This document shows positions 1-48,804 of a stretch of DNA of 48,804 bases, piece by piece (within the stretch, counting starts at the first letter, position 1; every line of letters begins with the position of its first letter). The position numbers and the translations under genes are program-made. Origin of the DNA: a virus; IMG/VR virus record IMGVR_UViG_3300048903_000268, positions 1-48,804 of that record; one strand, 5' to 3'. The notes beneath the pieces are model-generated. The model was given only the letters and a program-made list of their open reading frames with translations. It was not told the DNA's origin and searched no databases.

Positions 1-172
1 GGTTGTGGTTGGCGGCCATGATCGTGGTGAATCCGGCCATTTCGATGCCACGGGTCAGGCCTCCGAACCCGGAGAACAGGTCGACTGCGATGAGGTCGTC
101 GTTGCGGAAGCGGCGGCGCTTGGTGGCCGGCCGGTGGGTAGCAGTGCGACGAACGGTCGTGGTCTGGCTCAC
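1..172 (-). CDS. DNA (cytosine-5) methyltransferase, N-terminal part
   Basis: The first 57 codons of a C5 cytosine methyltransferase; the rest runs off the left edge. After a basic leader it reads VDLFSGFGGLTRGIEMAGF, the SAM-binding motif I (FxGxG) that opens this family. The GTG start at 172 is preceded by a strong GGAAGGAG ribosome site. In phages such enzymes act as orphan methylases, often protecting DNA from host restriction. The catalytic PCQ motif and target recognition domain lie outside the window, so activity and specificity cannot be judged. Confidence 0.88.
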   Translation of the reverse strand, partial: MSQTTTVRRTATHRPATKRRRFRNDDLIAVDLFSGFGGLTRGIEMAGFTTIMAANHN

Positions 173-231
173 GGCGGTGCTCCTTCCGGGGTGGGGTGGT
201 GCGGGGTGGTGGCGGCCACCCCGCAGGACGA

Positions 232-795
232 TCAGGCAGACGGCTGGGCGGTGCGCGTCGGACACGAGGGGTAATGGCAGGGGTGGACGTAGGTCTGGCA
301 GCCACACCCCGGAGCGTCGGCGGCCTGGGCCGCGCGGTAGTCGGCGACGTGGTCGGGATGGAGGGGCCCGTCGAGCCACGGGAGCAGGTCGAGACCGACG
401 CCGACCGGGTCGTCGCCGGAGCTGATCTGCTCGACGTAGGCCTGGATGTGGTGGAGGCGGCAGTGCGCGGCTTCGGTCTGCTGCCGGGCCTGCTCCAGCT
501 CGGCGGCGAGTGCGCTGATGGCGGGTGCGACGGCAGGCCAGTCATCACCGTGCGCGCCGTTCTGCCCGGCCGCTTCGAGTACATCGCGGGCTTCGGCGAG
601 CAGGGCTTCGCGCTCGATGGCGCCGACCTGAAGGGTCTCCGCCTGGTCGCGGAAACGGTCCAGCTCAGGCTGCACGACGGCGAGCATCGCGTGGACCAGG
701 CCGACGCGCTGGGCCCTGGGCTTCATGGCGTCAGCGGTGATCGCAGCGGCAACGGCGTCCACGAGCTGCTGGTCGGTGAGCGGAACGGCGGTCAT
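232..795 (-). CDS. hypothetical helical phage protein with Cys/His-rich tail
   Basis: 187 residues from ATG 795, which overlaps the stop of the gene before it as ATGA. The protein is mostly alpha-helical (residues about 10-130, Ala/Glu/Gln-rich, probable coiled coil). It ends with a cluster of Cys and His (CGC, HPCHYPSC) that could bind zinc. A longer in-frame start at 852 has no overlap logic and was not used. Early-operon position suggests a host-takeover or DNA-metabolism accessory role; no function is recognised. Confidence 0.75.
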   Translation of the reverse strand: MTAVPLTDQQLVDAVAAAITADAMKPRAQRVGLVHAMLAVVQPELDRFRDQAETLQVGAIEREALLAEARDVLEAAGQNGAHGDDWPAVAPAISALAAELEQARQQTEAAHCRLHHIQAYVEQISSGDDPVGVGLDLLPWLDGPLHPDHVADYRAAQAADAPGCGCQTYVHPCHYPSCPTRTAQPSA

Positions 796-1064
796 CGGGA
801 CTCCAAGGCGGTGGCGTTGCGGGCAGCTTCCTGGGCCTCGTACTCGGTCCACACCTCGGTGTAGGCGGCGTCATGGGCCTCATCACCGGCCGGGCAGACG
901 GCGCGCTCGGCGTTCTCGGTGGCCGCCCAGTCATGGTCGCGGGCGTCCTCGGCGGCGTGCTCGGGGTCCTCGTGGTGGAGGATCGTGCCGCTGTAGTCGT
1001 TCTCGTGCTCGCCGCCGCAGACGTCGCAGATGACGGTGAAGCAGGTGTGACGCTTGGTGGCCAT
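792..1064 (-). CDS. small zinc-knuckle protein
   Basis: 90 residues. An N-terminal CDVCG knuckle plus a later C..DEAH element suggest a treble-clef or zinc-ribbon fold. It resembles the next upstream gene (1068-1304): both have TC-x(2-3)-V-x-CDxCG near the N-terminus and a VC-x(2-3)-D-x-x-H element near the end, which points to tandem duplication. The gene is translationally coupled to its downstream neighbour. Function unknown. Confidence 0.75.
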   Translation of the reverse strand: MATKRHTCFTVICDVCGGEHENDYSGTILHHEDPEHAAEDARDHDWAATENAERAVCPAGDEAHDAAYTEVWTEYEAQEAARNATALESR

Positions 1065-1067
1065 CGG

Positions 1068-1304
1068 TCAGCCCTCCTGGGCGGTTTCGAAGCGGGTCAC
1101 CGCGTCGGCGGCAAGCAGAGCAGCGTGCTGGTCGTCGTCGCACACGACTCGGCCGTCAGCGAGCTGTGACCAGCCCTGCAACTTGGCGCACGCCAGCGCG
1201 GCGGCCTCGCCGTTGCAGTGCCACGGGCCGTCGTCGGCTTCGCCGTACGTGTAGCCGCACAGGTCGCAGGCGACGAGGACGCAGGTGACGGTGCGGAAGG
1301 CCAC
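1068..1304 (-). CDS. small zinc-knuckle protein, probable paralogue of the adjacent gene
   Basis: 78 residues from GTG 1304. CDLCGY at residues 13-18 and VVCDDDQH further on mirror the neighbouring 792-1064 protein. It is separated from its neighbours by only 3 bases on each side, so it is part of the same early operon. Probable zinc-binding protein of unknown role. Confidence 0.7.
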   Translation of the reverse strand: MAFRTVTCVLVACDLCGYTYGEADDGPWHCNGEAAALACAKLQGWSQLADGRVVCDDDQHAALLAADAVTRFETAQEG

Positions 1305-1307
1305 GGC

Positions 1308-2102
1308 TCAGCCCTCCTGGACGGTCGAGGCGGCGGCGAGCACCGGCGTCGGCTGCGAAGCCTTGGCCCGGTCGTAGGCGGCGACGCCCCAGACGATCGC
1401 GTGACAGCACCACACGAAGTGCCAGGCGTAATCAGTGACGGCCCACTCGGTCGGATCGAACGTGAACGGCTGCTCGTCGCGCGGGGCGTCGTCGGGCCGG
1501 TAGCTGAACTGCCGGACGCCAGCCAGGGCGTCACCCTCATCCCCCAAGCACCAGCCGGCGTAGTCGCCGAGGAGTTCGTCGTCCAGCTCCTCGCGCAGGC
1601 CGTCCATGTAGGCGGCGGACGCGGCACGCACCTCATCGGCGATGCTCTCGGGCAGCTGGCCGTCGGCAACGCCGAGCTCCTCGGCCCGCTCGCTCATGCG
1701 CCCGGCGAGGTCGCCCTCGGCCTCGGCGGTCAGATCGTCGGCAATGTGCTGGCGGAGCAGATCCTCCGAGTAGGCGCGAATCCCAGACCGCGCATCCGCC
1801 GCGTCGAGCTTCTCCTCCCAGTACTGGAGGTTCGGGCCGCCGCGGTAGGCGGACCTGCGGAAGAAGTCGAGCATGTCCTGGCTGCGGCTGAACGTGTAGC
1901 TGCCCATGTCGCCCTTGATGGTCAGGCTGCCGGGCCAGCTGATCAGGTCGAACCAGCAGTGCCCGGTGCCGGGCTGCTGGAGGTGCAGGTGCCGGTACAG
2001 GCCGTCCTCGTGGAGGATCGTCAGCTTGTGCTTGGCGGTGTCGCGCTTGAAGGCGGCGGCGACGCGGGTCTCGATCGGCTCGGCGGGCTGGGTGTTGGTC
2101 AT
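1308..2102 (-). CDS. hypothetical early phage protein
   Basis: 264 residues from ATG 2102, overlapping the preceding stop by 4 bases. The N-terminal half is beta-rich (about residues 25-75, with many aromatic residues). The middle is acidic and helical, and a Trp/Cys-rich patch (WHFVWCCHAIVWG) lies near residue 230. No known catalytic motif was recognised. It sits downstream of the helicase loader, so a role in replication or takeover is possible but not shown. Confidence 0.75.
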   Translation of the reverse strand: MTNTQPAEPIETRVAAAFKRDTAKHKLTILHEDGLYRHLHLQQPGTGHCWFDLISWPGSLTIKGDMGSYTFSRSQDMLDFFRRSAYRGGPNLQYWEEKLDAADARSGIRAYSEDLLRQHIADDLTAEAEGDLAGRMSERAEELGVADGQLPESIADEVRAASAAYMDGLREELDDELLGDYAGWCLGDEGDALAGVRQFSYRPDDAPRDEQPFTFDPTEWAVTDYAWHFVWCCHAIVWGVAAYDRAKASQPTPVLAAASTVQEG

Positions 2103-2317
2103 CGTTGCTGCTCCTGGGTGGTGTCGTTGGCGCCGTTTGGTGTTGAGGCGGCGGCTTCGGTGCGGCTGGGGTGGGGGGTTGGGATGGTGCGGCGTGTGTG
2201 GCGGAGTCGGCAGGGTTTGCCGGGGGCCGCTGCGCAGTGGGGGCAGGGGAGGGCCAGGGCGGGGTTCTGCGGGCCTCGGAGGGCGTCGCGTAGCTCCTGG
2301 GGTGCGGGGCGGCCCAT
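2099..2317 (-). CDS. zinc-finger-like small protein
   Basis: 72 residues from ATG 2317, whose A overlaps the TGA of the helicase loader gene. CPHC followed by CR...HTRR...HPSR gives the C-x2-C...C...H pattern of small zinc-finger proteins that are very common in Streptomyces and their phages. The Pro/Thr/Gln-rich end is probably disordered. Likely nucleic-acid or protein binding; the partner is unknown. Confidence 0.72.
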   Translation of the reverse strand: MGRPAPQELRDALRGPQNPALALPCPHCAAAPGKPCRLRHTRRTIPTPHPSRTEAAASTPNGANDTTQEQQR

Positions 2318-3066
2318 CAGGCGCTCCAGCGGCGGTCTGCGCCGGTCATGGTGACGATGTCGGTCATCTCGACGAGGCGGCTGACGATCCGGTCGCCGAG
2401 GATCAGGTCGAGTCCCTGTCCGGTGGGGCGGCCGGTTTGCTCGTCTCGGGGGGCGAGGCCGGGGTGGTTGCTGGTGAAGATCGTGGGGCGGCACTGGTTG
2501 TACCGCTCGTTGATGAGCCGGTAGGTGACTTCCTCGACCCACTCGCTCGCTTTGGCGGAGCCGAGGTCGTCGAGGAGGAGGAGCGGGATGCGGGCGAGGC
2601 GGTCGAGTTCGGCTTTCTCACCGCGGGGGCTGCCTCCGGGCCGGAGGAGGGCGTACATGTCGGCTGCGGTGGTGACGGTGATCTCGTACCGGCGGGGTCC
2701 GGCTTCGGCGATGAGCCGCAGTGCGGCCCACGCCTGGTGGGTTTTGCCGGTGCCGGTGGTGCCGGTGAGGAGCAACGACCGGGCTTGGTCTGGGTCGTTG
2801 GCGACGTGCTTGGCCCAGGCGGTGACGGCGGGGTCGACGTGGGCGGGGGCGGCGTTGCGGTAGCGGGGCGGGACGGCGGCGGTCCAGCGGGTGAGGGCGA
2901 ACTCGGCGCGGATGCGGCGGTGGTATTCGGGGTGGCCCGGTTCGTCGGGGGTGGGGCCGTCGGTGACGGGGCCGGCGGGGATGTGGCCGAGGCCGCGGGC
3001 GTCGAGGCGGAGCTGGAGTGCGGCGAGGGCTGCGGCGGTGTCCATCCGTTGCGGCTCGGGCATCAT
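2317..3066 (-). CDS. DnaC/IstB-like replicative helicase loader ATPase
   Basis: 249 residues. The AAA+ core has Walker A GTTGTGKT (102-109), Walker B LLLLDDL (162-168) and a sensor-1-like TSN (198-200), the pattern of DnaC/DnaI helicase loaders. The N-terminal 90 residues would be the partner-binding arm. The start at 3066 overlaps the end of the initiator gene as ATGA; MMPEPQ begins after a GGAG site. With the upstream initiator and its repeat array it forms a lambda O/P-like replication module that would recruit the host DnaB helicase. Confidence 0.88.
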   Translation of the reverse strand: MMPEPQRMDTAAALAALQLRLDARGLGHIPAGPVTDGPTPDEPGHPEYHRRIRAEFALTRWTAAVPPRYRNAAPAHVDPAVTAWAKHVANDPDQARSLLLTGTTGTGKTHQAWAALRLIAEAGPRRYEITVTTAADMYALLRPGGSPRGEKAELDRLARIPLLLLDDLGSAKASEWVEEVTYRLINERYNQCRPTIFTSNHPGLAPRDEQTGRPTGQGLDLILGDRIVSRLVEMTDIVTMTGADRRWSA

Positions 3067-3929
3067 CGGCTCCAGCTGTTCTTGTAGACGCTGTGGTCGG
3101 TGGGGTTGGTGTAGGGCTGCCAGTCGCCGACGGCGCGGAGTTGGGGGCGGCCAGCGGGGTCGGGTTCGTCGTCGTAGCAGCCCTTGGTGAGCCAGGTGGC
3201 GGGGTGCTTGGTGAACTTGGGGTCCTCGCTGGCGCGTTCGCGGGCGTAGGCGGTGGCGGCGGTGACGATGTGCTGGGGGTCGGCGCCGCGTTCGATGGCG
3301 GTGCACCAGGCCTTCTTGGCTTCTTCGCGGGCGCGCTTCTTGGGGTAGACGATCCAGAAGGCGCCGAAGGCGTCGAGGTGGTGGTCGGGCGCTTCCCTGG
3401 AAGGGGTAGCCGTGGCTCCCCCTTCGCCCGAAGAAGAGTCTTTATCTGTTGAGGGGTCTGAGGGGTATGAGGAGAAGGGGGGAGCCACGGCACCTTCAGA
3501 GTGAGCCGTGGCTCCTTCTGAATGAGCCCCTGCTCCCCCTTGGGGCCCTGAAGGGGGAGCCTCCGCTCCTCCTAGGGGTAGCCCCTGCTCTCCCTCTGCT
3601 CCGTAAGGGGTAGCGGTGGCTACCCCTTCGAAGTGCGGCACCAGGAACGTCATCCTGGTGCCGGGCACTGCGTACAGCAGCCGGCCGTCCTTGCCCTTGC
3701 CGATCGGGATGCGGAACTCCCAGCCGGCGATCGCGAGCCGCTTGAGGGCATTGCGGACAACGCTGGTGTCCTTGGCGCCGGTCCACCGTGCGAGGTCCTC
3801 GAGGGCCGCCCAGCTCTTACGGGTGGTCTCGTTGGCGTCATCGGCGATCTCGAGGGCCACGGCACGCTGCAGCCCTGTGACCTGCGGGCCCAGGGCGTCC
3901 CGCAGTTGGCGTCGCAGCTCGTAGCCCAC
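3063..3929 (-). CDS. replication initiator-like protein with winged-helix N-terminus
   Basis: 288 residues from GTG 3929 (ribosome site GAAGGA 6 bases upstream). Residues 1-100 look like a winged-helix DNA-binding domain (ALEDLARWTGAKDTSVVRNA). Residues 105-185 are low-complexity Gly/Ala/Ser/Pro encoded by repeated DNA (see the origin candidate). The C-terminal 90 residues (FWIVYPKKRAREEAKKAW... HPATWL) match the C-terminal domain seen in many phage replisome organisers. The layout of DNA-binding head, linker carrying the origin repeats and loader-interacting tail, followed by a DnaC-like gene, parallels lambda O and P. Confidence 0.8.
   Translation of the reverse strand: MGYELRRQLRDALGPQVTGLQRAVALEIADDANETTRKSWAALEDLARWTGAKDTSVVRNALKRLAIAGWEFRIPIGKGKDGRLLYAVPGTRMTFLVPHFEGVATATPYGAEGEQGLPLGGAEAPPSGPQGGAGAHSEGATAHSEGAVAPPFSSYPSDPSTDKDSSSGEGGATATPSREAPDHHLDAFGAFWIVYPKKRAREEAKKAWCTAIERGADPQHIVTAATAYARERASEDPKFTKHPATWLTKGCYDDEPDPAGRPQLRAVGDWQPYTNPTDHSVYKNSWSR
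3399..3630. other. putative replication origin: iteron-like repeats inside the initiator gene
   Basis: About seven imperfect copies of a ~24-bp dyad, consensus GAAGGGGnAGCCGTGGCTCC plus CCTTC. They lie near 3400-3425, 3474-3497, 3502-3519, 3522-3540, 3550-3571, 3574-3597 and 3604-3629. The last is nearly perfect: AAGGGGTAGC (3605-3614) and GCTACCCCTT (3619-3628). Between the first two copies lies the most AT-rich stretch here (GAAGAAGAGTCTTTATCTG, 3430-3448). In lambda-type phages the origin is a set of iterons plus an AT-rich element within the O gene; this arrangement has the same parts. Origin function is inferred. Confidence 0.62.
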
Positions 3930-3966
3930 GTGGGTCCTTCTCTCAGCGTTCGGGTGGTGGTTGGTC

Positions 3967-4002
3967 GCCCGTGGCGGGCGTGCGGTCCGGCCCGCCACGG
4001 GC
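3967..4002. terminator. strong GC hairpin before the replication genes
   Basis: A perfect 13-bp inverted repeat, GCCCGTGGCGGGC (3967-3979) and GCCCGCCACGGGC (3990-4002), with a 10-base loop. It lies in the gap between the 4017-4289 gene and the initiator start at 3929, one of the few non-overlapping junctions of this operon. No T-run follows, so it may be an attenuator, processing site or terminator. Confidence 0.5.
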
Positions 4003-4016
4003 CGTAGAGGGGTGGG

Positions 4017-4289
4017 TCAGGCGGCGAGTTGAGCGGCCCAGGTGTCGAGCTGGCCGGTGCGTTCGGCTGCCTTGCCGACGCAGGCCGGGCACCAGGCGAG
4101 GCCCACGGGCGGAGTGGCGGGGAGCGGGTCGATCAGCACCGTGGTGGAGTGCGTGACGTCGTACCCGCCTGTGCCGCAGAGGGCCTGCCGTCCGGGGTAC
4201 TTGCCGTCCTCGCGCATGATGTGGAGGCGGCGTACCTGTCCTGCGCGGCGCTCGGACCCGTTGTGGTAGCCGCGGTAGAAGGCCCTCAT
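4017..4289 (-). CDS. hypothetical small phage protein with CxxC
   Basis: 90 residues from ATG 4289, overlapping the preceding stop as ATGA. The N-terminus is basic; CG near residue 38 and CPAC near residue 69 are the only possible metal ligands. It resembles small Streptomyces phage proteins of unknown function encoded upstream of replication genes. No catalytic motif was recognised. Confidence 0.72.
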   Translation of the reverse strand: MRAFYRGYHNGSERRAGQVRRLHIMREDGKYPGRQALCGTGGYDVTHSTTVLIDPLPATPPVGLAWCPACVGKAAERTGQLDTWAAQLAA

Positions 4290-4546
4290 GGCGTGCCCCG
4301 CAGGGCGGCAACGATCTGCTCGTCGGTGCCGTACTCGATGAGGTCTGCGAGGGTGGCGTACTCGTCTCGCTCGTCGGCCTGGGTGCAGATGGACCAGCAT
4401 CGGGCGCACAGCATGCGCTTGATGAACTCGGCCCAGCCGTCGGGCATGAACTCGAAGGGGAAGAGGGGCCGCGTCTGCTTGCACTTGGCGCACTGGCCCG
4501 TGGTGGTGTCGGGCATGGGTGTCTCCGATCCGGTCTCGGGGGTCAT
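4286..4546 (-). CDS. zinc-ribbon protein
   Basis: 86 residues. CAKC (residues 19-22) and CARC (47-50) form a four-cysteine zinc-ribbon pattern, followed by an acidic helix. It is coupled at both ends by 4-base overlaps with WhiB upstream and the 4017-4289 gene downstream. A regulatory or protein-binding role is possible; it is not assigned. Confidence 0.72.
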   Translation of the reverse strand: MTPETGSETPMPDTTTGQCAKCKQTRPLFPFEFMPDGWAEFIKRMLCARCWSICTQADERDEYATLADLIEYGTDEQIVAALRGTP

Positions 4547-4893
4547 GCGGCGCGTGCGGCCTTGCGGGCGCTACGTTCGCGGTGGGCTCTGCCCTCGGCG
4601 GCGAGACAGCCCGTGCACGGTTCGCTGCCGGCCCGTCGGTGTGCGGCGGCTCCTGCCTCGGTTCCGCAGTCGGCGGCCAAGCGGTCCCGACGCGGCTTGT
4701 AGCCAGCCTTGGCACGTTCCTTCTCGTCTTCGCCGCCCCAGATGCCGAACTCGCGGTTTCGTCGCGCGAAGTCACGGCACAGGTCCCGCTCGGGGCAGCT
4801 GCGGCAGAGTCTCTTCGCGAACTGGATGTCATTGGGGTTGGTGGAGAAGAACAGGTCCACGTCGTGGCGACGGCAGGGGAGGTCGGTGGTCAC
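4543..4893 (-). CDS. WhiB-family iron-sulfur transcriptional regulator
   Basis: 116 residues from GTG 4893. The four Wbl cysteines are at C7, C30, C33 and C39 (LCRSCPERDLC). The family turn FGIWGG lies at 49-54, followed by a basic tail that would bind DNA. Wbl proteins carry a 4Fe-4S cluster and act with the major sigma factor in actinobacteria, controlling development and redox responses. Some actinophages carry them, and one from a mycobacteriophage interferes with its host counterpart. The extra CTGC motif near residue 93 in the tail is unusual. It overlaps a helix-turn-helix gene upstream. Confidence 0.92.
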   Translation of the reverse strand: MTTDLPCRRHDVDLFFSTNPNDIQFAKRLCRSCPERDLCRDFARRNREFGIWGGEDEKERAKAGYKPRRDRLAADCGTEAGAAAHRRAGSEPCTGCLAAEGRAHRERSARKAARAA

Positions 4894-5189
4894 TTGGTGG
4901 CCTCCTTGCTGGCGCGCCAGCGGAAGATGGTGCGGGTCGTGACGTTGAGGACCGCGGCGAGCTCGGCGGCGGAGAGCTCGTGCTCGTCGGTGATGAGGGT
5001 CCAGGCGAGCCGGGCCTCGGCGGGGTTGAGCGGAACCGTCGGGTGTTCTCCGCCGAGGACCCGCTCGATCGCGTTGAGGTCCACGAGGGGCTGCTGGCCG
5101 ATGGTGGGTTCGGCGTGGATGGTGAGTGGCGCGCGGTAGCGGACGAGTACGTCGCCGAGCTTCCGCTTGGGTCGGGTGATGAGCCTCAC
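4890..5189 (-). CDS. small helix-turn-helix protein
   Basis: 99 residues from GTG 5189. The C-terminal third reads LSAAELAAVLNVTTRTIFRW, a clear helix-turn-helix of sigma-region-4/MerR-like type. The N-terminal part is basic. It lies directly upstream of whiB with a 4-base overlap, so the two are probably co-expressed regulators of early genes. Confidence 0.78.
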   Translation of the reverse strand: MRLITRPKRKLGDVLVRYRAPLTIHAEPTIGQQPLVDLNAIERVLGGEHPTVPLNPAEARLAWTLITDEHELSAAELAAVLNVTTRTIFRWRASKEATK

Positions 5190-5368
5190 CGTGTGCCCCC
5201 TACCTGCTTGGCGTGGGGGCCGAGGATGGCGTCGAGGAGGGCCTGCTCGTCGTCCTGGTTGAGGGCGTTGGCGGCGACGAGGTCGGCGACGCGCTGGTAG
5301 TCCTCGTCGGCGGGTTCGCGGCAGGGCCCGAGGGCCGCGGTCGCGTTGTCGCTGTACGGCTCACTCAC
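5186..5368 (-). CDS. hypothetical small acidic protein
   Basis: 60 residues from GTG 5368, which overlaps the annealing-protein stop as GTGA; this decides the start over an in-frame one at 5401. It is predicted helical (DEDYQRVADLVAANALNQDD) with one cysteine. Function unknown. Confidence 0.65.
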   Translation of the reverse strand: MSEPYSDNATAALGPCREPADEDYQRVADLVAANALNQDDEQALLDAILGPHAKQVGGTR

Positions 5369-6246
5369 TCGGCACCGCCGGGCTGTGCGACGGCCGGCCA
5401 CGGGGCGCCCTCTGCGGGCTGGGCCTGCTCAGCGGGTGCCTGCGGGGCGGCCTGCTGGCTGATCTCGGAGGCGGTGACGCGCTCGGCGGGGAACTCGTCC
5501 TCGATGGTGACGGCGCCCTGCTGGAGGCTCTTGTACGTGACGGTGAGCTGGGCGACGTCGTAGTCGGTCCACTTCTCGGAGGGACGCCCGAACTTCTGGG
5601 CGATCCGGTCCTCGGAGACGCCGAGCCCGTCGAACACCCTGATGGCGTCGGCGATGCGCTGCGGGAGCGGCTTGCCGCCGCCGCCACGCAACGTCTGCGA
5701 GCACAGCTCCTTCGCCTCTTCGACGAACCAGGGCGGCAGGATCGCGAAGATCGCCTCACGGACGCGGCGGGCACCGTTGTTGGCGTTGTTCTCGTAGATG
5801 TCCCGCATGTCGGTGAGCTGCTTCGCACCGTCCTTCGTGTCCCGCTTGTGGGGGACGACGAACGTGGAACTGTTGCGGGAGTTGGTCTGCACATCCCACG
5901 CGAACGCCTGCATCTCGGACTGCCCGTACTCGTCGTCACGCCGCAGCTCGATCAGCCCGTACTGGATGTTGCCCCAGCAGCGGGCGAGCTCCCGGGCGAG
6001 GTGCACCGACGGGCCGGAGACGGCCCCTCCAGCGCGGGGGAACCTGAAGAACGCCCGCTCGGCGAGCGCGGTCTGCTGGCAGGACTGCCGCATCTGCTGC
6101 AGCGCCAAGGTGAGGTTGCGGGGGCACTGCTGGGCGACGACGATCGCGGCCTGGACCTCGGCGACGGCGCGGGACTGCTCCACGGCGGTGCCCTGGCCGA
6201 TGCGGCCCGGCAGCGGGGGCATGTACTGCTCGACGGGGTTGCTCAC
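5365..6246 (-). CDS. probable single-strand annealing (recombination) protein
   Basis: 293 residues from GTG 6246 (GTGA overlap with the exonuclease gene). The core includes GGAVSGPSVHLARELARCWG near residue 75, then DEYGQSEMQAFAWD and NNANNGARRVREAIFAILP. I associate this block with a widespread phage family encoded next to RecE/RecB-type exonucleases. It is not classic RecT, Erf or Rad52 by eye. Coupling to the PD-(D/E)XK exonuclease upstream strongly suggests the annealing half of a two-component recombinase. The Ala/Gln/Pro-rich end resembles SSB-like interaction tails. Confidence 0.62.
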   Translation of the reverse strand: MSNPVEQYMPPLPGRIGQGTAVEQSRAVAEVQAAIVVAQQCPRNLTLALQQMRQSCQQTALAERAFFRFPRAGGAVSGPSVHLARELARCWGNIQYGLIELRRDDEYGQSEMQAFAWDVQTNSRNSSTFVVPHKRDTKDGAKQLTDMRDIYENNANNGARRVREAIFAILPPWFVEEAKELCSQTLRGGGGKPLPQRIADAIRVFDGLGVSEDRIAQKFGRPSEKWTDYDVAQLTVTYKSLQQGAVTIEDEFPAERVTASEISQQAAPQAPAEQAQPAEGAPWPAVAQPGGAE

Positions 6247-7130
6247 TGCATCTCCTGCATCTGACGGTCCTGGGCCCACTGGGGAAGGGAGACGATCTCG
6301 ACCTGGTCGGAGTAGCCGGGCCAGTGGTCGGCGGCGGCGCACTGCTGGTACAGGGAGATCGCTTTGCGGTTGCGCTGGCGGCCGAGCCGCATCGTCACGT
6401 GGTCGAGCTGCACCACCGTGACCAGGTACGGGGCGGTCTTCTCCTGGAACACGAAGACGAACGCGGCACTGTCGTCGGCGACCCCGACCGCGCGGACGGC
6501 GTCGAGGTACCAGGCGGCCTGCTGGTGGTAGCCGTACGTGTGGACGGACTTGGCGATGGCCTCGGGCTCGGCGGAGACAGTCGTCTTGTAGTCGGCGATG
6601 ACCATCCGGCCGCGCCCCGGGGTGGGGAGCCAGTCGAGCCGGGCCCGGCGCCACACGCCGGTGGCGTGGTCGGCCCAGAACAGGGACTGCTCGGGCTCGC
6701 CCGCGCCGGGCGCGAACAGGGCGCTGGCGATGGGGTGCTGGCGGAGAGCGGCGGCCATGTGCTGGACCTGCTGGTATTCGGCCGGCTTGAGGGGGATGCC
6801 GCCGCTCTCCCGGACTTCGCGGACTTTGGCCTTGACGGCACTCGTTCGCCACTCATCGGCGTCGATCCGCACCAGCTCCGGACCGGTACCGAGGACGAGT
6901 CCGTGGGCTGCGGTGCCGTGGTCGAAGACCTTGCGGTGTCGCTGGCCGTGGAGCTGCTCGTGGCGGAACAGGGCCGGGCAGGACGGGGCGAGGAGCTTGC
7001 GGGCGCCGGTGGAGGAGAGGGAGCCGCCAGGTACGGGGTCGGCGTGGTACTGGTCGTTGGTGAGGTCGTAGATGCCGGGCTCGGTGACGATGGGCCCGGC
7101 GGCCGGGGCTTCGGGCAGAATCGCTGTCAC
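6243..7130 (-). CDS. RecE-like PD-(D/E)XK exonuclease
   Basis: 295 residues from GTG 7130. The N-terminus (IYDLTNDQYHAD, then SSTGARKLL) and the HGTAAHG element (71-77) match the RecE C-terminal/DUF3799 nuclease family. The catalytic core is seen as RLDW (D166), IADYKTT (D180, K182) and YHQQAAWY (201-208). Such enzymes resect double-stranded DNA 5'-3' and hand single strands to an annealing protein, here the adjacent 5365-6246 product. Likely roles are genome circularisation, repair and acquisition of new modules. Confidence 0.82.
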   Translation of the reverse strand: MTAILPEAPAAGPIVTEPGIYDLTNDQYHADPVPGGSLSSTGARKLLAPSCPALFRHEQLHGQRHRKVFDHGTAAHGLVLGTGPELVRIDADEWRTSAVKAKVREVRESGGIPLKPAEYQQVQHMAAALRQHPIASALFAPGAGEPEQSLFWADHATGVWRRARLDWLPTPGRGRMVIADYKTTVSAEPEAIAKSVHTYGYHQQAAWYLDAVRAVGVADDSAAFVFVFQEKTAPYLVTVVQLDHVTMRLGRQRNRKAISLYQQCAAADHWPGYSDQVEIVSLPQWAQDRQMQEMQ

Positions 7131-7450
7131 TGGCCCTCGCCCTCCGGGATGACGGTGTAGTAGATGCGCGGGGTGCCGTCGCCGTGGCGGATGAGGTGCC
7201 CTTCGGCGACGAGCCGGTTGAGGTGGCGGCGGATCGTCGAGCGATAGCTGTGCGACTGCCAGAAGCGGCGGAAGACGGGCTTCGCGCGGCCGACGGTCCA
7301 CTCGCCCTGCTCGCGGCCGATGGTGTCGAGGAAGTACTGCTGGAAGGCCAGGCGCTGCTTGTACGGCCAGGCGAGCGGGGGCCGGAGCGCCCAGTGGGGG
7401 CGCCCGGCGGCCGGGGCCGTGGTGGCCCCGGCGGTCGAGGTGATGGTCAC
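7127..7450 (-). CDS. winged-helix DNA-binding protein
   Basis: 107 residues from GTG 7450. After an Ala/Thr-rich leader and a Trp/Phe-rich helix (RLAFQQYFLDTIGREQGEW), the end reads STIRRHLNRLVAEGHLIRHG, a winged-helix recognition helix and wing. Overlapping frames on both sides place it in the recombination operon. Possibly a regulator or DNA-processing accessory. Confidence 0.72.
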   Translation of the reverse strand: MTITSTAGATTAPAAGRPHWALRPPLAWPYKQRLAFQQYFLDTIGREQGEWTVGRAKPVFRRFWQSHSYRSTIRRHLNRLVAEGHLIRHGDGTPRIYYTVIPEGEGQ

Positions 7451-7794
7451 AGCTTGGTCCCCTTCGAGCTGCCCGCGTCGATGGCGGCGTGCTGCTCGTA
7501 GCTGCGGCCGAGGGCGTTGTCGAGCTGGGAGCGGAGCCCGTTGCGGTCTCGCCGGAGGAGGTCGATCTCGGATGCGAGCCGGACATTCTCGGCGAGGAGT
7601 TCGCGGTGCCCAGCGGTCAACGCCTCCCGGGCGATCTGGGCCTCGTCCTCGGCGGTGTCGGCCCGCTTGGTGGCGGCGGTGAGGTCCGCGGCGAGCTGGG
7701 CAGCTTGCTCGCGGGTCTCCCGCAGGTCGGCCCGCAGGAGGCGGACCACCCGGGCGTGCAGCTCCTCGCGGCGGCGACGAGTCCAGATCATCAT
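7447..7794 (-). CDS. coiled-coil phage protein
   Basis: 115 residues from ATG 7794 (A shared with the preceding TGA). Residues 8-95 form one long charged heptad-rich helix, with Glu/Arg/Ala throughout and no cysteine. Probably a dimeric coiled coil. Structural or scaffold-like proteins of this kind are frequent in early phage operons; no specific role. Confidence 0.68.
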   Translation of the reverse strand: MMIWTRRRREELHARVVRLLRADLRETREQAAQLAADLTAATKRADTAEDEAQIAREALTAGHRELLAENVRLASEIDLLRRDRNGLRSQLDNALGRSYEQHAAIDAGSSKGTKL

Positions 7795-8234
7795 CAGGCG
7801 GCCCTCCGGTCCTGCTGGTTGGGGATGGCGGGCCCGGCGGCGGCGACGATGCGGTCCGCGAGGCGGTGTGCGGCGGTCGAGCCCATGCGCTGCGTCGCAC
7901 CGCCGAGCCGGGCGAGGAGCTTGTCGAGCAGGGCGTCCCGCTCACCGTCCGACGAGGCGGCCAGCTCCTGCAGCTGCCAGCCGACGCCGTCCGGGTCCTC
8001 GGCGAAGTCCTTCGCGAGCCCGACCAGCAGGGCGCCAACCAGGTCGTAGTGGTCGAGCTCGACGCCGATACCGGTACGGCGGATGGAGATGGCGAACGGG
8101 GCACCAATCCGCTCCACCGGGGTCGCGAGCAGACCGTCCCGGTCGAGCAACTCGGCGGCCTGCCGGGCCTTGTGGCGGCCCAGACTGTGGGTGAGGGCGC
8201 GGACTGTGCGCCGCACCACGGGATTCCCGATCAT
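7794..8234 (-). CDS. hypothetical helical phage protein
   Basis: 146 residues from ATG 8234, with GGGAGAG about 8 bases upstream. The sequence is Leu/Ala/Arg-rich and predicted helical, with a short beta segment (FAISIRRTGIGVEL) near residue 50. A conserved-looking KDFAEDPDGVGWQLQ follows. No motif identifies a function. Confidence 0.7.
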   Translation of the reverse strand: MIGNPVVRRTVRALTHSLGRHKARQAAELLDRDGLLATPVERIGAPFAISIRRTGIGVELDHYDLVGALLVGLAKDFAEDPDGVGWQLQELAASSDGERDALLDKLLARLGGATQRMGSTAAHRLADRIVAAAGPAIPNQQDRRAA

Positions 8235-8350
8235 CGGGCACTCTCCCTGGTCAAGAGGCGGTAGATGCGGCGGACAGCGGCCGAGATCGCTTCCGCGATG
8301 GCTGCGGCCACGAGGGCCCCGGCAGCGGCGAAGACGATGAGGCCGGTCAC
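8231..8350 (-). CDS. 39-residue single-pass membrane peptide
   Basis: GTG 8350 to TGA 8231, overlapping both neighbours by 4 bases (GTGA/ATGA), which is strong operon logic. It has one hydrophobic segment (GLIVFAAAGALVAAAIAEAI) followed by a basic tail (RRIYRLLTR), a type I-like topology with a cytoplasmic C-terminus. Short membrane peptides like this occur as exclusion or accessory lysis factors in phages. Function unknown. Confidence 0.6.
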   Translation of the reverse strand: MTGLIVFAAAGALVAAAIAEAISAAVRRIYRLLTRESAR

Positions 8351-8955
8351 TGGCTGGCCCAGACGTACGAGACGGAGCTCCCGCCGAGCGCCTGGTGGTC
8401 ACCGCCGTGGCCGGCGGGCTGGTCGCAGCGGCGGCCACGGGACTCGTTGCCGCACCGACCGGCGAGGGACTCCAGCTCGTCGATGCGGGCCCGCGCGGTG
8501 GCCAAGTCGGCGGCGAGCGCTGCGGCTTCAGCCTGGGCCTTCTCGGTGTGCTGCTGGAGCTGCGGGGCGATGCGCCGGTAGGAGGCGAGGGTGGTGTGGG
8601 TGTCCTCGTGGGCGGCCTGCTCGGTGGCGAGCGCAACGGCCAGGCGTCGCACCTCGGCGACCAGCGCGGGCACGTCCTGCCGGGAGTGCGCGATGAACTC
8701 GGCGTCAGCGCAGGCCTGCTCGCTCGCCTGGCTCTCGTCCCAGTCCTCATGCTCCGAGTCATCGAGCGACCAGTCGGCCTCGATGTGAGCGACCTGCTGG
8801 CGGCAGCTGTACGAGCCCCACCCGGTGGACTTGTAGTCGGCCACCACGTCGGCGTAGTTACCGCCGTCGTACCAGCCCCATTCCCCGGAGGTCGCATCGG
8901 CGCAACGCTGCTCGATCGCGTCGAGCTGCTCGGTGGGCATGCCGTCCGTGTTCAC
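8347..8955 (-). CDS. Ea22-like early phage protein
   Basis: 202 residues from GTG 8955. The pattern ATSGEWGW... then ADAEFIAHSRQDVPALVAEV followed by a coiled coil is that of the Ead/Ea22 group of early phage proteins. The C-terminal CGNESRGRRCDQPAGHGGDH looks like a small zinc-binding knuckle common in Streptomyces phages. The Ea22 role is unclear even in lambda. The gene is coupled to both neighbours by overlap. Confidence 0.72.
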   Translation of the reverse strand: MNTDGMPTEQLDAIEQRCADATSGEWGWYDGGNYADVVADYKSTGWGSYSCRQQVAHIEADWSLDDSEHEDWDESQASEQACADAEFIAHSRQDVPALVAEVRRLAVALATEQAAHEDTHTTLASYRRIAPQLQQHTEKAQAEAAALAADLATARARIDELESLAGRCGNESRGRRCDQPAGHGGDHQALGGSSVSYVWASQ

Positions 8956-9134
8956 AGCCTGCCCTCCGCCCGCGCAGTGGCGACAGCGGCGGCGTAGGCG
9001 AGGCGCGTCTCCTGCGACCACTCACCCGGGTCACCGTGGTCGTCCATCCAGCAGCTGCACAGGGCGAGTTCGGCGTCCGAGCAGCGGGTCCGCACCGGCA
9101 GCGGCTCGGCGGCGGAGACGAATCCGTTGGCCAT
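8952..9134 (-). CDS. hypothetical small protein
   Basis: 60 residues from ATG 9134, overlapping the preceding stop by one base. C-x7-CSC near the middle and a helical C-terminus (RLAYAAAVATARAEG). Its position between Ea22-like and beta-rich genes is the only context. Unknown function. Confidence 0.65.
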   Translation of the reverse strand: MANGFVSAAEPLPVRTRCSDAELALCSCWMDDHGDPGEWSQETRLAYAAAVATARAEGRL

Positions 9135-9493
9135 CACGCCGCCACCCCCAGCACGACCGAGGTGAGCGGGTACGTCACGGTCAGGCCGATCCGGATGCCG
9201 CGGAAGCGGAACCGCAGCTCCTCCGTCTCGTGGGCGCCGGTACCGTCGGACCCCTGCCAGCGCTCCGTCTCGTGCTCGCCGATCGCGAGCCGCCACGGCT
9301 CGAAGTCCGCCTGCCGGGGCATCTCGTCCAGCGAGAACGAGCCGCGCAGGTAGCCGCTCTCGTGGACGAACCACATCGGCAGGCGGTCGGCGCCCAAGCT
9401 CACCGCCAGCGCGGTGAGGTCGGTAGCGGCTCGCAACGAAGCGAGCTGCAGGGGCTGGTGGGCCCGGGGGGTCTGTTCGGTAGGCTGGTTCAC
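9134..9493 (-). CDS. hypothetical beta-rich phage protein
   Basis: 119 residues from GTG 9493, with AAGGGAG upstream. Aromatic-rich strands (MWFVHESGYLRGSFSLD, WRLAIGEHETERW, RFRFRGIRIGLTVTY) suggest a small beta-barrel or sandwich. It is the first gene after a 98-base gap, so it may start a transcription unit. No family recognised. Confidence 0.7.
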   Translation of the reverse strand: MNQPTEQTPRAHQPLQLASLRAATDLTALAVSLGADRLPMWFVHESGYLRGSFSLDEMPRQADFEPWRLAIGEHETERWQGSDGTGAHETEELRFRFRGIRIGLTVTYPLTSVVLGVAA

Positions 9494-9591
9494 GGCCTAC
9501 TCCCTTCGTGTGATCGCGATGGGTTGCGTAGTGGGCCTGGGTCGTCCCCTGGGGTCGCATCCGGGGGCGGCCCGCCCAGGTCTGGGGTGGC

Positions 9592-9855
9592 TCAGGCGGC
9601 GGAGGTGCGGCGGCCGCGCGGTGCACGGCCCGGGCGAAGCTCCAACAGCGCCGGTGCAACGTGCGGAAGAGCGGCCGGGTCAGCCGGCCTGACTCGATGA
9701 ATCGCCTGAATCTCGGCGATCTCTTCGGGGCCGAAGCGGACGTGCTGCCCGTACTTCTGGTGCGGCAGACGCTTGATGTTGCGGCGCAGCCAGCTCTGGG
9801 GGAGCTTGAGCTTCTTTGCGGCTGCGGCGTAGTCGAGCAGGTCGCCGTCGCTCAT
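9592..9855 (-). CDS. excisionase/MerR-like DNA-binding protein
   Basis: 87 residues from ATG 9855. LDYAAAAKKLKLPQSWLRRN followed by RLPHQKYGQHVRF is the helix-turn-helix plus wing typical of excisionase-family (HTH_17) domains. It is co-transcribed with the Cro-like gene and lies about 1.6 kb from the integrase end. It is therefore the best candidate for the recombination directionality factor, although phage regulators share this fold. Confidence 0.72.
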   Translation of the reverse strand: MSDGDLLDYAAAAKKLKLPQSWLRRNIKRLPHQKYGQHVRFGPEEIAEIQAIHRVRPADPAALPHVAPALLELRPGRAPRGRRTSAA

Positions 9856-10130
9856 GCCGCGCTCATCTCCGCCATGGCGGCGTCGGCGCGCTGGGCGGGA
9901 ATCCACAGCACCAGCAGGTCCACGCCGATCCGGGCGGAGAGGCGCTGTGCCGCGGCGTAGTTGGTGGTTTCCTGGTCGCCCTTGACGAGTTCGCCGACGG
10001 TGCTGTGGTGGATTCCGGCGGCTCGGGCGAGCTCCCGGATGGTGACCTTGTCGCCGGTTCCGGTGTGCTGCATGAGCTGGCGGAGGAGGTCGGGGCTCCT
10101 CAGGCGGTACTGGGGCGCGTCGTCGATCAC
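9852..10130 (-). CDS. Cro-like XRE helix-turn-helix regulator
   Basis: 92 residues from GTG 10130, with a perfect AGGAGG site 4 bases upstream. The HTH is ELARAAGIHHSTVGELVKGD, followed by a helical region. It is the first gene of the leftward early operon and diverges from the repressor-like gene at 10395 across a repeat-rich region. Likely the Cro-type early regulator. Confidence 0.82.
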   Translation of the reverse strand: MIDDAPQYRLRSPDLLRQLMQHTGTGDKVTIRELARAAGIHHSTVGELVKGDQETTNYAAAQRLSARIGVDLLVLWIPAQRADAAMAEMSAA

Positions 10131-10394
10131 TGATCCTCCTGCGATGAATCATCCCCCCGTGGGGATGAGTAGAGCATTGCACGCGGGGGACAGTTTGTCT
10201 ATCGCTCCGCGATGGGCAATTCATCCCGAGCGTGCGATGGCGAGAACATGCCATCATCCCCCGTGCGCTCTAGCGTGCGCCTCCCTGTGTGACGGACACT
10301 TTGTCTCCGGCGTGCAACGCGCACCCCTGGTCATCTGGGAGTCTTAAGAGACTCTTGAGGCCACCGGCAGACGCATGTGCGGGAGATACGCGAG
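10131..10394. promoter_or_regulatory. divergent lysis-lysogeny control region with repeated operators
   Basis: Candidate immunity region between the Cro-like and CI-like genes. TCATCCCC (10149-10156) and GGGGATGA (10161-10168) form a perfect 8-bp inverted repeat with a 4-base centre; it overlaps GATGAATCATC (10143-10153). Further TCATCCC half-sites lie at 10221-10227 and 10253-10259. A second motif, GACAnnnTGTCT, occurs at 10189-10200 and 10295-10306. Nearest the repressor gene is the hairpin GAGTCT/AGACTC (10339-10344, 10349-10354). Operator function is inferred from position and repetition. Confidence 0.65.
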
Positions 10395-10790
10395 ATGATG
10401 TTGGCCATGGTTGAAGAGACGCGGGACCAGCTGTCCCGTCTTGTGAAAGAGCGGCGCGCCGAGCTCGGAGTGAGCCTGGCCCAGATCGTTGAGCTATCGG
10501 AGGACCCCGACCTCAACCCGAGCTGGATCAGCCGACTCGAGAACGGGCAGCTGAAGGACGCGCCGAAGCGCGAGCGGCTCGTCTCCCTCGCCAAGGGTCT
10601 GCGTCTCGGATTCCAGCTCGTTGCCCGAGCGGCGGCCGCCCAGTTCATGGGCGTCGAGGATGATGCCGAGTGGAGTTCTGACGGCTCAGTGCGTGCCGTG
10701 GTGGCACGTATGGCCGAATTGTCCGAAGAGGGGCGGCGAGATTTGGCCGATCTGGCGGAGATCTTCGCCAGGGGGCGCAAAGAGGCGTGA
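10395..10790 (+). CDS. CI-like XRE repressor
   Basis: 131 residues from ATG 10395 (GGGAG 9 bases upstream; an in-frame GTG at 10377 is possible). The HTH region ELGVSLAQIVELSE... NPSWISRLENG gives an XRE fold. The C-terminal half is helical and acidic, with no S24 peptidase signature, so induction by RecA autocleavage is not expected. Its plus orientation, divergent from the Cro-like gene, fits a prophage maintenance repressor. Confidence 0.8.
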   Translation: MMLAMVEETRDQLSRLVKERRAELGVSLAQIVELSEDPDLNPSWISRLENGQLKDAPKRERLVSLAKGLRLGFQLVARAAAAQFMGVEDDAEWSSDGSVRAVVARMAELSEEGRRDLADLAEIFARGRKEA

Positions 10791-10938
10791 GCGGGGTCAC
10801 ATAGAGGCTTCCGGCCGGGCTCAGAATGCGGCACGATGGGGCATCCGCTTGGGGGCGAACTTGGTTGCTGTGCACTGCCGTGCTCTGGGGTGCACGAGTG
10901 TCAGCAGCTGAGTGCACCCTGAGCCTGGAGGGCGTTGA

Positions 10939-11196
10939 ATGCCAATCATGCACACCGGAACCGGGGCCCGAGTGGCCGTGCGGGTCGTGCCGGTTCCCTC
11001 CCTTCCCGATGGCCGGCGTGTTGCGCGGCTCGACGGCCCGAGTCAGGTGACGTTCCTCGTATTGGAGGGCCAGAGGGTCGAGGACATCGCGGAGGAACTC
11101 CAGCAGGTCATGCAGGACGGCCTCGACTGCGGGCTCTACGAACAGCACTGGGGCGACGCGTCCGTGACGCCGCCCCAGCCCATATCTGTCAGCTAG
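10939..11196 (+). CDS. small hypothetical protein between repressor and integrase
   Basis: 85 residues from ATG 10939, with GGAGGG upstream. The N-terminus is beta-rich and includes PSQVTFLVLEGQRVEDI; the end is helical (EELQQVMQDGLDCGLYEQH). Its stop overlaps the integrase stop on the opposite strand by 4 bases. It probably shares the lysogenic transcript with the repressor. Unknown function. Confidence 0.62.
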   Translation: MPIMHTGTGARVAVRVVPVPSLPDGRRVARLDGPSQVTFLVLEGQRVEDIAEELQQVMQDGLDCGLYEQHWGDASVTPPQPISVS

Positions 11197-12464
11197 CCCG
11201 CGCGGTCGACCAGGTGCAGCCCCGGGGCGCCGCTGCTCGCCATCGCCAGCTGGACGGCAGCGGCGATCTCCCCGTCGAGGGCCCGCTCTAGGTGGCCGTA
11301 CCGGTCGACCGTCGTGGTGATGCTCTCGTGGCCCAGGCGGGCCTGGATCGCCGGCAGCGGGATCCGCGCGGCGATGAGCCAGCTCACGTGGGTGTGCCGC
11401 AGGTCATGCAGCCTCGGCTGCTTCGGGAAGCCCTTCTCCTGCGCGGCCTTGACCGCGACCAGCCACCGCCGGTTGTAGTAGTTCGAGTGCACCCACGGGT
11501 TGCGCCATGCCGTGGTGAAGACGAAGCCGTCGTACGACTTGCCGAGGATGTTTCGGCGGAAGATGTCCGCGAGATCAGGGCTGAGGGCGATCGTACGGCG
11601 GCTCTTCTTCGTCTTCGGCGGGCCGAGCTTCAGGGAGTTGTCCTCCTGACGCTTGAAAGCCCGCTGGATGCGGATCGTGGGCGGCGTGGCGGTCAGATTC
11701 ACGTCGCGGACCTGGAGGGCCGACAGCTCGCCCCAGCGGATGCCGGTGCCCACGAGAACATCGGCGATGTCGACGCCGTCGCCGCGGCAGATGAGCTTGA
11801 GCTCGGCGCGGATGCGCTGCCACTCGTCCTTCTCGAGGAACACCATCTCGTCTTCGGTGCCGTCATCGACGCGGGGCAGTTTGGTCTTTGAGCAGGGGTT
11901 GGATGTCCGCAGGGGCGGTTCGGCCTCAATGGCGGCCTGGAAGATGCCGTAGAGGAGCCCGTGCCGGTTGCTGATGGACTTGGGTGCGGCGGGGCGGCGG
12001 AGCCACTTCTCGGGGTCCGTGGGGTCCGCGAGGCCAGTCTCCTGGGCGCGGACCCAGTCGGTGAGGTCGTCGGCTGTGACGTTGGCGACGGTGGCCTCCG
12101 TGACCTGCCCGGAGGGGGATGTGTGCCTGAGGACGCTGACGATGTGGTTGTCGATGTCCCGCTTGTAGTCCTTGCGGGTGCGTTCCTCGATGCCGGTGAG
12201 GCGGTCGGCCACGCGGTGGGCCCAGTCGGCCAGGGGCATGTCTGCGCCCTGGGGGGCTTCCTGCTGGACGAAGCCCTGGCCTCGCACCCAGCCGGGCGGC
12301 CACTGCTGGCCGTGCATGTCCACGAGACCCCGGAAGACCTCGGCATGGGCCTTGTCCTGGAAGGGTTCAGATTCCTGCTTGCCGTCGCGCTTGCCGCCGG
12401 CCCGCCAGAGGACGGTGTGGGTGATGCCGCCGTCCTTGCGGGGGCGCTCTCTGATGGTCGCCAT
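11193..12464 (-). CDS. int: tyrosine-family integrase
   Basis: 423 residues. The catalytic set is visible: R243 in GTGIRWGELSAL, a basic beta-hairpin KTKKSRR (284-290), H353 and R356 in LHDLRHTH, H379 in LGHES, and the nucleophile Y389 in TVDRYGH. Residues 75-180 form the SAM-like core-binding domain. It catalyses recombination between attP and a tRNA gene in the host. The start lacks a clear ribosome site, so leaderless translation is possible. The candidate attP lies about 107 bases upstream of the start. Confidence 0.95.
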   Translation of the reverse strand: MATIRERPRKDGGITHTVLWRAGGKRDGKQESEPFQDKAHAEVFRGLVDMHGQQWPPGWVRGQGFVQQEAPQGADMPLADWAHRVADRLTGIEERTRKDYKRDIDNHIVSVLRHTSPSGQVTEATVANVTADDLTDWVRAQETGLADPTDPEKWLRRPAAPKSISNRHGLLYGIFQAAIEAEPPLRTSNPCSKTKLPRVDDGTEDEMVFLEKDEWQRIRAELKLICRGDGVDIADVLVGTGIRWGELSALQVRDVNLTATPPTIRIQRAFKRQEDNSLKLGPPKTKKSRRTIALSPDLADIFRRNILGKSYDGFVFTTAWRNPWVHSNYYNRRWLVAVKAAQEKGFPKQPRLHDLRHTHVSWLIAARIPLPAIQARLGHESITTTVDRYGHLERALDGEIAAAVQLAMASSGAPGLHLVDRAG

Positions 12465-12528
12465 GACAGGACGATAGGCCCGTTTGGGGGCTCCTGTGAT
12501 GACGCCGTGTTGACATATTTCGGAAAAG

Positions 12529-12567
12529 GATCAAGGCCTGACCAAACTTGCTGGTCAGACCTTGATC
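12529..12567 (-). terminator. long hairpin beside attP, terminator-like on the minus strand
   Basis: Arms GATCAAGGCCTGACCA (12529-12544) and TGGTCAGACCTTGATC (12552-12567) pair over 16 bp with one mismatch and a 7-base loop. Read on the minus strand it directly follows the tRNA-like 3' end and is followed by CTTTTCC. That is the arrangement of a tRNA gene terminator. It would also insulate the integrase gene from upstream transcription. Confidence 0.6.
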
Positions 12568-12570
12568 AGA

Positions 12571-12597
12571 TGGGGTGAGTGACGGGACTCGAACCCA
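12571..12597 (-). other. candidate attP core: tRNA 3'-end remnant (probably tRNA-His)
   Basis: The minus strand reads GGGTTCGAGTCCC (part of the T arm), then GT, CACTCAC (7-nt acceptor strand), C and CCA. Only the 3' end of a tRNA is present; the sequence before GGGTTCGAG (ATT) does not pair with the CCCGT strand, so identity with a host gene should begin near 12595. A C discriminator base before CCA is typical of bacterial tRNA-His. The position next to the integrase supports attP; the exact core and tRNA identity are inferred. Confidence 0.68.
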
Positions 12598-13092
12598 ATC
12601 TGTTACAAAGCTTTGACCTGCGAAGATGCCGCGACCTGGCGAAATGCGTATGCCATCGCATGCTGATGGATGCTCTCCGATGGCCCAGCCGATAGCGCGT
12701 GCTGACGTGTCAGCACGGCCGCCCGAAGATCTGGTGACCCGCCCGGCACTCACTGAACGCACCGAACCCCCGCCCAGGGGTCCGGACGAGGGTTCGGCTC
12801 ACCCCTGCCGCCCGCTTGGGGGCGAGGACCGGCAGGGAGCTGACGCCGACCGAAGGAAAGGGGAGACCCATCGGGCGGCAGCATGGGAGAGAGGCAGGTC
12901 AGAGGGGGTGACTGGCATATGCCCCGAAGGAGCTTCGCACAATCGTTCGTATATGAGAAGTACTTAGTTTGCGCCTTCCATCACTCGCCGTCATGCCCAG
13001 AAACGACCAGCTCACGCATCTAGGGCGCCCAAGACACCGAGCGTCTTCCTACCGTGGCGTGGACCAGTCCGCTCTCGCCAGCAGGGATGCCC

Positions 13093-13710
13093 ATGCCGAC
13101 GGCGCCGCACCGGCACGTCGCCGCCGAGATCCGACGCCGGATCACCGCTGGGGCCTGGCCCCCCGGTTACCGTCTGCCATCCCGAGCCAGCCTGGCCGCC
13201 GAACTGGGCGCAACCGAAGACACGGTCCGACGAGGCGTCGAGATCCTGCGACGAGCTGGAGAACTCGAGGGAACGCAACGTTCACGCCTCTTCGTGGCGC
13301 ATCCTCCTGCTGTGCGCACCCTTCTCAACGCGGACGCCGATTGGCCGCACCCGACCGGCGACGGCGGTGGCATCGGCTCCTGCCTAGCCACAGCCGACCT
13401 CGCCAGCCGACTCCAGGTCGCACCCAAGACGCGCCTTCACTGGCAACGCCTCGAATGCCTCGACCCCGACCTTCGGCCCAGCCATCTCGTCACCAGCTGG
13501 TGGGTCGGCCGGCGCGCCGCCCGGTGGGCGCGCAGTGCCGCTGTTGCCGAGCTCCACCAACTCACCACCGCCGAGGCCGCCCACCTCGGCCTCGCCGCCG
13601 GCATCCCGACGTGGCTCGTCCAACGCACCCGATACGACCAGAACGGCCAGCCGCTCGAGACCGCCGACCTGGTGCTCCCGGCCGACCGGTGGCGGGTTCG
13701 GCTGCGATGA
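13093..13710 (+). CDS. GntR-family transcriptional regulator
   Basis: 205 residues from ATG 13093 (AGGG upstream; ATG 13087 is possible). The N-terminal winged helix is clear: AAEIRRRITAGAWPPGYRLP, then SLAAELGATEDTVRRGVEIL. The C-terminal 130 residues resemble a shortened UTRA ligand-binding domain, ending in LETADLVLPADRW. HutC-type GntR proteins (for example the plasmid regulators KorSA and TraR) repress transfer and integration functions in Streptomyces elements. Here it faces the terpene synthase gene convergently and lies beside attP. Confidence 0.82.
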   Translation: MPTAPHRHVAAEIRRRITAGAWPPGYRLPSRASLAAELGATEDTVRRGVEILRRAGELEGTQRSRLFVAHPPAVRTLLNADADWPHPTGDGGGIGSCLATADLASRLQVAPKTRLHWQRLECLDPDLRPSHLVTSWWVGRRAARWARSAAVAELHQLTTAEAAHLGLAAGIPTWLVQRTRYDQNGQPLETADLVLPADRWRVRLR

Positions 13711-13747
13711 GCGGGGGCGCCTGGGGCTTAGCCTTCGCCGCTCATCG
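13705..13747. terminator. bidirectional terminator hairpin spanning two stop codons
   Basis: Perfect 10-bp arms CGATGAGCGG (13705-13714) and CCGCTCATCG (13738-13747) with a 23-base loop. Each arm contains the TGA of one of the two convergent genes (GntR, stop 13708-13710; terpene synthase, stop 13742-13744). This is a compact shared terminator. Confidence 0.6.
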
Positions 13748-14659
13748 GGCCGCCTCCGGGAGCCTGCTGGCCGGGATGATGGCGTATCGGGAGCTGCTGC
13801 GTGTCCAGCCCGCCAAGGCCTGCAGGAAGGTGTCGAGGCCGTCAACGAGGTGCACCGTCGCGGGCGCGATGCGCTCAGCCGGATCCCTCCAGCCCATGGG
13901 CTCCCGGGTCGCACTGCGGAAGAGCTGGAACAGCCGGAGCTCGGCGGCGGCCAGTTGCTCGACCTCGGCGCGGGCCGAGGCGGGTGTCAGACCCTCGGCC
14001 TGGGCCAGCGCGGCCTGGGCGGTGAACGGGTCGCCAGCCCGGGCGGCGAGGTCGTTGCCGAGGGTGCCGACGGAGGAGAAGTGCCTCAGGACCGCCTGGA
14101 CGAGCGGCGTGTCCCAGTCCGGGCTGACGCAGTCGAGGGCAAGCTCGGTCCACATCGCGGCGAGCAGCATGCCGCCGTCGGCGGGCCGGAGTTCGAGGTA
14201 CCGCCGGAGTGAGGGGACGCGCCGCGGGATGACGTGATTGTGCAGCTTGTCGGCTGCCGCGTTGAGCCAGGTGTCCAGCTCGCGGCGGTAGCGGTGCCAC
14301 CAGTCCTCGGGCATCGCGGGCGCCGTACGGCCGACGAGGTGGCCGAGAGCGCGAGCGGTCGGGTGGTCGTCCGCACAGGCTGGCGCGCCGTGCAGCACAT
14401 CGGTCAGCCGCATCACGAGCTCGTCAGCCGCACCCGGGGCCGCGGTGCGCAGGTCGGTGTCGATGACGTCGTCGACGCGCCATGTCCACAGGCCCCACTG
14501 GGTCGCGAGGAGCAGGCTGCTGTAGCCAGCACCGGGCCATGCGGCCCCGAAGAGGCCGATGAAGCCCTGCGCGAGGAAGCCGCGTGGGTCGGGGTGCAGA
14601 TCGTGGGTGGATAGGAAGTCCGCGGCAACGGCCGTCAGGGTGTCGTGGCGTGTGAGCAT
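13742..14659 (-). CDS. class I terpene synthase (cyclase)
   Basis: 305 residues from ATG 14659 (GGAGGTGG 5 bases upstream). It has the metal-binding DDVID (63-67, DDxxD), a diphosphate-sensor segment SLRRYLELRP (150-159, candidate R158), an NSE-type triad as NDLAARAGD (202-210), and the C-terminal W285...RY (291-292). Together these define a bacterial class I terpene synthase fold, normally converting farnesyl or geranyl diphosphate to a cyclic terpene. The triad is altered: Ser is A206 and Glu is D210. It is 15-60 residues shorter than most homologues. No prenyl-diphosphate synthase or P450 is nearby, so the substrate would come from the host. An XRE/TPR regulator with a matching operator lies upstream. 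Confidence 0.85.
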   Translation of the reverse strand: MLTRHDTLTAVAADFLSTHDLHPDPRGFLAQGFIGLFGAAWPGAGYSSLLLATQWGLWTWRVDDVIDTDLRTAAPGAADELVMRLTDVLHGAPACADDHPTARALGHLVGRTAPAMPEDWWHRYRRELDTWLNAAADKLHNHVIPRRVPSLRRYLELRPADGGMLLAAMWTELALDCVSPDWDTPLVQAVLRHFSSVGTLGNDLAARAGDPFTAQAALAQAEGLTPASARAEVEQLAAAELRLFQLFRSATREPMGWRDPAERIAPATVHLVDGLDTFLQALAGWTRSSSRYAIIPASRLPEAAR

Positions 14660-14733
14660 GGGCCACCTCCGCAGGTATCGAAGCGTCAGGCGGTGCCTGA
14701 ACGCGCGTAGGTGAATGGTGGCCGCAGAAAGAG

Positions 14734-14766
14734 CGAAGACCGGGTACACGGTGTACCCGGTCTTCG
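14734..14766. promoter_or_regulatory. long dyad with GGGTAC-N5-GTACCC operator upstream of the terpene synthase
   Basis: CGAAGACCGGGTACAC (14734-14749) and GTGTACCCGGTCTTCG (14751-14766) are perfect 16-bp arms around one base. The core GGGTAC-ACGGT-GTACCC (14742-14758) matches, in arms and spacing, the dyad upstream of the regulator gene (16038-16054). It lies 83 bases before the terpene synthase start and just after the regulator stop. It could be an operator, a terminator for the regulator, or both. A smaller dyad TCAGGC-ggt-GCCTGA follows at 14686-14700. Confidence 0.65.
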
Positions 14767-14780
14767 AATCACCCATCTGG

Positions 14781-15977
14781 TCAGATGGGGATGTTCAGGT
14801 GGCGAGCCGCCTCGGCCACCGGGCCGCGAGTCCGCGCCCGCCTCGCCGACGTCGTGACCATCTCCGTGACCAGCGGGTGCGACCGGACCCCTTCCGGTGA
14901 CAGGCGGTCAGCGGCGAGGATCTCCGCCATGGCGCCGGCGTCGTCGCCGTCCCGGACGTGGGCGCGCGCCCGGTCGATCCCGTGCCGGGCCCGCCGCTCC
15001 TTCGGGAGCCGGGTCATGTCCACCCCGGCGATGCGCTCCAGCGCGGCCAGGCCCTCGCCAGCTTCCAGGGCGACGTGGACGATGTGGATCGCTTGGTTCC
15101 CGCGGGAGAATTCCGTCTGGTAGGTCGCACCGTCTCCGACGCGCTCGGCAGCCGTCGCCGCTTCCGCGAGGTGCCCGGCTGCTTCGCCCTGCCTGCCCTG
15201 CTGAGCATCCGTCACCGCCCGCACCAGATGCAGGGTCCCCCAGAGGCTCCAGGCCCCGGCGTCATCGTCGGCAAGGAGGCCATCAACCCTGTCGAGTCCG
15301 GCGTCGATGAGCGCCCGCGCCTCGGCCCGGGCGCCAGCCGTCATGCAGACCTCAGCCTGTGTCCACTCCATCGCGGTGATCAGCAGCGGGTCGCCGGAGG
15401 CCACGGCCGCCTGCAGAGCCTGGCTTGCGGCCAAAGCCGCCAGGTCCACGTAGCCGAGTTTCTTGGTCATCATCGTCGTGTTGTGCCGTGCCTCGGCGAG
15501 CAGGTGGTGGGCAGCGTCCCGGTCAGCGCCCTCGAGCACCTGCGATGTCGTGGCGATGTCGACCAGGAGCTCCGGCAGCAGTGCGCCGAGCTGGCTGTAG
15601 TGGCCATGACGACGGAGCTTGTTCGTCTCGTTGACGCGTCCCCGCAGCTCCTCTATCGGCATGGGTGCTCCGAGCACTACCGTGGGCAGCTGAGCCCTGA
15701 GCAGGGTGCGCCGGATCGTGGGGATCAGCAGGTGCGCGGTCTGTGTCTCGGGGTCGCCGAGCGGCCGAGGCCGGCCGATCAGGTCGACGTAGTCGACCTC
15801 CAGTGCCTCGGCTAGGGCCTGGATGGTAGAGAAGGAGTCGAGGCGGCGCTTGCCGAGCTCGATCGACTTCACCCACTCGGCGCTCTTGCCCATGGCCCCC
15901 GCGAGCTGGTCACGGTCCCAGCCTCGCGCTGTTCGGTACTGCTGGACCCGCTGTCCGATGGTCGGCTGTGCGTCCAC
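14781..15977 (-). CDS. XRE helix-turn-helix regulator with TPR-like repeats
   Basis: 398 residues from GTG 15977 (GGAGGG upstream). The N-terminal HTH includes GQRVQQYRTARGWDRDQLAG, then KSAEWVKSIELGKR. From about residue 120 to the end it is all-helical with TPR-like pairs (EARHNTTMMTKKLGYVDLAA, AGARAEARALIDAGLDRVDG). This architecture is frequent among Streptomyces regulators that sense a peptide or small ligand. Its position directly upstream of the terpene synthase, with the same palindrome before each gene, suggests that it controls both. Confidence 0.82.
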   Translation of the reverse strand: MDAQPTIGQRVQQYRTARGWDRDQLAGAMGKSAEWVKSIELGKRRLDSFSTIQALAEALEVDYVDLIGRPRPLGDPETQTAHLLIPTIRRTLLRAQLPTVVLGAPMPIEELRGRVNETNKLRRHGHYSQLGALLPELLVDIATTSQVLEGADRDAAHHLLAEARHNTTMMTKKLGYVDLAALAASQALQAAVASGDPLLITAMEWTQAEVCMTAGARAEARALIDAGLDRVDGLLADDDAGAWSLWGTLHLVRAVTDAQQGRQGEAAGHLAEAATAAERVGDGATYQTEFSRGNQAIHIVHVALEAGEGLAALERIAGVDMTRLPKERRARHGIDRARAHVRDGDDAGAMAEILAADRLSPEGVRSHPLVTEMVTTSARRARTRGPVAEAARHLNIPI

Positions 15978-16037
15978 GTGACCCTCCAGGGTGACCGGTG
16001 TGGTGCGCCAACGGTAGGCCGGACGGCATATGCGCCC

Positions 16038-16054
16038 GGGTACCCGTTGTACCC
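16038..16054. promoter_or_regulatory. GGGTAC-N5-GTACCC dyad upstream of the XRE/TPR regulator
   Basis: GGGTAC (16038-16043), CCGTT, GTACCC (16049-16054), 61 bases before the regulator start. It has the same 6-bp arms and the same 5-base spacing as the dyad before the terpene synthase. A CATATGC element (16027-16033) lies between it and the gene. Probably an autoregulatory operator; the -10/-35 boxes cannot be fixed by eye. Confidence 0.62.
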
Positions 16055-16136
16055 GCTGTGCGGGGTCGCGCATAGCGCCGCAGGTCACGGGCACGACATA
16101 GCGCCCCCGCTCTCCCGGAGGAGTGCAGGGGTGCGG

Positions 16137-16502
16137 TCACACGTCGAGGCCTTGCAGGAAGGGGCGGACGTCCTCGGGGACGGGCTGCGGCGCCGGGGGC
16201 GGCTCCAGGCCGGAGGCGCGGATGAAACCCACCATCGAGCGAACCCAGCCCGCGAGGTAGCGGATCGAGTACTCCTGCCCGGCGAGCCGGGCGCGCTGCT
16301 GCACGGACTCGAGCTCCTGCTCGTCGAGACGATCGCCGAGACGCCGCAGCTCCTTCTCCATGCGACTCGTGACGACCCGGAAGTCATCACGGGTCTCCTG
16401 CCGGGCGCTACGGCGGCCAGCCCGTGCCGTGTAGACGGTGCCCACGACGGTGATCGCGGCCCCGCCGATCCCGGCCAACGCCGCCCAGGACTCAGCGCTC
16501 AT
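16137..16502 (-). CDS. membrane-anchored coiled-coil protein of the lysis cassette
   Basis: 121 residues from ATG 16502, overlapping the gene before it by 11 bases. One N-terminal membrane segment (LAGIGGAAITVVGTVY) is followed by a charged helical region (MEKELRRLGDRLDEQELESV) and a Pro-rich end. It is last in the endolysin-holin group. The design resembles accessory lysis or spanin-like proteins, although spanins are not expected to span an actinobacterial envelope. Role not established. Confidence 0.68.
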   Translation of the reverse strand: MSAESWAALAGIGGAAITVVGTVYTARAGRRSARQETRDDFRVVTSRMEKELRRLGDRLDEQELESVQQRARLAGQEYSIRYLAGWVRSMVGFIRASGLEPPPAPQPVPEDVRPFLQGLDV

Positions 16503-16917
16503 CAGCACCTCCAGGATGTTCAGGCGGCTCGGGCCACTCGGCCACCACGATCGCGACGCCGCAGAACGCCCCCCAGATCGCGGCCGACACCCAGCCGCGC
16601 GGGTTGTTGTACAACCCCCAGGACGCCAGCGAACCGAGCGCCCACGGGGCAGCAACGAAGTAGATCGCCGGGAAGCCCAACCAGTCCCGCCCAGTCGGCC
16701 GCCAGGCGGAGACGATCGCGCACAGCCCTGCAGCGACCCAGCACCAGGCCCAGGCGTGCAGCGGCATCAGATCGAGCAGGAGCTGGATACCGCGGGTGTC
16801 GACAGGCGGCTGAACGAGCAGCCCGTAGCCATACAGCAAGGTCATGATGCCCTTGAAGGTGAGGACAGCACCACGGCGGCCCACACGGTGCACGATCCGG
16901 CGGGCCGCCGCGCGCAT
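16492..16917 (-). CDS. multi-pass membrane protein of the lysis cassette
   Basis: 141 residues from ATG 16917 (A shared with the holin stop). There are three to four hydrophobic segments: FKGIMTLLYGYGLLV, AWAWCWVAAGLCAIV, FPAIYFVAAPWALGSL and SAAIWGAFCGVAIVVA. The N-terminus is basic and the end acidic. It is encoded directly after the r1t-type holin, so it may be a second holin or antiholin. Confidence 0.7.
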   Translation of the reverse strand: MRAAARRIVHRVGRRGAVLTFKGIMTLLYGYGLLVQPPVDTRGIQLLLDLMPLHAWAWCWVAAGLCAIVSAWRPTGRDWLGFPAIYFVAAPWALGSLASWGLYNNPRGWVSAAIWGAFCGVAIVVAEWPEPPEHPGGADER

Positions 16918-17195
16918 CAGACGCCCGGGAAGGTCGAGGCGCTGTTCTTCTGGCCGATCGCCCGCGCGGCCAGACCCTTGACCAGCGTGACTACTGCGGC
17001 CAGGCCGCCCGTGCCCATGGCCTGCCAGAACGACGCGTGCAGCATGTCAGCCGGGCCAGCCGCCGTGGCGATCGCGGCCTCGGCGGCGAGGAACGTGAAG
17101 ATGACTCGCTCGGTCAGGTCGCGAGCGTACGTCTCAGCCGTCTTCACAACGGTCTCGGCGGACGGCAGTGGAGGAAGGGAGGATGGGGTGGTCAT
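16917..17195 (-). CDS. holin, r1t-like
   Basis: 92 residues from ATG 17195. Two hydrophobic helices (RVIFTFLAAEAAIATAAG and GGLAAVVTLVKGLAARAIG) are separated by a short polar turn, with TERVIFTF near the first. This is the pattern of r1t/phage_holin_4-type proteins of Gram-positive phages. It would permeabilise the membrane to release or activate the amidase encoded 9 bases upstream. Confidence 0.8.
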   Translation of the reverse strand: MTTPSSLPPLPSAETVVKTAETYARDLTERVIFTFLAAEAAIATAAGPADMLHASFWQAMGTGGLAAVVTLVKGLAARAIGQKNSASTFPGV

Positions 17196-17204
17196 GAGGT
17201 CTCC

Positions 17205-18173
17205 TCAGGAGTGGGTCGGGGTAGGTCCGGTGACGTTGACGTCGACGTGCACGATCGCCTCGGCGACTGCGGCCTGCAGCTGAGCCAGGACAGGCGCGGG
17301 GAGCTGTGCAAGCGCCGCGGTCAGCCTCGGCAGCAGGTCACCCCACGGCTGGCCGGCCACGGCCGGGACCGGGGTGCCCGTGAGGGCCTTCTGCAGCCAC
17401 CAGTGGACGGCGTACGCCACGGTGTCGCGGCCCTGCACGCTGGTGACGGAGCCGAGCGTCTCCTCACGGATGAAGCGGCGGATGTCCTGCTCGCTGAACG
17501 GCATAGGGTCCTCCTCGGTGGGTGTGGTCGTGCCCGTGGCGAGAGCCAGCAGGCGGGTGATGTTGATGGAGCCGGGGTCGCCGTGTTCGTTCTCCGGCAC
17601 GTGCTGGTGACCGCACCAGCCCGTGAAGCGCTGCCACTGGGCGATGCTCATCCGGACGCCGTTGTCCGCGCCGGAGCTCGCCGGGTAGGCCTCCCAGGTC
17701 AGCCCGGAGGTGAGCGGGATGCCGTGATTGTCGGACAGCCAGCGCATCAGCCAGGCGAGTTCGGCGAGCACCCAGTCCGGGGCGGTCGGCCAGTAGATGT
17801 AGTCGACGCCGGCGCGGAGGGTCTGGCTGCCGAGCCGCCAGGTGGTGGCGTTGTCCGGGTCGCAGGTGCCGACGAGCTCGATCTGGAAGGCGTTGGCGGT
17901 GTTGGTGGCGGGCTGGCCGGAGGCGTGGACCAAGGCGCGGGCGGATTCGTCGACGTCGAAGTGCTGATGCCAGACAATCTTGTGGCGGTTCATGTCGGGC
18001 ACGCCGGTGACGGTCGGGGCGACCGCGCCCGAGTTGTAGTCGTAGAGGGTCGGGCCTTCGGTGGTGTGCAAGACGCCGCAGTTGACCTCCATGTCGGTGC
18101 CCGCGTAGCGGCCGTCGCCGAAGTAGAGATCGAACAGCGCGCCCGGGATCTTCTGTGGTCCGGTGCGGGTCAT
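17205..18173 (-). CDS. endolysin: N-acetylmuramoyl-L-alanine amidase
   Basis: 322 residues from ATG 18173 (GGAGGA upstream). Residues 1-200 match the Amidase_2/PGRP fold: the first zinc His in GVLHTTEGPT, WHQHFDVD, AFQIELVGTCD, and a C-terminal zinc ligand in WCGHQHVPENEHGDPG. It cleaves the bond between MurNAc and L-alanine in peptidoglycan. The C-terminal part (DIRRFIREE... and VHWWLQKALTG) lacks a recognised wall-binding repeat; phage amidases of actinobacteria often end this way. Confidence 0.88.
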   Translation of the reverse strand: MTRTGPQKIPGALFDLYFGDGRYAGTDMEVNCGVLHTTEGPTLYDYNSGAVAPTVTGVPDMNRHKIVWHQHFDVDESARALVHASGQPATNTANAFQIELVGTCDPDNATTWRLGSQTLRAGVDYIYWPTAPDWVLAELAWLMRWLSDNHGIPLTSGLTWEAYPASSGADNGVRMSIAQWQRFTGWCGHQHVPENEHGDPGSINITRLLALATGTTTPTEEDPMPFSEQDIRRFIREETLGSVTSVQGRDTVAYAVHWWLQKALTGTPVPAVAGQPWGDLLPRLTAALAQLPAPVLAQLQAAVAEAIVHVDVNVTGPTPTHS

Positions 18174-18213
18174 GTGTCCTCCGCGGGCTGGTCGGGTCAG
18201 AGGTTGTTGAGGG

Positions 18214-19362
18214 CTAGTTGCAGGTGAAGGGGGCGAACGGGGGCCGGTGGATGCCGCCGTCACCAGCCGCCCCGGCCGCGAGCGCCGGGTTGTAGGTGAG
18301 CGGCTCGAGATGCACTCCGGCCGTGGTCTCATTCATCTGGCCCGTCCACAGATTGATGCGCTGCCAGGGCTGCCCGTCGATTACGGACACCGTGTCGGGC
18401 TGGCCACCACAGGAGTTGGCGGAGAGGAGCCTGCGCGCGTTGGCGGGGGCGCTGACTCCGACGTTGCCGGGCGCCGTCCACGGCCCGATCGGCGACGGGG
18501 CGATGGCATAGCCGGTGCCGGTTCCGGCGCAGTAGCCGCAGCGGACGTCGCTGTAGGTCATGACCCATGTGCCGGTCGCGGCGTCGCGCCACATGCCCAT
18601 CGCCTCTACAAGGCTGAGCCCGGCAACGTTGGTGGCGCCGACCCCGGTCCCGTCCGAGCCCCACTTGGAGAGCTGCTCGACAGCGACGGAGGTGGTGCCG
18701 ATCATCGGGCAGAGGAGGTAGATGCTGGTGCCGTCCGAGGAGGCGCTGATCCCGGGGTCACCGTTGGCGCCGTTGCACTGGTGGAGTGTCGGCCGGTGGG
18801 TGGTGCCGTAGGGTGCGCCCGCGCTGGCCCCGCACGGTCCGGCGGGCCCGTTACAGCCCATGATCATGTAGGCGTGGGGGGCCGACCCGAGGCCGCTGGT
18901 CACGTAGCTCGGGGCGTTGAACCACAGCACCCACACCCCGTCGTTCGCGCCCCAGCCCGAGCGCTTCACCATCCGCGGCGAGAAGCAACCCCCGCCACCC
19001 GTGCCGCACGTCTGCTGGTAGGTGTGGCCCGGGTTGTACGGGTCCGGCGCTGCCGCCGGGAACAGCAGCTGCGGCGACGACCACGGACCCTCAAGCGCCA
19101 GCGCGGTCGACACCCCGAAGCCGCACCACGGGCTGGTGGTCTGCCACGTGAACCCGCAGCCGTACTCCGTGCCGACCATGTAGTAGGTCGAGCCGTCCTT
19201 GTAGACCTGGCCGTCATGCAGGTCGGCCCCCGTCAGCGTCACCGATGCCGCCGGCGCCAGTGCCCCAGCGGCCTGCGGGGAACACGCCCCCAGCAGCACG
19301 GCCACGAGCAGCAGCACGGCGGCTATGAGGCCGAACGGATGGGTACGACGGGCAGACTGCAC
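18214..19362 (-). CDS. secreted lipoprotein with GH43-like glycoside hydrolase fold
   Basis: 382 residues from GTG 19362 (GGAG upstream). A basic start, hydrophobic helix and LLGAC lipobox predict lipid anchoring at C27. The mature part resembles a five-bladed GH43 propeller: LHDGQVYKDGSTYYMVGTEY (blade with the catalytic Asp), CFSPRMVKR, DPGISASSDGTSIYLL, and LVEAMGMWRD...WVMTYS (acid Glu position), then SPIGPW. Many cysteines suggest disulfides. It is encoded between the tail-tip and lysin genes. Roles could be receptor or capsule trimming, or superinfection exclusion by a lysogen; both are inference. Confidence 0.7.
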   Translation of the reverse strand: MQSARRTHPFGLIAAVLLLVAVLLGACSPQAAGALAPAASVTLTGADLHDGQVYKDGSTYYMVGTEYGCGFTWQTTSPWCGFGVSTALALEGPWSSPQLLFPAAAPDPYNPGHTYQQTCGTGGGGCFSPRMVKRSGWGANDGVWVLWFNAPSYVTSGLGSAPHAYMIMGCNGPAGPCGASAGAPYGTTHRPTLHQCNGANGDPGISASSDGTSIYLLCPMIGTTSVAVEQLSKWGSDGTGVGATNVAGLSLVEAMGMWRDAATGTWVMTYSDVRCGYCAGTGTGYAIAPSPIGPWTAPGNVGVSAPANARRLLSANSCGGQPDTVSVIDGQPWQRINLWTGQMNETTAGVHLEPLTYNPALAAGAAGDGGIHRPPFAPFTCN

Positions 19363-19430
19363 GTGAGCTCCAGCGACAGGAGGGCCAGTTGTGCAGGAAG
19401 CTACAGACCGGCCCGAACAAGCCACTGACC

Positions 19431-19937
19431 TCAGGCAATACGCGTGAACCTGAGCCACGAGTTGCCGAGCATGTACGTCGTGGTCGCACTCGACGTGGCC
19501 TGAGCCCACCGCAACTGCACCGTCCCGGCGGTCGTCCCCATGATGATCGACGCGTGGATTGCGGCACCCATGTCAGTCGAGGCGTTCGTGGCGAAGGACC
19601 TAGCCGTTGAGGCCGCGTTGACGGTGGCCTCGTACTGGACGGCCGGGCTGGTGGCGACCGCCCCGAACGAGGTGTACAGCAGCCCTGCGCCGGTCGGCAG
19701 CGTGAAATCGATCTTGATGTCGCCGGAGCCAGGGGCAGCACCCCGAACCTGCAGATACCCGTCCATGATGTACGTCGCGTTCGCCTCCAGCGCTGCGAAC
19801 AACTCATCGTCGTTCTGCAGCGTCGTCGAGGACGTCACACCCTCGGCCGCCGACTTGTAGACGACAATCGGCAGCATCGACGTCAGCAGCGAGCCAGTGA
19901 TCCGCTGGCCCGCAGAGATAGCCGGATACGTGGACAA
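19431..19937 (-). CDS. minor tail protein
   Basis: 168 residues from TTG 19937, preceded by the strong site GGAGGG. It starts STYPAISAGQRITGSLLTSM, an opening seen in many actinophage tail-tip proteins, and continues as a beta-sandwich (YEATVNAASTARSFATNAST, AGTVQLRWAQ, NSWLRFTRI). It lies directly downstream of the large minor tail gene, so it is probably part of the tail tip or fibre. Confidence 0.75.
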   Translation of the reverse strand: MSTYPAISAGQRITGSLLTSMLPIVVYKSAAEGVTSSTTLQNDDELFAALEANATYIMDGYLQVRGAAPGSGDIKIDFTLPTGAGLLYTSFGAVATSPAVQYEATVNAASTARSFATNASTDMGAAIHASIIMGTTAGTVQLRWAQATSSATTTYMLGNSWLRFTRIA

Positions 19938-19946
19938 GATTCCCTC

Positions 19947-22082
19947 CTACAGGGCCAGGATCGTGGGCTGGTACAGGCGAATGTCGGTCCCCGCGAGATG
20001 GCTCATCGAGACGCCGTTGACCGCCCGGGTCACCGTGAACGACTGCGGCGACGAACTGCCCGACACGGCGGTCACCGTCACCCGCTCCGGGCCCAGCGCG
20101 ATGTCGAACGGCCAGTCCGCCGAGGCGCGCGTCCACAGCGGACCGGCCGTCACCGACACCGACAAGGTCGTCGCACCTGCCGACACACCCACTGCTAGGG
20201 AGCTGCCATCCGTGTCTACCCGACCCAATACGGCATCACCCACCACGCCGATCCGATAAGGGCTCTCGGGCTGGCAGTTGAGCGTCACCCGATGCTGGAA
20301 CTTGTCGATCGACTCAGACGTGCCGAGCACCAGCTGCGAGATCGTGTCCGGGGGCAACCACGACGGCAGATTCGTCACCACCACCCGGTCGCCGGGCCGC
20401 AGCCCGAGCACCGCGGACTGCAGCCCGGCCATCGACGGATGTGCGAGGTTCACCGACAGCTGCGGGTACCGGGCCTCATCCACCGTCCCCAGATGCAGCC
20501 GCCAGCCAGCCTGATCAGCCGCGTCGCCATCCTCATGAAGGTTCAGCGTCACCGTCTCCGGGTACGGCCCCACCCCCGCCGGCGGAGCTGCAGTCGACAG
20601 AGCCCCCGTCGTCAGCGTCGCCCGAGCGAAGCTGCCGCCCTGCCTGGTCACAGTGATGTCGTTGCGGGTGTACTGGTCGTCATCCTGCAGCGTGGGCACC
20701 TGCGCGAGCTGGTGCCCCGCGTACGACAGGGTTAGGGCCGCCGCCTGGTTCTCGAGCGAGATCCGAGTCCGATACCCCAGGCCCAGCACCGACAGGGACT
20801 CGAAGAGCCTGCCGCCGCCCGTGTCGACGGCCTGCTGGATCAGGTCGGGGATCGAGCCGCTCGACTGCACGCCCATCAGGGAGGAGGTGGCAGCCGTACC
20901 GACCAGCTCGAAGCCCACGCCAGCTACCGCGCAGAGCCGGGCGATCCGATCAGCCACCGTCTCCCCGGAATACCCGGCCGCAGCAAGTGCGAGGGCCGCC
21001 GCGTCCGTGGGGTAGGACGGTGTCAGCTGGACACTCACATGGCCGACCACCGTGTCCGGCAGGCCGCGGCCCGGCGCGATGCTGACAGACTGCACAACGC
21101 CCGTCGCAGGACCTGCCACGGACCCTGAAGCCACGTAAGGGGTGCTGCCGCCGACGGGCAGAATCGATAGCCCGTACTCGAAGAGGATGCCCCCAGCCTC
21201 ATCCAACGATGCAGTGACGTGTACTGGCAACCCGTTGAGTGCCAGGGCGACAACGCCCGTGTCCTGTACGACTGCGCCCGTCGCATCCCGGCCCCGCAAA
21301 CCCAGCTTGCCGCCAGAGGCCGCAGCGTAATACACCTCCCAGCGAGGGATGCTGCCGGTCCACGTCATCGCCGCCACGACCTGGCCATCCGTAGCGCCAC
21401 CAGCAGGAATCAGCAGGAGGAACCGCAGCAGCGTGTTGAACGGGTTGGTGCCGATCAGACCGCCAGGCGGTATGTACGGCGGGATGCTGCCGATGAACAC
21501 GGCCGTGCCCATCTTCGGGAGCGGCGCCGAGCAGGCGAACGTGCTGTCGGTGGCCAGCGTCGGCGCCCCGGTGATCACCATCGGGCGCACGCCCGACACC
21601 GCCGAGCTGAGCACCGACGCCCCCGACGGATCCTCCAGCGGCCAGTACGCGGCCAGCTGGTTGATGGGCTGACTGGCAGCCAGGGACACGTACATGGCGG
21701 AGCCGATCGGCGCCGACCCCTGCCCGAGGCGCCGCAGAACGCCGGCGGCCTCCACGTCGACCCACACATCCCTGCCGGTCACGTCCCACCGCGGAGGCCA
21801 CGCCGGGACCTCGCCGAGGAACCGCACCACCGAGCCCACCTTGACGCGGATCGGCTGGTTGCGGCCGATCAGCCCGTACAGCGGCGAGTACGGGTTGCGC
21901 GGGCTGAAGCGACCGTCGCGGTTGTTGAGCTGCATCGTGCAGCGCCCCGGTTCGGTGCGGGAGCCTTCGTTCGGCTGGCCTCGCGTGATGCTGACGTTGA
22001 CGCTGCCGTCACGGGTCATCACGTATGAGGTGATGTCGGTCCAGACGCCGCTGATCTGAAGCTCTACGGTCGGGCCCGTCAC
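19947..22082 (-). CDS. large minor tail protein (tail tip/baseplate hub)
   Basis: 711 residues from GTG 22082. The N-terminus (VELQISGVWTDITSYVM... NVSITRG... PGRCTMQLNNRDGRFSPRNP) is characteristic of siphophage tail-tip proteins of the distal-tail/hub group in actinophages. A jelly-roll-like domain follows (about 150-330). The C-terminus has repeated beta segments (VVVTNLPSWLPPDTI, HRVTLNCQPESPY). It sits between tape measure and fibre genes as expected. Confidence 0.85.
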   Translation of the reverse strand: MTGPTVELQISGVWTDITSYVMTRDGSVNVSITRGQPNEGSRTEPGRCTMQLNNRDGRFSPRNPYSPLYGLIGRNQPIRVKVGSVVRFLGEVPAWPPRWDVTGRDVWVDVEAAGVLRRLGQGSAPIGSAMYVSLAASQPINQLAAYWPLEDPSGASVLSSAVSGVRPMVITGAPTLATDSTFACSAPLPKMGTAVFIGSIPPYIPPGGLIGTNPFNTLLRFLLLIPAGGATDGQVVAAMTWTGSIPRWEVYYAAASGGKLGLRGRDATGAVVQDTGVVALALNGLPVHVTASLDEAGGILFEYGLSILPVGGSTPYVASGSVAGPATGVVQSVSIAPGRGLPDTVVGHVSVQLTPSYPTDAAALALAAAGYSGETVADRIARLCAVAGVGFELVGTAATSSLMGVQSSGSIPDLIQQAVDTGGGRLFESLSVLGLGYRTRISLENQAAALTLSYAGHQLAQVPTLQDDDQYTRNDITVTRQGGSFARATLTTGALSTAAPPAGVGPYPETVTLNLHEDGDAADQAGWRLHLGTVDEARYPQLSVNLAHPSMAGLQSAVLGLRPGDRVVVTNLPSWLPPDTISQLVLGTSESIDKFQHRVTLNCQPESPYRIGVVGDAVLGRVDTDGSSLAVGVSAGATTLSVSVTAGPLWTRASADWPFDIALGPERVTVTAVSGSSSPQSFTVTRAVNGVSMSHLAGTDIRLYQPTILAL

Positions 22083-22091
22083 CGCTACCCC

Positions 22092-24875
22092 CTAGTTCCG
22101 GCCGAGGGCGGTCTGCACGTTGCCGCCCTGAATCCGGATGTTCTTCCGCAGCCAGGACATGAACTCGTCCGCCGGGTTCCAGCCGACCCACTCCACCTGC
22201 ACCGTCGACGGGGCGCCCTGCACAGCCTGCGCGGCCCTCGTGCGAGACTGCCCGGACGGGATGACCGTCGATCCGCCCGGGAGGCGGACCAGTTCGGGGC
22301 CTTGCTCGCCGACCCACGTCAGGCCACTACGCGCACCACCCGTCGCCGCGCCGCCGATGATGCCGCCGTGCGCCTGCTGCCCGAAGTCGAGGAACCTGTA
22401 GCGGGCATCGATCGTCAGCTCCCTACCGTGCATGGAGTCGAGGTCTTCCTGAGCAACGTCAATCTCGTGCTCGAGCTGATGGATGTCGGCCTGGATCTGG
22501 ACGCGCTTCTGGCCGGTGGTGCCCCTCAGGGATGCCTCGGCGTCGGCGAGCTTGGCCTTCAGATCGTCGACGTTGCCGCGCAGGTAGGCCGTCTTGTCCG
22601 GGGTCTGGAGGATCGCCTCGGTCAGGGCACGGGCCTGGTCGCGGGTGAGGCCCATCTGCATGGCGACGGACATGAGCTTCTCGCGGCCACGGTCATAGAT
22701 CGCGTTGACGTCGGTCATTGCGGCGCCGTTGTTGAGGGCCGCCTGGGCGGCGGCGTCGGTCTTAGCGGCGAGGTCGGTGAGTGCGGCTTCCTCTGTTCTG
22801 GACTTCTCGGTGCTCAGGTCGAGGACCCCGTCGCGGTAGTGCAGAGCGGCGCCGTTTTCCTTCAAAGCCTTGCTGGCGGCGTCGACCGCGGCCTCGAACC
22901 CGGCCTGGGAGTCGAGCGCTCCCCGCTCGGTGTCGTTCAGGTCGATGATCGCGTCCTTGAGCCCGGTCGCGGTCATCCGCTGGGCATCCAGGGCCTTGCT
23001 CGTTGCCATGGCCTGCTCGCCCAAGGCGCCCATGCTGTCGGCCGCGAGATGGTCGGTCATAGCCGATGCAGCGAGGGCGTCCTGGTATTTGTGGAGACCG
23101 CCGGCCAACGCCTCGGGCTTGCCACCTTGTGCCAAAAGGGCGTCATCAAGGCGCTTCAGCGCTGCGGCAGCCAGGTCACTGTGGCCCTGCTGGACCATCG
23201 CGGCGAGCGATTGGTCAACAGCATCGATCTGCTCCTTGGCCTTCGACAGGTTCGACTTGTCCGTGCCAAGCGTCGCCAGCTTGTAGAAGCCCTCCATGAA
23301 GCCGTCCATGCCGGACTGCTTACGGGAGATCTGATCAACCGCACCGCCGAGCTTCTGCAGATCGGTCCCGAGAGTCCTGGCAAGCTCGCCGGCGACGCCG
23401 CCTGAGCGGCCGAAGTTCATGAGCGACGTGGTGAGCTTGTCGACGTTCGGGGGTGCCTTCTCGGAGATGCTGCTCAGCTCGATGATGGCCGTCACCAGGA
23501 GGCCGATGGCGGTCGCAGAGACCGCGACCTTCGCCTTGGTCGAGAGGGCCGTGAATGCGGCACCGAGAGTACTCACACTCTGGCCAGCCATCGTGGATGC
23601 CAGCATCGTTTCGAACATGCGAGCCTTGTAGGCGACCATTCCGGCCTCAGCAGCCTTGACCGCCGTGGCCAGAGTCGTAAACAGCGCCACCGTCTTGGAG
23701 ATGACGGCAAATCCGGCGAATCCGGCAACGACCAGCCCAGCACCCTTCGCGAACTCGAGCATGCTGTCACGGTTGTTGAGCATCCACGTCGAGACCTTCT
23801 GCAACGGCGGGATGAGCTTCTCGCCCAAGGTGATCATCAGAGCCTGGAGGGAGCCTTCCAGCTCCTTCGTCTGCTGGCTGAAGGTCTGCTGGGTCTGCTC
23901 CCATGCCTTCCCGAAATTGTTCGCCCCAGCCTCCAGCGCCGGGTACTTCGACTCGAGGCGGTCCATCTGCCCGACCAGGATGTTCAGGCCCGCGCCAGCC
24001 TTGCGGCCGAAAGCATCCGTGATGATCTGGCCCTGCTTGTCGGCCGAGATCCCGGCGGCGTTCATGCGGCCGACGAGGTCCTCGAGGGCCAGCTTGAGGC
24101 CGCCACGCTGCATGTCGTCAGCCAGCGTCGTCTGAGTGAGACCCAGGGTCTTCAGAGCTGCCGCCGAGGTGGCGATTGGCTTGGCCAGCGCCATCACGCT
24201 CATCCGCAGCTGGTTGCCAGCGAGACTTCCCCTGATGTTGTTGTCACCAAAAACTGCCAACGCGGCCCCGACATCGGTGATGCTCAGGCCGAAGCCCTTG
24301 ACCGTCGCCACCATGCCGGACGAGAACGCGCTGGCCAGGTCCTGCATCTTCATGTCGCCGACGCCGACTGTGGCGTTGAGGACACCCATGGCGTGGTCGA
24401 AGTTCTCGACTCCGGGGATGCCCGAGGCGACAGCGGCTGTCAGCGCGTTGGTGACGTCGACGAGGTCGGCGTGGCCGATCGCGGCGCCCTTCGCCGCAGT
24501 CTCCGTGAGCTGGAGGGCCTTCTCCGAAGTGATGCCCATGCTCTCGAAGTTGCTCTCGACGTGGTAGAGCGCCTCCGCGAGCGAATCGGGGTCGGTGCCG
24601 ACCTTCGCCGCGATGCCCAGCACGCCCTTCTTCAGACCGTCGAGCTTGTCCGCCCCGACGCCCGCCTGCGTCACCAGGAGCGCCATCTCGCTGTCGAACT
24701 TCGAGGCCATCTTGACGGCTTCGAAGCCCACCCCGGCCAGCGCCAAGGCGGACAGGTTGGCGGTCTTGTTGAGCTTGGCCATGGTGGACTCCATGGCCGT
24801 AGTGCCTGCCTTGGCTTCGGTGAAGGCGGGGCCCGTCAAGTTCTTCGCCGTGACTAGGATCTCGACGATGTTCAC
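22092..24875 (-). CDS. tape measure protein
   Basis: 927 residues from GTG 24875, overlapping the chaperone reading frame as GTGA. Ala/Lys-rich helices run through most of the protein. The N-terminal region (ALAGVGFEAVKMASKFDSEM, then TQAGVGADKLDGLKKGVLGI) matches the PhageMin_Tail family. Hydrophobic segments near residues 375-430 (AGLVVAGFAGFAVIS) and 455-475 are usual. The C-terminal GGATGGARSGLTWVGEQGPE is a common tape-measure ending. It sets tail length; about 927 residues predicts a tail near 140 nm by the usual 1.5 angstrom per residue rule. Confidence 0.92.
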   Translation of the reverse strand: MNIVEILVTAKNLTGPAFTEAKAGTTAMESTMAKLNKTANLSALALAGVGFEAVKMASKFDSEMALLVTQAGVGADKLDGLKKGVLGIAAKVGTDPDSLAEALYHVESNFESMGITSEKALQLTETAAKGAAIGHADLVDVTNALTAAVASGIPGVENFDHAMGVLNATVGVGDMKMQDLASAFSSGMVATVKGFGLSITDVGAALAVFGDNNIRGSLAGNQLRMSVMALAKPIATSAAALKTLGLTQTTLADDMQRGGLKLALEDLVGRMNAAGISADKQGQIITDAFGRKAGAGLNILVGQMDRLESKYPALEAGANNFGKAWEQTQQTFSQQTKELEGSLQALMITLGEKLIPPLQKVSTWMLNNRDSMLEFAKGAGLVVAGFAGFAVISKTVALFTTLATAVKAAEAGMVAYKARMFETMLASTMAGQSVSTLGAAFTALSTKAKVAVSATAIGLLVTAIIELSSISEKAPPNVDKLTTSLMNFGRSGGVAGELARTLGTDLQKLGGAVDQISRKQSGMDGFMEGFYKLATLGTDKSNLSKAKEQIDAVDQSLAAMVQQGHSDLAAAALKRLDDALLAQGGKPEALAGGLHKYQDALAASAMTDHLAADSMGALGEQAMATSKALDAQRMTATGLKDAIIDLNDTERGALDSQAGFEAAVDAASKALKENGAALHYRDGVLDLSTEKSRTEEAALTDLAAKTDAAAQAALNNGAAMTDVNAIYDRGREKLMSVAMQMGLTRDQARALTEAILQTPDKTAYLRGNVDDLKAKLADAEASLRGTTGQKRVQIQADIHQLEHEIDVAQEDLDSMHGRELTIDARYRFLDFGQQAHGGIIGGAATGGARSGLTWVGEQGPELVRLPGGSTVIPSGQSRTRAAQAVQGAPSTVQVEWVGWNPADEFMSWLRKNIRIQGGNVQTALGRN

Positions 24876-25425
24876 TCAGGGGCCTCCTCTCGTCGGCCAA
24901 GCTCGACAATCTTCAACAGGCGGAGCATCCCGGCGGGTTCAGCCATCACCTCACTGGGCAGCTTGTGCCACCGATCGCACAGCCCGATGATCGTTTCTGC
25001 CTCGATCAGCTCGCGAGGCTTACATACGGGGCGTCCATCGGAATCGATGCCTCCACCGACGGATCGCCAGCGGTGGAGGTCTGCGACAAAGGGGCAGAGA
25101 TGCCGATCAGCGCGTCCGTCCACGCGTCCATCACCCGACCGGCAAAGCCGAGTCCCTGCGACAGCAGGCCCTCCAAGGTGGTGGGGATCGGCTCTCCTGT
25201 GTCCTCGTCCTCCGCGTTCCAGGAGACCAGCGCGTCGGCGAGCATCTGCATCGTCTTGCGGCGCCCCTCCATCGCGCCGTCCCCGCCAGCCGTGGTCTCT
25301 TTCTCGGCGGCGATGAACTCCCAGAGCTGGCCGGCGCTCAGCTCGCGGGCGGTCACCTCCAGGCCCTCGTATGCGGGGTCCTTGAAGATGAGCTTGTAGG
25401 TGTTGCGCTGGACCTTGAATCCCAC
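24872..25425 (-). CDS. tail assembly chaperone, -1 frameshift fusion product
   Basis: Expected 184-residue G-T type fusion. Translation begins at GTG 25425, slips back one base at CCCTTTG (25087-25093), and continues in the downstream frame as FVADLHRWRSVGGG to the stop at 24872. That frame is open across the overlap and ends GTGA-coupled to the tape measure. Siphophages make a short and a frameshifted long chaperone in a fixed ratio to coat the tape measure during tail assembly. Confidence 0.78.
25006..25425 (-). CDS. tail assembly chaperone (short, unshifted form)
   Basis: 139 residues from GTG 25425. GFKVQRNTYKLIFKDPAYEG is the typical beta-rich opening; the rest is helical and acidic (GQLWEFIAAEKETT). 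It lies between the tail tube and tape measure genes, as in lambda G. It ends shortly after the slippery heptamer if no frameshift occurs. Confidence 0.82.
   Translation of the reverse strand: MGFKVQRNTYKLIFKDPAYEGLEVTARELSAGQLWEFIAAEKETTAGGDGAMEGRRKTMQMLADALVSWNAEDEDTGEPIPTTLEGLLSQGLGFAGRVMDAWTDALIGISAPLSQTSTAGDPSVEASIPMDAPYVSLAS
25087..25093 (-). other. programmed -1 frameshift heptamer CCCTTTG
   Basis: In the zero frame the minus strand reads gcC-CCT-TTG, an exact X-XXY-YYZ heptamer (C CCT TTG). A slip to CCC TTT joins the short chaperone to the downstream frame ending at 24872. Slippery sites of this form occur in the same gene pair of lambda and many siphophages. Confidence 0.78.
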
Positions 25426-25426
25426 G

Positions 25427-25834
25427 TCAGCTCCAGGTGGGGACGGTGCCGTCGGCGAGGACGCCGGGCGCGGACCAGGTGAGCTCGCCGGATGCGGACC
25501 GGTTGAGCTGGTAGTCGGTGTACAGCACCTCGTTCGCGAGGGTGACGCCGTTGACGGTCAGCGTGGTGGTGCGGTTCACGCTGGTGGACGGCACGGTCTT
25601 GAAGACGTCGTGGCTGTTGCCGGTGGCGGCATTGAAGACGCCCTTCGGCGTGATGCTGAAGTCGGCGAGGAGGAGCAGGCGCTCCATGGCCGACTTGTCG
25701 ATGCCGGTGATGTCCTGCACCGCCCTGGGCGTCGCGAACTGCAAGTCCGTGATGTCGTTCTTGATCGCCTTGGGGGTGCCGCCCGCATCGTCGATCGACG
25801 CGGTCGTCCACCCAAGGCCGGAGGCCTTCGCCAT
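25427..25834 (-). CDS. tail-tube-like protein (second copy)
   Basis: 135 residues from ATG 25834. MAKASGLGW opens it, then TGIDKSAMERLLLLADF and VYNATTTLTVNG-type strands (NRTTTLTVNGVTLANEVLYT) ending in SASGELTWSAPGVLADG. It shares the MAK-x-SGLG start and the IDKSAMER block with the 26672-27418 protein, pointing to a common ancestor. Position directly before the chaperones is the usual place of the major tail tube gene. Confidence 0.75.
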   Translation of the reverse strand: MAKASGLGWTTASIDDAGGTPKAIKNDITDLQFATPRAVQDITGIDKSAMERLLLLADFSITPKGVFNAATGNSHDVFKTVPSTSVNRTTTLTVNGVTLANEVLYTDYQLNRSASGELTWSAPGVLADGTVPTWS

Positions 25835-25836
25835 GG

Positions 25837-26235
25837 TCAGCCACTCCCTTCGTTGCTACTCGCCGCGTCGGTGGCGAATTCCACCCACTGCGCTCGACTC
25901 TGGTCGTCCTGGGCAAGACGCCCGAACATCCTGGTACCGCCGTCGACCCGCCATTCCTTTAGGAACTGAACAGGGTGTGTGATCGACATTCCCTGCACCA
26001 CCGCCGTCACCTGATGCTCGACGGCGCCCCCATCTACGAGGTCGAGCAGGCGTCGGCTCGGGTTGACGATGCTGATCTGATAGCCCGGAGGCCCCAGGAA
26101 TCGAAGGCACGCGGTATCCGTCACCTCCTCGTAGATCAGGTTGGGCGTCCGCTGGTCCACCGCCTCGAACTCGCCCGCACAGTCGACGCCGTCGATCAGC
26201 AGCGTGACCTCGTCGGCGGACAGGAGGTCGCTCAC
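25837..26235 (-). CDS. hypothetical tail-region protein
   Basis: 132 residues from GTG 26235, overlapping the previous gene by 4 bases. Beta-rich (EVTLLIDGVDCAGEFEAVDQ, GYQISIVNPSRRLLDLVDGG). It lies between the two tail-tube-like genes, so it is likely a tail terminator, tube-associated or completion protein. No family recognised. Confidence 0.65.
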   Translation of the reverse strand: MSDLLSADEVTLLIDGVDCAGEFEAVDQRTPNLIYEEVTDTACLRFLGPPGYQISIVNPSRRLLDLVDGGAVEHQVTAVVQGMSITHPVQFLKEWRVDGGTRMFGRLAQDDQSRAQWVEFATDAASSNEGSG

Positions 26236-26672
26236 CCCTCCTCCCGCAGGTCTGCAAGGCGCTGCTGGTGCTCGCCGAAGTCGTCGACCCAGTCGGCCGC
26301 GTCCGCATGCCGCCGGACTCGGCCGGTCGGGTTACCCCGCCAGTCACCGTCCTGCACCACGTACAGCTCGGGGCGGTCCAGACGCACCTGGTGCTGGCCC
26401 CCGAAGCACTTCTGGCCGGCCTCGAAGGAGAAGACGGTCAGGCCGATTTCGTTCCGGCGCTCCTTGAAGCTCCGGCCGGACAGCTTGCGGATGTAGTGCG
26501 CCTGCTCCTGGCCCTGCACGGTGGACTCGTCGATGATCGACTGCCAGCCGCCGAGGTAATGCGGACAGTCGGCTTCGGCGCATGTGCCGGGCCGGAAGTG
26601 TGAACTGACAGGCGCGAGAATGCGGTACGTCTTGTACGCGGTCACCGGCATGTTCGGCTGGATCAGGCCCAC
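26232..26672 (-). CDS. hypothetical structural-region protein with Cys/His cluster
   Basis: 146 residues from GTG 26672. CAEADCPHY near residue 31 and CFGGQH near 89 could bind a metal. The rest is mixed, with a charged helical end (DDFGEHQQRLADL). It is located between the tail-tube-like genes and coupled on both sides. Similar proteins occur in the tail modules of Streptomyces phages; role unknown. Confidence 0.65.
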   Translation of the reverse strand: MGLIQPNMPVTAYKTYRILAPVSSHFRPGTCAEADCPHYLGGWQSIIDESTVQGQEQAHYIRKLSGRSFKERRNEIGLTVFSFEAGQKCFGGQHQVRLDRPELYVVQDGDWRGNPTGRVRRHADAADWVDDFGEHQQRLADLREEG

Positions 26673-27418
26673 TAGAAGGTCACCCCCGCCACTTCGTTCT
26701 TGACGATCACCACGGAGAACACGCAGTTAGTGAATCCACCGGTCGTGACAGTGGTGGCGCGCAGGTACTGGCGGACGGTCGCGGTGTTGGCGATCGCGAT
26801 CCGCTGCGTGAACGGCGCTGCGGTGACGGCAGTGAAGGCGAGTCCGGCGACATCAGCGAAGGTGACGTTGTCCGCCGAGTCCTGGATCTTGATGGTGACG
26901 TCCGTGCCGGCGAACGCCGTGACCTGGAGGTAGGCCTGGGCGCCGAACGACAGCGCTGCAGTGGTGTCGATCGAGGCACCAGCCGTGGCAGCGGTGTCCG
27001 TGCGCAGACCAGCCGTCAGCTGCCTACCCCAACCGAGCCCGTAGCCGTTGGCCTCAGCATCCACGGCGAAGGTGAACTCGCCGGAAGCGGTCCGGTTGCC
27101 GTCGTAGTTGAGCTGCTTGGCGACCGTGCAGGCAGCCGGGTCGCCCAGTGACGTGCCCCGGCAGTACGTCACTACCTCGTCGGCCATGGGCAGAGCGGAC
27201 AGCACCGGATGGGCCTGGCCAACCGCGGTGTTGAAATACGCCGACCAGCTCAATCCTCCGTCGCGCTCGCCGCCGATCCGCTCCATGGCGGACTTGTCGA
27301 TCGCCGTGACCTCGATTGGCTTCGTACCGCCGCTGATCTTCGACAGCGAGCCGATGTCGCCGCTCAGGTTGTAGCCGCCGACGTACAGGTTGTCGCCGAG
27401 CCCGCTGGACTTGGCCAT
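26672..27418 (-). CDS. major tail tube-like protein (first copy, with extra C-terminal domain)
   Basis: 248 residues from ATG 27418. It opens MAKSSGLGDNLYVGGYNLSG and contains EVTAIDKSAMERIGGERDGG and TASGEFTFAVDAEANGYG, consistent with a tail tube monomer. From about residue 155 an added beta-domain follows (FGAQAYLQVTAFAGTDVTIK... VRQYLRATTVTTGG), resembling Ig/carbohydrate-binding decorations seen on some tube proteins. Confidence 0.75.
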   Translation of the reverse strand: MAKSSGLGDNLYVGGYNLSGDIGSLSKISGGTKPIEVTAIDKSAMERIGGERDGGLSWSAYFNTAVGQAHPVLSALPMADEVVTYCRGTSLGDPAACTVAKQLNYDGNRTASGEFTFAVDAEANGYGLGWGRQLTAGLRTDTAATAGASIDTTAALSFGAQAYLQVTAFAGTDVTIKIQDSADNVTFADVAGLAFTAVTAAPFTQRIAIANTATVRQYLRATTVTTGGFTNCVFSVVIVKNEVAGVTF

Positions 27419-27874
27419 CTATGCCTCCTCATCCCAGGCGTCGTTGACGACGACCGGCAGGCTGATCGTGAAGACGCGGTACATGACCTCGTCCTGCTTG
27501 AGGTATCCGGCTTGTCCGTCGAGGCCGGAGCCGTAGGTGCCGCGTACGTCGACCTCGCGGACCAGGCCGCCGAGGGTGAAGTCGCCGATGTAGGCGGTGT
27601 ACAGGTCGTCGATCGCTTTGATCATGGTGGGGTCGATGGCGTCCTGCGGTTCCTGCAGCGTGCTGGTGTACAGCCGCACGTTGAAGGTCATCAGCACGCT
27701 GGTCGAGTCCAGGCCCGAGGACTGCACCGGCTGCACCCGGTCCACCCACACCGCCGCGGTCACGCCGCTCGGCGGCCGGTCCTTCGGCTCATGCTGGTTG
27801 ACCGAGTCGAACCATCCGCTCGCCGCAGCGTGGGAAACGATCGCGTCGAGGATGCCGTCGATGTCCACGGCCAT
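27419..27874 (-). CDS. tail terminator/tail completion-like protein
   Basis: 151 residues from ATG 27874, one base overlapping the previous stop. The mixed fold has AVDIDGILDAIVSHAAASGW at the start and VREVDVRGTYGSGLDGQAGY, LKQDEVMYRVFTISLPVVVN at the end. Its size and its position after the HK97 gp10-like gene and before the tube gene match a tail terminator that closes the tail and joins it to the head. Confidence 0.7.
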   Translation of the reverse strand: MAVDIDGILDAIVSHAAASGWFDSVNQHEPKDRPPSGVTAAVWVDRVQPVQSSGLDSTSVLMTFNVRLYTSTLQEPQDAIDPTMIKAIDDLYTAYIGDFTLGGLVREVDVRGTYGSGLDGQAGYLKQDEVMYRVFTISLPVVVNDAWDEEA

Positions 27875-28254
27875 CAGAGCCTCCCCTGGACCCTGGCGAA
27901 GATCTCCGCGAACGTGCGGTCCGCACGCTGCTCGACCCGCTTCGCCACCCGCCGGAACGTCGAGTAGCCGTGAAACCGGGTGGCGGGGTAGTTGCGGGAG
28001 CCCACGCCCTCGAGCCACGGCCCGTACACCACACCGCCGTCCGTGATGGCGAAGCTGTCGTTCGAGACGCGGTTCACCCGCACCTGCGACTGGTAGTAGC
28101 CCGTCGGGTGCCGCAGCACCTGCTCCAGTACGCGGTGGACCTCGGCGTCTGCCCAGCGGGCGACCTCCTCCCCGCCGGCCTGCGTGTACCGCTGCACCAG
28201 TGCCGACGCGGTGCCGTCGAAGAGCGGACCGGCGGCGCGGACTATGACCTCCAT
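27874..28254 (-). CDS. HK97 gp10-like head-tail joining protein
   Basis: 126 residues from ATG 28254. EVIVRAAGPLFDGTASALVQ, then PTGYYQSQVRVNRVSNDSFA and VVYGPWLEGVGSRNYPATRF show the gp10/neck pattern with the conserved YGPWLE element. It is encoded between the connector and the tail terminator, as expected. Confidence 0.78.
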   Translation of the reverse strand: MEVIVRAAGPLFDGTASALVQRYTQAGGEEVARWADAEVHRVLEQVLRHPTGYYQSQVRVNRVSNDSFAITDGGVVYGPWLEGVGSRNYPATRFHGYSTFRRVAKRVEQRADRTFAEIFARVQGRL

Positions 28255-28255
28255 G

Positions 28256-29644
28256 TCACACCGCCCGGGTACGGGCCTTGCGGCCGTAGGCGTTGTAGAC
28301 CTGCTCGCGGAGGGCGTCGAGGCCGACGCCGTACGAGGTCTTGGTGGTGGTGCCGCCGCCGACCTGCCGAGCTGCGGTGCCGACGCCGGTGATGCGCGCG
28401 TACCCGGCGGAGCCCTGCAGGAGAGACACGATGGCCTCCGCGGCGGTCAGTTCCTCCACGCCGCTGGGTGCCTCCCACCGGTAGAGCTGGGCGCCGTTGG
28501 CGATGGCGTCAGCGGTGGTGCCGAGGGCGCCGCGGGTGACGGTGAGGCTGCGGGGAGCGTAGATGGTGCTGCCGGTGTGAGCCGCCAGGGTGGTGCCGTC
28601 GAAGCCACGCTCGACAGTGAGGATGTTGCCCGCAATATCGTCGATGCGCATCCGCTCGGAGTCGAGCAGCAGTGTCTCGCCCACCGTGAAGGCCGTGCCA
28701 TCGGATACGTGGAGAGCTTGGTCCTTCATCTTCTCGGTGATGGGCACTTGGAGCGTCTGCCCAGTGGTGACCGTGCGCTTCTCGGTGACGATCAGCCGCT
28801 CGGCCCCGGCGCGCACGATCTGCCCGACGCCGATCGCGCTGGAGTCCGACACCAGCAGCGTGCTCGCAGTCGCGGAGGCCGCGGCGGTGGCCGTACCGGC
28901 AGGGCTCTCGTCGTTGCGGAAGCCCCACAGACCCAACGCGGCGATTTCCCGCTGCGGGGTCTGGCCGCCGCCGTAGGTCGCGCTGGTGCTGATCTGCAGT
29001 TCGATCCGCCGGTACGGCGGCCCGGTGCGGTTCGGCTCCAGGTTGACGTCCTCGTTGGGGATCGCGGTGCCGCCAGCGGTGAGCGTGTACAGCTCGACCA
29101 GCTCGGACGCGTCCAGCCACAGTCGCCACGGCCGGGCGTACTGGTCGGGCCAGTCGAAGTACCGGGTCGCGAGCAGGGGGTAGAAGACGCGGTTGAGGTT
29201 GCCCTCGACCTTGCGGCTGGCGGCGGCGATCGCCCGGTCCACGGCAGCGTCCGACCGGGCCGTCACCTTGACGTCCAACAAGGCCTTGACGGTCTCCCGG
29301 GTGCAGTACCAGGCCCCCTCGGTGTTCACTGCGGCCTGCTGGCTGCCTGCCGAGGTGACGGTGATGGTCTCCGCCGCGGTCACGGGGGCGCTGGCCTTGG
29401 CGCCTGTCCAGGTGGCGAGGTACTCGCCTGCCGTCAGGCTGCTGGCGGGGGTCCAGGTGTAGCCGTAGGAGCCGGTGCCGGGGTGGGTGACGCCCGTGGT
29501 GGTGGCGCCGAGCGCGGGCACGCCGGTGCCGACGTTGACGATCGTGATGCTCGGGGTGGCGTCCAGGTCGGTGAGGGAGCCGCCCGCGAAGTCGTACCAC
29601 TGGGAGAGCAGGGTGACAGGCTGGCCCGTGATGGCGTCGGTCAT
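28256..29644 (-). CDS. head-tail connector with N-terminal Ig-like domain
   Basis: 462 residues from ATG 29644. Residues 1-105 form an Ig-like beta domain (PVTLLSQWYDFAGGSLTDLD... GTGSYGYTWTPASSLTAGEY). Residues 110-230 match connector/adaptor proteins (CTRETVKALLDVK, AIAAASRKVEGNLNRVFYP). Repeated beta segments follow, and the end GVGLDALREQVYNAYGRKAR is a helical connector tail. At 462 residues it is much larger than a plain adaptor (100-200). Confidence 0.72.
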   Translation of the reverse strand: MTDAITGQPVTLLSQWYDFAGGSLTDLDATPSITIVNVGTGVPALGATTTGVTHPGTGSYGYTWTPASSLTAGEYLATWTGAKASAPVTAAETITVTSAGSQQAAVNTEGAWYCTRETVKALLDVKVTARSDAAVDRAIAAASRKVEGNLNRVFYPLLATRYFDWPDQYARPWRLWLDASELVELYTLTAGGTAIPNEDVNLEPNRTGPPYRRIELQISTSATYGGGQTPQREIAALGLWGFRNDESPAGTATAAASATASTLLVSDSSAIGVGQIVRAGAERLIVTEKRTVTTGQTLQVPITEKMKDQALHVSDGTAFTVGETLLLDSERMRIDDIAGNILTVERGFDGTTLAAHTGSTIYAPRSLTVTRGALGTTADAIANGAQLYRWEAPSGVEELTAAEAIVSLLQGSAGYARITGVGTAARQVGGGTTTKTSYGVGLDALREQVYNAYGRKARTRAV

Positions 29645-29653
29645 GGTGCCTCC

Positions 29654-32542
29654 CTAGCTGAGGGCCGCCCACCAGGCGTTGGATGCGCCTGACAGGGTGC
29701 CGAGGGTGGAGGGCATGGCGGTGGTGAGGCCGCCGTCGGCGGTGCCGTAGCGGGAAGTGCTGGCGCTGAGCCCGGCGTTGACCACGGACTGGCTGACGCC
29801 GCGGAGCATCGTGGGCAGCGTGCTCCCGTTGGCGTAGAACGCCACGAGGTAGTCGCCGGCCGCGAGAGCCTGAGCCCCGCCTGCGAGGGCCATGGTCTTC
29901 GTGCCGGTGGACTGCCAGTTGGTGGCTTGGTCGGCGGTGGCGGCGATCAGGGCCTTGGAGGCGTTGTATAGGGCGGCGAAGCACTGGCCACTGGTCAAGC
30001 TGGTACCTGCTGCTGAGATGAACAGCAGGATGTTGGTGATGGTCTTCGCCTCGGACAGGTGGATCCGGGCGAACTGCACCTGCCCGGCAGTCGGGATGAT
30101 CTGGCCAGCCGCGCAGGTCGCCGGGTCCTGGGTCCAGGTGATCAGGTTGTGGTCCTCGGGGGCCCAGTGGGCCCGAGGGTGGACGTGGTCAGACGCGGAG
30201 GCGAGGATACTTCCGCCTGCGGCGCCGATCGCCCCGAGCTTCTTCGGGATGCTGGAGTTGTCCACTGCGGCGCCGCTGCTCGCAGACGTGAGGGCGTAGC
30301 GCATCAGCTCGCCCATGGTGAGGACGGGGATGCCGCGCGAGGCGATGCCGTCGATGATGGTGTTGAAGTCGGACTGCAGGATCTGGCTGGAGTCGGCAGG
30401 CGAGCTGGCCACGATCTGGTGGAAGTTCAGGCAGAGCACACCGCCAGCTGCCTTGATCTTGTCGAGGTCGCCGCCGCTGTTGGTGATGTTCGTCGGCGCG
30501 TAACCGCCGGAGAAGCTGCTGATCGCGCTGATCCGGCGCACTCGGAACGGGTCGCTGGGCGGGAAGACCTCGCGGGTCTTGTTCACCGTGGTGGCCACGG
30601 TGTTGAAGTACTTCTGCAAGATCGGGATCAGCGAAGCGCCGTCCGTCGTCTTGGCGGTCGACCCCTTCGGCAGGGCGAACAGGTCCGCACCACGCCAGCC
30701 GTTGGCCACGGCGTAGGACTTCATCGCGCGGGCGTCCGCATCGACCTGAGCCGCCGTCACGCCGCTGTACGTCAGGCCGTGCACCGTGTCCGAGGAGGCA
30801 TGGCACGCCAGCTCCCAGCCGCTGGTGGCCTGGAGATCCTGGAGCTCCTGGAGGGTCATGCGGCCGGAGAGCCCGACACGGTCCACGATCACGTACTCGG
30901 TGACCGGGTAGCCGTAGAGGTCGAGGCGGCTTTTGCCCAGGTCAACGAAGCTCTGGTAGCAGTCGTCGGCGGACAGGACCACGACGCCGTTGGGGAACAC
31001 CGCACTGCCGTCCGCGACCAGCTCAGCCGCCTGGAGGCGCACCGTCAGCGCAGCCGTGCCGGTGTCCCGAACACGGAACCGCAACGCCGTTAGGCCCGTA
31101 CGGGCCCCAGCGCCGAGCGCGGTCGCGTCCGCAAAGCCCAGGCTCATCAGCACCCAGTCGCCCGAGGTCAGGTAGGTGCTCGTGCCCGTAGTGCCCTGCG
31201 GGTTCCACGTCCACCCGTTGGCGAAGGTGTTGTCGACGGCGAGCTGCACGTCCAAGGACCGCAGCAGGGTGATGTCCTCGACCCTCACCAGGATCCGCAG
31301 CAGCCGGGCGGTGGAGTCCACCGTGCTGATCGTCCCCGTGACGTTGTAGGTGACACCGTCCCCCGGGGTGACGATCTGCGCGCACTGGGTGCCGCGCACG
31401 TACGCCGAGGTGTCGTTCGCGGTGAACGTGGCCCCGGAGGCGGTGAACCCGTGGCCCGACTGGAAGTCCGTGAGGGCCACCGCGGGCTGCGAGAACCGCG
31501 GCAGCCGGAAAGCTGGCGGGTAGATCGCCGACGTGCCCGAGGAGCTGATGGCCGTCAGCAGGATGCTCATCGGGTAGTTCGAGGAGGCGTAGACGGTGCC
31601 GGTGCCAGTGCCCTTGGTGACCAGGGCGATCGTGACCGCGCCGCCGGAGATGTGGCCGGCCGCGACGGTGAACTGCCACTGCCCGGTGACGCCGGGGAAG
31701 CTCGCGGACTGCGGGTAGTAGGAGGGCAGGCCCTCGGTGGCGGGCGTCGTGGTCCCGGACGAGGCGTACAGGTTCGGGACGCCCGCGCTGTCGAGGAGCG
31801 CGAGGTCGAGGAACTGGTTGCTGGCGCTCCTCATGAACGCTGCGGTGACGATCACCTTGTCGCCGATGGACGCGGCGATCTGTGCCTGGAGCGGGACGGT
31901 GCCGCCGCTCTTGACGATCTGCCAGGTGCCGGAGGTGTTGGGCAGCGCGACGTCGCCGGGTGTCAGGTAGGTCTCGGTTGTGGCGATGGCCGTCGCGGTG
32001 CCGCTTCCTCCGCTTCCCCCGGTGGCGGCGGCCCACTTCACTCCGGCGGTCTGGGTGGAGTCCGCGGTGAGGACGTAGCCGTCCGCGCCGACCGCGACCC
32101 GGGTCGGGGAGGAAGGCCCGGTGGCGGCGAGGATGTCGCCCTTGGTGGTCCAGGTGGCGAGCGAAGCCGCGTTGATCGAGCCCGGGGTGATCGGGTCGGT
32201 TCCGCCGCTGGCGTGGCTGCTGGCATGGGCGGTGGGGGTGCGGGCGTCGGACAGGCGCGAGTCGTTGCCCTGGGCGGCGGTCCCGGCGCCACTGCCGTAC
32301 GCCACGGCGAGGGTGCGGTCCGCCGCGAGGGTGCCGCCGCCGGTCAGGCCGGTCCCAGCGACGATCTGCGTCGCCGCGGCGGCCCGGGTGGCGGTCTGCG
32401 CGTCGACGTAGCCCTTGCTGGCCGCGTTGAGGGGGGCGTCCGGGGAGGAGTCGGGCAGGGTGAGTTCGCCGGTCATGGTGTCGCCCGACTTGGAGACCTT
32501 GCGGGCGTCGCCGGTCGTGCTGACGTAGCCGGTGGCCGTCAC
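29654..32542 (-). CDS. tail fibre with polysaccharide deacetylase (CE4-like) domain
   Basis: 962 residues from GTG 32542 (GAGGAGGG upstream). The N-terminal 170 residues are fibre-like (KSGDTMTGELTLPDSS, NAASKGYVDAQ, LSDARTPTAHASSH). Residues about 345-515 are a carbohydrate-binding-like sandwich. Residues about 515-750 resemble a NodB/CE4 deacetylase: VVLSADDCY (motif 1 Asp), WELACHASSDTVHG (motif 2 His, wider spacing than HxxxH), LFALPKGS (motif 3) and CLNFHQI (late His). The C-terminal 200 residues look like a fibre tip. It may deacetylate host glycans during adsorption. Confidence 0.75.
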   Translation of the reverse strand: MTATGYVSTTGDARKVSKSGDTMTGELTLPDSSPDAPLNAASKGYVDAQTATRAAAATQIVAGTGLTGGGTLAADRTLAVAYGSGAGTAAQGNDSRLSDARTPTAHASSHASGGTDPITPGSINAASLATWTTKGDILAATGPSSPTRVAVGADGYVLTADSTQTAGVKWAAATGGSGGSGTATAIATTETYLTPGDVALPNTSGTWQIVKSGGTVPLQAQIAASIGDKVIVTAAFMRSASNQFLDLALLDSAGVPNLYASSGTTTPATEGLPSYYPQSASFPGVTGQWQFTVAAGHISGGAVTIALVTKGTGTGTVYASSNYPMSILLTAISSSGTSAIYPPAFRLPRFSQPAVALTDFQSGHGFTASGATFTANDTSAYVRGTQCAQIVTPGDGVTYNVTGTISTVDSTARLLRILVRVEDITLLRSLDVQLAVDNTFANGWTWNPQGTTGTSTYLTSGDWVLMSLGFADATALGAGARTGLTALRFRVRDTGTAALTVRLQAAELVADGSAVFPNGVVVLSADDCYQSFVDLGKSRLDLYGYPVTEYVIVDRVGLSGRMTLQELQDLQATSGWELACHASSDTVHGLTYSGVTAAQVDADARAMKSYAVANGWRGADLFALPKGSTAKTTDGASLIPILQKYFNTVATTVNKTREVFPPSDPFRVRRISAISSFSGGYAPTNITNSGGDLDKIKAAGGVLCLNFHQIVASSPADSSQILQSDFNTIIDGIASRGIPVLTMGELMRYALTSASSGAAVDNSSIPKKLGAIGAAGGSILASASDHVHPRAHWAPEDHNLITWTQDPATCAAGQIIPTAGQVQFARIHLSEAKTITNILLFISAAGTSLTSGQCFAALYNASKALIAATADQATNWQSTGTKTMALAGGAQALAAGDYLVAFYANGSTLPTMLRGVSQSVVNAGLSASTSRYGTADGGLTTAMPSTLGTLSGASNAWWAALS

Positions 32543-32556
32543 GCTGCCTCCCTCCT

Positions 32557-32739
32557 CTACTGGTTGCTGATGTAGGTGCCGTCGGGGCGCCAGCCGTCCC
32601 ACCGGCAGTAGAGCTGGCCGTCTGGGCCGCTCAGGAGGGGTTCTCCGTCGTTCGGGCACGCGATCGGGCCGCGCTGCCGCTCGTCTTGGGCGAGCTGCTG
32701 GCCTTCGAGGAGGATGTCTCGGAGTTGCTGCCAGGAGAT
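32557..32739 (-). CDS. small conserved-looking head-region ORF lacking a standard start
   Basis: The frame is open from 32763 to a TAG at 32557 and reads AISWQQLRDILLEGQQLAQ, then CPNDGEPL...GPDGQLYCRW and GWRPDG. This is the pattern of a small CxxDGEPL zinc-knuckle protein that often follows phage capsid genes. No ATG, GTG or TTG lies in frame. It starts after GAGGAGGAGCC, so an ATC start at 32739, a -1 frameshift from the overlapping 32631-32930 gene, or a lost start codon are all possible. Confidence 0.45.
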   Translation of the reverse strand: MSWQQLRDILLEGQQLAQDERQRGPIACPNDGEPLLSGPDGQLYCRWDGWRPDGTYISNQ

Positions 32740-32930
32740 GGCTCCTCCTCGGGGGTGGTGGGCTCAGTGTGGACGGGCTCGGGTTCGTCGGTGGCGTTGG
32801 TGGCGCCGCCGTGGACGCTGATCTTCGGCATCGGATGGTCCTCCAGGTAGACAGTCGAGCCGCAGTTGGGGCATGCGGGCTGCCCCACCGCGTAGGCGGC
32901 GGAGCAGTCCGTGCACAGCCACAGGGCCAC
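32631..32930 (-). CDS. zinc-ribbon protein with low-complexity tail
   Basis: 99 residues from GTG 32930. CTDCSAAYAVGQPACPNCGS (residues 6-25) is a compact zinc ribbon. After MPKISVHGGA the remainder is Pro/Glu/Ser/Thr-rich and overlaps, in another frame, the 32557-32739 ORF that reads like the real sequence there. The tail may therefore not be functional protein. It is encoded in the capsid-decoration region. Confidence 0.65.
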   Translation of the reverse strand: MALWLCTDCSAAYAVGQPACPNCGSTVYLEDHPMPKISVHGGATNATDEPEPVHTEPTTPEEEPSPGSNSETSSSKASSSPKTSGSAARSRARTTENPS

Positions 32931-32932
32931 CG

Positions 32933-33394
32933 TCAGGCCGCCGTCACCGCAGCACCGTCGTCCAACGGCACGTACGTGAGCAGCCACGTGATGTTGCCGT
33001 CCGGGCTGGTGCCGGTGGTGACCTGCTCGATCGTGCCGACGGCCACGGCGATCGGCTGCTTGAGCGTCGGCACCGCCCCTACGCCGAAGACGATCGAGTC
33101 GGTCTTGAGGCCCTGGAAGCTCAGCAGGTCACCGGCAGGGGTGTCGGTGGTGCCGAGGTCGGTTGCGGCGCACAGGTCGCCGGTCGCGCCGACGGTCGGG
33201 TTGGCCTGCAGCTTCACGGTGTTGGCGACGGTCATCGTGGTGGTCACCACGCCGATGAGCGACGTGATCAGCACCTTGCCGCCGGTCACGTTGAACAGGG
33301 TGTGCGTCTCGGTGACGAGCGCGTAGTCGGTGGCCTGTACGCGGCTGCCGAGCAGGATCGTCCGCAGCTGGTTGGTGGGGATGACGACGGTCAT
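32933..33394 (-). CDS. hypothetical virion protein (beta-rich)
   Basis: 153 residues from ATG 33394. Val/Thr-rich strands throughout (VLITSLIGVVTTTMTVANTV, KLQANPTVGATG) suggest a capsid decoration or cement protein. It lies immediately after the 33396-33833 gene in the capsid cluster. Confidence 0.7.
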   Translation of the reverse strand: MTVVIPTNQLRTILLGSRVQATDYALVTETHTLFNVTGGKVLITSLIGVVTTTMTVANTVKLQANPTVGATGDLCAATDLGTTDTPAGDLLSFQGLKTDSIVFGVGAVPTLKQPIAVAVGTIEQVTTGTSPDGNITWLLTYVPLDDGAAVTAA

Positions 33395-33395
33395 G

Positions 33396-33833
33396 TCAGA
33401 CCCCCATCGCGGGCAGGTTGGCGGGGGTGCGCTGGGTCATCAGGTCGCGGGTGACCGCGTTGACCGTCCCGGCGCCGGTGGAGGTGAGCTTCACGAACTT
33501 GTAGGTGTCCGAGAGGCTGGTGCCCTCGACCTCGCACACCATGGCGTTCTGCGTGGCGGCGGCGGCGGTGACGACGGTCGCGGCGGCGGCCTGCGTGCGC
33601 CGGGTCCACGCGTCGGAACCGTCGCCGGTGCTGGTGTGGTACTCGGTGATGTTCACCAGGTTCTGGGCGCCGGTGCCGGAGGAGTCCTTGGCCTCCTGCA
33701 GCGTGTAGGTGTCGCCTGCCGCGCCGGCGAGGTAGCAGATGAACGTCACTCCTGCAGCACCCTGCAGGTTGATCCACTTGCCGTCGGCGGCAGGCGTGCT
33801 GTTGATGAGGCGCCCGAGGGCCTTCTGGGACAT
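33396..33833 (-). CDS. head decoration-like protein
   Basis: 145 residues from ATG 33833 (AGGAAGG upstream). KWINLQGAAGVTFICYLAGA and DTYTLQEAKDSSGTGAQNLV, with Ala/Thr-rich strands, suggest a beta-rich capsid-stabilising protein. It follows the capsid gene after a GC hairpin. The name is by position only. Confidence 0.65.
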   Translation of the reverse strand: MSQKALGRLINSTPAADGKWINLQGAAGVTFICYLAGAAGDTYTLQEAKDSSGTGAQNLVNITEYHTSTGDGSDAWTRRTQAAAATVVTAAAATQNAMVCEVEGTSLSDTYKFVKLTSTGAGTVNAVTRDLMTQRTPANLPAMGV

Positions 33834-33890
33834 GGTGTTGCCTTCCTGGTGGGTGCCGGTCCGGGGCGGCGCTGCCGGTCCGGGTGGTGC

Positions 33891-33920
33891 CCGGCGCGGG
33901 GGGTTGATTGCCCGCGCCGG
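33891..33920. terminator. hairpin after the major capsid gene
   Basis: Perfect 10-bp arms CCGGCGCGGG (33891-33900) and CCCGCGCCGG (33911-33920) around GGGTTGATTG. It lies 9 bases past the capsid stop codon. There is no T-run, so it may stabilise the capsid message or cause partial termination. Confidence 0.5.
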
Positions 33921-33928
33921 TCGGGGGG

Positions 33929-35317
33929 TTAGCGGGCCGCGAGCTCCACGAACGGCGACAAGGTGCTGCCGCCGTTCTTCGGGGTGATCGCGGACTTGAT
34001 CCACGGGCGGCCGTCGACGCGCTGGATGATCCTGAACGTGGTCTTGTCGGAGCCGAAGTTGAAGTCGGTGGAGCTGTCGGCGGTCATGGTCTGCCGGTCG
34101 CCGACCAGGTAGTACGACAGGTCCACGAAGGAGATGTCGCCCTGGGAGCCCAGCGCGCCGGCCTTCTCGGAGATGATGAGCGGGCGGCCGAAGATGGTCA
34201 TCGGGGCCGAGCCGACGGCCGAGTTGATGAACACGGGGCCACCGCCGACGCCCACCGCGAGGGCCATGGTGAACAGCTCGGGCAGCGCGTCCGGCGAGCA
34301 GATCCACACGGCCTTCGAGAGGCTGGAGGGCAGCATGCGGGCGTACATGCTGACGATGTTCTTGTAGGTGATGGTGGCACTGGGCTGACCGGACTCCGCC
34401 GCGACGGCGATCATCGCGGAGTTGGCCGCGCCCATGAACCCGAGGGGCTCGCCCACGCCGGAGCCGGACATGAACGCGGCGTCCTCGGAGAACGCGAGCG
34501 CCTTGGGCCAGAGGTTCTCGATCAGTGCCGAGAAGCTGACGATGGAGTCCTGAAGGAGCTCGTTCGGGACCGCCGACAGGCCGGTGAGCTTCTTGGCGTC
34601 GAGCTCGGCCCGACCGAACTTCGGGTTGGAGTCGGTGAGGTTGGCGCCCTCCTCGCCCCAGTAAGCGATCATCCCACCGAAGACGCTGGACTGGTTCGAC
34701 GTCGAGTCGATCATCGGGAACGGCACGCGCGCGCTGTCCATCGGCACGACCGTCGCCAGCGGCCGGACCACCGACTCCTCCAGCGCGATCTGCAGCAGCT
34801 GGCTGCGGAGGTTCTCCGGCACCAGGAAGCCACCGTCCGACGGCGAGACGCTCGACGCCGCGTTCCGCAGCACGCCGAGCTTCTCCGCGACGCTGGCCTC
34901 GGGCGTCTTGTGCCAGATCGTCCGCACGTAGTCGATGTGGTCCTCGAAGTGCTGGTCGAGGATCGCGCCGGCCGCGTGCGGATTGTGGGCGGTTCCCTGC
35001 CGGTGCGAGGTGAGCATCGACCCGGAGCGCTTGGCCTGCGGGTCGAAGGACGGCCGGCGGATGGCCTCCTTGTCGGCCTTCTGGCCGTTCTCGCGGAGCA
35101 TGTTGGCGAGCTGACGCTGGGTCTCCTCCGCAACGATGCGGTTGAGCTCGGTGCCGTCGCCCTGCTGCTTGTCGGCGTACGCGTTGATGAACGCCCCGAG
35201 GACCTCCTTCGAGCCCAGGACGTCCTTGAGCCGGCCGGGGTCGGCGAGCATCTCGGCGAGCTCGGCGGCGTTGGCCGGGATGGGGGTGCCCGTCGGGAGG
35301 GCGGTGGTGGTGGTCAC
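33929..35317 (-). CDS. major capsid protein, HK97 fold
   Basis: 462 residues from GTG 35317 (GTGA overlap with the protease). The first 120 residues are helical and charged, the expected scaffolding-like delta domain. From SPSDGGFLVPENLRSQLLQI the HK97 pattern is clear: IALEESVVRPLATVVPMDSA, NELLQDSIVSFSALIENLWP, FMSGSGVGEPLGFMG, and a conserved end ITPKNGGSTLSPFVELAAR. The upstream protease would remove the delta domain. Confidence 0.93.
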   Translation of the reverse strand: MTTTTALPTGTPIPANAAELAEMLADPGRLKDVLGSKEVLGAFINAYADKQQGDGTELNRIVAEETQRQLANMLRENGQKADKEAIRRPSFDPQAKRSGSMLTSHRQGTAHNPHAAGAILDQHFEDHIDYVRTIWHKTPEASVAEKLGVLRNAASSVSPSDGGFLVPENLRSQLLQIALEESVVRPLATVVPMDSARVPFPMIDSTSNQSSVFGGMIAYWGEEGANLTDSNPKFGRAELDAKKLTGLSAVPNELLQDSIVSFSALIENLWPKALAFSEDAAFMSGSGVGEPLGFMGAANSAMIAVAAESGQPSATITYKNIVSMYARMLPSSLSKAVWICSPDALPELFTMALAVGVGGGPVFINSAVGSAPMTIFGRPLIISEKAGALGSQGDISFVDLSYYLVGDRQTMTADSSTDFNFGSDKTTFRIIQRVDGRPWIKSAITPKNGGSTLSPFVELAAR

Positions 35318-36228
35318 AGGAGTGCCTCCGTCAGGGTGGCGAACGCGTCGTCGGGTGACGGCGCGGCGGTCAGGTGGCTGGTGGCGTCGGCCCACGGGTC
35401 GGGCTCCAGCTCGATTTCTGCCTCGGCCTCCGGCGCGGCCGGGGGCTCGACGGCGGGCGCAGGCTCGGCAGCCGCCGGGGTGGTGTCTGCGGTGGGATCG
35501 GCGACTGCCGGTGTCTCGGCCGTAGCCTCCAGCGCCACCTCGGTGACGGCCACGTTCACCGGGGCAGGGGCCTCGGCGCGCGACGCGTACCGGAAGATGC
35601 TCAGGTCCCAGGAGTTTTCCGGCGAATTTCCGGAACTCGGTGATCGCGTTGGTGAGACCTCATCAGCCAGCCCAGCCGCAACAGCCTCTTCAGCCGTGTA
35701 CCAGGTCTCCGCCGTCATCAGCGCCCGCCAGTCGGCGACGTCGCCTCCGGCCTTCTCGGCGTAGACGGAGGCGATGTTGTCGCTCTGCCGGTCGAGGAGG
35801 TCGGCCATCTCGCGCATCTCGGCGGCGTTGCCGATGCACAGCCCGCTGCCGTCGTGGATCATCAGCTGCGAGTTGGGCGCCATCACGACCCGGTCGCCCG
35901 CCATCGCGATGACGGAGGCGATACTCGCGGCGAGGGAGTCGACGTACGTGGTGACCGTCGCCCGATGCGCACGCAGGGCGTTCATGATGGCGATGCCATC
36001 AAAGATCTCGCCACCAGGGCTGTTGATGTGCACGTCGATCGCGGAGACGTCCAGGGCTGAGAGCTCCGCGACGAGGTCGGACGCGGTGATGCCCCAGTAC
36101 CCGATCTCGTCGTAGATGTGCAGCGTCGCCGGGGCGTTGCCGCCGATGCTGTTGGTCAGCCGGTACCAGTCGGTGCGGCCCTGCCTCAGCTGTGCCCGGG
36201 GCCGAGCAGTGCGTAGCCTGCCTGGCAT
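35314..36228 (-). CDS. ClpP-like (S14) prohead maturation protease
   Basis: 304 residues from ATG 36228. Residues 40-210 contain HINSPGGEIFDGIAIMNAL, the nucleophile Ser in SLAASIASVIAMAG and the His in NSQLMIHDGSG, the S14 pattern. The C-terminal 90 residues are acidic and Ala/Pro-rich (AEAEIELEPDPWAD), a probable scaffold-like tail. It is followed with overlap by the capsid gene, the usual HK97-type assembly order. Confidence 0.9.
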   Translation of the reverse strand: MPGRLRTARPRAQLRQGRTDWYRLTNSIGGNAPATLHIYDEIGYWGITASDLVAELSALDVSAIDVHINSPGGEIFDGIAIMNALRAHRATVTTYVDSLAASIASVIAMAGDRVVMAPNSQLMIHDGSGLCIGNAAEMREMADLLDRQSDNIASVYAEKAGGDVADWRALMTAETWYTAEEAVAAGLADEVSPTRSPSSGNSPENSWDLSIFRYASRAEAPAPVNVAVTEVALEATAETPAVADPTADTTPAAAEPAPAVEPPAAPEAEAEIELEPDPWADATSHLTAAPSPDDAFATLTEALL

Positions 36229-36253
36229 CCAGCCCTCCTCGCCTCAGCTGCCG

Positions 36254-38263
36254 TCAGCCTCCGGAGGGCCATTCGGCGGTCACGGTGCCTCGGCAGCGGA
36301 TCCCGCCGTCGCACCCGATGTAACCGCCCGTGCCGTACGCCGCCTCAGCTGCAGCGAGGTTGGGGAACTCGGTTCCGTCGACCTCGGCGCAGGGCTCGCA
36401 CTCGTTGATGTCGTTGATCTCGCACGCGGTGATGACCACGTCGTCGGGCCCGGCACCGATCGCCGCCAACCTGCCGGTGTTCTGGGCGCGGTGGAGTGCA
36501 CCGCCGAGCTGGTCCCGGCGGAACCATCCGGCGAGGCCGCGCAGGAACGCGCCGACGGCATCCGCGACGGAGCGCCCTGATGCGGCGGGTGTGGCGAGGC
36601 GCATCGCCTCCCGGGCAGCGGATGCGGCCAGGCCAGAGGCCAGGAGGGTGGCGGTGGCCTGAGCGATGGCGCCCAGGTCGGTGCCGAGCGCATCACGCAT
36701 CGCCGCGCGGTTGGTGAACTGCGACGGCATGATGCGGATGCCCTGCCGCCCGGCCTGCTGGACGATGCGCTGCGCAGCCTGATCGGCCATCACCTGCAGC
36801 GCGCGGGTGAGCGCCTCGGCGGCGGTGTCCGTCGGCACGGTGAGGCCGGCAAGGGCCGCGGTGTCGCCGGCGTCGACCGCAGTCTCGATCTGCCCCTCGA
36901 GGTCGATGATCCATCCGGCCTCGATGCTGCCCCAGGTGGCGGTGAGACTGGCGAGGGCTTGCTCATGGTCGGCTCGGACGTCCTCCAGGTCGGCGTCGGC
37001 GGAGTCCCGGAGGCGGAGACGTCGGCCGGCGCGGGGCCGGTGGTCGTGCCGGTTGACGGGCACGCTGAGCGGGGGCGCGGGCGCAACGTGGGTCATCGGC
37101 GGGAGGCCGACGGTGTGGAGCACCTCGGCTGGGTCGTATCCGGCTTCGACGAGGACGGCAGCGGCGGTGGAGCGGGTGGTCAGCGCAGCGTTCTCGGCCT
37201 CCTCGTCCTCGGGGACGGGGCTCTCATAGTCGAACTCGAGGCCGGTCGCGGTGGCGCCGAAGAGCGGCAGGAGCTCGAAGTTGAGGGCGGCCTTGAAGCG
37301 CTCGAGTCGGGGCTCGGTGAGCTGCTCGGCGAACCACACCCGCGATGCGTCGGCGGTGGCCCGGTTGACGTCCTGCACCTCGCCGAGTGCGAAGGCGGGC
37401 ATGCCGAACGCCTCGCGGATCACGTCCCGGGAGACGGCCCGCAACTCGGCGAACTGCATGTCCCTCTGCGTGAATTTCCTATCGACCCAGGTCGCGCCCT
37501 GCTCCATGATCGCCACGCGGTGGGCTGCGGCCACGCCGCGGTGCTGCTCGGCCCAGCGCATCCGCATCTCGTCGAACTCGTCGTCATCAAGCCTGCGGTC
37601 GACGGCGATGATGCCGCCCGGCTCGGCCGAGTTCAGGAAGAAGTTCCGATTCCACTCCGCGCTGTACCGGCTGGCGTCGGCGTCCGTCAGGATCGCCTGC
37701 ACCGGCCCCAACCCTCGGTACGTGTCCATCGGGTTGGGCATGCGGATCTGGATGACCTCGTCCAGCTTGAGCGGCACCTGCTCGCCGTCCGGCCCGGTGT
37801 ACACGTAGCCGACTAGGTAGTCCGTCGGCGACGGGATGGGCGTCATCCGGTCCGGGCGGACGGGCCATAGCTCCAGGGGGATCGGTGAGCGCGGGTCTCG
37901 GGCGATCACCCACCAGCCCTCGCCGGTCAGGTCGATGTGCTGCTGCTCGACCTCGACGAACTCCTGCCTGGGCATGAACCCGTTGGGCTTGTTCCACAGG
38001 TCGAGTGCGGCGTGCGAGGTGACCTCGACCCGGTCTTCCTTCCGCCCGCTCTTGGCCTTCCGGTAGAGGTGCCACTCCACCTGGGCGGTCGACGTGGACG
38101 TGCGGTTGACGATCGAGAAGAGAGTGCCGACGGAGCCCATGGCGCGCATCTGCGCGGTCATCCCCGACGGCGAGCCCCACATCGACGACATGCCGCGGCC
38201 GACACGCGACGGGGCATACGCGACCGGCGCCCTGTTCAGCAGAGAGCGGATGAACGACGCCAC
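36254..38263 (-). CDS. portal protein fused to a MuF-like head morphogenesis domain
   Basis: 669 residues from GTG 38263. Residues 1-400 are a portal: WHLYRKAKSGRK, FVEVEQQHIDLTGEGWWVIA, LDEVIQIRMPNP, SAEPGGIIAVDRRLDDDEFD, REAFGMPAFALG. From about 430 it changes to helices and ends QLGGALHRAQNTGRLAAIGA, then CEINDINECEPCAEVDGTEF, the zinc/cysteine region of MuF-type minor head proteins. These are usually two genes; here they form one polypeptide. Confidence 0.85.
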   Translation of the reverse strand: MASFIRSLLNRAPVAYAPSRVGRGMSSMWGSPSGMTAQMRAMGSVGTLFSIVNRTSTSTAQVEWHLYRKAKSGRKEDRVEVTSHAALDLWNKPNGFMPRQEFVEVEQQHIDLTGEGWWVIARDPRSPIPLELWPVRPDRMTPIPSPTDYLVGYVYTGPDGEQVPLKLDEVIQIRMPNPMDTYRGLGPVQAILTDADASRYSAEWNRNFFLNSAEPGGIIAVDRRLDDDEFDEMRMRWAEQHRGVAAAHRVAIMEQGATWVDRKFTQRDMQFAELRAVSRDVIREAFGMPAFALGEVQDVNRATADASRVWFAEQLTEPRLERFKAALNFELLPLFGATATGLEFDYESPVPEDEEAENAALTTRSTAAAVLVEAGYDPAEVLHTVGLPPMTHVAPAPPLSVPVNRHDHRPRAGRRLRLRDSADADLEDVRADHEQALASLTATWGSIEAGWIIDLEGQIETAVDAGDTAALAGLTVPTDTAAEALTRALQVMADQAAQRIVQQAGRQGIRIMPSQFTNRAAMRDALGTDLGAIAQATATLLASGLAASAAREAMRLATPAASGRSVADAVGAFLRGLAGWFRRDQLGGALHRAQNTGRLAAIGAGPDDVVITACEINDINECEPCAEVDGTEFPNLAAAEAAYGTGGYIGCDGGIRCRGTVTAEWPSGG

Positions 38264-38274
38264 AGGTGGGCCTC

Positions 38275-38454
38275 CTAGCGACGCGGCCTGTCCGAGATTG
38301 CCATCTCAGCGCACAGGCAGGACGCGCCGGCGGCGACCCAGCCGAGCGGCGGCCAGGCGAGCCACAGCCCGTAGGAGACGAGCCCGAGCCCGGCGATGAC
38401 CAGCACGATGGGCAGTAGGGGGCGGAGTAGGGCGGCGATCTGCTGGTAGGGCAT
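38275..38454 (-). CDS. small two-segment membrane protein
   Basis: 59 residues from ATG 38454, one base overlapping the terminase stop. Hydrophobic stretches LLPIVLVIAGLGLVSYGLWL and LGWVAAGASCLCAEMAI suggest two membrane spans. It is encoded between terminase and portal. Role unknown. Confidence 0.65.
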   Translation of the reverse strand: MPYQQIAALLRPLLPIVLVIAGLGLVSYGLWLAWPPLGWVAAGASCLCAEMAISDRPRR

Positions 38455-39848
38455 CACATCCACCTCACGCGGGGTCGGGAGCGTAGGTCTGCCTCGGCGA
38501 CGGCGTACCGCATCGCGTCCATGCCGTGGTCGTCCTTCTTGACGGGGGCTTCTTTCGGCGGTTTGCCGGGGCCTGGAGGCTCCCACACGTACCCGACGAT
38601 CTCCTCGGCTGTGCAGGTGGGCAGCTTGGCCTCTACGAGCTCCGGGTCCTTGTCGACGAGGGCGTCCTCGCACAGGAAGATGCGGGGCTTTCCGTCGCCA
38701 GCTTCCTTGAAGCGGGCCTGTGCGGCTTCGAGGCCGTCCTTGACGGACTTGTGGGCGGCGATGGTGCCCATGCCGAGGTGGCGCTCCAGGGTGGCGCGGT
38801 CTTCGGCGTCGTGGTCGCAGATGACGAGGCGGGGCTTGTCTTCGGTCCACTGGCGGATGCCCGCCTGGATGTCCTCGCGGATGTCCTTGGCGGTGAGGAC
38901 GGTGCGTTTGGGAGCTGGCCTGACCAGCTTGGTCATCTGGAGGAGCATGTCGCGGGCGTGGTCTTCGACAAGGGTCTTGGTCTTGTAGATCTCCTTGTAG
39001 AGGTGGAGGCGTCCGTCGGGGTCTTCTGCCCACCATTGGGCGCAGAACGGGTTGGTGAAGCCGAAGTCGACGACCAGGCGCCGTGGCCACTCGGGCCGGA
39101 CGACGGCTTTCGGGACGAGGTGGGTGGCGGCGTTCCAGTGCTCGTAGATGAGGCCTTCGGCGGCGGCCCACTGGCCGTCACGGAGCCGCAGCCTGCGGAC
39201 TCCGGTGAGGGCGTCGAGCTTGGCCATGTAGGCGATGCCTTCGTGGGTGAGGCTGCCGTCGGCGTTGACGAACCTGGGGTTGTCGCGGTGGATGCTGGTG
39301 AGCATGCGCATCTTGCCTGCGTCGGCGCGCTGCTTCATCCAGTGGGTGGGGTGGCCGGGGTTGGCTGCGGCGATCTGCTGCTGCCAGGAGAGGCCGCCGT
39401 TGCGGAGGCGGGTGCCGATGGCTTCCCAGTCGTCGACGGTGAGTTCGGTGGCTTCGTCGGCGAACACGAGGTCGTACTCCGAGCTCATGATCTTCTCGGG
39501 CTTGTCCATGCCGCCGACATTGATCACGGCGCCGTTGTCGTAGTAGTAGCCCGCAGCTTCCTGCTGGCTACCGCCGTACCACCGGCACAGGCCGGAAGCG
39601 ACGGCCTCCTTCACGACCTTCTTCTTGAACGTCACCAGAGTGGTCGAGGTAAGCGAGACGGCGGTCTTGCGAACGATCAGACCCCGGAAGTCCGGGTTCG
39701 ACACGGCCACGAGGTGCATGCGGTACAGGCAGGCGAGGGACTTGCCGGTGCCTGCCGCGCCCACGATGCACAACTCAGGCTCGCGGGCGCGGAACAGCTC
39801 GGCGGCGGCACCGCGCGGCTCATAGCGGACGACGGTGGCTGTGGTCAT
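38454..39848 (-). CDS. terminase large subunit
   Basis: 464 residues from ATG 39848. The ATPase has Walker A VGAAGTGKS (29-37) and Walker B LVFADEATEL. The nuclease has VVDFGFTNP, VICDHDAED and DDHGMDAMRY with acidic metal ligands. It translocates DNA into the prohead and cuts it. The family type (TerL, Terminase_3/6-like) and adjacent TerS fit cos or headful packaging; the sequence alone does not decide which. Confidence 0.92.
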   Translation of the reverse strand: MTTATVVRYEPRGAAAELFRAREPELCIVGAAGTGKSLACLYRMHLVAVSNPDFRGLIVRKTAVSLTSTTLVTFKKKVVKEAVASGLCRWYGGSQQEAAGYYYDNGAVINVGGMDKPEKIMSSEYDLVFADEATELTVDDWEAIGTRLRNGGLSWQQQIAAANPGHPTHWMKQRADAGKMRMLTSIHRDNPRFVNADGSLTHEGIAYMAKLDALTGVRRLRLRDGQWAAAEGLIYEHWNAATHLVPKAVVRPEWPRRLVVDFGFTNPFCAQWWAEDPDGRLHLYKEIYKTKTLVEDHARDMLLQMTKLVRPAPKRTVLTAKDIREDIQAGIRQWTEDKPRLVICDHDAEDRATLERHLGMGTIAAHKSVKDGLEAAQARFKEAGDGKPRIFLCEDALVDKDPELVEAKLPTCTAEEIVGYVWEPPGPGKPPKEAPVKKDDHGMDAMRYAVAEADLRSRPRVRWM

Positions 39849-40144
39849 GACGGGCCCAAGGTCCGCCGCAGGGCCTCGCGCAGCTGTCGCAGAGTCTCTG
39901 GCGACGTGTCGAACTCCAGCTCTGCTGGGCTGGCCGCTGTACCGACGGGCGAGTAGTAGGTGCAACCTTCCTCGCCGACAATGTCGAACCGCCTGACGGT
40001 TGGGGTGGCTGCGAGGGGTACGTCGTCGAGGTCGCAGCCAGAGCACCCGGTGTTGCCGCAGGCGCAACAGCCCGGGCACTCGCCAACGCACCAGCCGCCG
40101 CACGGCCAGCCTGCGAAGTCTCCGGGCAGCGGCTCGCGGGTCAC
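39845..40144 (-). CDS. cysteine-rich small protein beside the terminase
   Basis: 99 residues from GTG 40144. The N-terminal 40 residues hold eight cysteines (CGGWCVGECPGCCACGNTGC and CD), enough for a two-zinc cluster. The rest is helical (SPETLRQLREALRRTLG). It is coupled to terL by ATGA and to the membrane peptide gene by GTGA. Possibly a DNA-packaging accessory. Confidence 0.65.
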   Translation of the reverse strand: MTREPLPGDFAGWPCGGWCVGECPGCCACGNTGCSGCDLDDVPLAATPTVRRFDIVGEEGCTYYSPVGTAASPAELEFDTSPETLRQLREALRRTLGPS

Positions 40145-40317
40145 TGCAGCCGCCCGGTCGCGATGAGGATCAGCACGGCGATGAAGGCCAGGTTGACGAG
40201 GGTGATCCACGCCGCCTGCCCGCTGGTCATCGGCCGCCGGGCCCTTCCGACGGATTCGGGCATGAGCACGATGGCCAGCAGGTGCCATGAGATCAAGATC
40301 CAGCATGCGATAACCAC
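40141..40317 (-). CDS. 58-residue two-pass membrane protein
   Basis: GTG 40317 to TGA 40141. Two hydrophobic helices (IACWILISWHLLAIVLM and WITLVNLAFIAVLILIATG) flank a basic loop (GRARRPMTSG). The GGGGAGC ribosome site (40323-40329) lies inside a predicted hairpin (40323-40367), so translation may be controlled. An internal in-frame ATG at 40230 would give only the second helix. Confidence 0.6.
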   Translation of the reverse strand: MVIACWILISWHLLAIVLMPESVGRARRPMTSGQAAWITLVNLAFIAVLILIATGRLQ

Positions 40318-40322
40318 GGTTC

Positions 40323-40367
40323 GCTCCCCGCTCCTTGGGCGCTTTCGTGCCCACCGTCGCGGGGAGC
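40323..40367. promoter_or_regulatory. hairpin sequestering the ribosome site of the 58-residue gene
   Basis: Outer arms GCTCCCCGC (40323-40331) and GCGGGGAGC (40359-40367) are perfect; inner arms TGGGC (40336-40340) and GCCCA (40349-40353) stack inside. The minus-strand GGGGAGC that should serve as ribosome site is within the outer stem. Confidence 0.5.
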
Positions 40368-40375
40368 CGTGACAG

Positions 40376-40858
40376 CTACCGCAGGTCGTCCGGGTTGATG
40401 CCGACGACCTCGTACGTCACGCCGCCGGAGACCTGCGTCTTGGCCGGCTGGTCGAGCCCGAGGAGCTTGCGGCGGGACTCGGAGATGCGGACGATGCGGT
40501 CGATCGCCGAGAGTACGGGCCCGTCGTCTTGGAGCGCTTCGCCGTCGAGGCGGACCACCTGCCCGTTCGATACGACGATGTGGTGCCGCTCCAGCACCTT
40601 CAGCGCGGCCCGGTGCATCTCGTCGAGGCGGTCGAGTTCGAACTGCACGGCGTCTTCCGCGGCTTCGCGCACCACGTCCTGCATGGCGTGCTTGACGGCG
40701 GTGTGCGCCGTCTTGACGTCGATTTCGAGCGCTCTGGCGATGTCCCGGTAGCTCATGCCTCGCGAGCGCATGCGGGCTGCCTTGGCGTCGCGCTCGGCGG
40801 TCTCCACGGTGCGGATGAACTTGCCGTCGCCGTCCCGTGCCTGGTCTTCCACGCTCAT
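40376..40858 (-). CDS. terminase small subunit
   Basis: 160 residues from ATG 40858. An N-terminal helix-turn-helix (KAARMRSRGMSYRDIARALE, then DVKTAHTAVKHAMQDVV) is followed by a long helical region and a short tail. This is the TerS layout that recognises the packaging site and presents DNA to TerL. It is the first gene of the late operon, preceded by a strong hairpin at 40900-40934. Confidence 0.8.
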   Translation of the reverse strand: MSVEDQARDGDGKFIRTVETAERDAKAARMRSRGMSYRDIARALEIDVKTAHTAVKHAMQDVVREAAEDAVQFELDRLDEMHRAALKVLERHHIVVSNGQVVRLDGEALQDDGPVLSAIDRIVRISESRRKLLGLDQPAKTQVSGGVTYEVVGINPDDLR

Positions 40859-40899
40859 GGTCTCCCCTTTCCCTGGCGGTCAGGGTAGGGAGGGCATGG

Positions 40900-40934
40900 G
40901 TCAGCCCCCGGCCGGAGCGGGACCGGGGGCTGAC
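40900..40934. terminator. strong hairpin upstream of the late operon
   Basis: Perfect 12-bp arms GTCAGCCCCCGG (40900-40911) and CCGGGGGCTGAC (40923-40934), 11-base loop. It stands in the 256-base gap between terS and the plus-strand gene at 41115. It could terminate incoming transcription or form part of a packaging (cos/pac) site. Confidence 0.5.
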
Positions 40935-41114
40935 GTTGCGGGCGCCCGGACCCCTCTAGGTGCCTGCTGTGCATCCCCACACCGGGCCGGCGCCGCCCGA
41001 GGGGAGTCGGTGCGGGCGCCGGGCCCGTCCGAACAGTGGCAGCCAGGCGGGACAGCAGGTCACGATTCGGGTTCGGGCACTCCTGGGCGTGGCGTGGCTG
41101 GGATGCTGCTGGGC

Positions 41115-41384
41115 ATGGCTGATGCGAAGCAAGCGCCGGTTGTGCTGTTGTGGGCTGGGCGCCTCCTGCCTGTTGGTGGCGTCCTGTACGGGATGTGGCC
41201 GATCGGGGAGTGCGGTTCAGCGTTCTTCCCGAGCAGTGGGCTGGACTCGTGGACTGCTGCTGCTTGTGATGGGGCCCTCGCGAACCGGGCCAACTTTGCG
41301 ATCTTGCTGCTGGTTGCGGGCCTCATCGCGCTGGGAGTCGTGCAGTCCTTCTACTGGCGCAAGCCGAAGGGCGGGGACGAGTAG
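41115..41384 (+). CDS. two-segment membrane protein, probable moron
   Basis: 89 residues from ATG 41115 (weak ribosome site; ATG 41103 is possible). Segments VVLLWAGRLLPVGGVLYGMW and FAILLLVAGLIALGVVQSFYW flank a loop with CGSAFFPSS and a second Cys, a pattern I associate with Streptomyces membrane proteins. It is one of five plus-strand genes in the window and is opposed to its neighbours, so it is likely expressed independently, as from a prophage. Confidence 0.58.
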   Translation: MADAKQAPVVLLWAGRLLPVGGVLYGMWPIGECGSAFFPSSGLDSWTAAACDGALANRANFAILLLVAGLIALGVVQSFYWRKPKGGDE

Positions 41385-41399
41385 CGGCTCGTCGCCGCT

Positions 41400-41693
41400 T
41401 CAGGCGAGGCGCCAGTCTCCGTGTTCGTCCTGGAGCATGTGCTGTCCGCATCGGCTGCAGGTTGCGTTCGGGGCGGGGTCGCTGAGGCTGGTCACGATGA
41501 TCGGGTCGTGGGTGATGCAGGTTCCGGCGCGGCCGAGCGCGCGGAGCCCGATGGCGAGGGCTGCGGCGCTTCCGGGCTCGGGTTGGATGCCGAGCTCGTC
41601 GTACTCCATGACGGCGATGGCGATGCGGTCAGGGCGGGGCGCAGGTAGTGCGGGTGCTGGTCTGCGGTGGAAGAGCCTGCGGAAGAGCATCAT
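41400..41693 (-). CDS. small zinc-knuckle protein
   Basis: 97 residues from ATG 41693. A basic Pro-rich start is followed by a helix (GSAAALAIGLRALGRAG) and CSRCGQH near residue 79, a partial zinc knuckle with a second possible ligand at C59/H61. Function unknown. Confidence 0.65.
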   Translation of the reverse strand: MMLFRRLFHRRPAPALPAPRPDRIAIAVMEYDELGIQPEPGSAAALAIGLRALGRAGTCITHDPIIVTSLSDPAPNATCSRCGQHMLQDEHGDWRLA

Positions 41694-42100
41694 GCCTCCG
41701 GTGCCCAGGCGGCCCGGTATGCGGGGTGATCGGCGTACGCCAGGGCGAACTTGCGGAGCGCGTCTTCCATGGCGGCGGCGAAGCCGCTCACGAAGGTCGC
41801 GTGGTAGTCATGGGCACGTTCAGCGAGGCGTAGGACGTCCCGCTTGGCGTCGACCTCGGCCAGCACCCGCGCCGGATCGTGGCGGACGATGTGCTCGGCC
41901 TCAGCGGGGAAGACGTCCTTGGCGCGGAGGGTGTTGCCATCAGCATCGATGATGGCTCGGCCGGACTCGGTTACCTTCCAGCGCTGTTCCGGCTTACCGC
42001 GGTGCCGTCCGATGAGCGCCAGCGGGTCGAGCGTGCCAAGCGCCGCCTGCTCGTCTTCGTCGAGGCGCGCCCGCAAGAACGCCACCAGATCGTCGGTCAT
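41690..42100 (-). CDS. DUF6221-type phage/Streptomyces protein
   Basis: 136 residues from ATG 42100. TDDLVAFLRARLDEDEQAAL at the start, HDPARVLAEVDAKRDVLRLA in the middle and ADHPAYRAAWAPE at the end are the hallmarks of a very common Streptomyces protein family (I recall DUF6221). Its biochemical role is not known; it is often found in phages and mobile elements. Confidence 0.78.
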   Translation of the reverse strand: MTDDLVAFLRARLDEDEQAALGTLDPLALIGRHRGKPEQRWKVTESGRAIIDADGNTLRAKDVFPAEAEHIVRHDPARVLAEVDAKRDVLRLAERAHDYHATFVSGFAAAMEDALRKFALAYADHPAYRAAWAPEA

Positions 42101-42102
42101 GG

Positions 42103-42279
42103 CTACTCGATTCCTGCTTCACGGGCGCGCTGAATGGCTTGCTCAAGGTCGGCGGCCAGCGACCCGATCACCGTGATCAGTTCCTCACGACTGTGGGTGC
42201 CGAGGTGTTCGCGACCGGCCTCGTTCCTGGGCGCGGGCGCCAGGCAGATCGGGCAGAGCTGCTCGGTCGGGTTGCTCAT
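42103..42279 (-). CDS. 58-residue CxxC protein
   Basis: ATG 42279 to TAG 42103. LCPICLAP (residues 8-15) with H30 and H34 suggests a small zinc finger; a helix (ELITVIGSLAADLEQAIQRA) follows. The leader contains the CGAGAGGATGAG sequence repeated before two other genes nearby. Unknown role. Confidence 0.6.
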   Translation of the reverse strand: MSNPTEQLCPICLAPAPRNEAGREHLGTHSREELITVIGSLAADLEQAIQRAREAGIE

Positions 42280-42316
42280 CCCTCATCCTCTCGCAGGGGC
42301 GCTGCCAGATCGTCGG

Positions 42317-42526
42317 TCACATCTGCTCCAGCCCACGCACGGCCCGATCGAGCTCGCGCCGGTACAAGCCCCGAGCGTCCTGCCAGCGGTTCAGGCAGTC
42401 CTCAGCACCGACAGCCGTGAGACCGCCCTGGCTGGCCTCGACCAGGCAGTCGCGGGCGACGCTCAGCTCCATCTCTCCGGCGGCCACTGCCCGGCCATAG
42501 AACTCGATGTCGTCCACCTGTGCCAT
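42317..42526 (-). CDS. hypothetical small helical protein
   Basis: 69 residues from ATG 42526. Acidic helix VDDIEFYGRAVAAGEMELSV, then a second helix with C45 and a basic C-terminus (RRELDRAVRGLEQ). It shares the repeated leader with two neighbours. No function recognised. Confidence 0.62.
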   Translation of the reverse strand: MAQVDDIEFYGRAVAAGEMELSVARDCLVEASQGGLTAVGAEDCLNRWQDARGLYRRELDRAVRGLEQM

Positions 42527-42530
42527 GAGC

Positions 42531-42719
42531 TCATCCTCTCGTCATGCTGTCGCGCCAGCCGGGGATGTCCCCGACGTGGATGATGGCGTCGCACCAGTGG
42601 CACTGCCACTCGCCGAGGTCCAGGTCGTCGGCCACCGCACGGCAGTGCACGGGGTATCGGTACGTGCCGATCCACTGGATCGACCAGGTGTCACCAGGCG
42701 GGTGGGGCTTGTCGGCCAT
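42531..42719 (-). CDS. 62-residue zinc-knuckle protein
   Basis: ATG 42719 chosen because the repeated GAGAGGATGAG leader precedes it. HCRA...WQCHWCDAIIHVGD gives a C-x2-C knuckle plus extra Cys/His. It begins after the GC hairpin and GGTAGG repeats at 42742-42856. Unknown function. Confidence 0.6.
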   Translation of the reverse strand: MADKPHPPGDTWSIQWIGTYRYPVHCRAVADDLDLGEWQCHWCDAIIHVGDIPGWRDSMTRG

Positions 42720-42741
42720 GGGCTCATCCTCTCGCAGAGAT

Positions 42742-42768
42742 CCCGCCCCGGGCAGTCCCCGGGGCGGG
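42742..42768. terminator. perfect GC hairpin after the spread-like operon
   Basis: CCCGCCCCGGG (42742-42752) and CCCGGGGCGGG (42758-42768), 11-bp perfect arms around CAGTC. On the minus strand it follows the last gene of the 45946-42905 operon and precedes the small genes, so a terminator is likely. Confidence 0.6.
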
Positions 42769-42778
42769 TGAAGCTGGC

Positions 42779-42856
42779 GGTAGGCGCTCCGGTAGGAGTC
42801 GCGGTAGGGGTCCGGTAGGCGGGCCGGTAGGAGCACGCTGACCTGCGAGTCCTACC
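42779..42856. repeat. five-copy GGTAGG array with one inverted copy
   Basis: GGTAGG at 42779, 42791, 42803, 42814 and 42826 (spacing 12, 12, 11, 12), followed by an inverted CCTACC at 42851-42856. CGGTAGGAGTCGCGGTAGG and GAGTCCTACCGCGACC are partly complementary. The array is non-coding and lies between the operon end and the terminator hairpin. Regular 11-12-bp spacing places the copies on one face of the helix, as iterons do. Its function is open. Confidence 0.6.
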
Positions 42857-42904
42857 GCGACCCCCGCCCCAGGGGAGGGGCCGCGAGCGACCCCAGGGGA
42901 GCGG

Positions 42905-43627
42905 TCAGACGGCCTTCTGCAGCACCGCCGGAACGGGTGCCGGGACGGCCTCCGGGAGGGCCTTCAGGCGCACCCCCAGCCGCACCCGCTGACGGCGCCG
43001 GAACGTCAGCTTCAGCTCCTCCACGGGCAGGCCCAGATCCTCCATCAGATGGGCCTTCAGGTCGGCCTTCTCCCAGCCGCCGAAGAGGCCCCTCCGCTGG
43101 CCCTCTGTGAGGACGTCGTCGAGGTGCGCGGCGGTGCCCTGGTCGGAGGTGTTGGCCACGTGCCGGATGAGGGCCAGCAGCACCTGCAGGGGCGGCTCCT
43201 CGTCGATCCACTCCCCGTCATCGTCGGCAGCCGCCTGCCCGGAGGCAGCTCCCTTCTCCGCCTCTCCGGACGCGGCGGCCGGCACGTGGCCTTGGCCGGC
43301 GACCAGCGCGGCCAGCACCCACAGCAGCACGCTTACGGTGACCGCCGTGGGCAGCCACGCGCCGACCAGCGGCCAGAACAACCACAGCACCCCGGCTGTC
43401 CCCCCGGCGCGCCAGGCCCACATCACGAACGGGCGCTTCACGTCACCCTGCTCGGCCTTCGCCGCCGGGTGGCTCGCGCAATGTTCGGCGTGGCTGGGCC
43501 TTTTGTGCTCCGGGTGCTCGCACGGCTCGGGCCCCGGCTCGGTGTTGCGGGCCTTGATGGCGGCGACGATCCGGCGGTTCCCGGCGGCGAACGTCGCCAG
43601 GTTGACGCCCTTCAGGTAGCCGCGCAT
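42905..43627 (-). CDS. membrane protein of the spread-like operon
   Basis: 240 residues from ATG 43627 (overlapping the previous stop). A basic Cys/His-rich N-terminus (CEHPEHKRPSHAEHCASHPA) precedes two membrane helices (GGTAGVLWLFWPLVGAWLP, AVTVSVLLWVLAALVAG). The C-terminal 100 residues form a soluble helical domain (PLQVLLALIRHVANTSDQGT) of winged-helix look. This design recurs in integrative and plasmid elements of Streptomyces; a link to DNA transfer is inferred from context. Confidence 0.68.
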   Translation of the reverse strand: MRGYLKGVNLATFAAGNRRIVAAIKARNTEPGPEPCEHPEHKRPSHAEHCASHPAAKAEQGDVKRPFVMWAWRAGGTAGVLWLFWPLVGAWLPTAVTVSVLLWVLAALVAGQGHVPAAASGEAEKGAASGQAAADDDGEWIDEEPPLQVLLALIRHVANTSDQGTAAHLDDVLTEGQRRGLFGGWEKADLKAHLMEDLGLPVEELKLTFRRRQRVRLGVRLKALPEAVPAPVPAVLQKAV

Positions 43628-44034
43628 CAGGCACCGAACCCGTGCAGCAGGGACGCCATGATGGTCACGGGCACCGCGAGAACGCCCCCGGCGGCCGAGA
43701 GCGCGCCAGGCAGAGCAACCCCCACGATCAGGTCCTTGGTCATGGTCGGCTTGGTGCCGAATCCGATCAGGATCAGGGTCACGGCAACCGCGCCGGCGCC
43801 GATCGGGCCTACGGCGCCGGACTGCTGGCTGACCGTCTGGTTGATCGTTGTGGCTACGGTGCTGAGCTGGGCCAGCGCCTGGCCGCCCCCGGCGGAGAGC
43901 AGGCCGAGCGCGGCACCCCAGTAGATGACGTGGTGGTCCTTGACGGGCTTGAGCCTTCCGCCGCCCTTCTTGTGGACGAACAGAGCGACGATGATCAGGA
44001 GGATGGCACCGCCCGATCCGATTGCTCCGAACAT
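43627..44034 (-). CDS. multi-pass membrane protein, spread-like
   Basis: 135 residues from ATG 44034. Segments AILLIIVALFVH, VIYWGAALGLLSAGGG, VGPIGAGAVAVTLILIGFG and LPGALSAAGGVLAVPVTIM predict three to four spans. A Thr/Gln/Ser-rich loop (STVATTINQTVSQQSG) lies between. It is comparable in size and hydrophobicity to small Spd proteins of Streptomyces plasmids. Exact family not certain. Confidence 0.68.
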   Translation of the reverse strand: MFGAIGSGGAILLIIVALFVHKKGGGRLKPVKDHHVIYWGAALGLLSAGGGQALAQLSTVATTINQTVSQQSGAVGPIGAGAVAVTLILIGFGTKPTMTKDLIVGVALPGALSAAGGVLAVPVTIMASLLHGFGA

Positions 44035-44043
44035 GACGGCCTC

Positions 44044-44616
44044 CTAACGGGCAGTGGGGACGTGGCCGTACAGGACGGCGATGGTGGGGACGAGGCCGCA
44101 CATGGCGACCAGCGCGGAGGCGAAGGGAACCCGGGTGAGGATCACGCCCACGAGCGCCCACTGGCGGGCCTCGGAGACCCGCACCTTCCCCTTGCTGCGG
44201 AGCCACCAGTCGACCCACCAGGTGGCAACTACGGCGCCGACCTGGACCGGCTGCGGCAGGTGCGCGAGCGCCTGGGGCACCCCGACCTCCCAGCCGATGC
44301 CGACGGACACGGCGGTCAGCAGCACCCACTGCCGGAACCGCTTGGCACGCTCGCCGTAGTGCTGCCGCCACAGGGCGGTGGCGGCCCGCTCGGCCGCCTT
44401 CCGCTCGGCACGGTGCCGGGCCTCACGCTCGGACTTGGTCTCGCCTGCGGCGATGAACGCCGCCTCACGCTCGGTCTTCCGGCGGGTGGCCCTCTCCTCT
44501 GGGGTCTCGGCGATGATGGCCGCGATCCGCTCGAGGACCGCGGCGGGGAGGACGTGCGACGGGTCGTCGTCTTCGCCCGGCTCGCCCTCGAGCTCCTCGT
44601 CCGGTTCCTCGGTCAC
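44044..44616 (-). CDS. coiled-coil membrane protein, spread-like
   Basis: 190 residues from GTG 44616, which overlaps the stop of the 32-residue gene as GTGA. Acidic start (EEPDEELEGEPGEDDD), a charged coiled coil (about 35-95, ERATRRKTEREAAF), then membrane segments (VLLTAVSVGIGWEVGV, VQVGAVVATWWVDWW, ALVGVILTRVPFASALV, GLVPTIAVLYG). A longer in-frame start at 44751 would add an Arg-rich leader that looks non-native. Likely part of a membrane complex with its neighbours. Confidence 0.66.
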   Translation of the reverse strand: MTEEPDEELEGEPGEDDDPSHVLPAAVLERIAAIIAETPEERATRRKTEREAAFIAAGETKSEREARHRAERKAAERAATALWRQHYGERAKRFRQWVLLTAVSVGIGWEVGVPQALAHLPQPVQVGAVVATWWVDWWLRSKGKVRVSEARQWALVGVILTRVPFASALVAMCGLVPTIAVLYGHVPTAR

Positions 44617-44711
44617 CTCCGGCTCCGGTTCATCCACCGGAGGGCGGTGTACGCGGCGGCGGCTGCGGTCGGCTCCCCTACGGCCAGGGCCCACCAGATC
44701 AGACTGTGCAT
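44613..44711 (-). CDS. 32-residue membrane peptide
   Basis: ATG 44711 to TGA 44613, with the best ribosome site of the operon (AAGGGGGAG, 4 bases before ATG). One hydrophobic segment (LIWWALAVGEPTAAAAAYTA) and a basic tail (RWMNRSRR). Its TGA is embedded in the next gene's GTGA. Too short for normal gene finders, but the signals are strong. Confidence 0.55.
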   Translation of the reverse strand: MHSLIWWALAVGEPTAAAAAYTALRWMNRSRR

Positions 44712-44747
44712 CGTGCTCCCCCTTCGGGTGGCGGATTCGGCGGCGCA

Positions 44748-44912
44748 TCATGACCGCCACCACTTCTTGGGCGCGGGTTCGACCACCCAGCTGGTGCGTC
44801 CTGCGCGGTTGCCTTCGATCTGGCGGTGGCCGGCGCGGTCGGCTCGGCGGTTGGCGGCGGCGCGGCGTTGCTGACCGGACTGCTCCGGCTGGCCCTTCCC
44901 GAGTCCGAACAT
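44748..44912 (-). CDS. 54-residue basic protein
   Basis: ATG 44912 (A shared with the preceding TGA). Very rich in Arg/Gln/Ala (GQQRRAAANRRADRAGHRQI) and ends VVEPAPKKWWRS. Could bind nucleic acid or the membrane surface. It is the second gene of the spread-like operon. Confidence 0.55.
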   Translation of the reverse strand: MFGLGKGQPEQSGQQRRAAANRRADRAGHRQIEGNRAGRTSWVVEPAPKKWWRS

Positions 44913-45946
44913 CACGCGGACACCCGCCGGATGAGCCGGTCGACGGTCGCCTTCGCCACGGTGTCCCCGTGGAACCAGCGGACAATCGGGAGGGCGGTGT
45001 CCGAGTCGGTGATGCCGTCGCGGACAAGCCGCCGGACAGTGTCCGTGATCGCCTGGTCGGCCTGCTTGGCGCGGAAGTCGAGCAGGCCCGCTGACCTGCT
45101 GTCCGTCGTGTCCGCGTGCTGTCCGGACACCTCGCGGACCGTGTCCGAGTCGGTGCGGATGCCAATACGGGCGAGCATCTCGACGACGGCCTCCGGGTCG
45201 GCGTCGGGCACGGTGGCGAGCGCAGCGAGGACAGCGGACCGGACAGTCGCAGACACGCTGTCCGCGCGTTCGGGCGCCTTGTCCGCGTCGGGACCGGTCG
45301 GGAGCGCGAGCATGGTGTCGGCCCACTGCCCTTCGACGCGGGCGAGCTGACGGTCGACAGCGGCGAGGGCGAGACGCCCGCCCGCCTCAGCCATCCGCCT
45401 GTCCACCCAGCCCTGCGTGAGGTGGTCGAGGGGCTTGGCGGTGTGCCGCATGACGATGGTCCACGTGCCCTTGGCGAGCGCGGAGACGACGGCGCCGACC
45501 AGGCCGACCGCGATGCCCGCACGGCCACCGGTGAGCAGGCCGTTGGTGCAGACGGACCCCATGGCGACGAGGAGCGCGATGTGGCCGGCTCGGCGCGGGA
45601 GGACGGCGGCGGCCGGGTTGTAGCGGCTGAGCCATTCGACAGCCATGCAGACGATCCACACGAGGTCGAAGGCAGTGGCGGTGCCGTAGGCGATGGCGGG
45701 TTCGACGGCGCGGCTGAGGAGGGAGCCGATGCTGGTGGTGGACCAGGTGACGGAGGCAGTGAGGATCGCGGCGGTGACGGTGGTGACGCCGTTGAGGACG
45801 AGGTGGTCCCAGTCGCGGGGCGGCACGGGCACCTGGACGGTGTACTTCTCGGGGACGAGCTGGGTGTGGCCGTTGATGGTGACTGGGGTGATGCGTTCGC
45901 GGGTCTCGGCGCGTGTGCGGTGGAAGGTAGGGTGCTGGCTGGTCAT
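44912..45946 (-). CDS. SpdB-like four-span membrane protein
   Basis: 344 residues from ATG 45946 (GGGAG upstream). A soluble 50-residue head (ITPVTINGHTQLVPEKYTVQ) is followed by four membrane helices: VTTVTAAILTASVTW, AYGTATAFDLVWIVCMAVEW, HIALLVAMGSVCTNGLL and GIAVGLVGAVVSALAKGTW. A long cytoplasmic C-terminal domain follows. This is the architecture of SpdB/DUF2637-type proteins that help conjugative Streptomyces plasmids spread between hyphal compartments. The C-terminal coding region carries 14 TGTCCG/CGGACA copies. No TraB-like translocase is visible in the window. Confidence 0.65.
   Translation of the reverse strand: MTSQHPTFHRTRAETRERITPVTINGHTQLVPEKYTVQVPVPPRDWDHLVLNGVTTVTAAILTASVTWSTTSIGSLLSRAVEPAIAYGTATAFDLVWIVCMAVEWLSRYNPAAAVLPRRAGHIALLVAMGSVCTNGLLTGGRAGIAVGLVGAVVSALAKGTWTIVMRHTAKPLDHLTQGWVDRRMAEAGGRLALAAVDRQLARVEGQWADTMLALPTGPDADKAPERADSVSATVRSAVLAALATVPDADPEAVVEMLARIGIRTDSDTVREVSGQHADTTDSRSAGLLDFRAKQADQAITDTVRRLVRDGITDSDTALPIVRWFHGDTVAKATVDRLIRRVSA
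44917..45285. repeat. 14 copies of TGTCCG/CGGACA, possible clt-like locus
   Basis: TGTCCG at 44998, 45040, 45100, 45109, 45120, 45142, 45259 and 45280; CGGACA at 44917, 44979, 45021, 45033, 45124 and 45240. By base composition well under one copy would be expected in 369 bp. They lie in the 3' coding part of the SpdB-like gene. In Streptomyces plasmids the transfer locus clt is a cluster of short repeats read by the TraB translocase and can lie within transfer genes. Function here is inferred. Confidence 0.55.
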
Positions 45947-46037
45947 GGGGTTTACTCCCGTGATCAGAGGGTCCGGTTGGCGGTGATGCCGCGGGTGTTC
46001 CAGCACTCGCGGGCGGAGCCGGCCGGGCCCTTCTGGG

Positions 46038-46205
46038 TTAGAGGTGTTCGTCGATGAGGCGGCGGATGACGGCGGAGCGGCTCATGCCGGTGGCTGCGAG
46101 TTTGCGGAGTTGGGTGGCGTAGAGGGTGATGCCGCCGATGACCTTTTTGGTGGGGGGTTCGGTGGGCGCGGTGGCCTGGGGTGACCCCTCGTCAGAGGTG
46201 TGCAT
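46038..46205 (-). CDS. ribbon-helix-helix regulator
   Basis: 55 residues from ATG 46205, which lies inside the first palindrome. After an acidic/Pro-rich start, KKVIGGITLYATQLRKLAAT followed by SRSAVIRRLIDEHL is a CopG/Arc-type ribbon-helix-helix domain: one strand, then two helices. It precedes the spread-like operon and diverges from the 46285 gene. Autoregulation through the CATATG palindromes is likely. Confidence 0.68.
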   Translation of the reverse strand: MHTSDEGSPQATAPTEPPTKKVIGGITLYATQLRKLAATGMSRSAVIRRLIDEHL

Positions 46206-46267
46206 ATGCACAAGGTAGCAGCTGTGCATATGCACGGCAATCGGCATGCTCGACGTATGCATATGCA
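46199..46267. promoter_or_regulatory. triple CATATG palindrome operator between divergent RHH genes
   Basis: TGTGCATATGCACA (46199-46212, perfect 14-mer), GTGCATATGCAC (46224-46235) and TGCATATGCA (46258-46267). Centres are 24 and 33 bp apart. They fill the gap between two divergent RHH genes and overlap the leftward start codon. Multiple palindromes bound by cooperative RHH dimers are the standard design of plasmid copy-control, partition and antitoxin promoters. Confidence 0.72.
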
Positions 46268-46284
46268 GCCTTTAACCTGGGCGA

Positions 46285-46464
46285 ATGGTCAGCCGAGCGA
46301 AGGACACCCACACCACGAACCGGGTCGTCCGCGTCCCCGATGAGGACTGGGCGGACCTAGGTGAGCGCGCTGGCAACCGGGCGCAGGTGCTGCGCGAGCT
46401 GATCGCCTGGTACCTGCGCCGACCGGGCGCTGAACTGCCAGAAAGGCCGCCCATCACGAAGTGA
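46285..46464 (+). CDS. divergent ribbon-helix-helix-like protein
   Basis: 59 residues from ATG 46285 to TGA 46464. TTNRVVRVPDEDWADLGERA followed by NRAQVLRELIAWYLRRPG gives a beta strand plus two helices, an RHH fold. It is transcribed away from the other RHH gene, with three palindromes between them. The start follows TTTAAC and a GGGCGA stretch. Likely a second regulator of the same region. Confidence 0.62.
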   Translation: MVSRAKDTHTTNRVVRVPDEDWADLGERAGNRAQVLRELIAWYLRRPGAELPERPPITK

Positions 46465-46498
46465 CGGACGGCCTCCGACCTGCGCGCATCACGGCGCC

Positions 46499-46750
46499 TC
46501 AGGTGCGGTGGGACTGCTCCTTGCGGGCGTTGAGGATGGCTTGGGCGGCGCGGCTCTGTCCGAAGCGGTACCAGTGCTGGTCGTCGCCGGCTTCGGATGA
46601 CGGCGGCAGGCTATGGACGATCGCGGCGGCTTCGGCGAGGGTGCGGTTCCGCACCTCGGTCTCGTGGGCGTCGAGGAGTTCGGCGGCCTGCTCGGGGAGC
46701 TTGAACGAGACGTGGAACGCACGCTCGATGCGCTGGCGGGCGTTGGCCAT
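46499..46750 (-). CDS. hypothetical small helical protein
   Basis: 83 residues from ATG 46750. KLPEQAAELLDAHETEVRNR and RTLAEAAAIVHSL suggest two helices; GQSRAAQAILNARKE is basic. No cysteine pairs. Coupled to the next upstream gene by one base. Unknown role. Confidence 0.66.
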   Translation of the reverse strand: MANARQRIERAFHVSFKLPEQAAELLDAHETEVRNRTLAEAAAIVHSLPPSSEAGDDQHWYRFGQSRAAQAILNARKEQSHRT

Positions 46751-47076
46751 CAGGACTTCTCGGTCGGGTCCGTCGCCGGGGTGCGGCGAGTCTGGTGCTG
46801 CTCGCGCCAGTGCTGGTTTGCGGCCTCAATGGCGACGCCGAGGCTGCTGGTGTCGCAGAAGATCAGCTCGGCCGGGCTGCAGTGGTGGCAGCGGATGCCG
46901 CCCTGGTCGAACGAGAAGTCGTGCAGTCGGGGCGCGTACGCCTGGTGGCGGATGATGACGGCCTCGGGTTGGCCGTCGCGGGTGACGAGCAGCGGGCCGC
47001 GTGTGCGGTGACTGTCGAGCCCGGCGATGGTGTCGCTGAGGTTCAGGGCGAGGTCGCGGATGTCGATCGGGTTCAT
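46750..47076 (-). CDS. Phd-like N-terminus joined to a CHHC zinc knuckle
   Basis: 108 residues from ATG 47076. The first half (LALNLSDTIAGLDSHRTRGP, then LLVTRDGQPEAVII) resembles the Phd/YefM antitoxin beta-sheet. The second half has CHHC, C and H residues (IRCHHCSPAELIFC...H) that would bind zinc. No toxin gene is adjacent, so an antitoxin role is not supported; a regulator is possible. Confidence 0.62.
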   Translation of the reverse strand: MNPIDIRDLALNLSDTIAGLDSHRTRGPLLVTRDGQPEAVIIRHQAYAPRLHDFSFDQGGIRCHHCSPAELIFCDTSSLGVAIEAANQHWREQHQTRRTPATDPTEKS

Positions 47077-47300
47077 CAGGTCTCCAGGGCGTAGCCGGTG
47101 CGGCGCGACTGGCCGGCGTGGGTGGTCGGGGAGGCGTGGAGCTGGGAGAGGCGGATCTTGCCGAAGATGACTCCGCGTCGGTCGGTGTCGAGGTAGCGCA
47201 CCTCCGCGTGATCACCATCGACCCGCTCGATCCGCAGCCGGGTGACCCGGACGACGCGCGGGTCGCACTGCTGGTACGTCTGGCCGGCCTCGATCGGCAT
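47076..47300 (-). CDS. small beta-rich protein
   Basis: 74 residues from ATG 47300, overlapping its neighbours by one base. GQTYQQCDPRVVRVTRLRIE then HAEVRYLDTDRRGVIFGKIR suggest an SH3-like barrel, a type seen in many small phage accessory proteins. Function unknown. Confidence 0.66.
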   Translation of the reverse strand: MPIEAGQTYQQCDPRVVRVTRLRIERVDGDHAEVRYLDTDRRGVIFGKIRLSQLHASPTTHAGQSRRTGYALET

Positions 47301-47641
47301 CAGGACTCCTCGCGGGTCTGGCCGCAGCCGCGCTGGTGGACGGTCTCGGCGCGGCAGGAACACGAGGCAGCCGCCAGCGGGTGGTCACGCATGGCCAGCA
47401 GGGCACCGATGGCGAAGTTGATTCCGGGCGCGCGCTTCGAGTCCGGGGCCAGGGTGACGAGGCGGTTGAACCGGCCGATGGCCTCATTGAAAGCGGCAGC
47501 GCGGGTGCTCGCGATGCCTTCGGCGATCGCGGCGTCGACGAGGCCCTCCAGGCGGGCCACCGCGTCGGGGTACTCCTCGGCGGTCGGGTCCTCGCCGGCG
47601 CGCAGCTCGGCCAGCAGACGGTCACGGGCGGTGGTGGTCAT
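47300..47641 (-). CDS. hypothetical helical protein with Cys tail
   Basis: 113 residues from ATG 47641 (GAGGAG upstream). Helices RDRLLAELRAGEDPTAEEYP and AVARLEGLVDAAIAEGIAST are followed by a Cys/His end (SCSCRAETVHQRGCGQ). Possible zinc binding at the end. Unknown role. Confidence 0.66.
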   Translation of the reverse strand: MTTTARDRLLAELRAGEDPTAEEYPDAVARLEGLVDAAIAEGIASTRAAAFNEAIGRFNRLVTLAPDSKRAPGINFAIGALLAMRDHPLAAASCSCRAETVHQRGCGQTREES

Positions 47642-47643
47642 GG

Positions 47644-47781
47644 TCAGGGCTCCTCGGAGTAGTCGCAGCAGAGTTCGCAGCACACCTCGTCGTCGACGTA
47701 TCCGGCTTCGTCGCCTTCGTTGATGCGGTCGCCGCAGCTGTTGCAGTCGCTGTCGAAGCGGGCAGTGAACCGGGCTGCCAT
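47644..47781 (-). CDS. 45-residue zinc-ribbon protein
   Basis: ATG 47781 (AAGGAG upstream) to TGA 47644. CNSCGDRINEGDEAGYV and CCELCCD form a four-cysteine ribbon. Small, acidic, probably a protein-interaction or RNA-polymerase-binding factor; not assigned. Confidence 0.62.
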   Translation of the reverse strand: MAARFTARFDSDCNSCGDRINEGDEAGYVDDEVCCELCCDYSEEP

Positions 47782-47782
47782 G

Positions 47783-47962
47783 TCAGTTCTCCTTCGTGGC
47801 TCGGGCCTTGCGGGCGTAGCGGATCTCGCGGAGCTCGTTGCCGATGCGCTGCACCCTGGCGTTGGCTCGCTGGTAGGCGGTGCGGGCGTCATCGAAGTCG
47901 GCGAGCAGGCGCCGTTCGCGGTCGTCGAGTTCGGCGTCGGTCAGGTCGGCGAGGGGGTCCAT
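47783..47962 (-). CDS. 59-residue charged helical protein
   Basis: ATG 47962 (GAGGA upstream) to TGA 47783. DAELDDRERRLLADFDDART is followed by a basic helix (GNELREIRYARKARATK). A single long amphipathic helix pair, no cysteine. Found by reading short frames; spacing of 1 base to the next gene supports it. Confidence 0.6.
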   Translation of the reverse strand: MDPLADLTDAELDDRERRLLADFDDARTAYQRANARVQRIGNELREIRYARKARATKEN

Positions 47963-47972
47963 GGTGGTGTCC

Positions 47973-48146
47973 TCAGTGCTCGTCGGGGCGGTGGGCGGCG
48001 GGCGCCTGCACGAACACCTCGACCTCGAAGCGGTGGCCGTCCGGGCAGTCGACGTACATGCGGGGCCCGGTCAGGCCGCACAGGGTCTCGACCTCGAAAT
48101 CCGCCAGCTCGGGGCTGGTGCAGTCGGGGTTCGGGCAGGCGATCAC
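47973..48146 (-). CDS. 57-residue zinc-knuckle protein
   Basis: Start uncertain; GTG 48146 gives IACPNPDC...CGLTG...CPDGHRF with two Cys pairs, a compact zinc ribbon. The upstream codons in frame look non-coding (Arg/Pro/Thr-rich). The bases 48147-48225 hold nothing else I can support. Confidence 0.55.
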   Translation of the reverse strand: MIACPNPDCTSPELADFEVETLCGLTGPRMYVDCPDGHRFEVEVFVQAPAAHRPDEH

Positions 48147-48225
48147 GGCAAGCTTCTTGGGGGCTGGTTGGTGGCCGGGGCGCAAACCCCGGCCAAGGAC
48201 GGTCAGATGTGCGTGGTGTCCGCCG

Positions 48226-48588
48226 TCACGACGACTGGCCTCGGCCCTGGTCGTACACCCGGGTGCGGGCAGGTGGGCCGTCCATGTGGAGACCGCACAC
48301 CGGCAGCCACTCCTTGACGTCGCGGTACCAGCGCCATCCGATGGACTCGGCGTCGCAGCCGCCGCCGTCGCAGGACCGGCCGTAGGTCTCCTCCACTGGC
48401 GCATCGGGCAGGCGGGGTGAGGTACCAGCGGTCAGCTGGGCTCGCTCGGGAATGCCTCCGACGGGCGGTTGGCGAGATCCGGGGCAGAGCTGGGTCTTCA
48501 GCAGGTGGCTCCTGACGAGGCCGCCTGCGACGAGTTGGCGTTCCTGGCCGCAGCTGGCGCAGGTGCCGCGCTCTGGGGTGCCCGTCAC
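48226..48588 (-). CDS. double zinc-finger-like protein
   Basis: 120 residues from GTG 48588 (GTGA overlap). N-terminal CASCGQ then HLLKTQLCPGSRQPP is the common Streptomyces phage zinc-finger pattern. A second part (SCDGGGC, then WLPVCGLH) may bind another zinc. Role unknown, presumably regulatory or nucleic-acid binding. Confidence 0.66.
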   Translation of the reverse strand: MTGTPERGTCASCGQERQLVAGGLVRSHLLKTQLCPGSRQPPVGGIPERAQLTAGTSPRLPDAPVEETYGRSCDGGGCDAESIGWRWYRDVKEWLPVCGLHMDGPPARTRVYDQGRGQSS

Positions 48589-48746
48589 TTGCTCGCCTTG
48601 ATCTCGTTCTGTGCGATGCGGAAGTTCTCGCTCACGAACTTCGCGTGATCATTCGGCGCGCACTGCGGGCGATCGCAGGTCAGTGCCTCGCGTACGACGT
48701 TGGCCATGAACTCCACGGAGTCGTTCGCCTCGGGCGGGTTGGTCAC
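48585..48746 (-). CDS. small hypothetical protein
   Basis: 53 residues from GTG 48746 (AGGAGAC upstream). NDSVEFMANVVREALTCDRP, then PNDHAKFVSENFRIAQNEIK. Cys and His (C30, C35, H40) could form part of a metal site. It is the most upstream complete gene of the window. Unknown function. Confidence 0.6.
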   Translation of the reverse strand: MTNPPEANDSVEFMANVVREALTCDRPQCAPNDHAKFVSENFRIAQNEIKASK

Positions 48747-48804
48747 GGTGGTCTCCTGGGTGTTGGGTTGGGTGGCTGGCGGGAACACGGGGCGGTCAGG
48801 CGGG

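Follow-up and report, generated by a model that had tools for sequence, protein, structure and literature searches.

A terpene-synthase-like gene as a probable lysogenic-conversion cargo of temperate actinophages

A temperate actinophage genome carries, next to its attachment site, a gene for a 305-aa protein with the profile match and predicted fold of a class I terpene synthase, a type of enzyme involved in the formation of scents and antibiotics. We favour, with moderate confidence, the explanation that this is a recurrent lysogenic-conversion cargo gene of a phage integrating at tRNA-His, that its product is a divergent class I terpene-synthase-like enzyme, and that it is linked to XRE-type regulators. 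This explanation builds on the phage context, the position of the gene, its homology, the predicted fold, the conserved diphosphate-handling residues and the recurrence at one locus, each of which is documented below.

Genome context of the terpene-synthase-like gene

The window, i.e. the whole stretch of DNA analysed, is a complete virus record of 48,804 bases and represents the near-complete genome of a temperate actinophage infecting Streptomyces-like soil bacteria. Based on PHROGs assignments, terminase, portal, head protease, major head protein, tape measure, tail proteins, endolysin and holin are encoded to the right of the terpene-synthase-like gene, and an integrase, an excisionase and a repressor candidate to its left (Table 1). 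Together with the attP, these complete modules agree with the initial annotation of the DNA as a temperate phage genome, and host contamination was rejected since phage genes flank the gene on both sides. The nearest cultured relative by capsid is Streptomyces phage Dagobah (48% identity), for which neither an integrase nor a terpene synthase is annotated. Two tail-region proteins also have partial or weak matches to enzymes: one (18214-19509) weakly resembles glycosyl hydrolase family 43 (E 0.0014) and is possibly a surface-degrading enzyme, and a large one (19947-22082, phrog_5313) partially matches the phage phosphodiesterase family phrog_24476 (E 9e-47).

Since the attP core matches the 3' end of tRNA-His(GTG) exactly, the phage most likely integrates at this tRNA gene. 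The exact 26-mer was found in 41 of 150 Streptomycetaceae genomes; at all four sites tested, a tRNA-His was called by ARAGORN. The terpene-synthase-like gene would then occupy the prophage end opposite the integrase. With holin and endolysin on one side and attP and tyrosine integrase on the other, as originally described, it sits within the phage in the interval from lysis genes to attachment site, the classic cargo position and the usual place for lysogenic-conversion genes.

Table 1. Features of the phage genome, with positions in the window
Feature	Position	Strand	Evidence
Excisionase-like protein (phrog_1840)	9592..10257	-	PHROGs
XRE-type repressor candidate	10377..10790	+	PHROGs
Tyrosine integrase	11193..12464	-	Pfam, PHROGs
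attP core	12571..12596	-	26/26 nt identical to 3' end of Streptomycetaceae tRNA-His(GTG)
GntR-UTRA regulator, convergent to terpene-synthase-like gene	13054..13710	+	Pfam
Terpene-synthase-like gene, 305 aa	13742..14659	-	Pfam, alignment, AF2, Foldseek
Ribosome-binding site GGAGGTGG, before ATG of terpene-synthase-like gene	14663..14670	-	Read from sequence
Palindrome CGAAGACCGGGTACAC-G-GTGTACCCGGTCTTCG, interval from XRE to terpene-synthase-like gene	14734..14766	.	Sequence, related phages
XRE-family regulator (phrog_5823)	14781..16094	-	Pfam, PHROGs
Holin	16917..17195	-	PHROGs
Endolysin	17205..18332	-	PHROGs
Tail tape measure protein	22092..24875	-	PHROGs
Major head protein	33929..35395	-	PHROGs
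Head maturation protease	35314..36228	-	PHROGs
Portal protein	36254..38263	-	PHROGs
Terminase large subunit	38454..40103	-	PHROGs

Terpene synthase fold and degenerate NSE site

The predicted reading frame is present at the positions first reported; it lies on the minus strand, with its ATG at 14657-14659. Its sole Pfam match is Terpene_syn_C_2 (PF19086; E 6e-19, 69 bits against a cut-off of 23.7), aligned to residues 54-240 with nearly full coverage of the profile, and phmmer searches against solved structures matched the protein to 10-epi-cubebol, caryolan-1-ol and geosmin synthases. The AlphaFold2 model, computed from a six-sequence alignment, is all helical (pLDDT 88.3, pTM 0.87). Its best PDB match in Foldseek is T-muurolol synthase (TM 0.83, E 9e-11), and the best 50 of the 263 matches at E<=0.001 are all terpene synthases. 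Two of the checks that had been proposed for this gene, a profile search and a structure prediction, point to the same family, with the all-alpha class I terpenoid fold of bacterial class I terpene synthases. The match is not due to chance, and profile and modelled fold together support assignment of the protein as a terpene-cyclase homologue. None of the PADLOC models of known anti-phage defence systems matched it, and a known anti-phage defence gene was rejected on this basis.

Catalytic motifs were evaluated against published definitions, namely DDxxD, the NSE motif ND(L,I,V)xSxxxE, a sensor Arg about 46 residues ahead of NSE, and a terminal RY (PMC5082573). Several motifs listed in the initial annotation were recovered, including DDVID at residues 63-67, SLRRYLELRP at 150-159, and the terminal W...RY as W285...R291-Y292. 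Across 24 sequences, D63, D64, D67, N202, R291 and Y292 are invariant, as is the pyrophosphate-sensor R158 with D161 and G162 (24/24), this Arg lying 44 residues ahead of N202. The ND...D triad described at 202-210 is not an NSE triad: N202-D203 is present, but profile alignment to solved cyclases indicates that the NSE Ser is replaced by Ala (A206) and the Glu is deleted, both in this protein and throughout its clade. Where solved cyclases have NDLFSYQRE or NDVLSYPKE, the phage-gene clade has NDLAA followed by a gap of ~5 residues. D210, a candidate substitute metal ligand, is nearly invariant and located in a loop of variable length, not aligned to the NSE Glu. A distant homologue (L074) keeps NDLYSAPVE, which suggests that NSE was lost in the phage-gene clade from a normal ancestor.

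Because the NSE triad is degenerate throughout the clade, the listed motifs fall short of defining a class I terpene synthase, contrary to the initial annotation, and the clade is best described from its sequences as divergent and terpene-synthase-like rather than as a canonical member. A canonical terpene synthase was rejected for this protein for the same reason. Active cyclases with an altered first NSE residue exist (PMC5082573), and the literature searched yielded no active cyclase in which both the NSE Ser and Glu are lost. Given the clade-wide degeneration of this metal site, turnover may be weak or absent.

A narrow host gene family associated with XRE regulators

The closest relatives of the protein (52-56% identity) form a multi-copy Streptomycetaceae family, including for instance WP_329572880.1, annotated as hypothetical. 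A tblastn search of plasmids returned one close relative (55.7%), encoded by a Kitasatospora plasmid and annotated as hypothetical. Genome scans with a single-sequence query found no family member, and a two-sequence alignment used as query found Kitasatospora. At a membership threshold of 1e-25, the family was detected in 9 of 395 Streptomycetaceae genomes, with 1-6 copies each. A class-wide sample of 395 genomes yielded no carrier beyond an already known genome, and the family thus appears narrow in distribution. Paralogues show dN/dS of ~0.13-0.36, consistent with purifying selection. Host copies (L010-L012, L055-L083) often cluster by genome in the tree, suggestive of lineage-specific expansion. 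A small cysteine-containing ORF (CxxC...C; L010, L012, L016 and L082) often precedes or overlaps the start of the host copy, and an ORF of 60-85 aa is often found 3' of it; neither is present in the window. One host copy (L012:7944-9164) is extended at its C terminus, in a way that resembles fusion to the small ORF found 3' of other copies.

In 20 of 31 host loci the gene immediately upstream of the family member is of XRE type, and the number rises to 24 when a distance of up to two genes is allowed, compared with 4 of 377 other positions (Fisher p 6e-19). Sequence clustering was used to classify some of the regulators in this count, including one cluster that has no Pfam match. Several of these XRE-type neighbours carry DUF5753, and DUF6879, NUDIX or HAD genes also adjoin host copies. 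The association extends to viruses, as an XRE gene adjoins the terpene-synthase-like gene in all three phage contigs identified (the window, L085 and L086). For the XRE-family regulator of the window, homologues suggest a true start near 15980.

Regulatory features around the gene were only partly as initially described. The gene does have its own ribosome site, and the upstream dyad is real: the palindrome is perfect, with 16-bp arms, lies directly behind the XRE gene, and is the only one in the window with arms >=10 bp and a loop <=3. Its core, GTACAC(G)GTGTAC, is also found behind the XRE gene in related phages (L005:7204-7234 and L007:7228-7246, with altered spacing in L006:7297-7328), and a weaker copy with 2 mismatches (16040-16052) precedes the probable XRE start. 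Judging from this placement, the palindrome is probably the terminator of the XRE gene and/or an XRE operator, and it is no evidence for XRE control of the cargo gene. The stem flanks around the core differ among related phages with pairing preserved, possibly reflecting an operator and a terminator in one. The supposed shared terminator was not borne out: the convergent stop codons of the terpene-synthase-like and GntR-UTRA genes are covered only by an inverted repeat of 10 bp around a 23-nt loop, and no T-run terminator was found there. Sequence scans for a sigma-70-type promoter or a clear terminator of the gene's own gave no match, the hairpin behind the XRE gene being the one terminator-like structure.

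These observations raise the alternative that the protein is a catalytically silent or regulatory terpene synthase fold, acting as a prenyl diphosphate sensor or as a partner of the XRE regulator, with no terpene made. The clade-wide loss of the NSE Ser and Glu and the strong pairing with XRE genes would both fit, as would the lack of a tailoring enzyme adjoining the gene in the window. We nevertheless find this alternative doubtful, as 24/24 sequences retain the DDxxD motif, the sensor Arg, the D/G pair, N202 and RY, a degree of conservation greater than simple binding should need, and as variation of the first NSE residue is seen in active cyclases.

Recurrence at the same locus in phages and prophages

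The proposed comparison with other actinophages revealed the gene at the same locus in two further IMG/VR contigs, detected with an alignment-based scan, and in an integrated prophage. The first contig (L085, 50.5 kb) has the order tail, endolysin, XRE-TPR regulator, terpene-synthase-like gene (51%), small convergent HTH gene and serine integrase, and the second (L086, 52.9 kb) has tail, lysin, XRE, terpene-synthase-like gene (43%), small HTH gene, LuxR-like gene and tyrosine integrase. Structural genes of both are mostly unrelated or distant to those of the window phage (terminase ~27%). The prophage of Kitasatospora sp. GAS204B (50.6 kb) is integrated at tRNA-Thr between perfect 44-bp direct repeats and is related to the window phage (terminase 75%, tape measure 59%, portal 51% and capsid 49%). 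One of its ends carries a tyrosine integrase, and the terpene-synthase-like gene (55%) lies 1.2 kb from the other (right att). Kitasatospora sp. NBC_01266 and a further genome (G208) have tail/lysin genes, XRE and the terpene-synthase-like gene in the same order, and another (G178) has at least one endolysin-like gene nearby. A small convergent HTH gene occupies the GntR-UTRA position in four related loci. In three loci, the stretch from the terpene-synthase-like gene to the prophage end contains a LuxR-like regulator (L086:10131-11282, L056:4513-5586 and L081:4230-5246).

Three sister phages (L005-L007) share the XRE gene and lack the terpene-synthase-like gene, as expected of a non-essential gene. 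This weighs against the favoured explanation in one respect: in this phage line, the XRE gene is not specific to the cargo. DNA of L005 is 95% identical to that of the window phage in the tail and early regions, and its attachment module differs. Integrase and attachment modules of L005 and L008 are wholly different from those of the window amid ~95% identity in the tail and early regions, a pattern of module exchange at the attachment region. Phage-borne copies are scattered over different parts of the gene tree. Since the gene recurs at this locus in other phages and prophages and is missing from three relatives, it is an optional passenger of one locus that has been acquired repeatedly.

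Under a less favourable interpretation, the gene is host DNA that was captured at the prophage end through imprecise excision or recombination and, though intact, serves neither phage nor lysogen. Stray host genes do land beside att, and the content of this locus differs between sister phages. However, at least three phages that differ in structural modules and integrases, and a bounded prophage as well, have the same family at this locus, phage copies fall in different parts of the tree, the reading frame is intact and the paralogues are under purifying selection, making this interpretation quite improbable. A chimeric assembly of host DNA and phage, conceivable if the window is taken alone as a single record, has next to no likelihood and was rejected as far as the contigs allow: a join at the gene is unlikely because a second, independent contig (IMGVR_UViG_3300048917_000345) spans both of its flanks and repeats window positions 2252-25905 (~23.7 kb) with 2 mismatches, and other phages and the finished prophage boundary have the same layout. 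Of the two outcomes that the initial annotation had named as contrary to its reading, neither was observed, as the protein matches terpene synthases in profile and fold and the second assembly runs through both sides of the gene.

Proposed role and comparison with known systems

Under the lysogenic-conversion explanation, the phage would integrate at tRNA-His and bring its cargo gene to the prophage end beside the attachment site, where the lysogen would express the enzyme using the gene's own ribosome site, and the adjoining XRE regulator would influence transcription via the GTACAC-G-GTGTAC palindrome. The substrate would be a prenyl diphosphate of the host, most likely FPP or GGPP, bound via Mg2+ held by D63/D64/D67 and via R158/R291/Y292; a third Mg2+ would be coordinated only weakly, or else by N202 and possibly D210. 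A small terpenoid would then be released to the benefit of the lysogen, and we infer that it could be volatile or antibiotic-like, as originally suggested. The phage line would have acquired the gene from the patchy, multi-copy Streptomycetaceae family, usually located behind XRE regulators. It is also possible, if tentative, that these proteins represent a new class I subclass without the NSE triad, carried by several actinophage lineages as an XRE-controlled lysogeny cassette whose terpenoid serves as a signal or protectant.

The initial annotation knew of no established phage system of this kind, and we found none either: tblastn with three queries against 50,697 INPHARED phage records gave no terpene-synthase-like match, PHROGs and open-access papers included no phage terpene synthase, and two additional viral scans with other subclades as queries gave no further phage carrier. 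The records and open papers covered here thus contain no known case of a terpene synthase as phage cargo. An active enzyme would mean that phages spread terpenoid chemistry among Streptomyces-like bacteria, and the NSE-less clade would then serve to test which metal ligands are truly required by class I terpene cyclases; if the enzyme is inactive, a terpene synthase fold would have been reused next to XRE regulators.

Compared to bacterial class I terpene synthases (PF19086; e.g. T-muurolol, geosmin N-domain and pentalenene synthases), the phage protein has the same fold, DDxxD, sensor Arg and RY, but is only ~20% identical, with a degenerate NSE, a ~5-residue deletion and a sensor Arg-to-Asn spacing of 44 instead of the canonical 46 (PMC5082573). 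The Streptomycetaceae family (e.g. Kitasatospora sp. GAS204B and NBC_01266) shares the degenerate NSE and the XRE pairing, but is mostly chromosomal or plasmid-borne and often has DUF5753, DUF6879, NUDIX or HAD neighbours, which the window lacks. Within BFVD, the only terpene synthase fold at E<0.001 is the terpenoid synthase of Orpheovirus IHUMI-LCC2, a giant virus of a eukaryote, and this enzyme shares the fold at 14% identity and TM 0.61. Temperate phages carrying genes for a compound useful to the lysogen are exemplified by phage-borne bacteriocin clusters such as that of SPbeta for sublancin. Such bacteriocin and lysogenic-conversion genes yield peptides or toxins, with no terpene synthase reported among them in the sources searched. 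Lysogenic-conversion cargo and terpene synthases are thus each known, whereas their combination and the NSE-less clade appear to be new.
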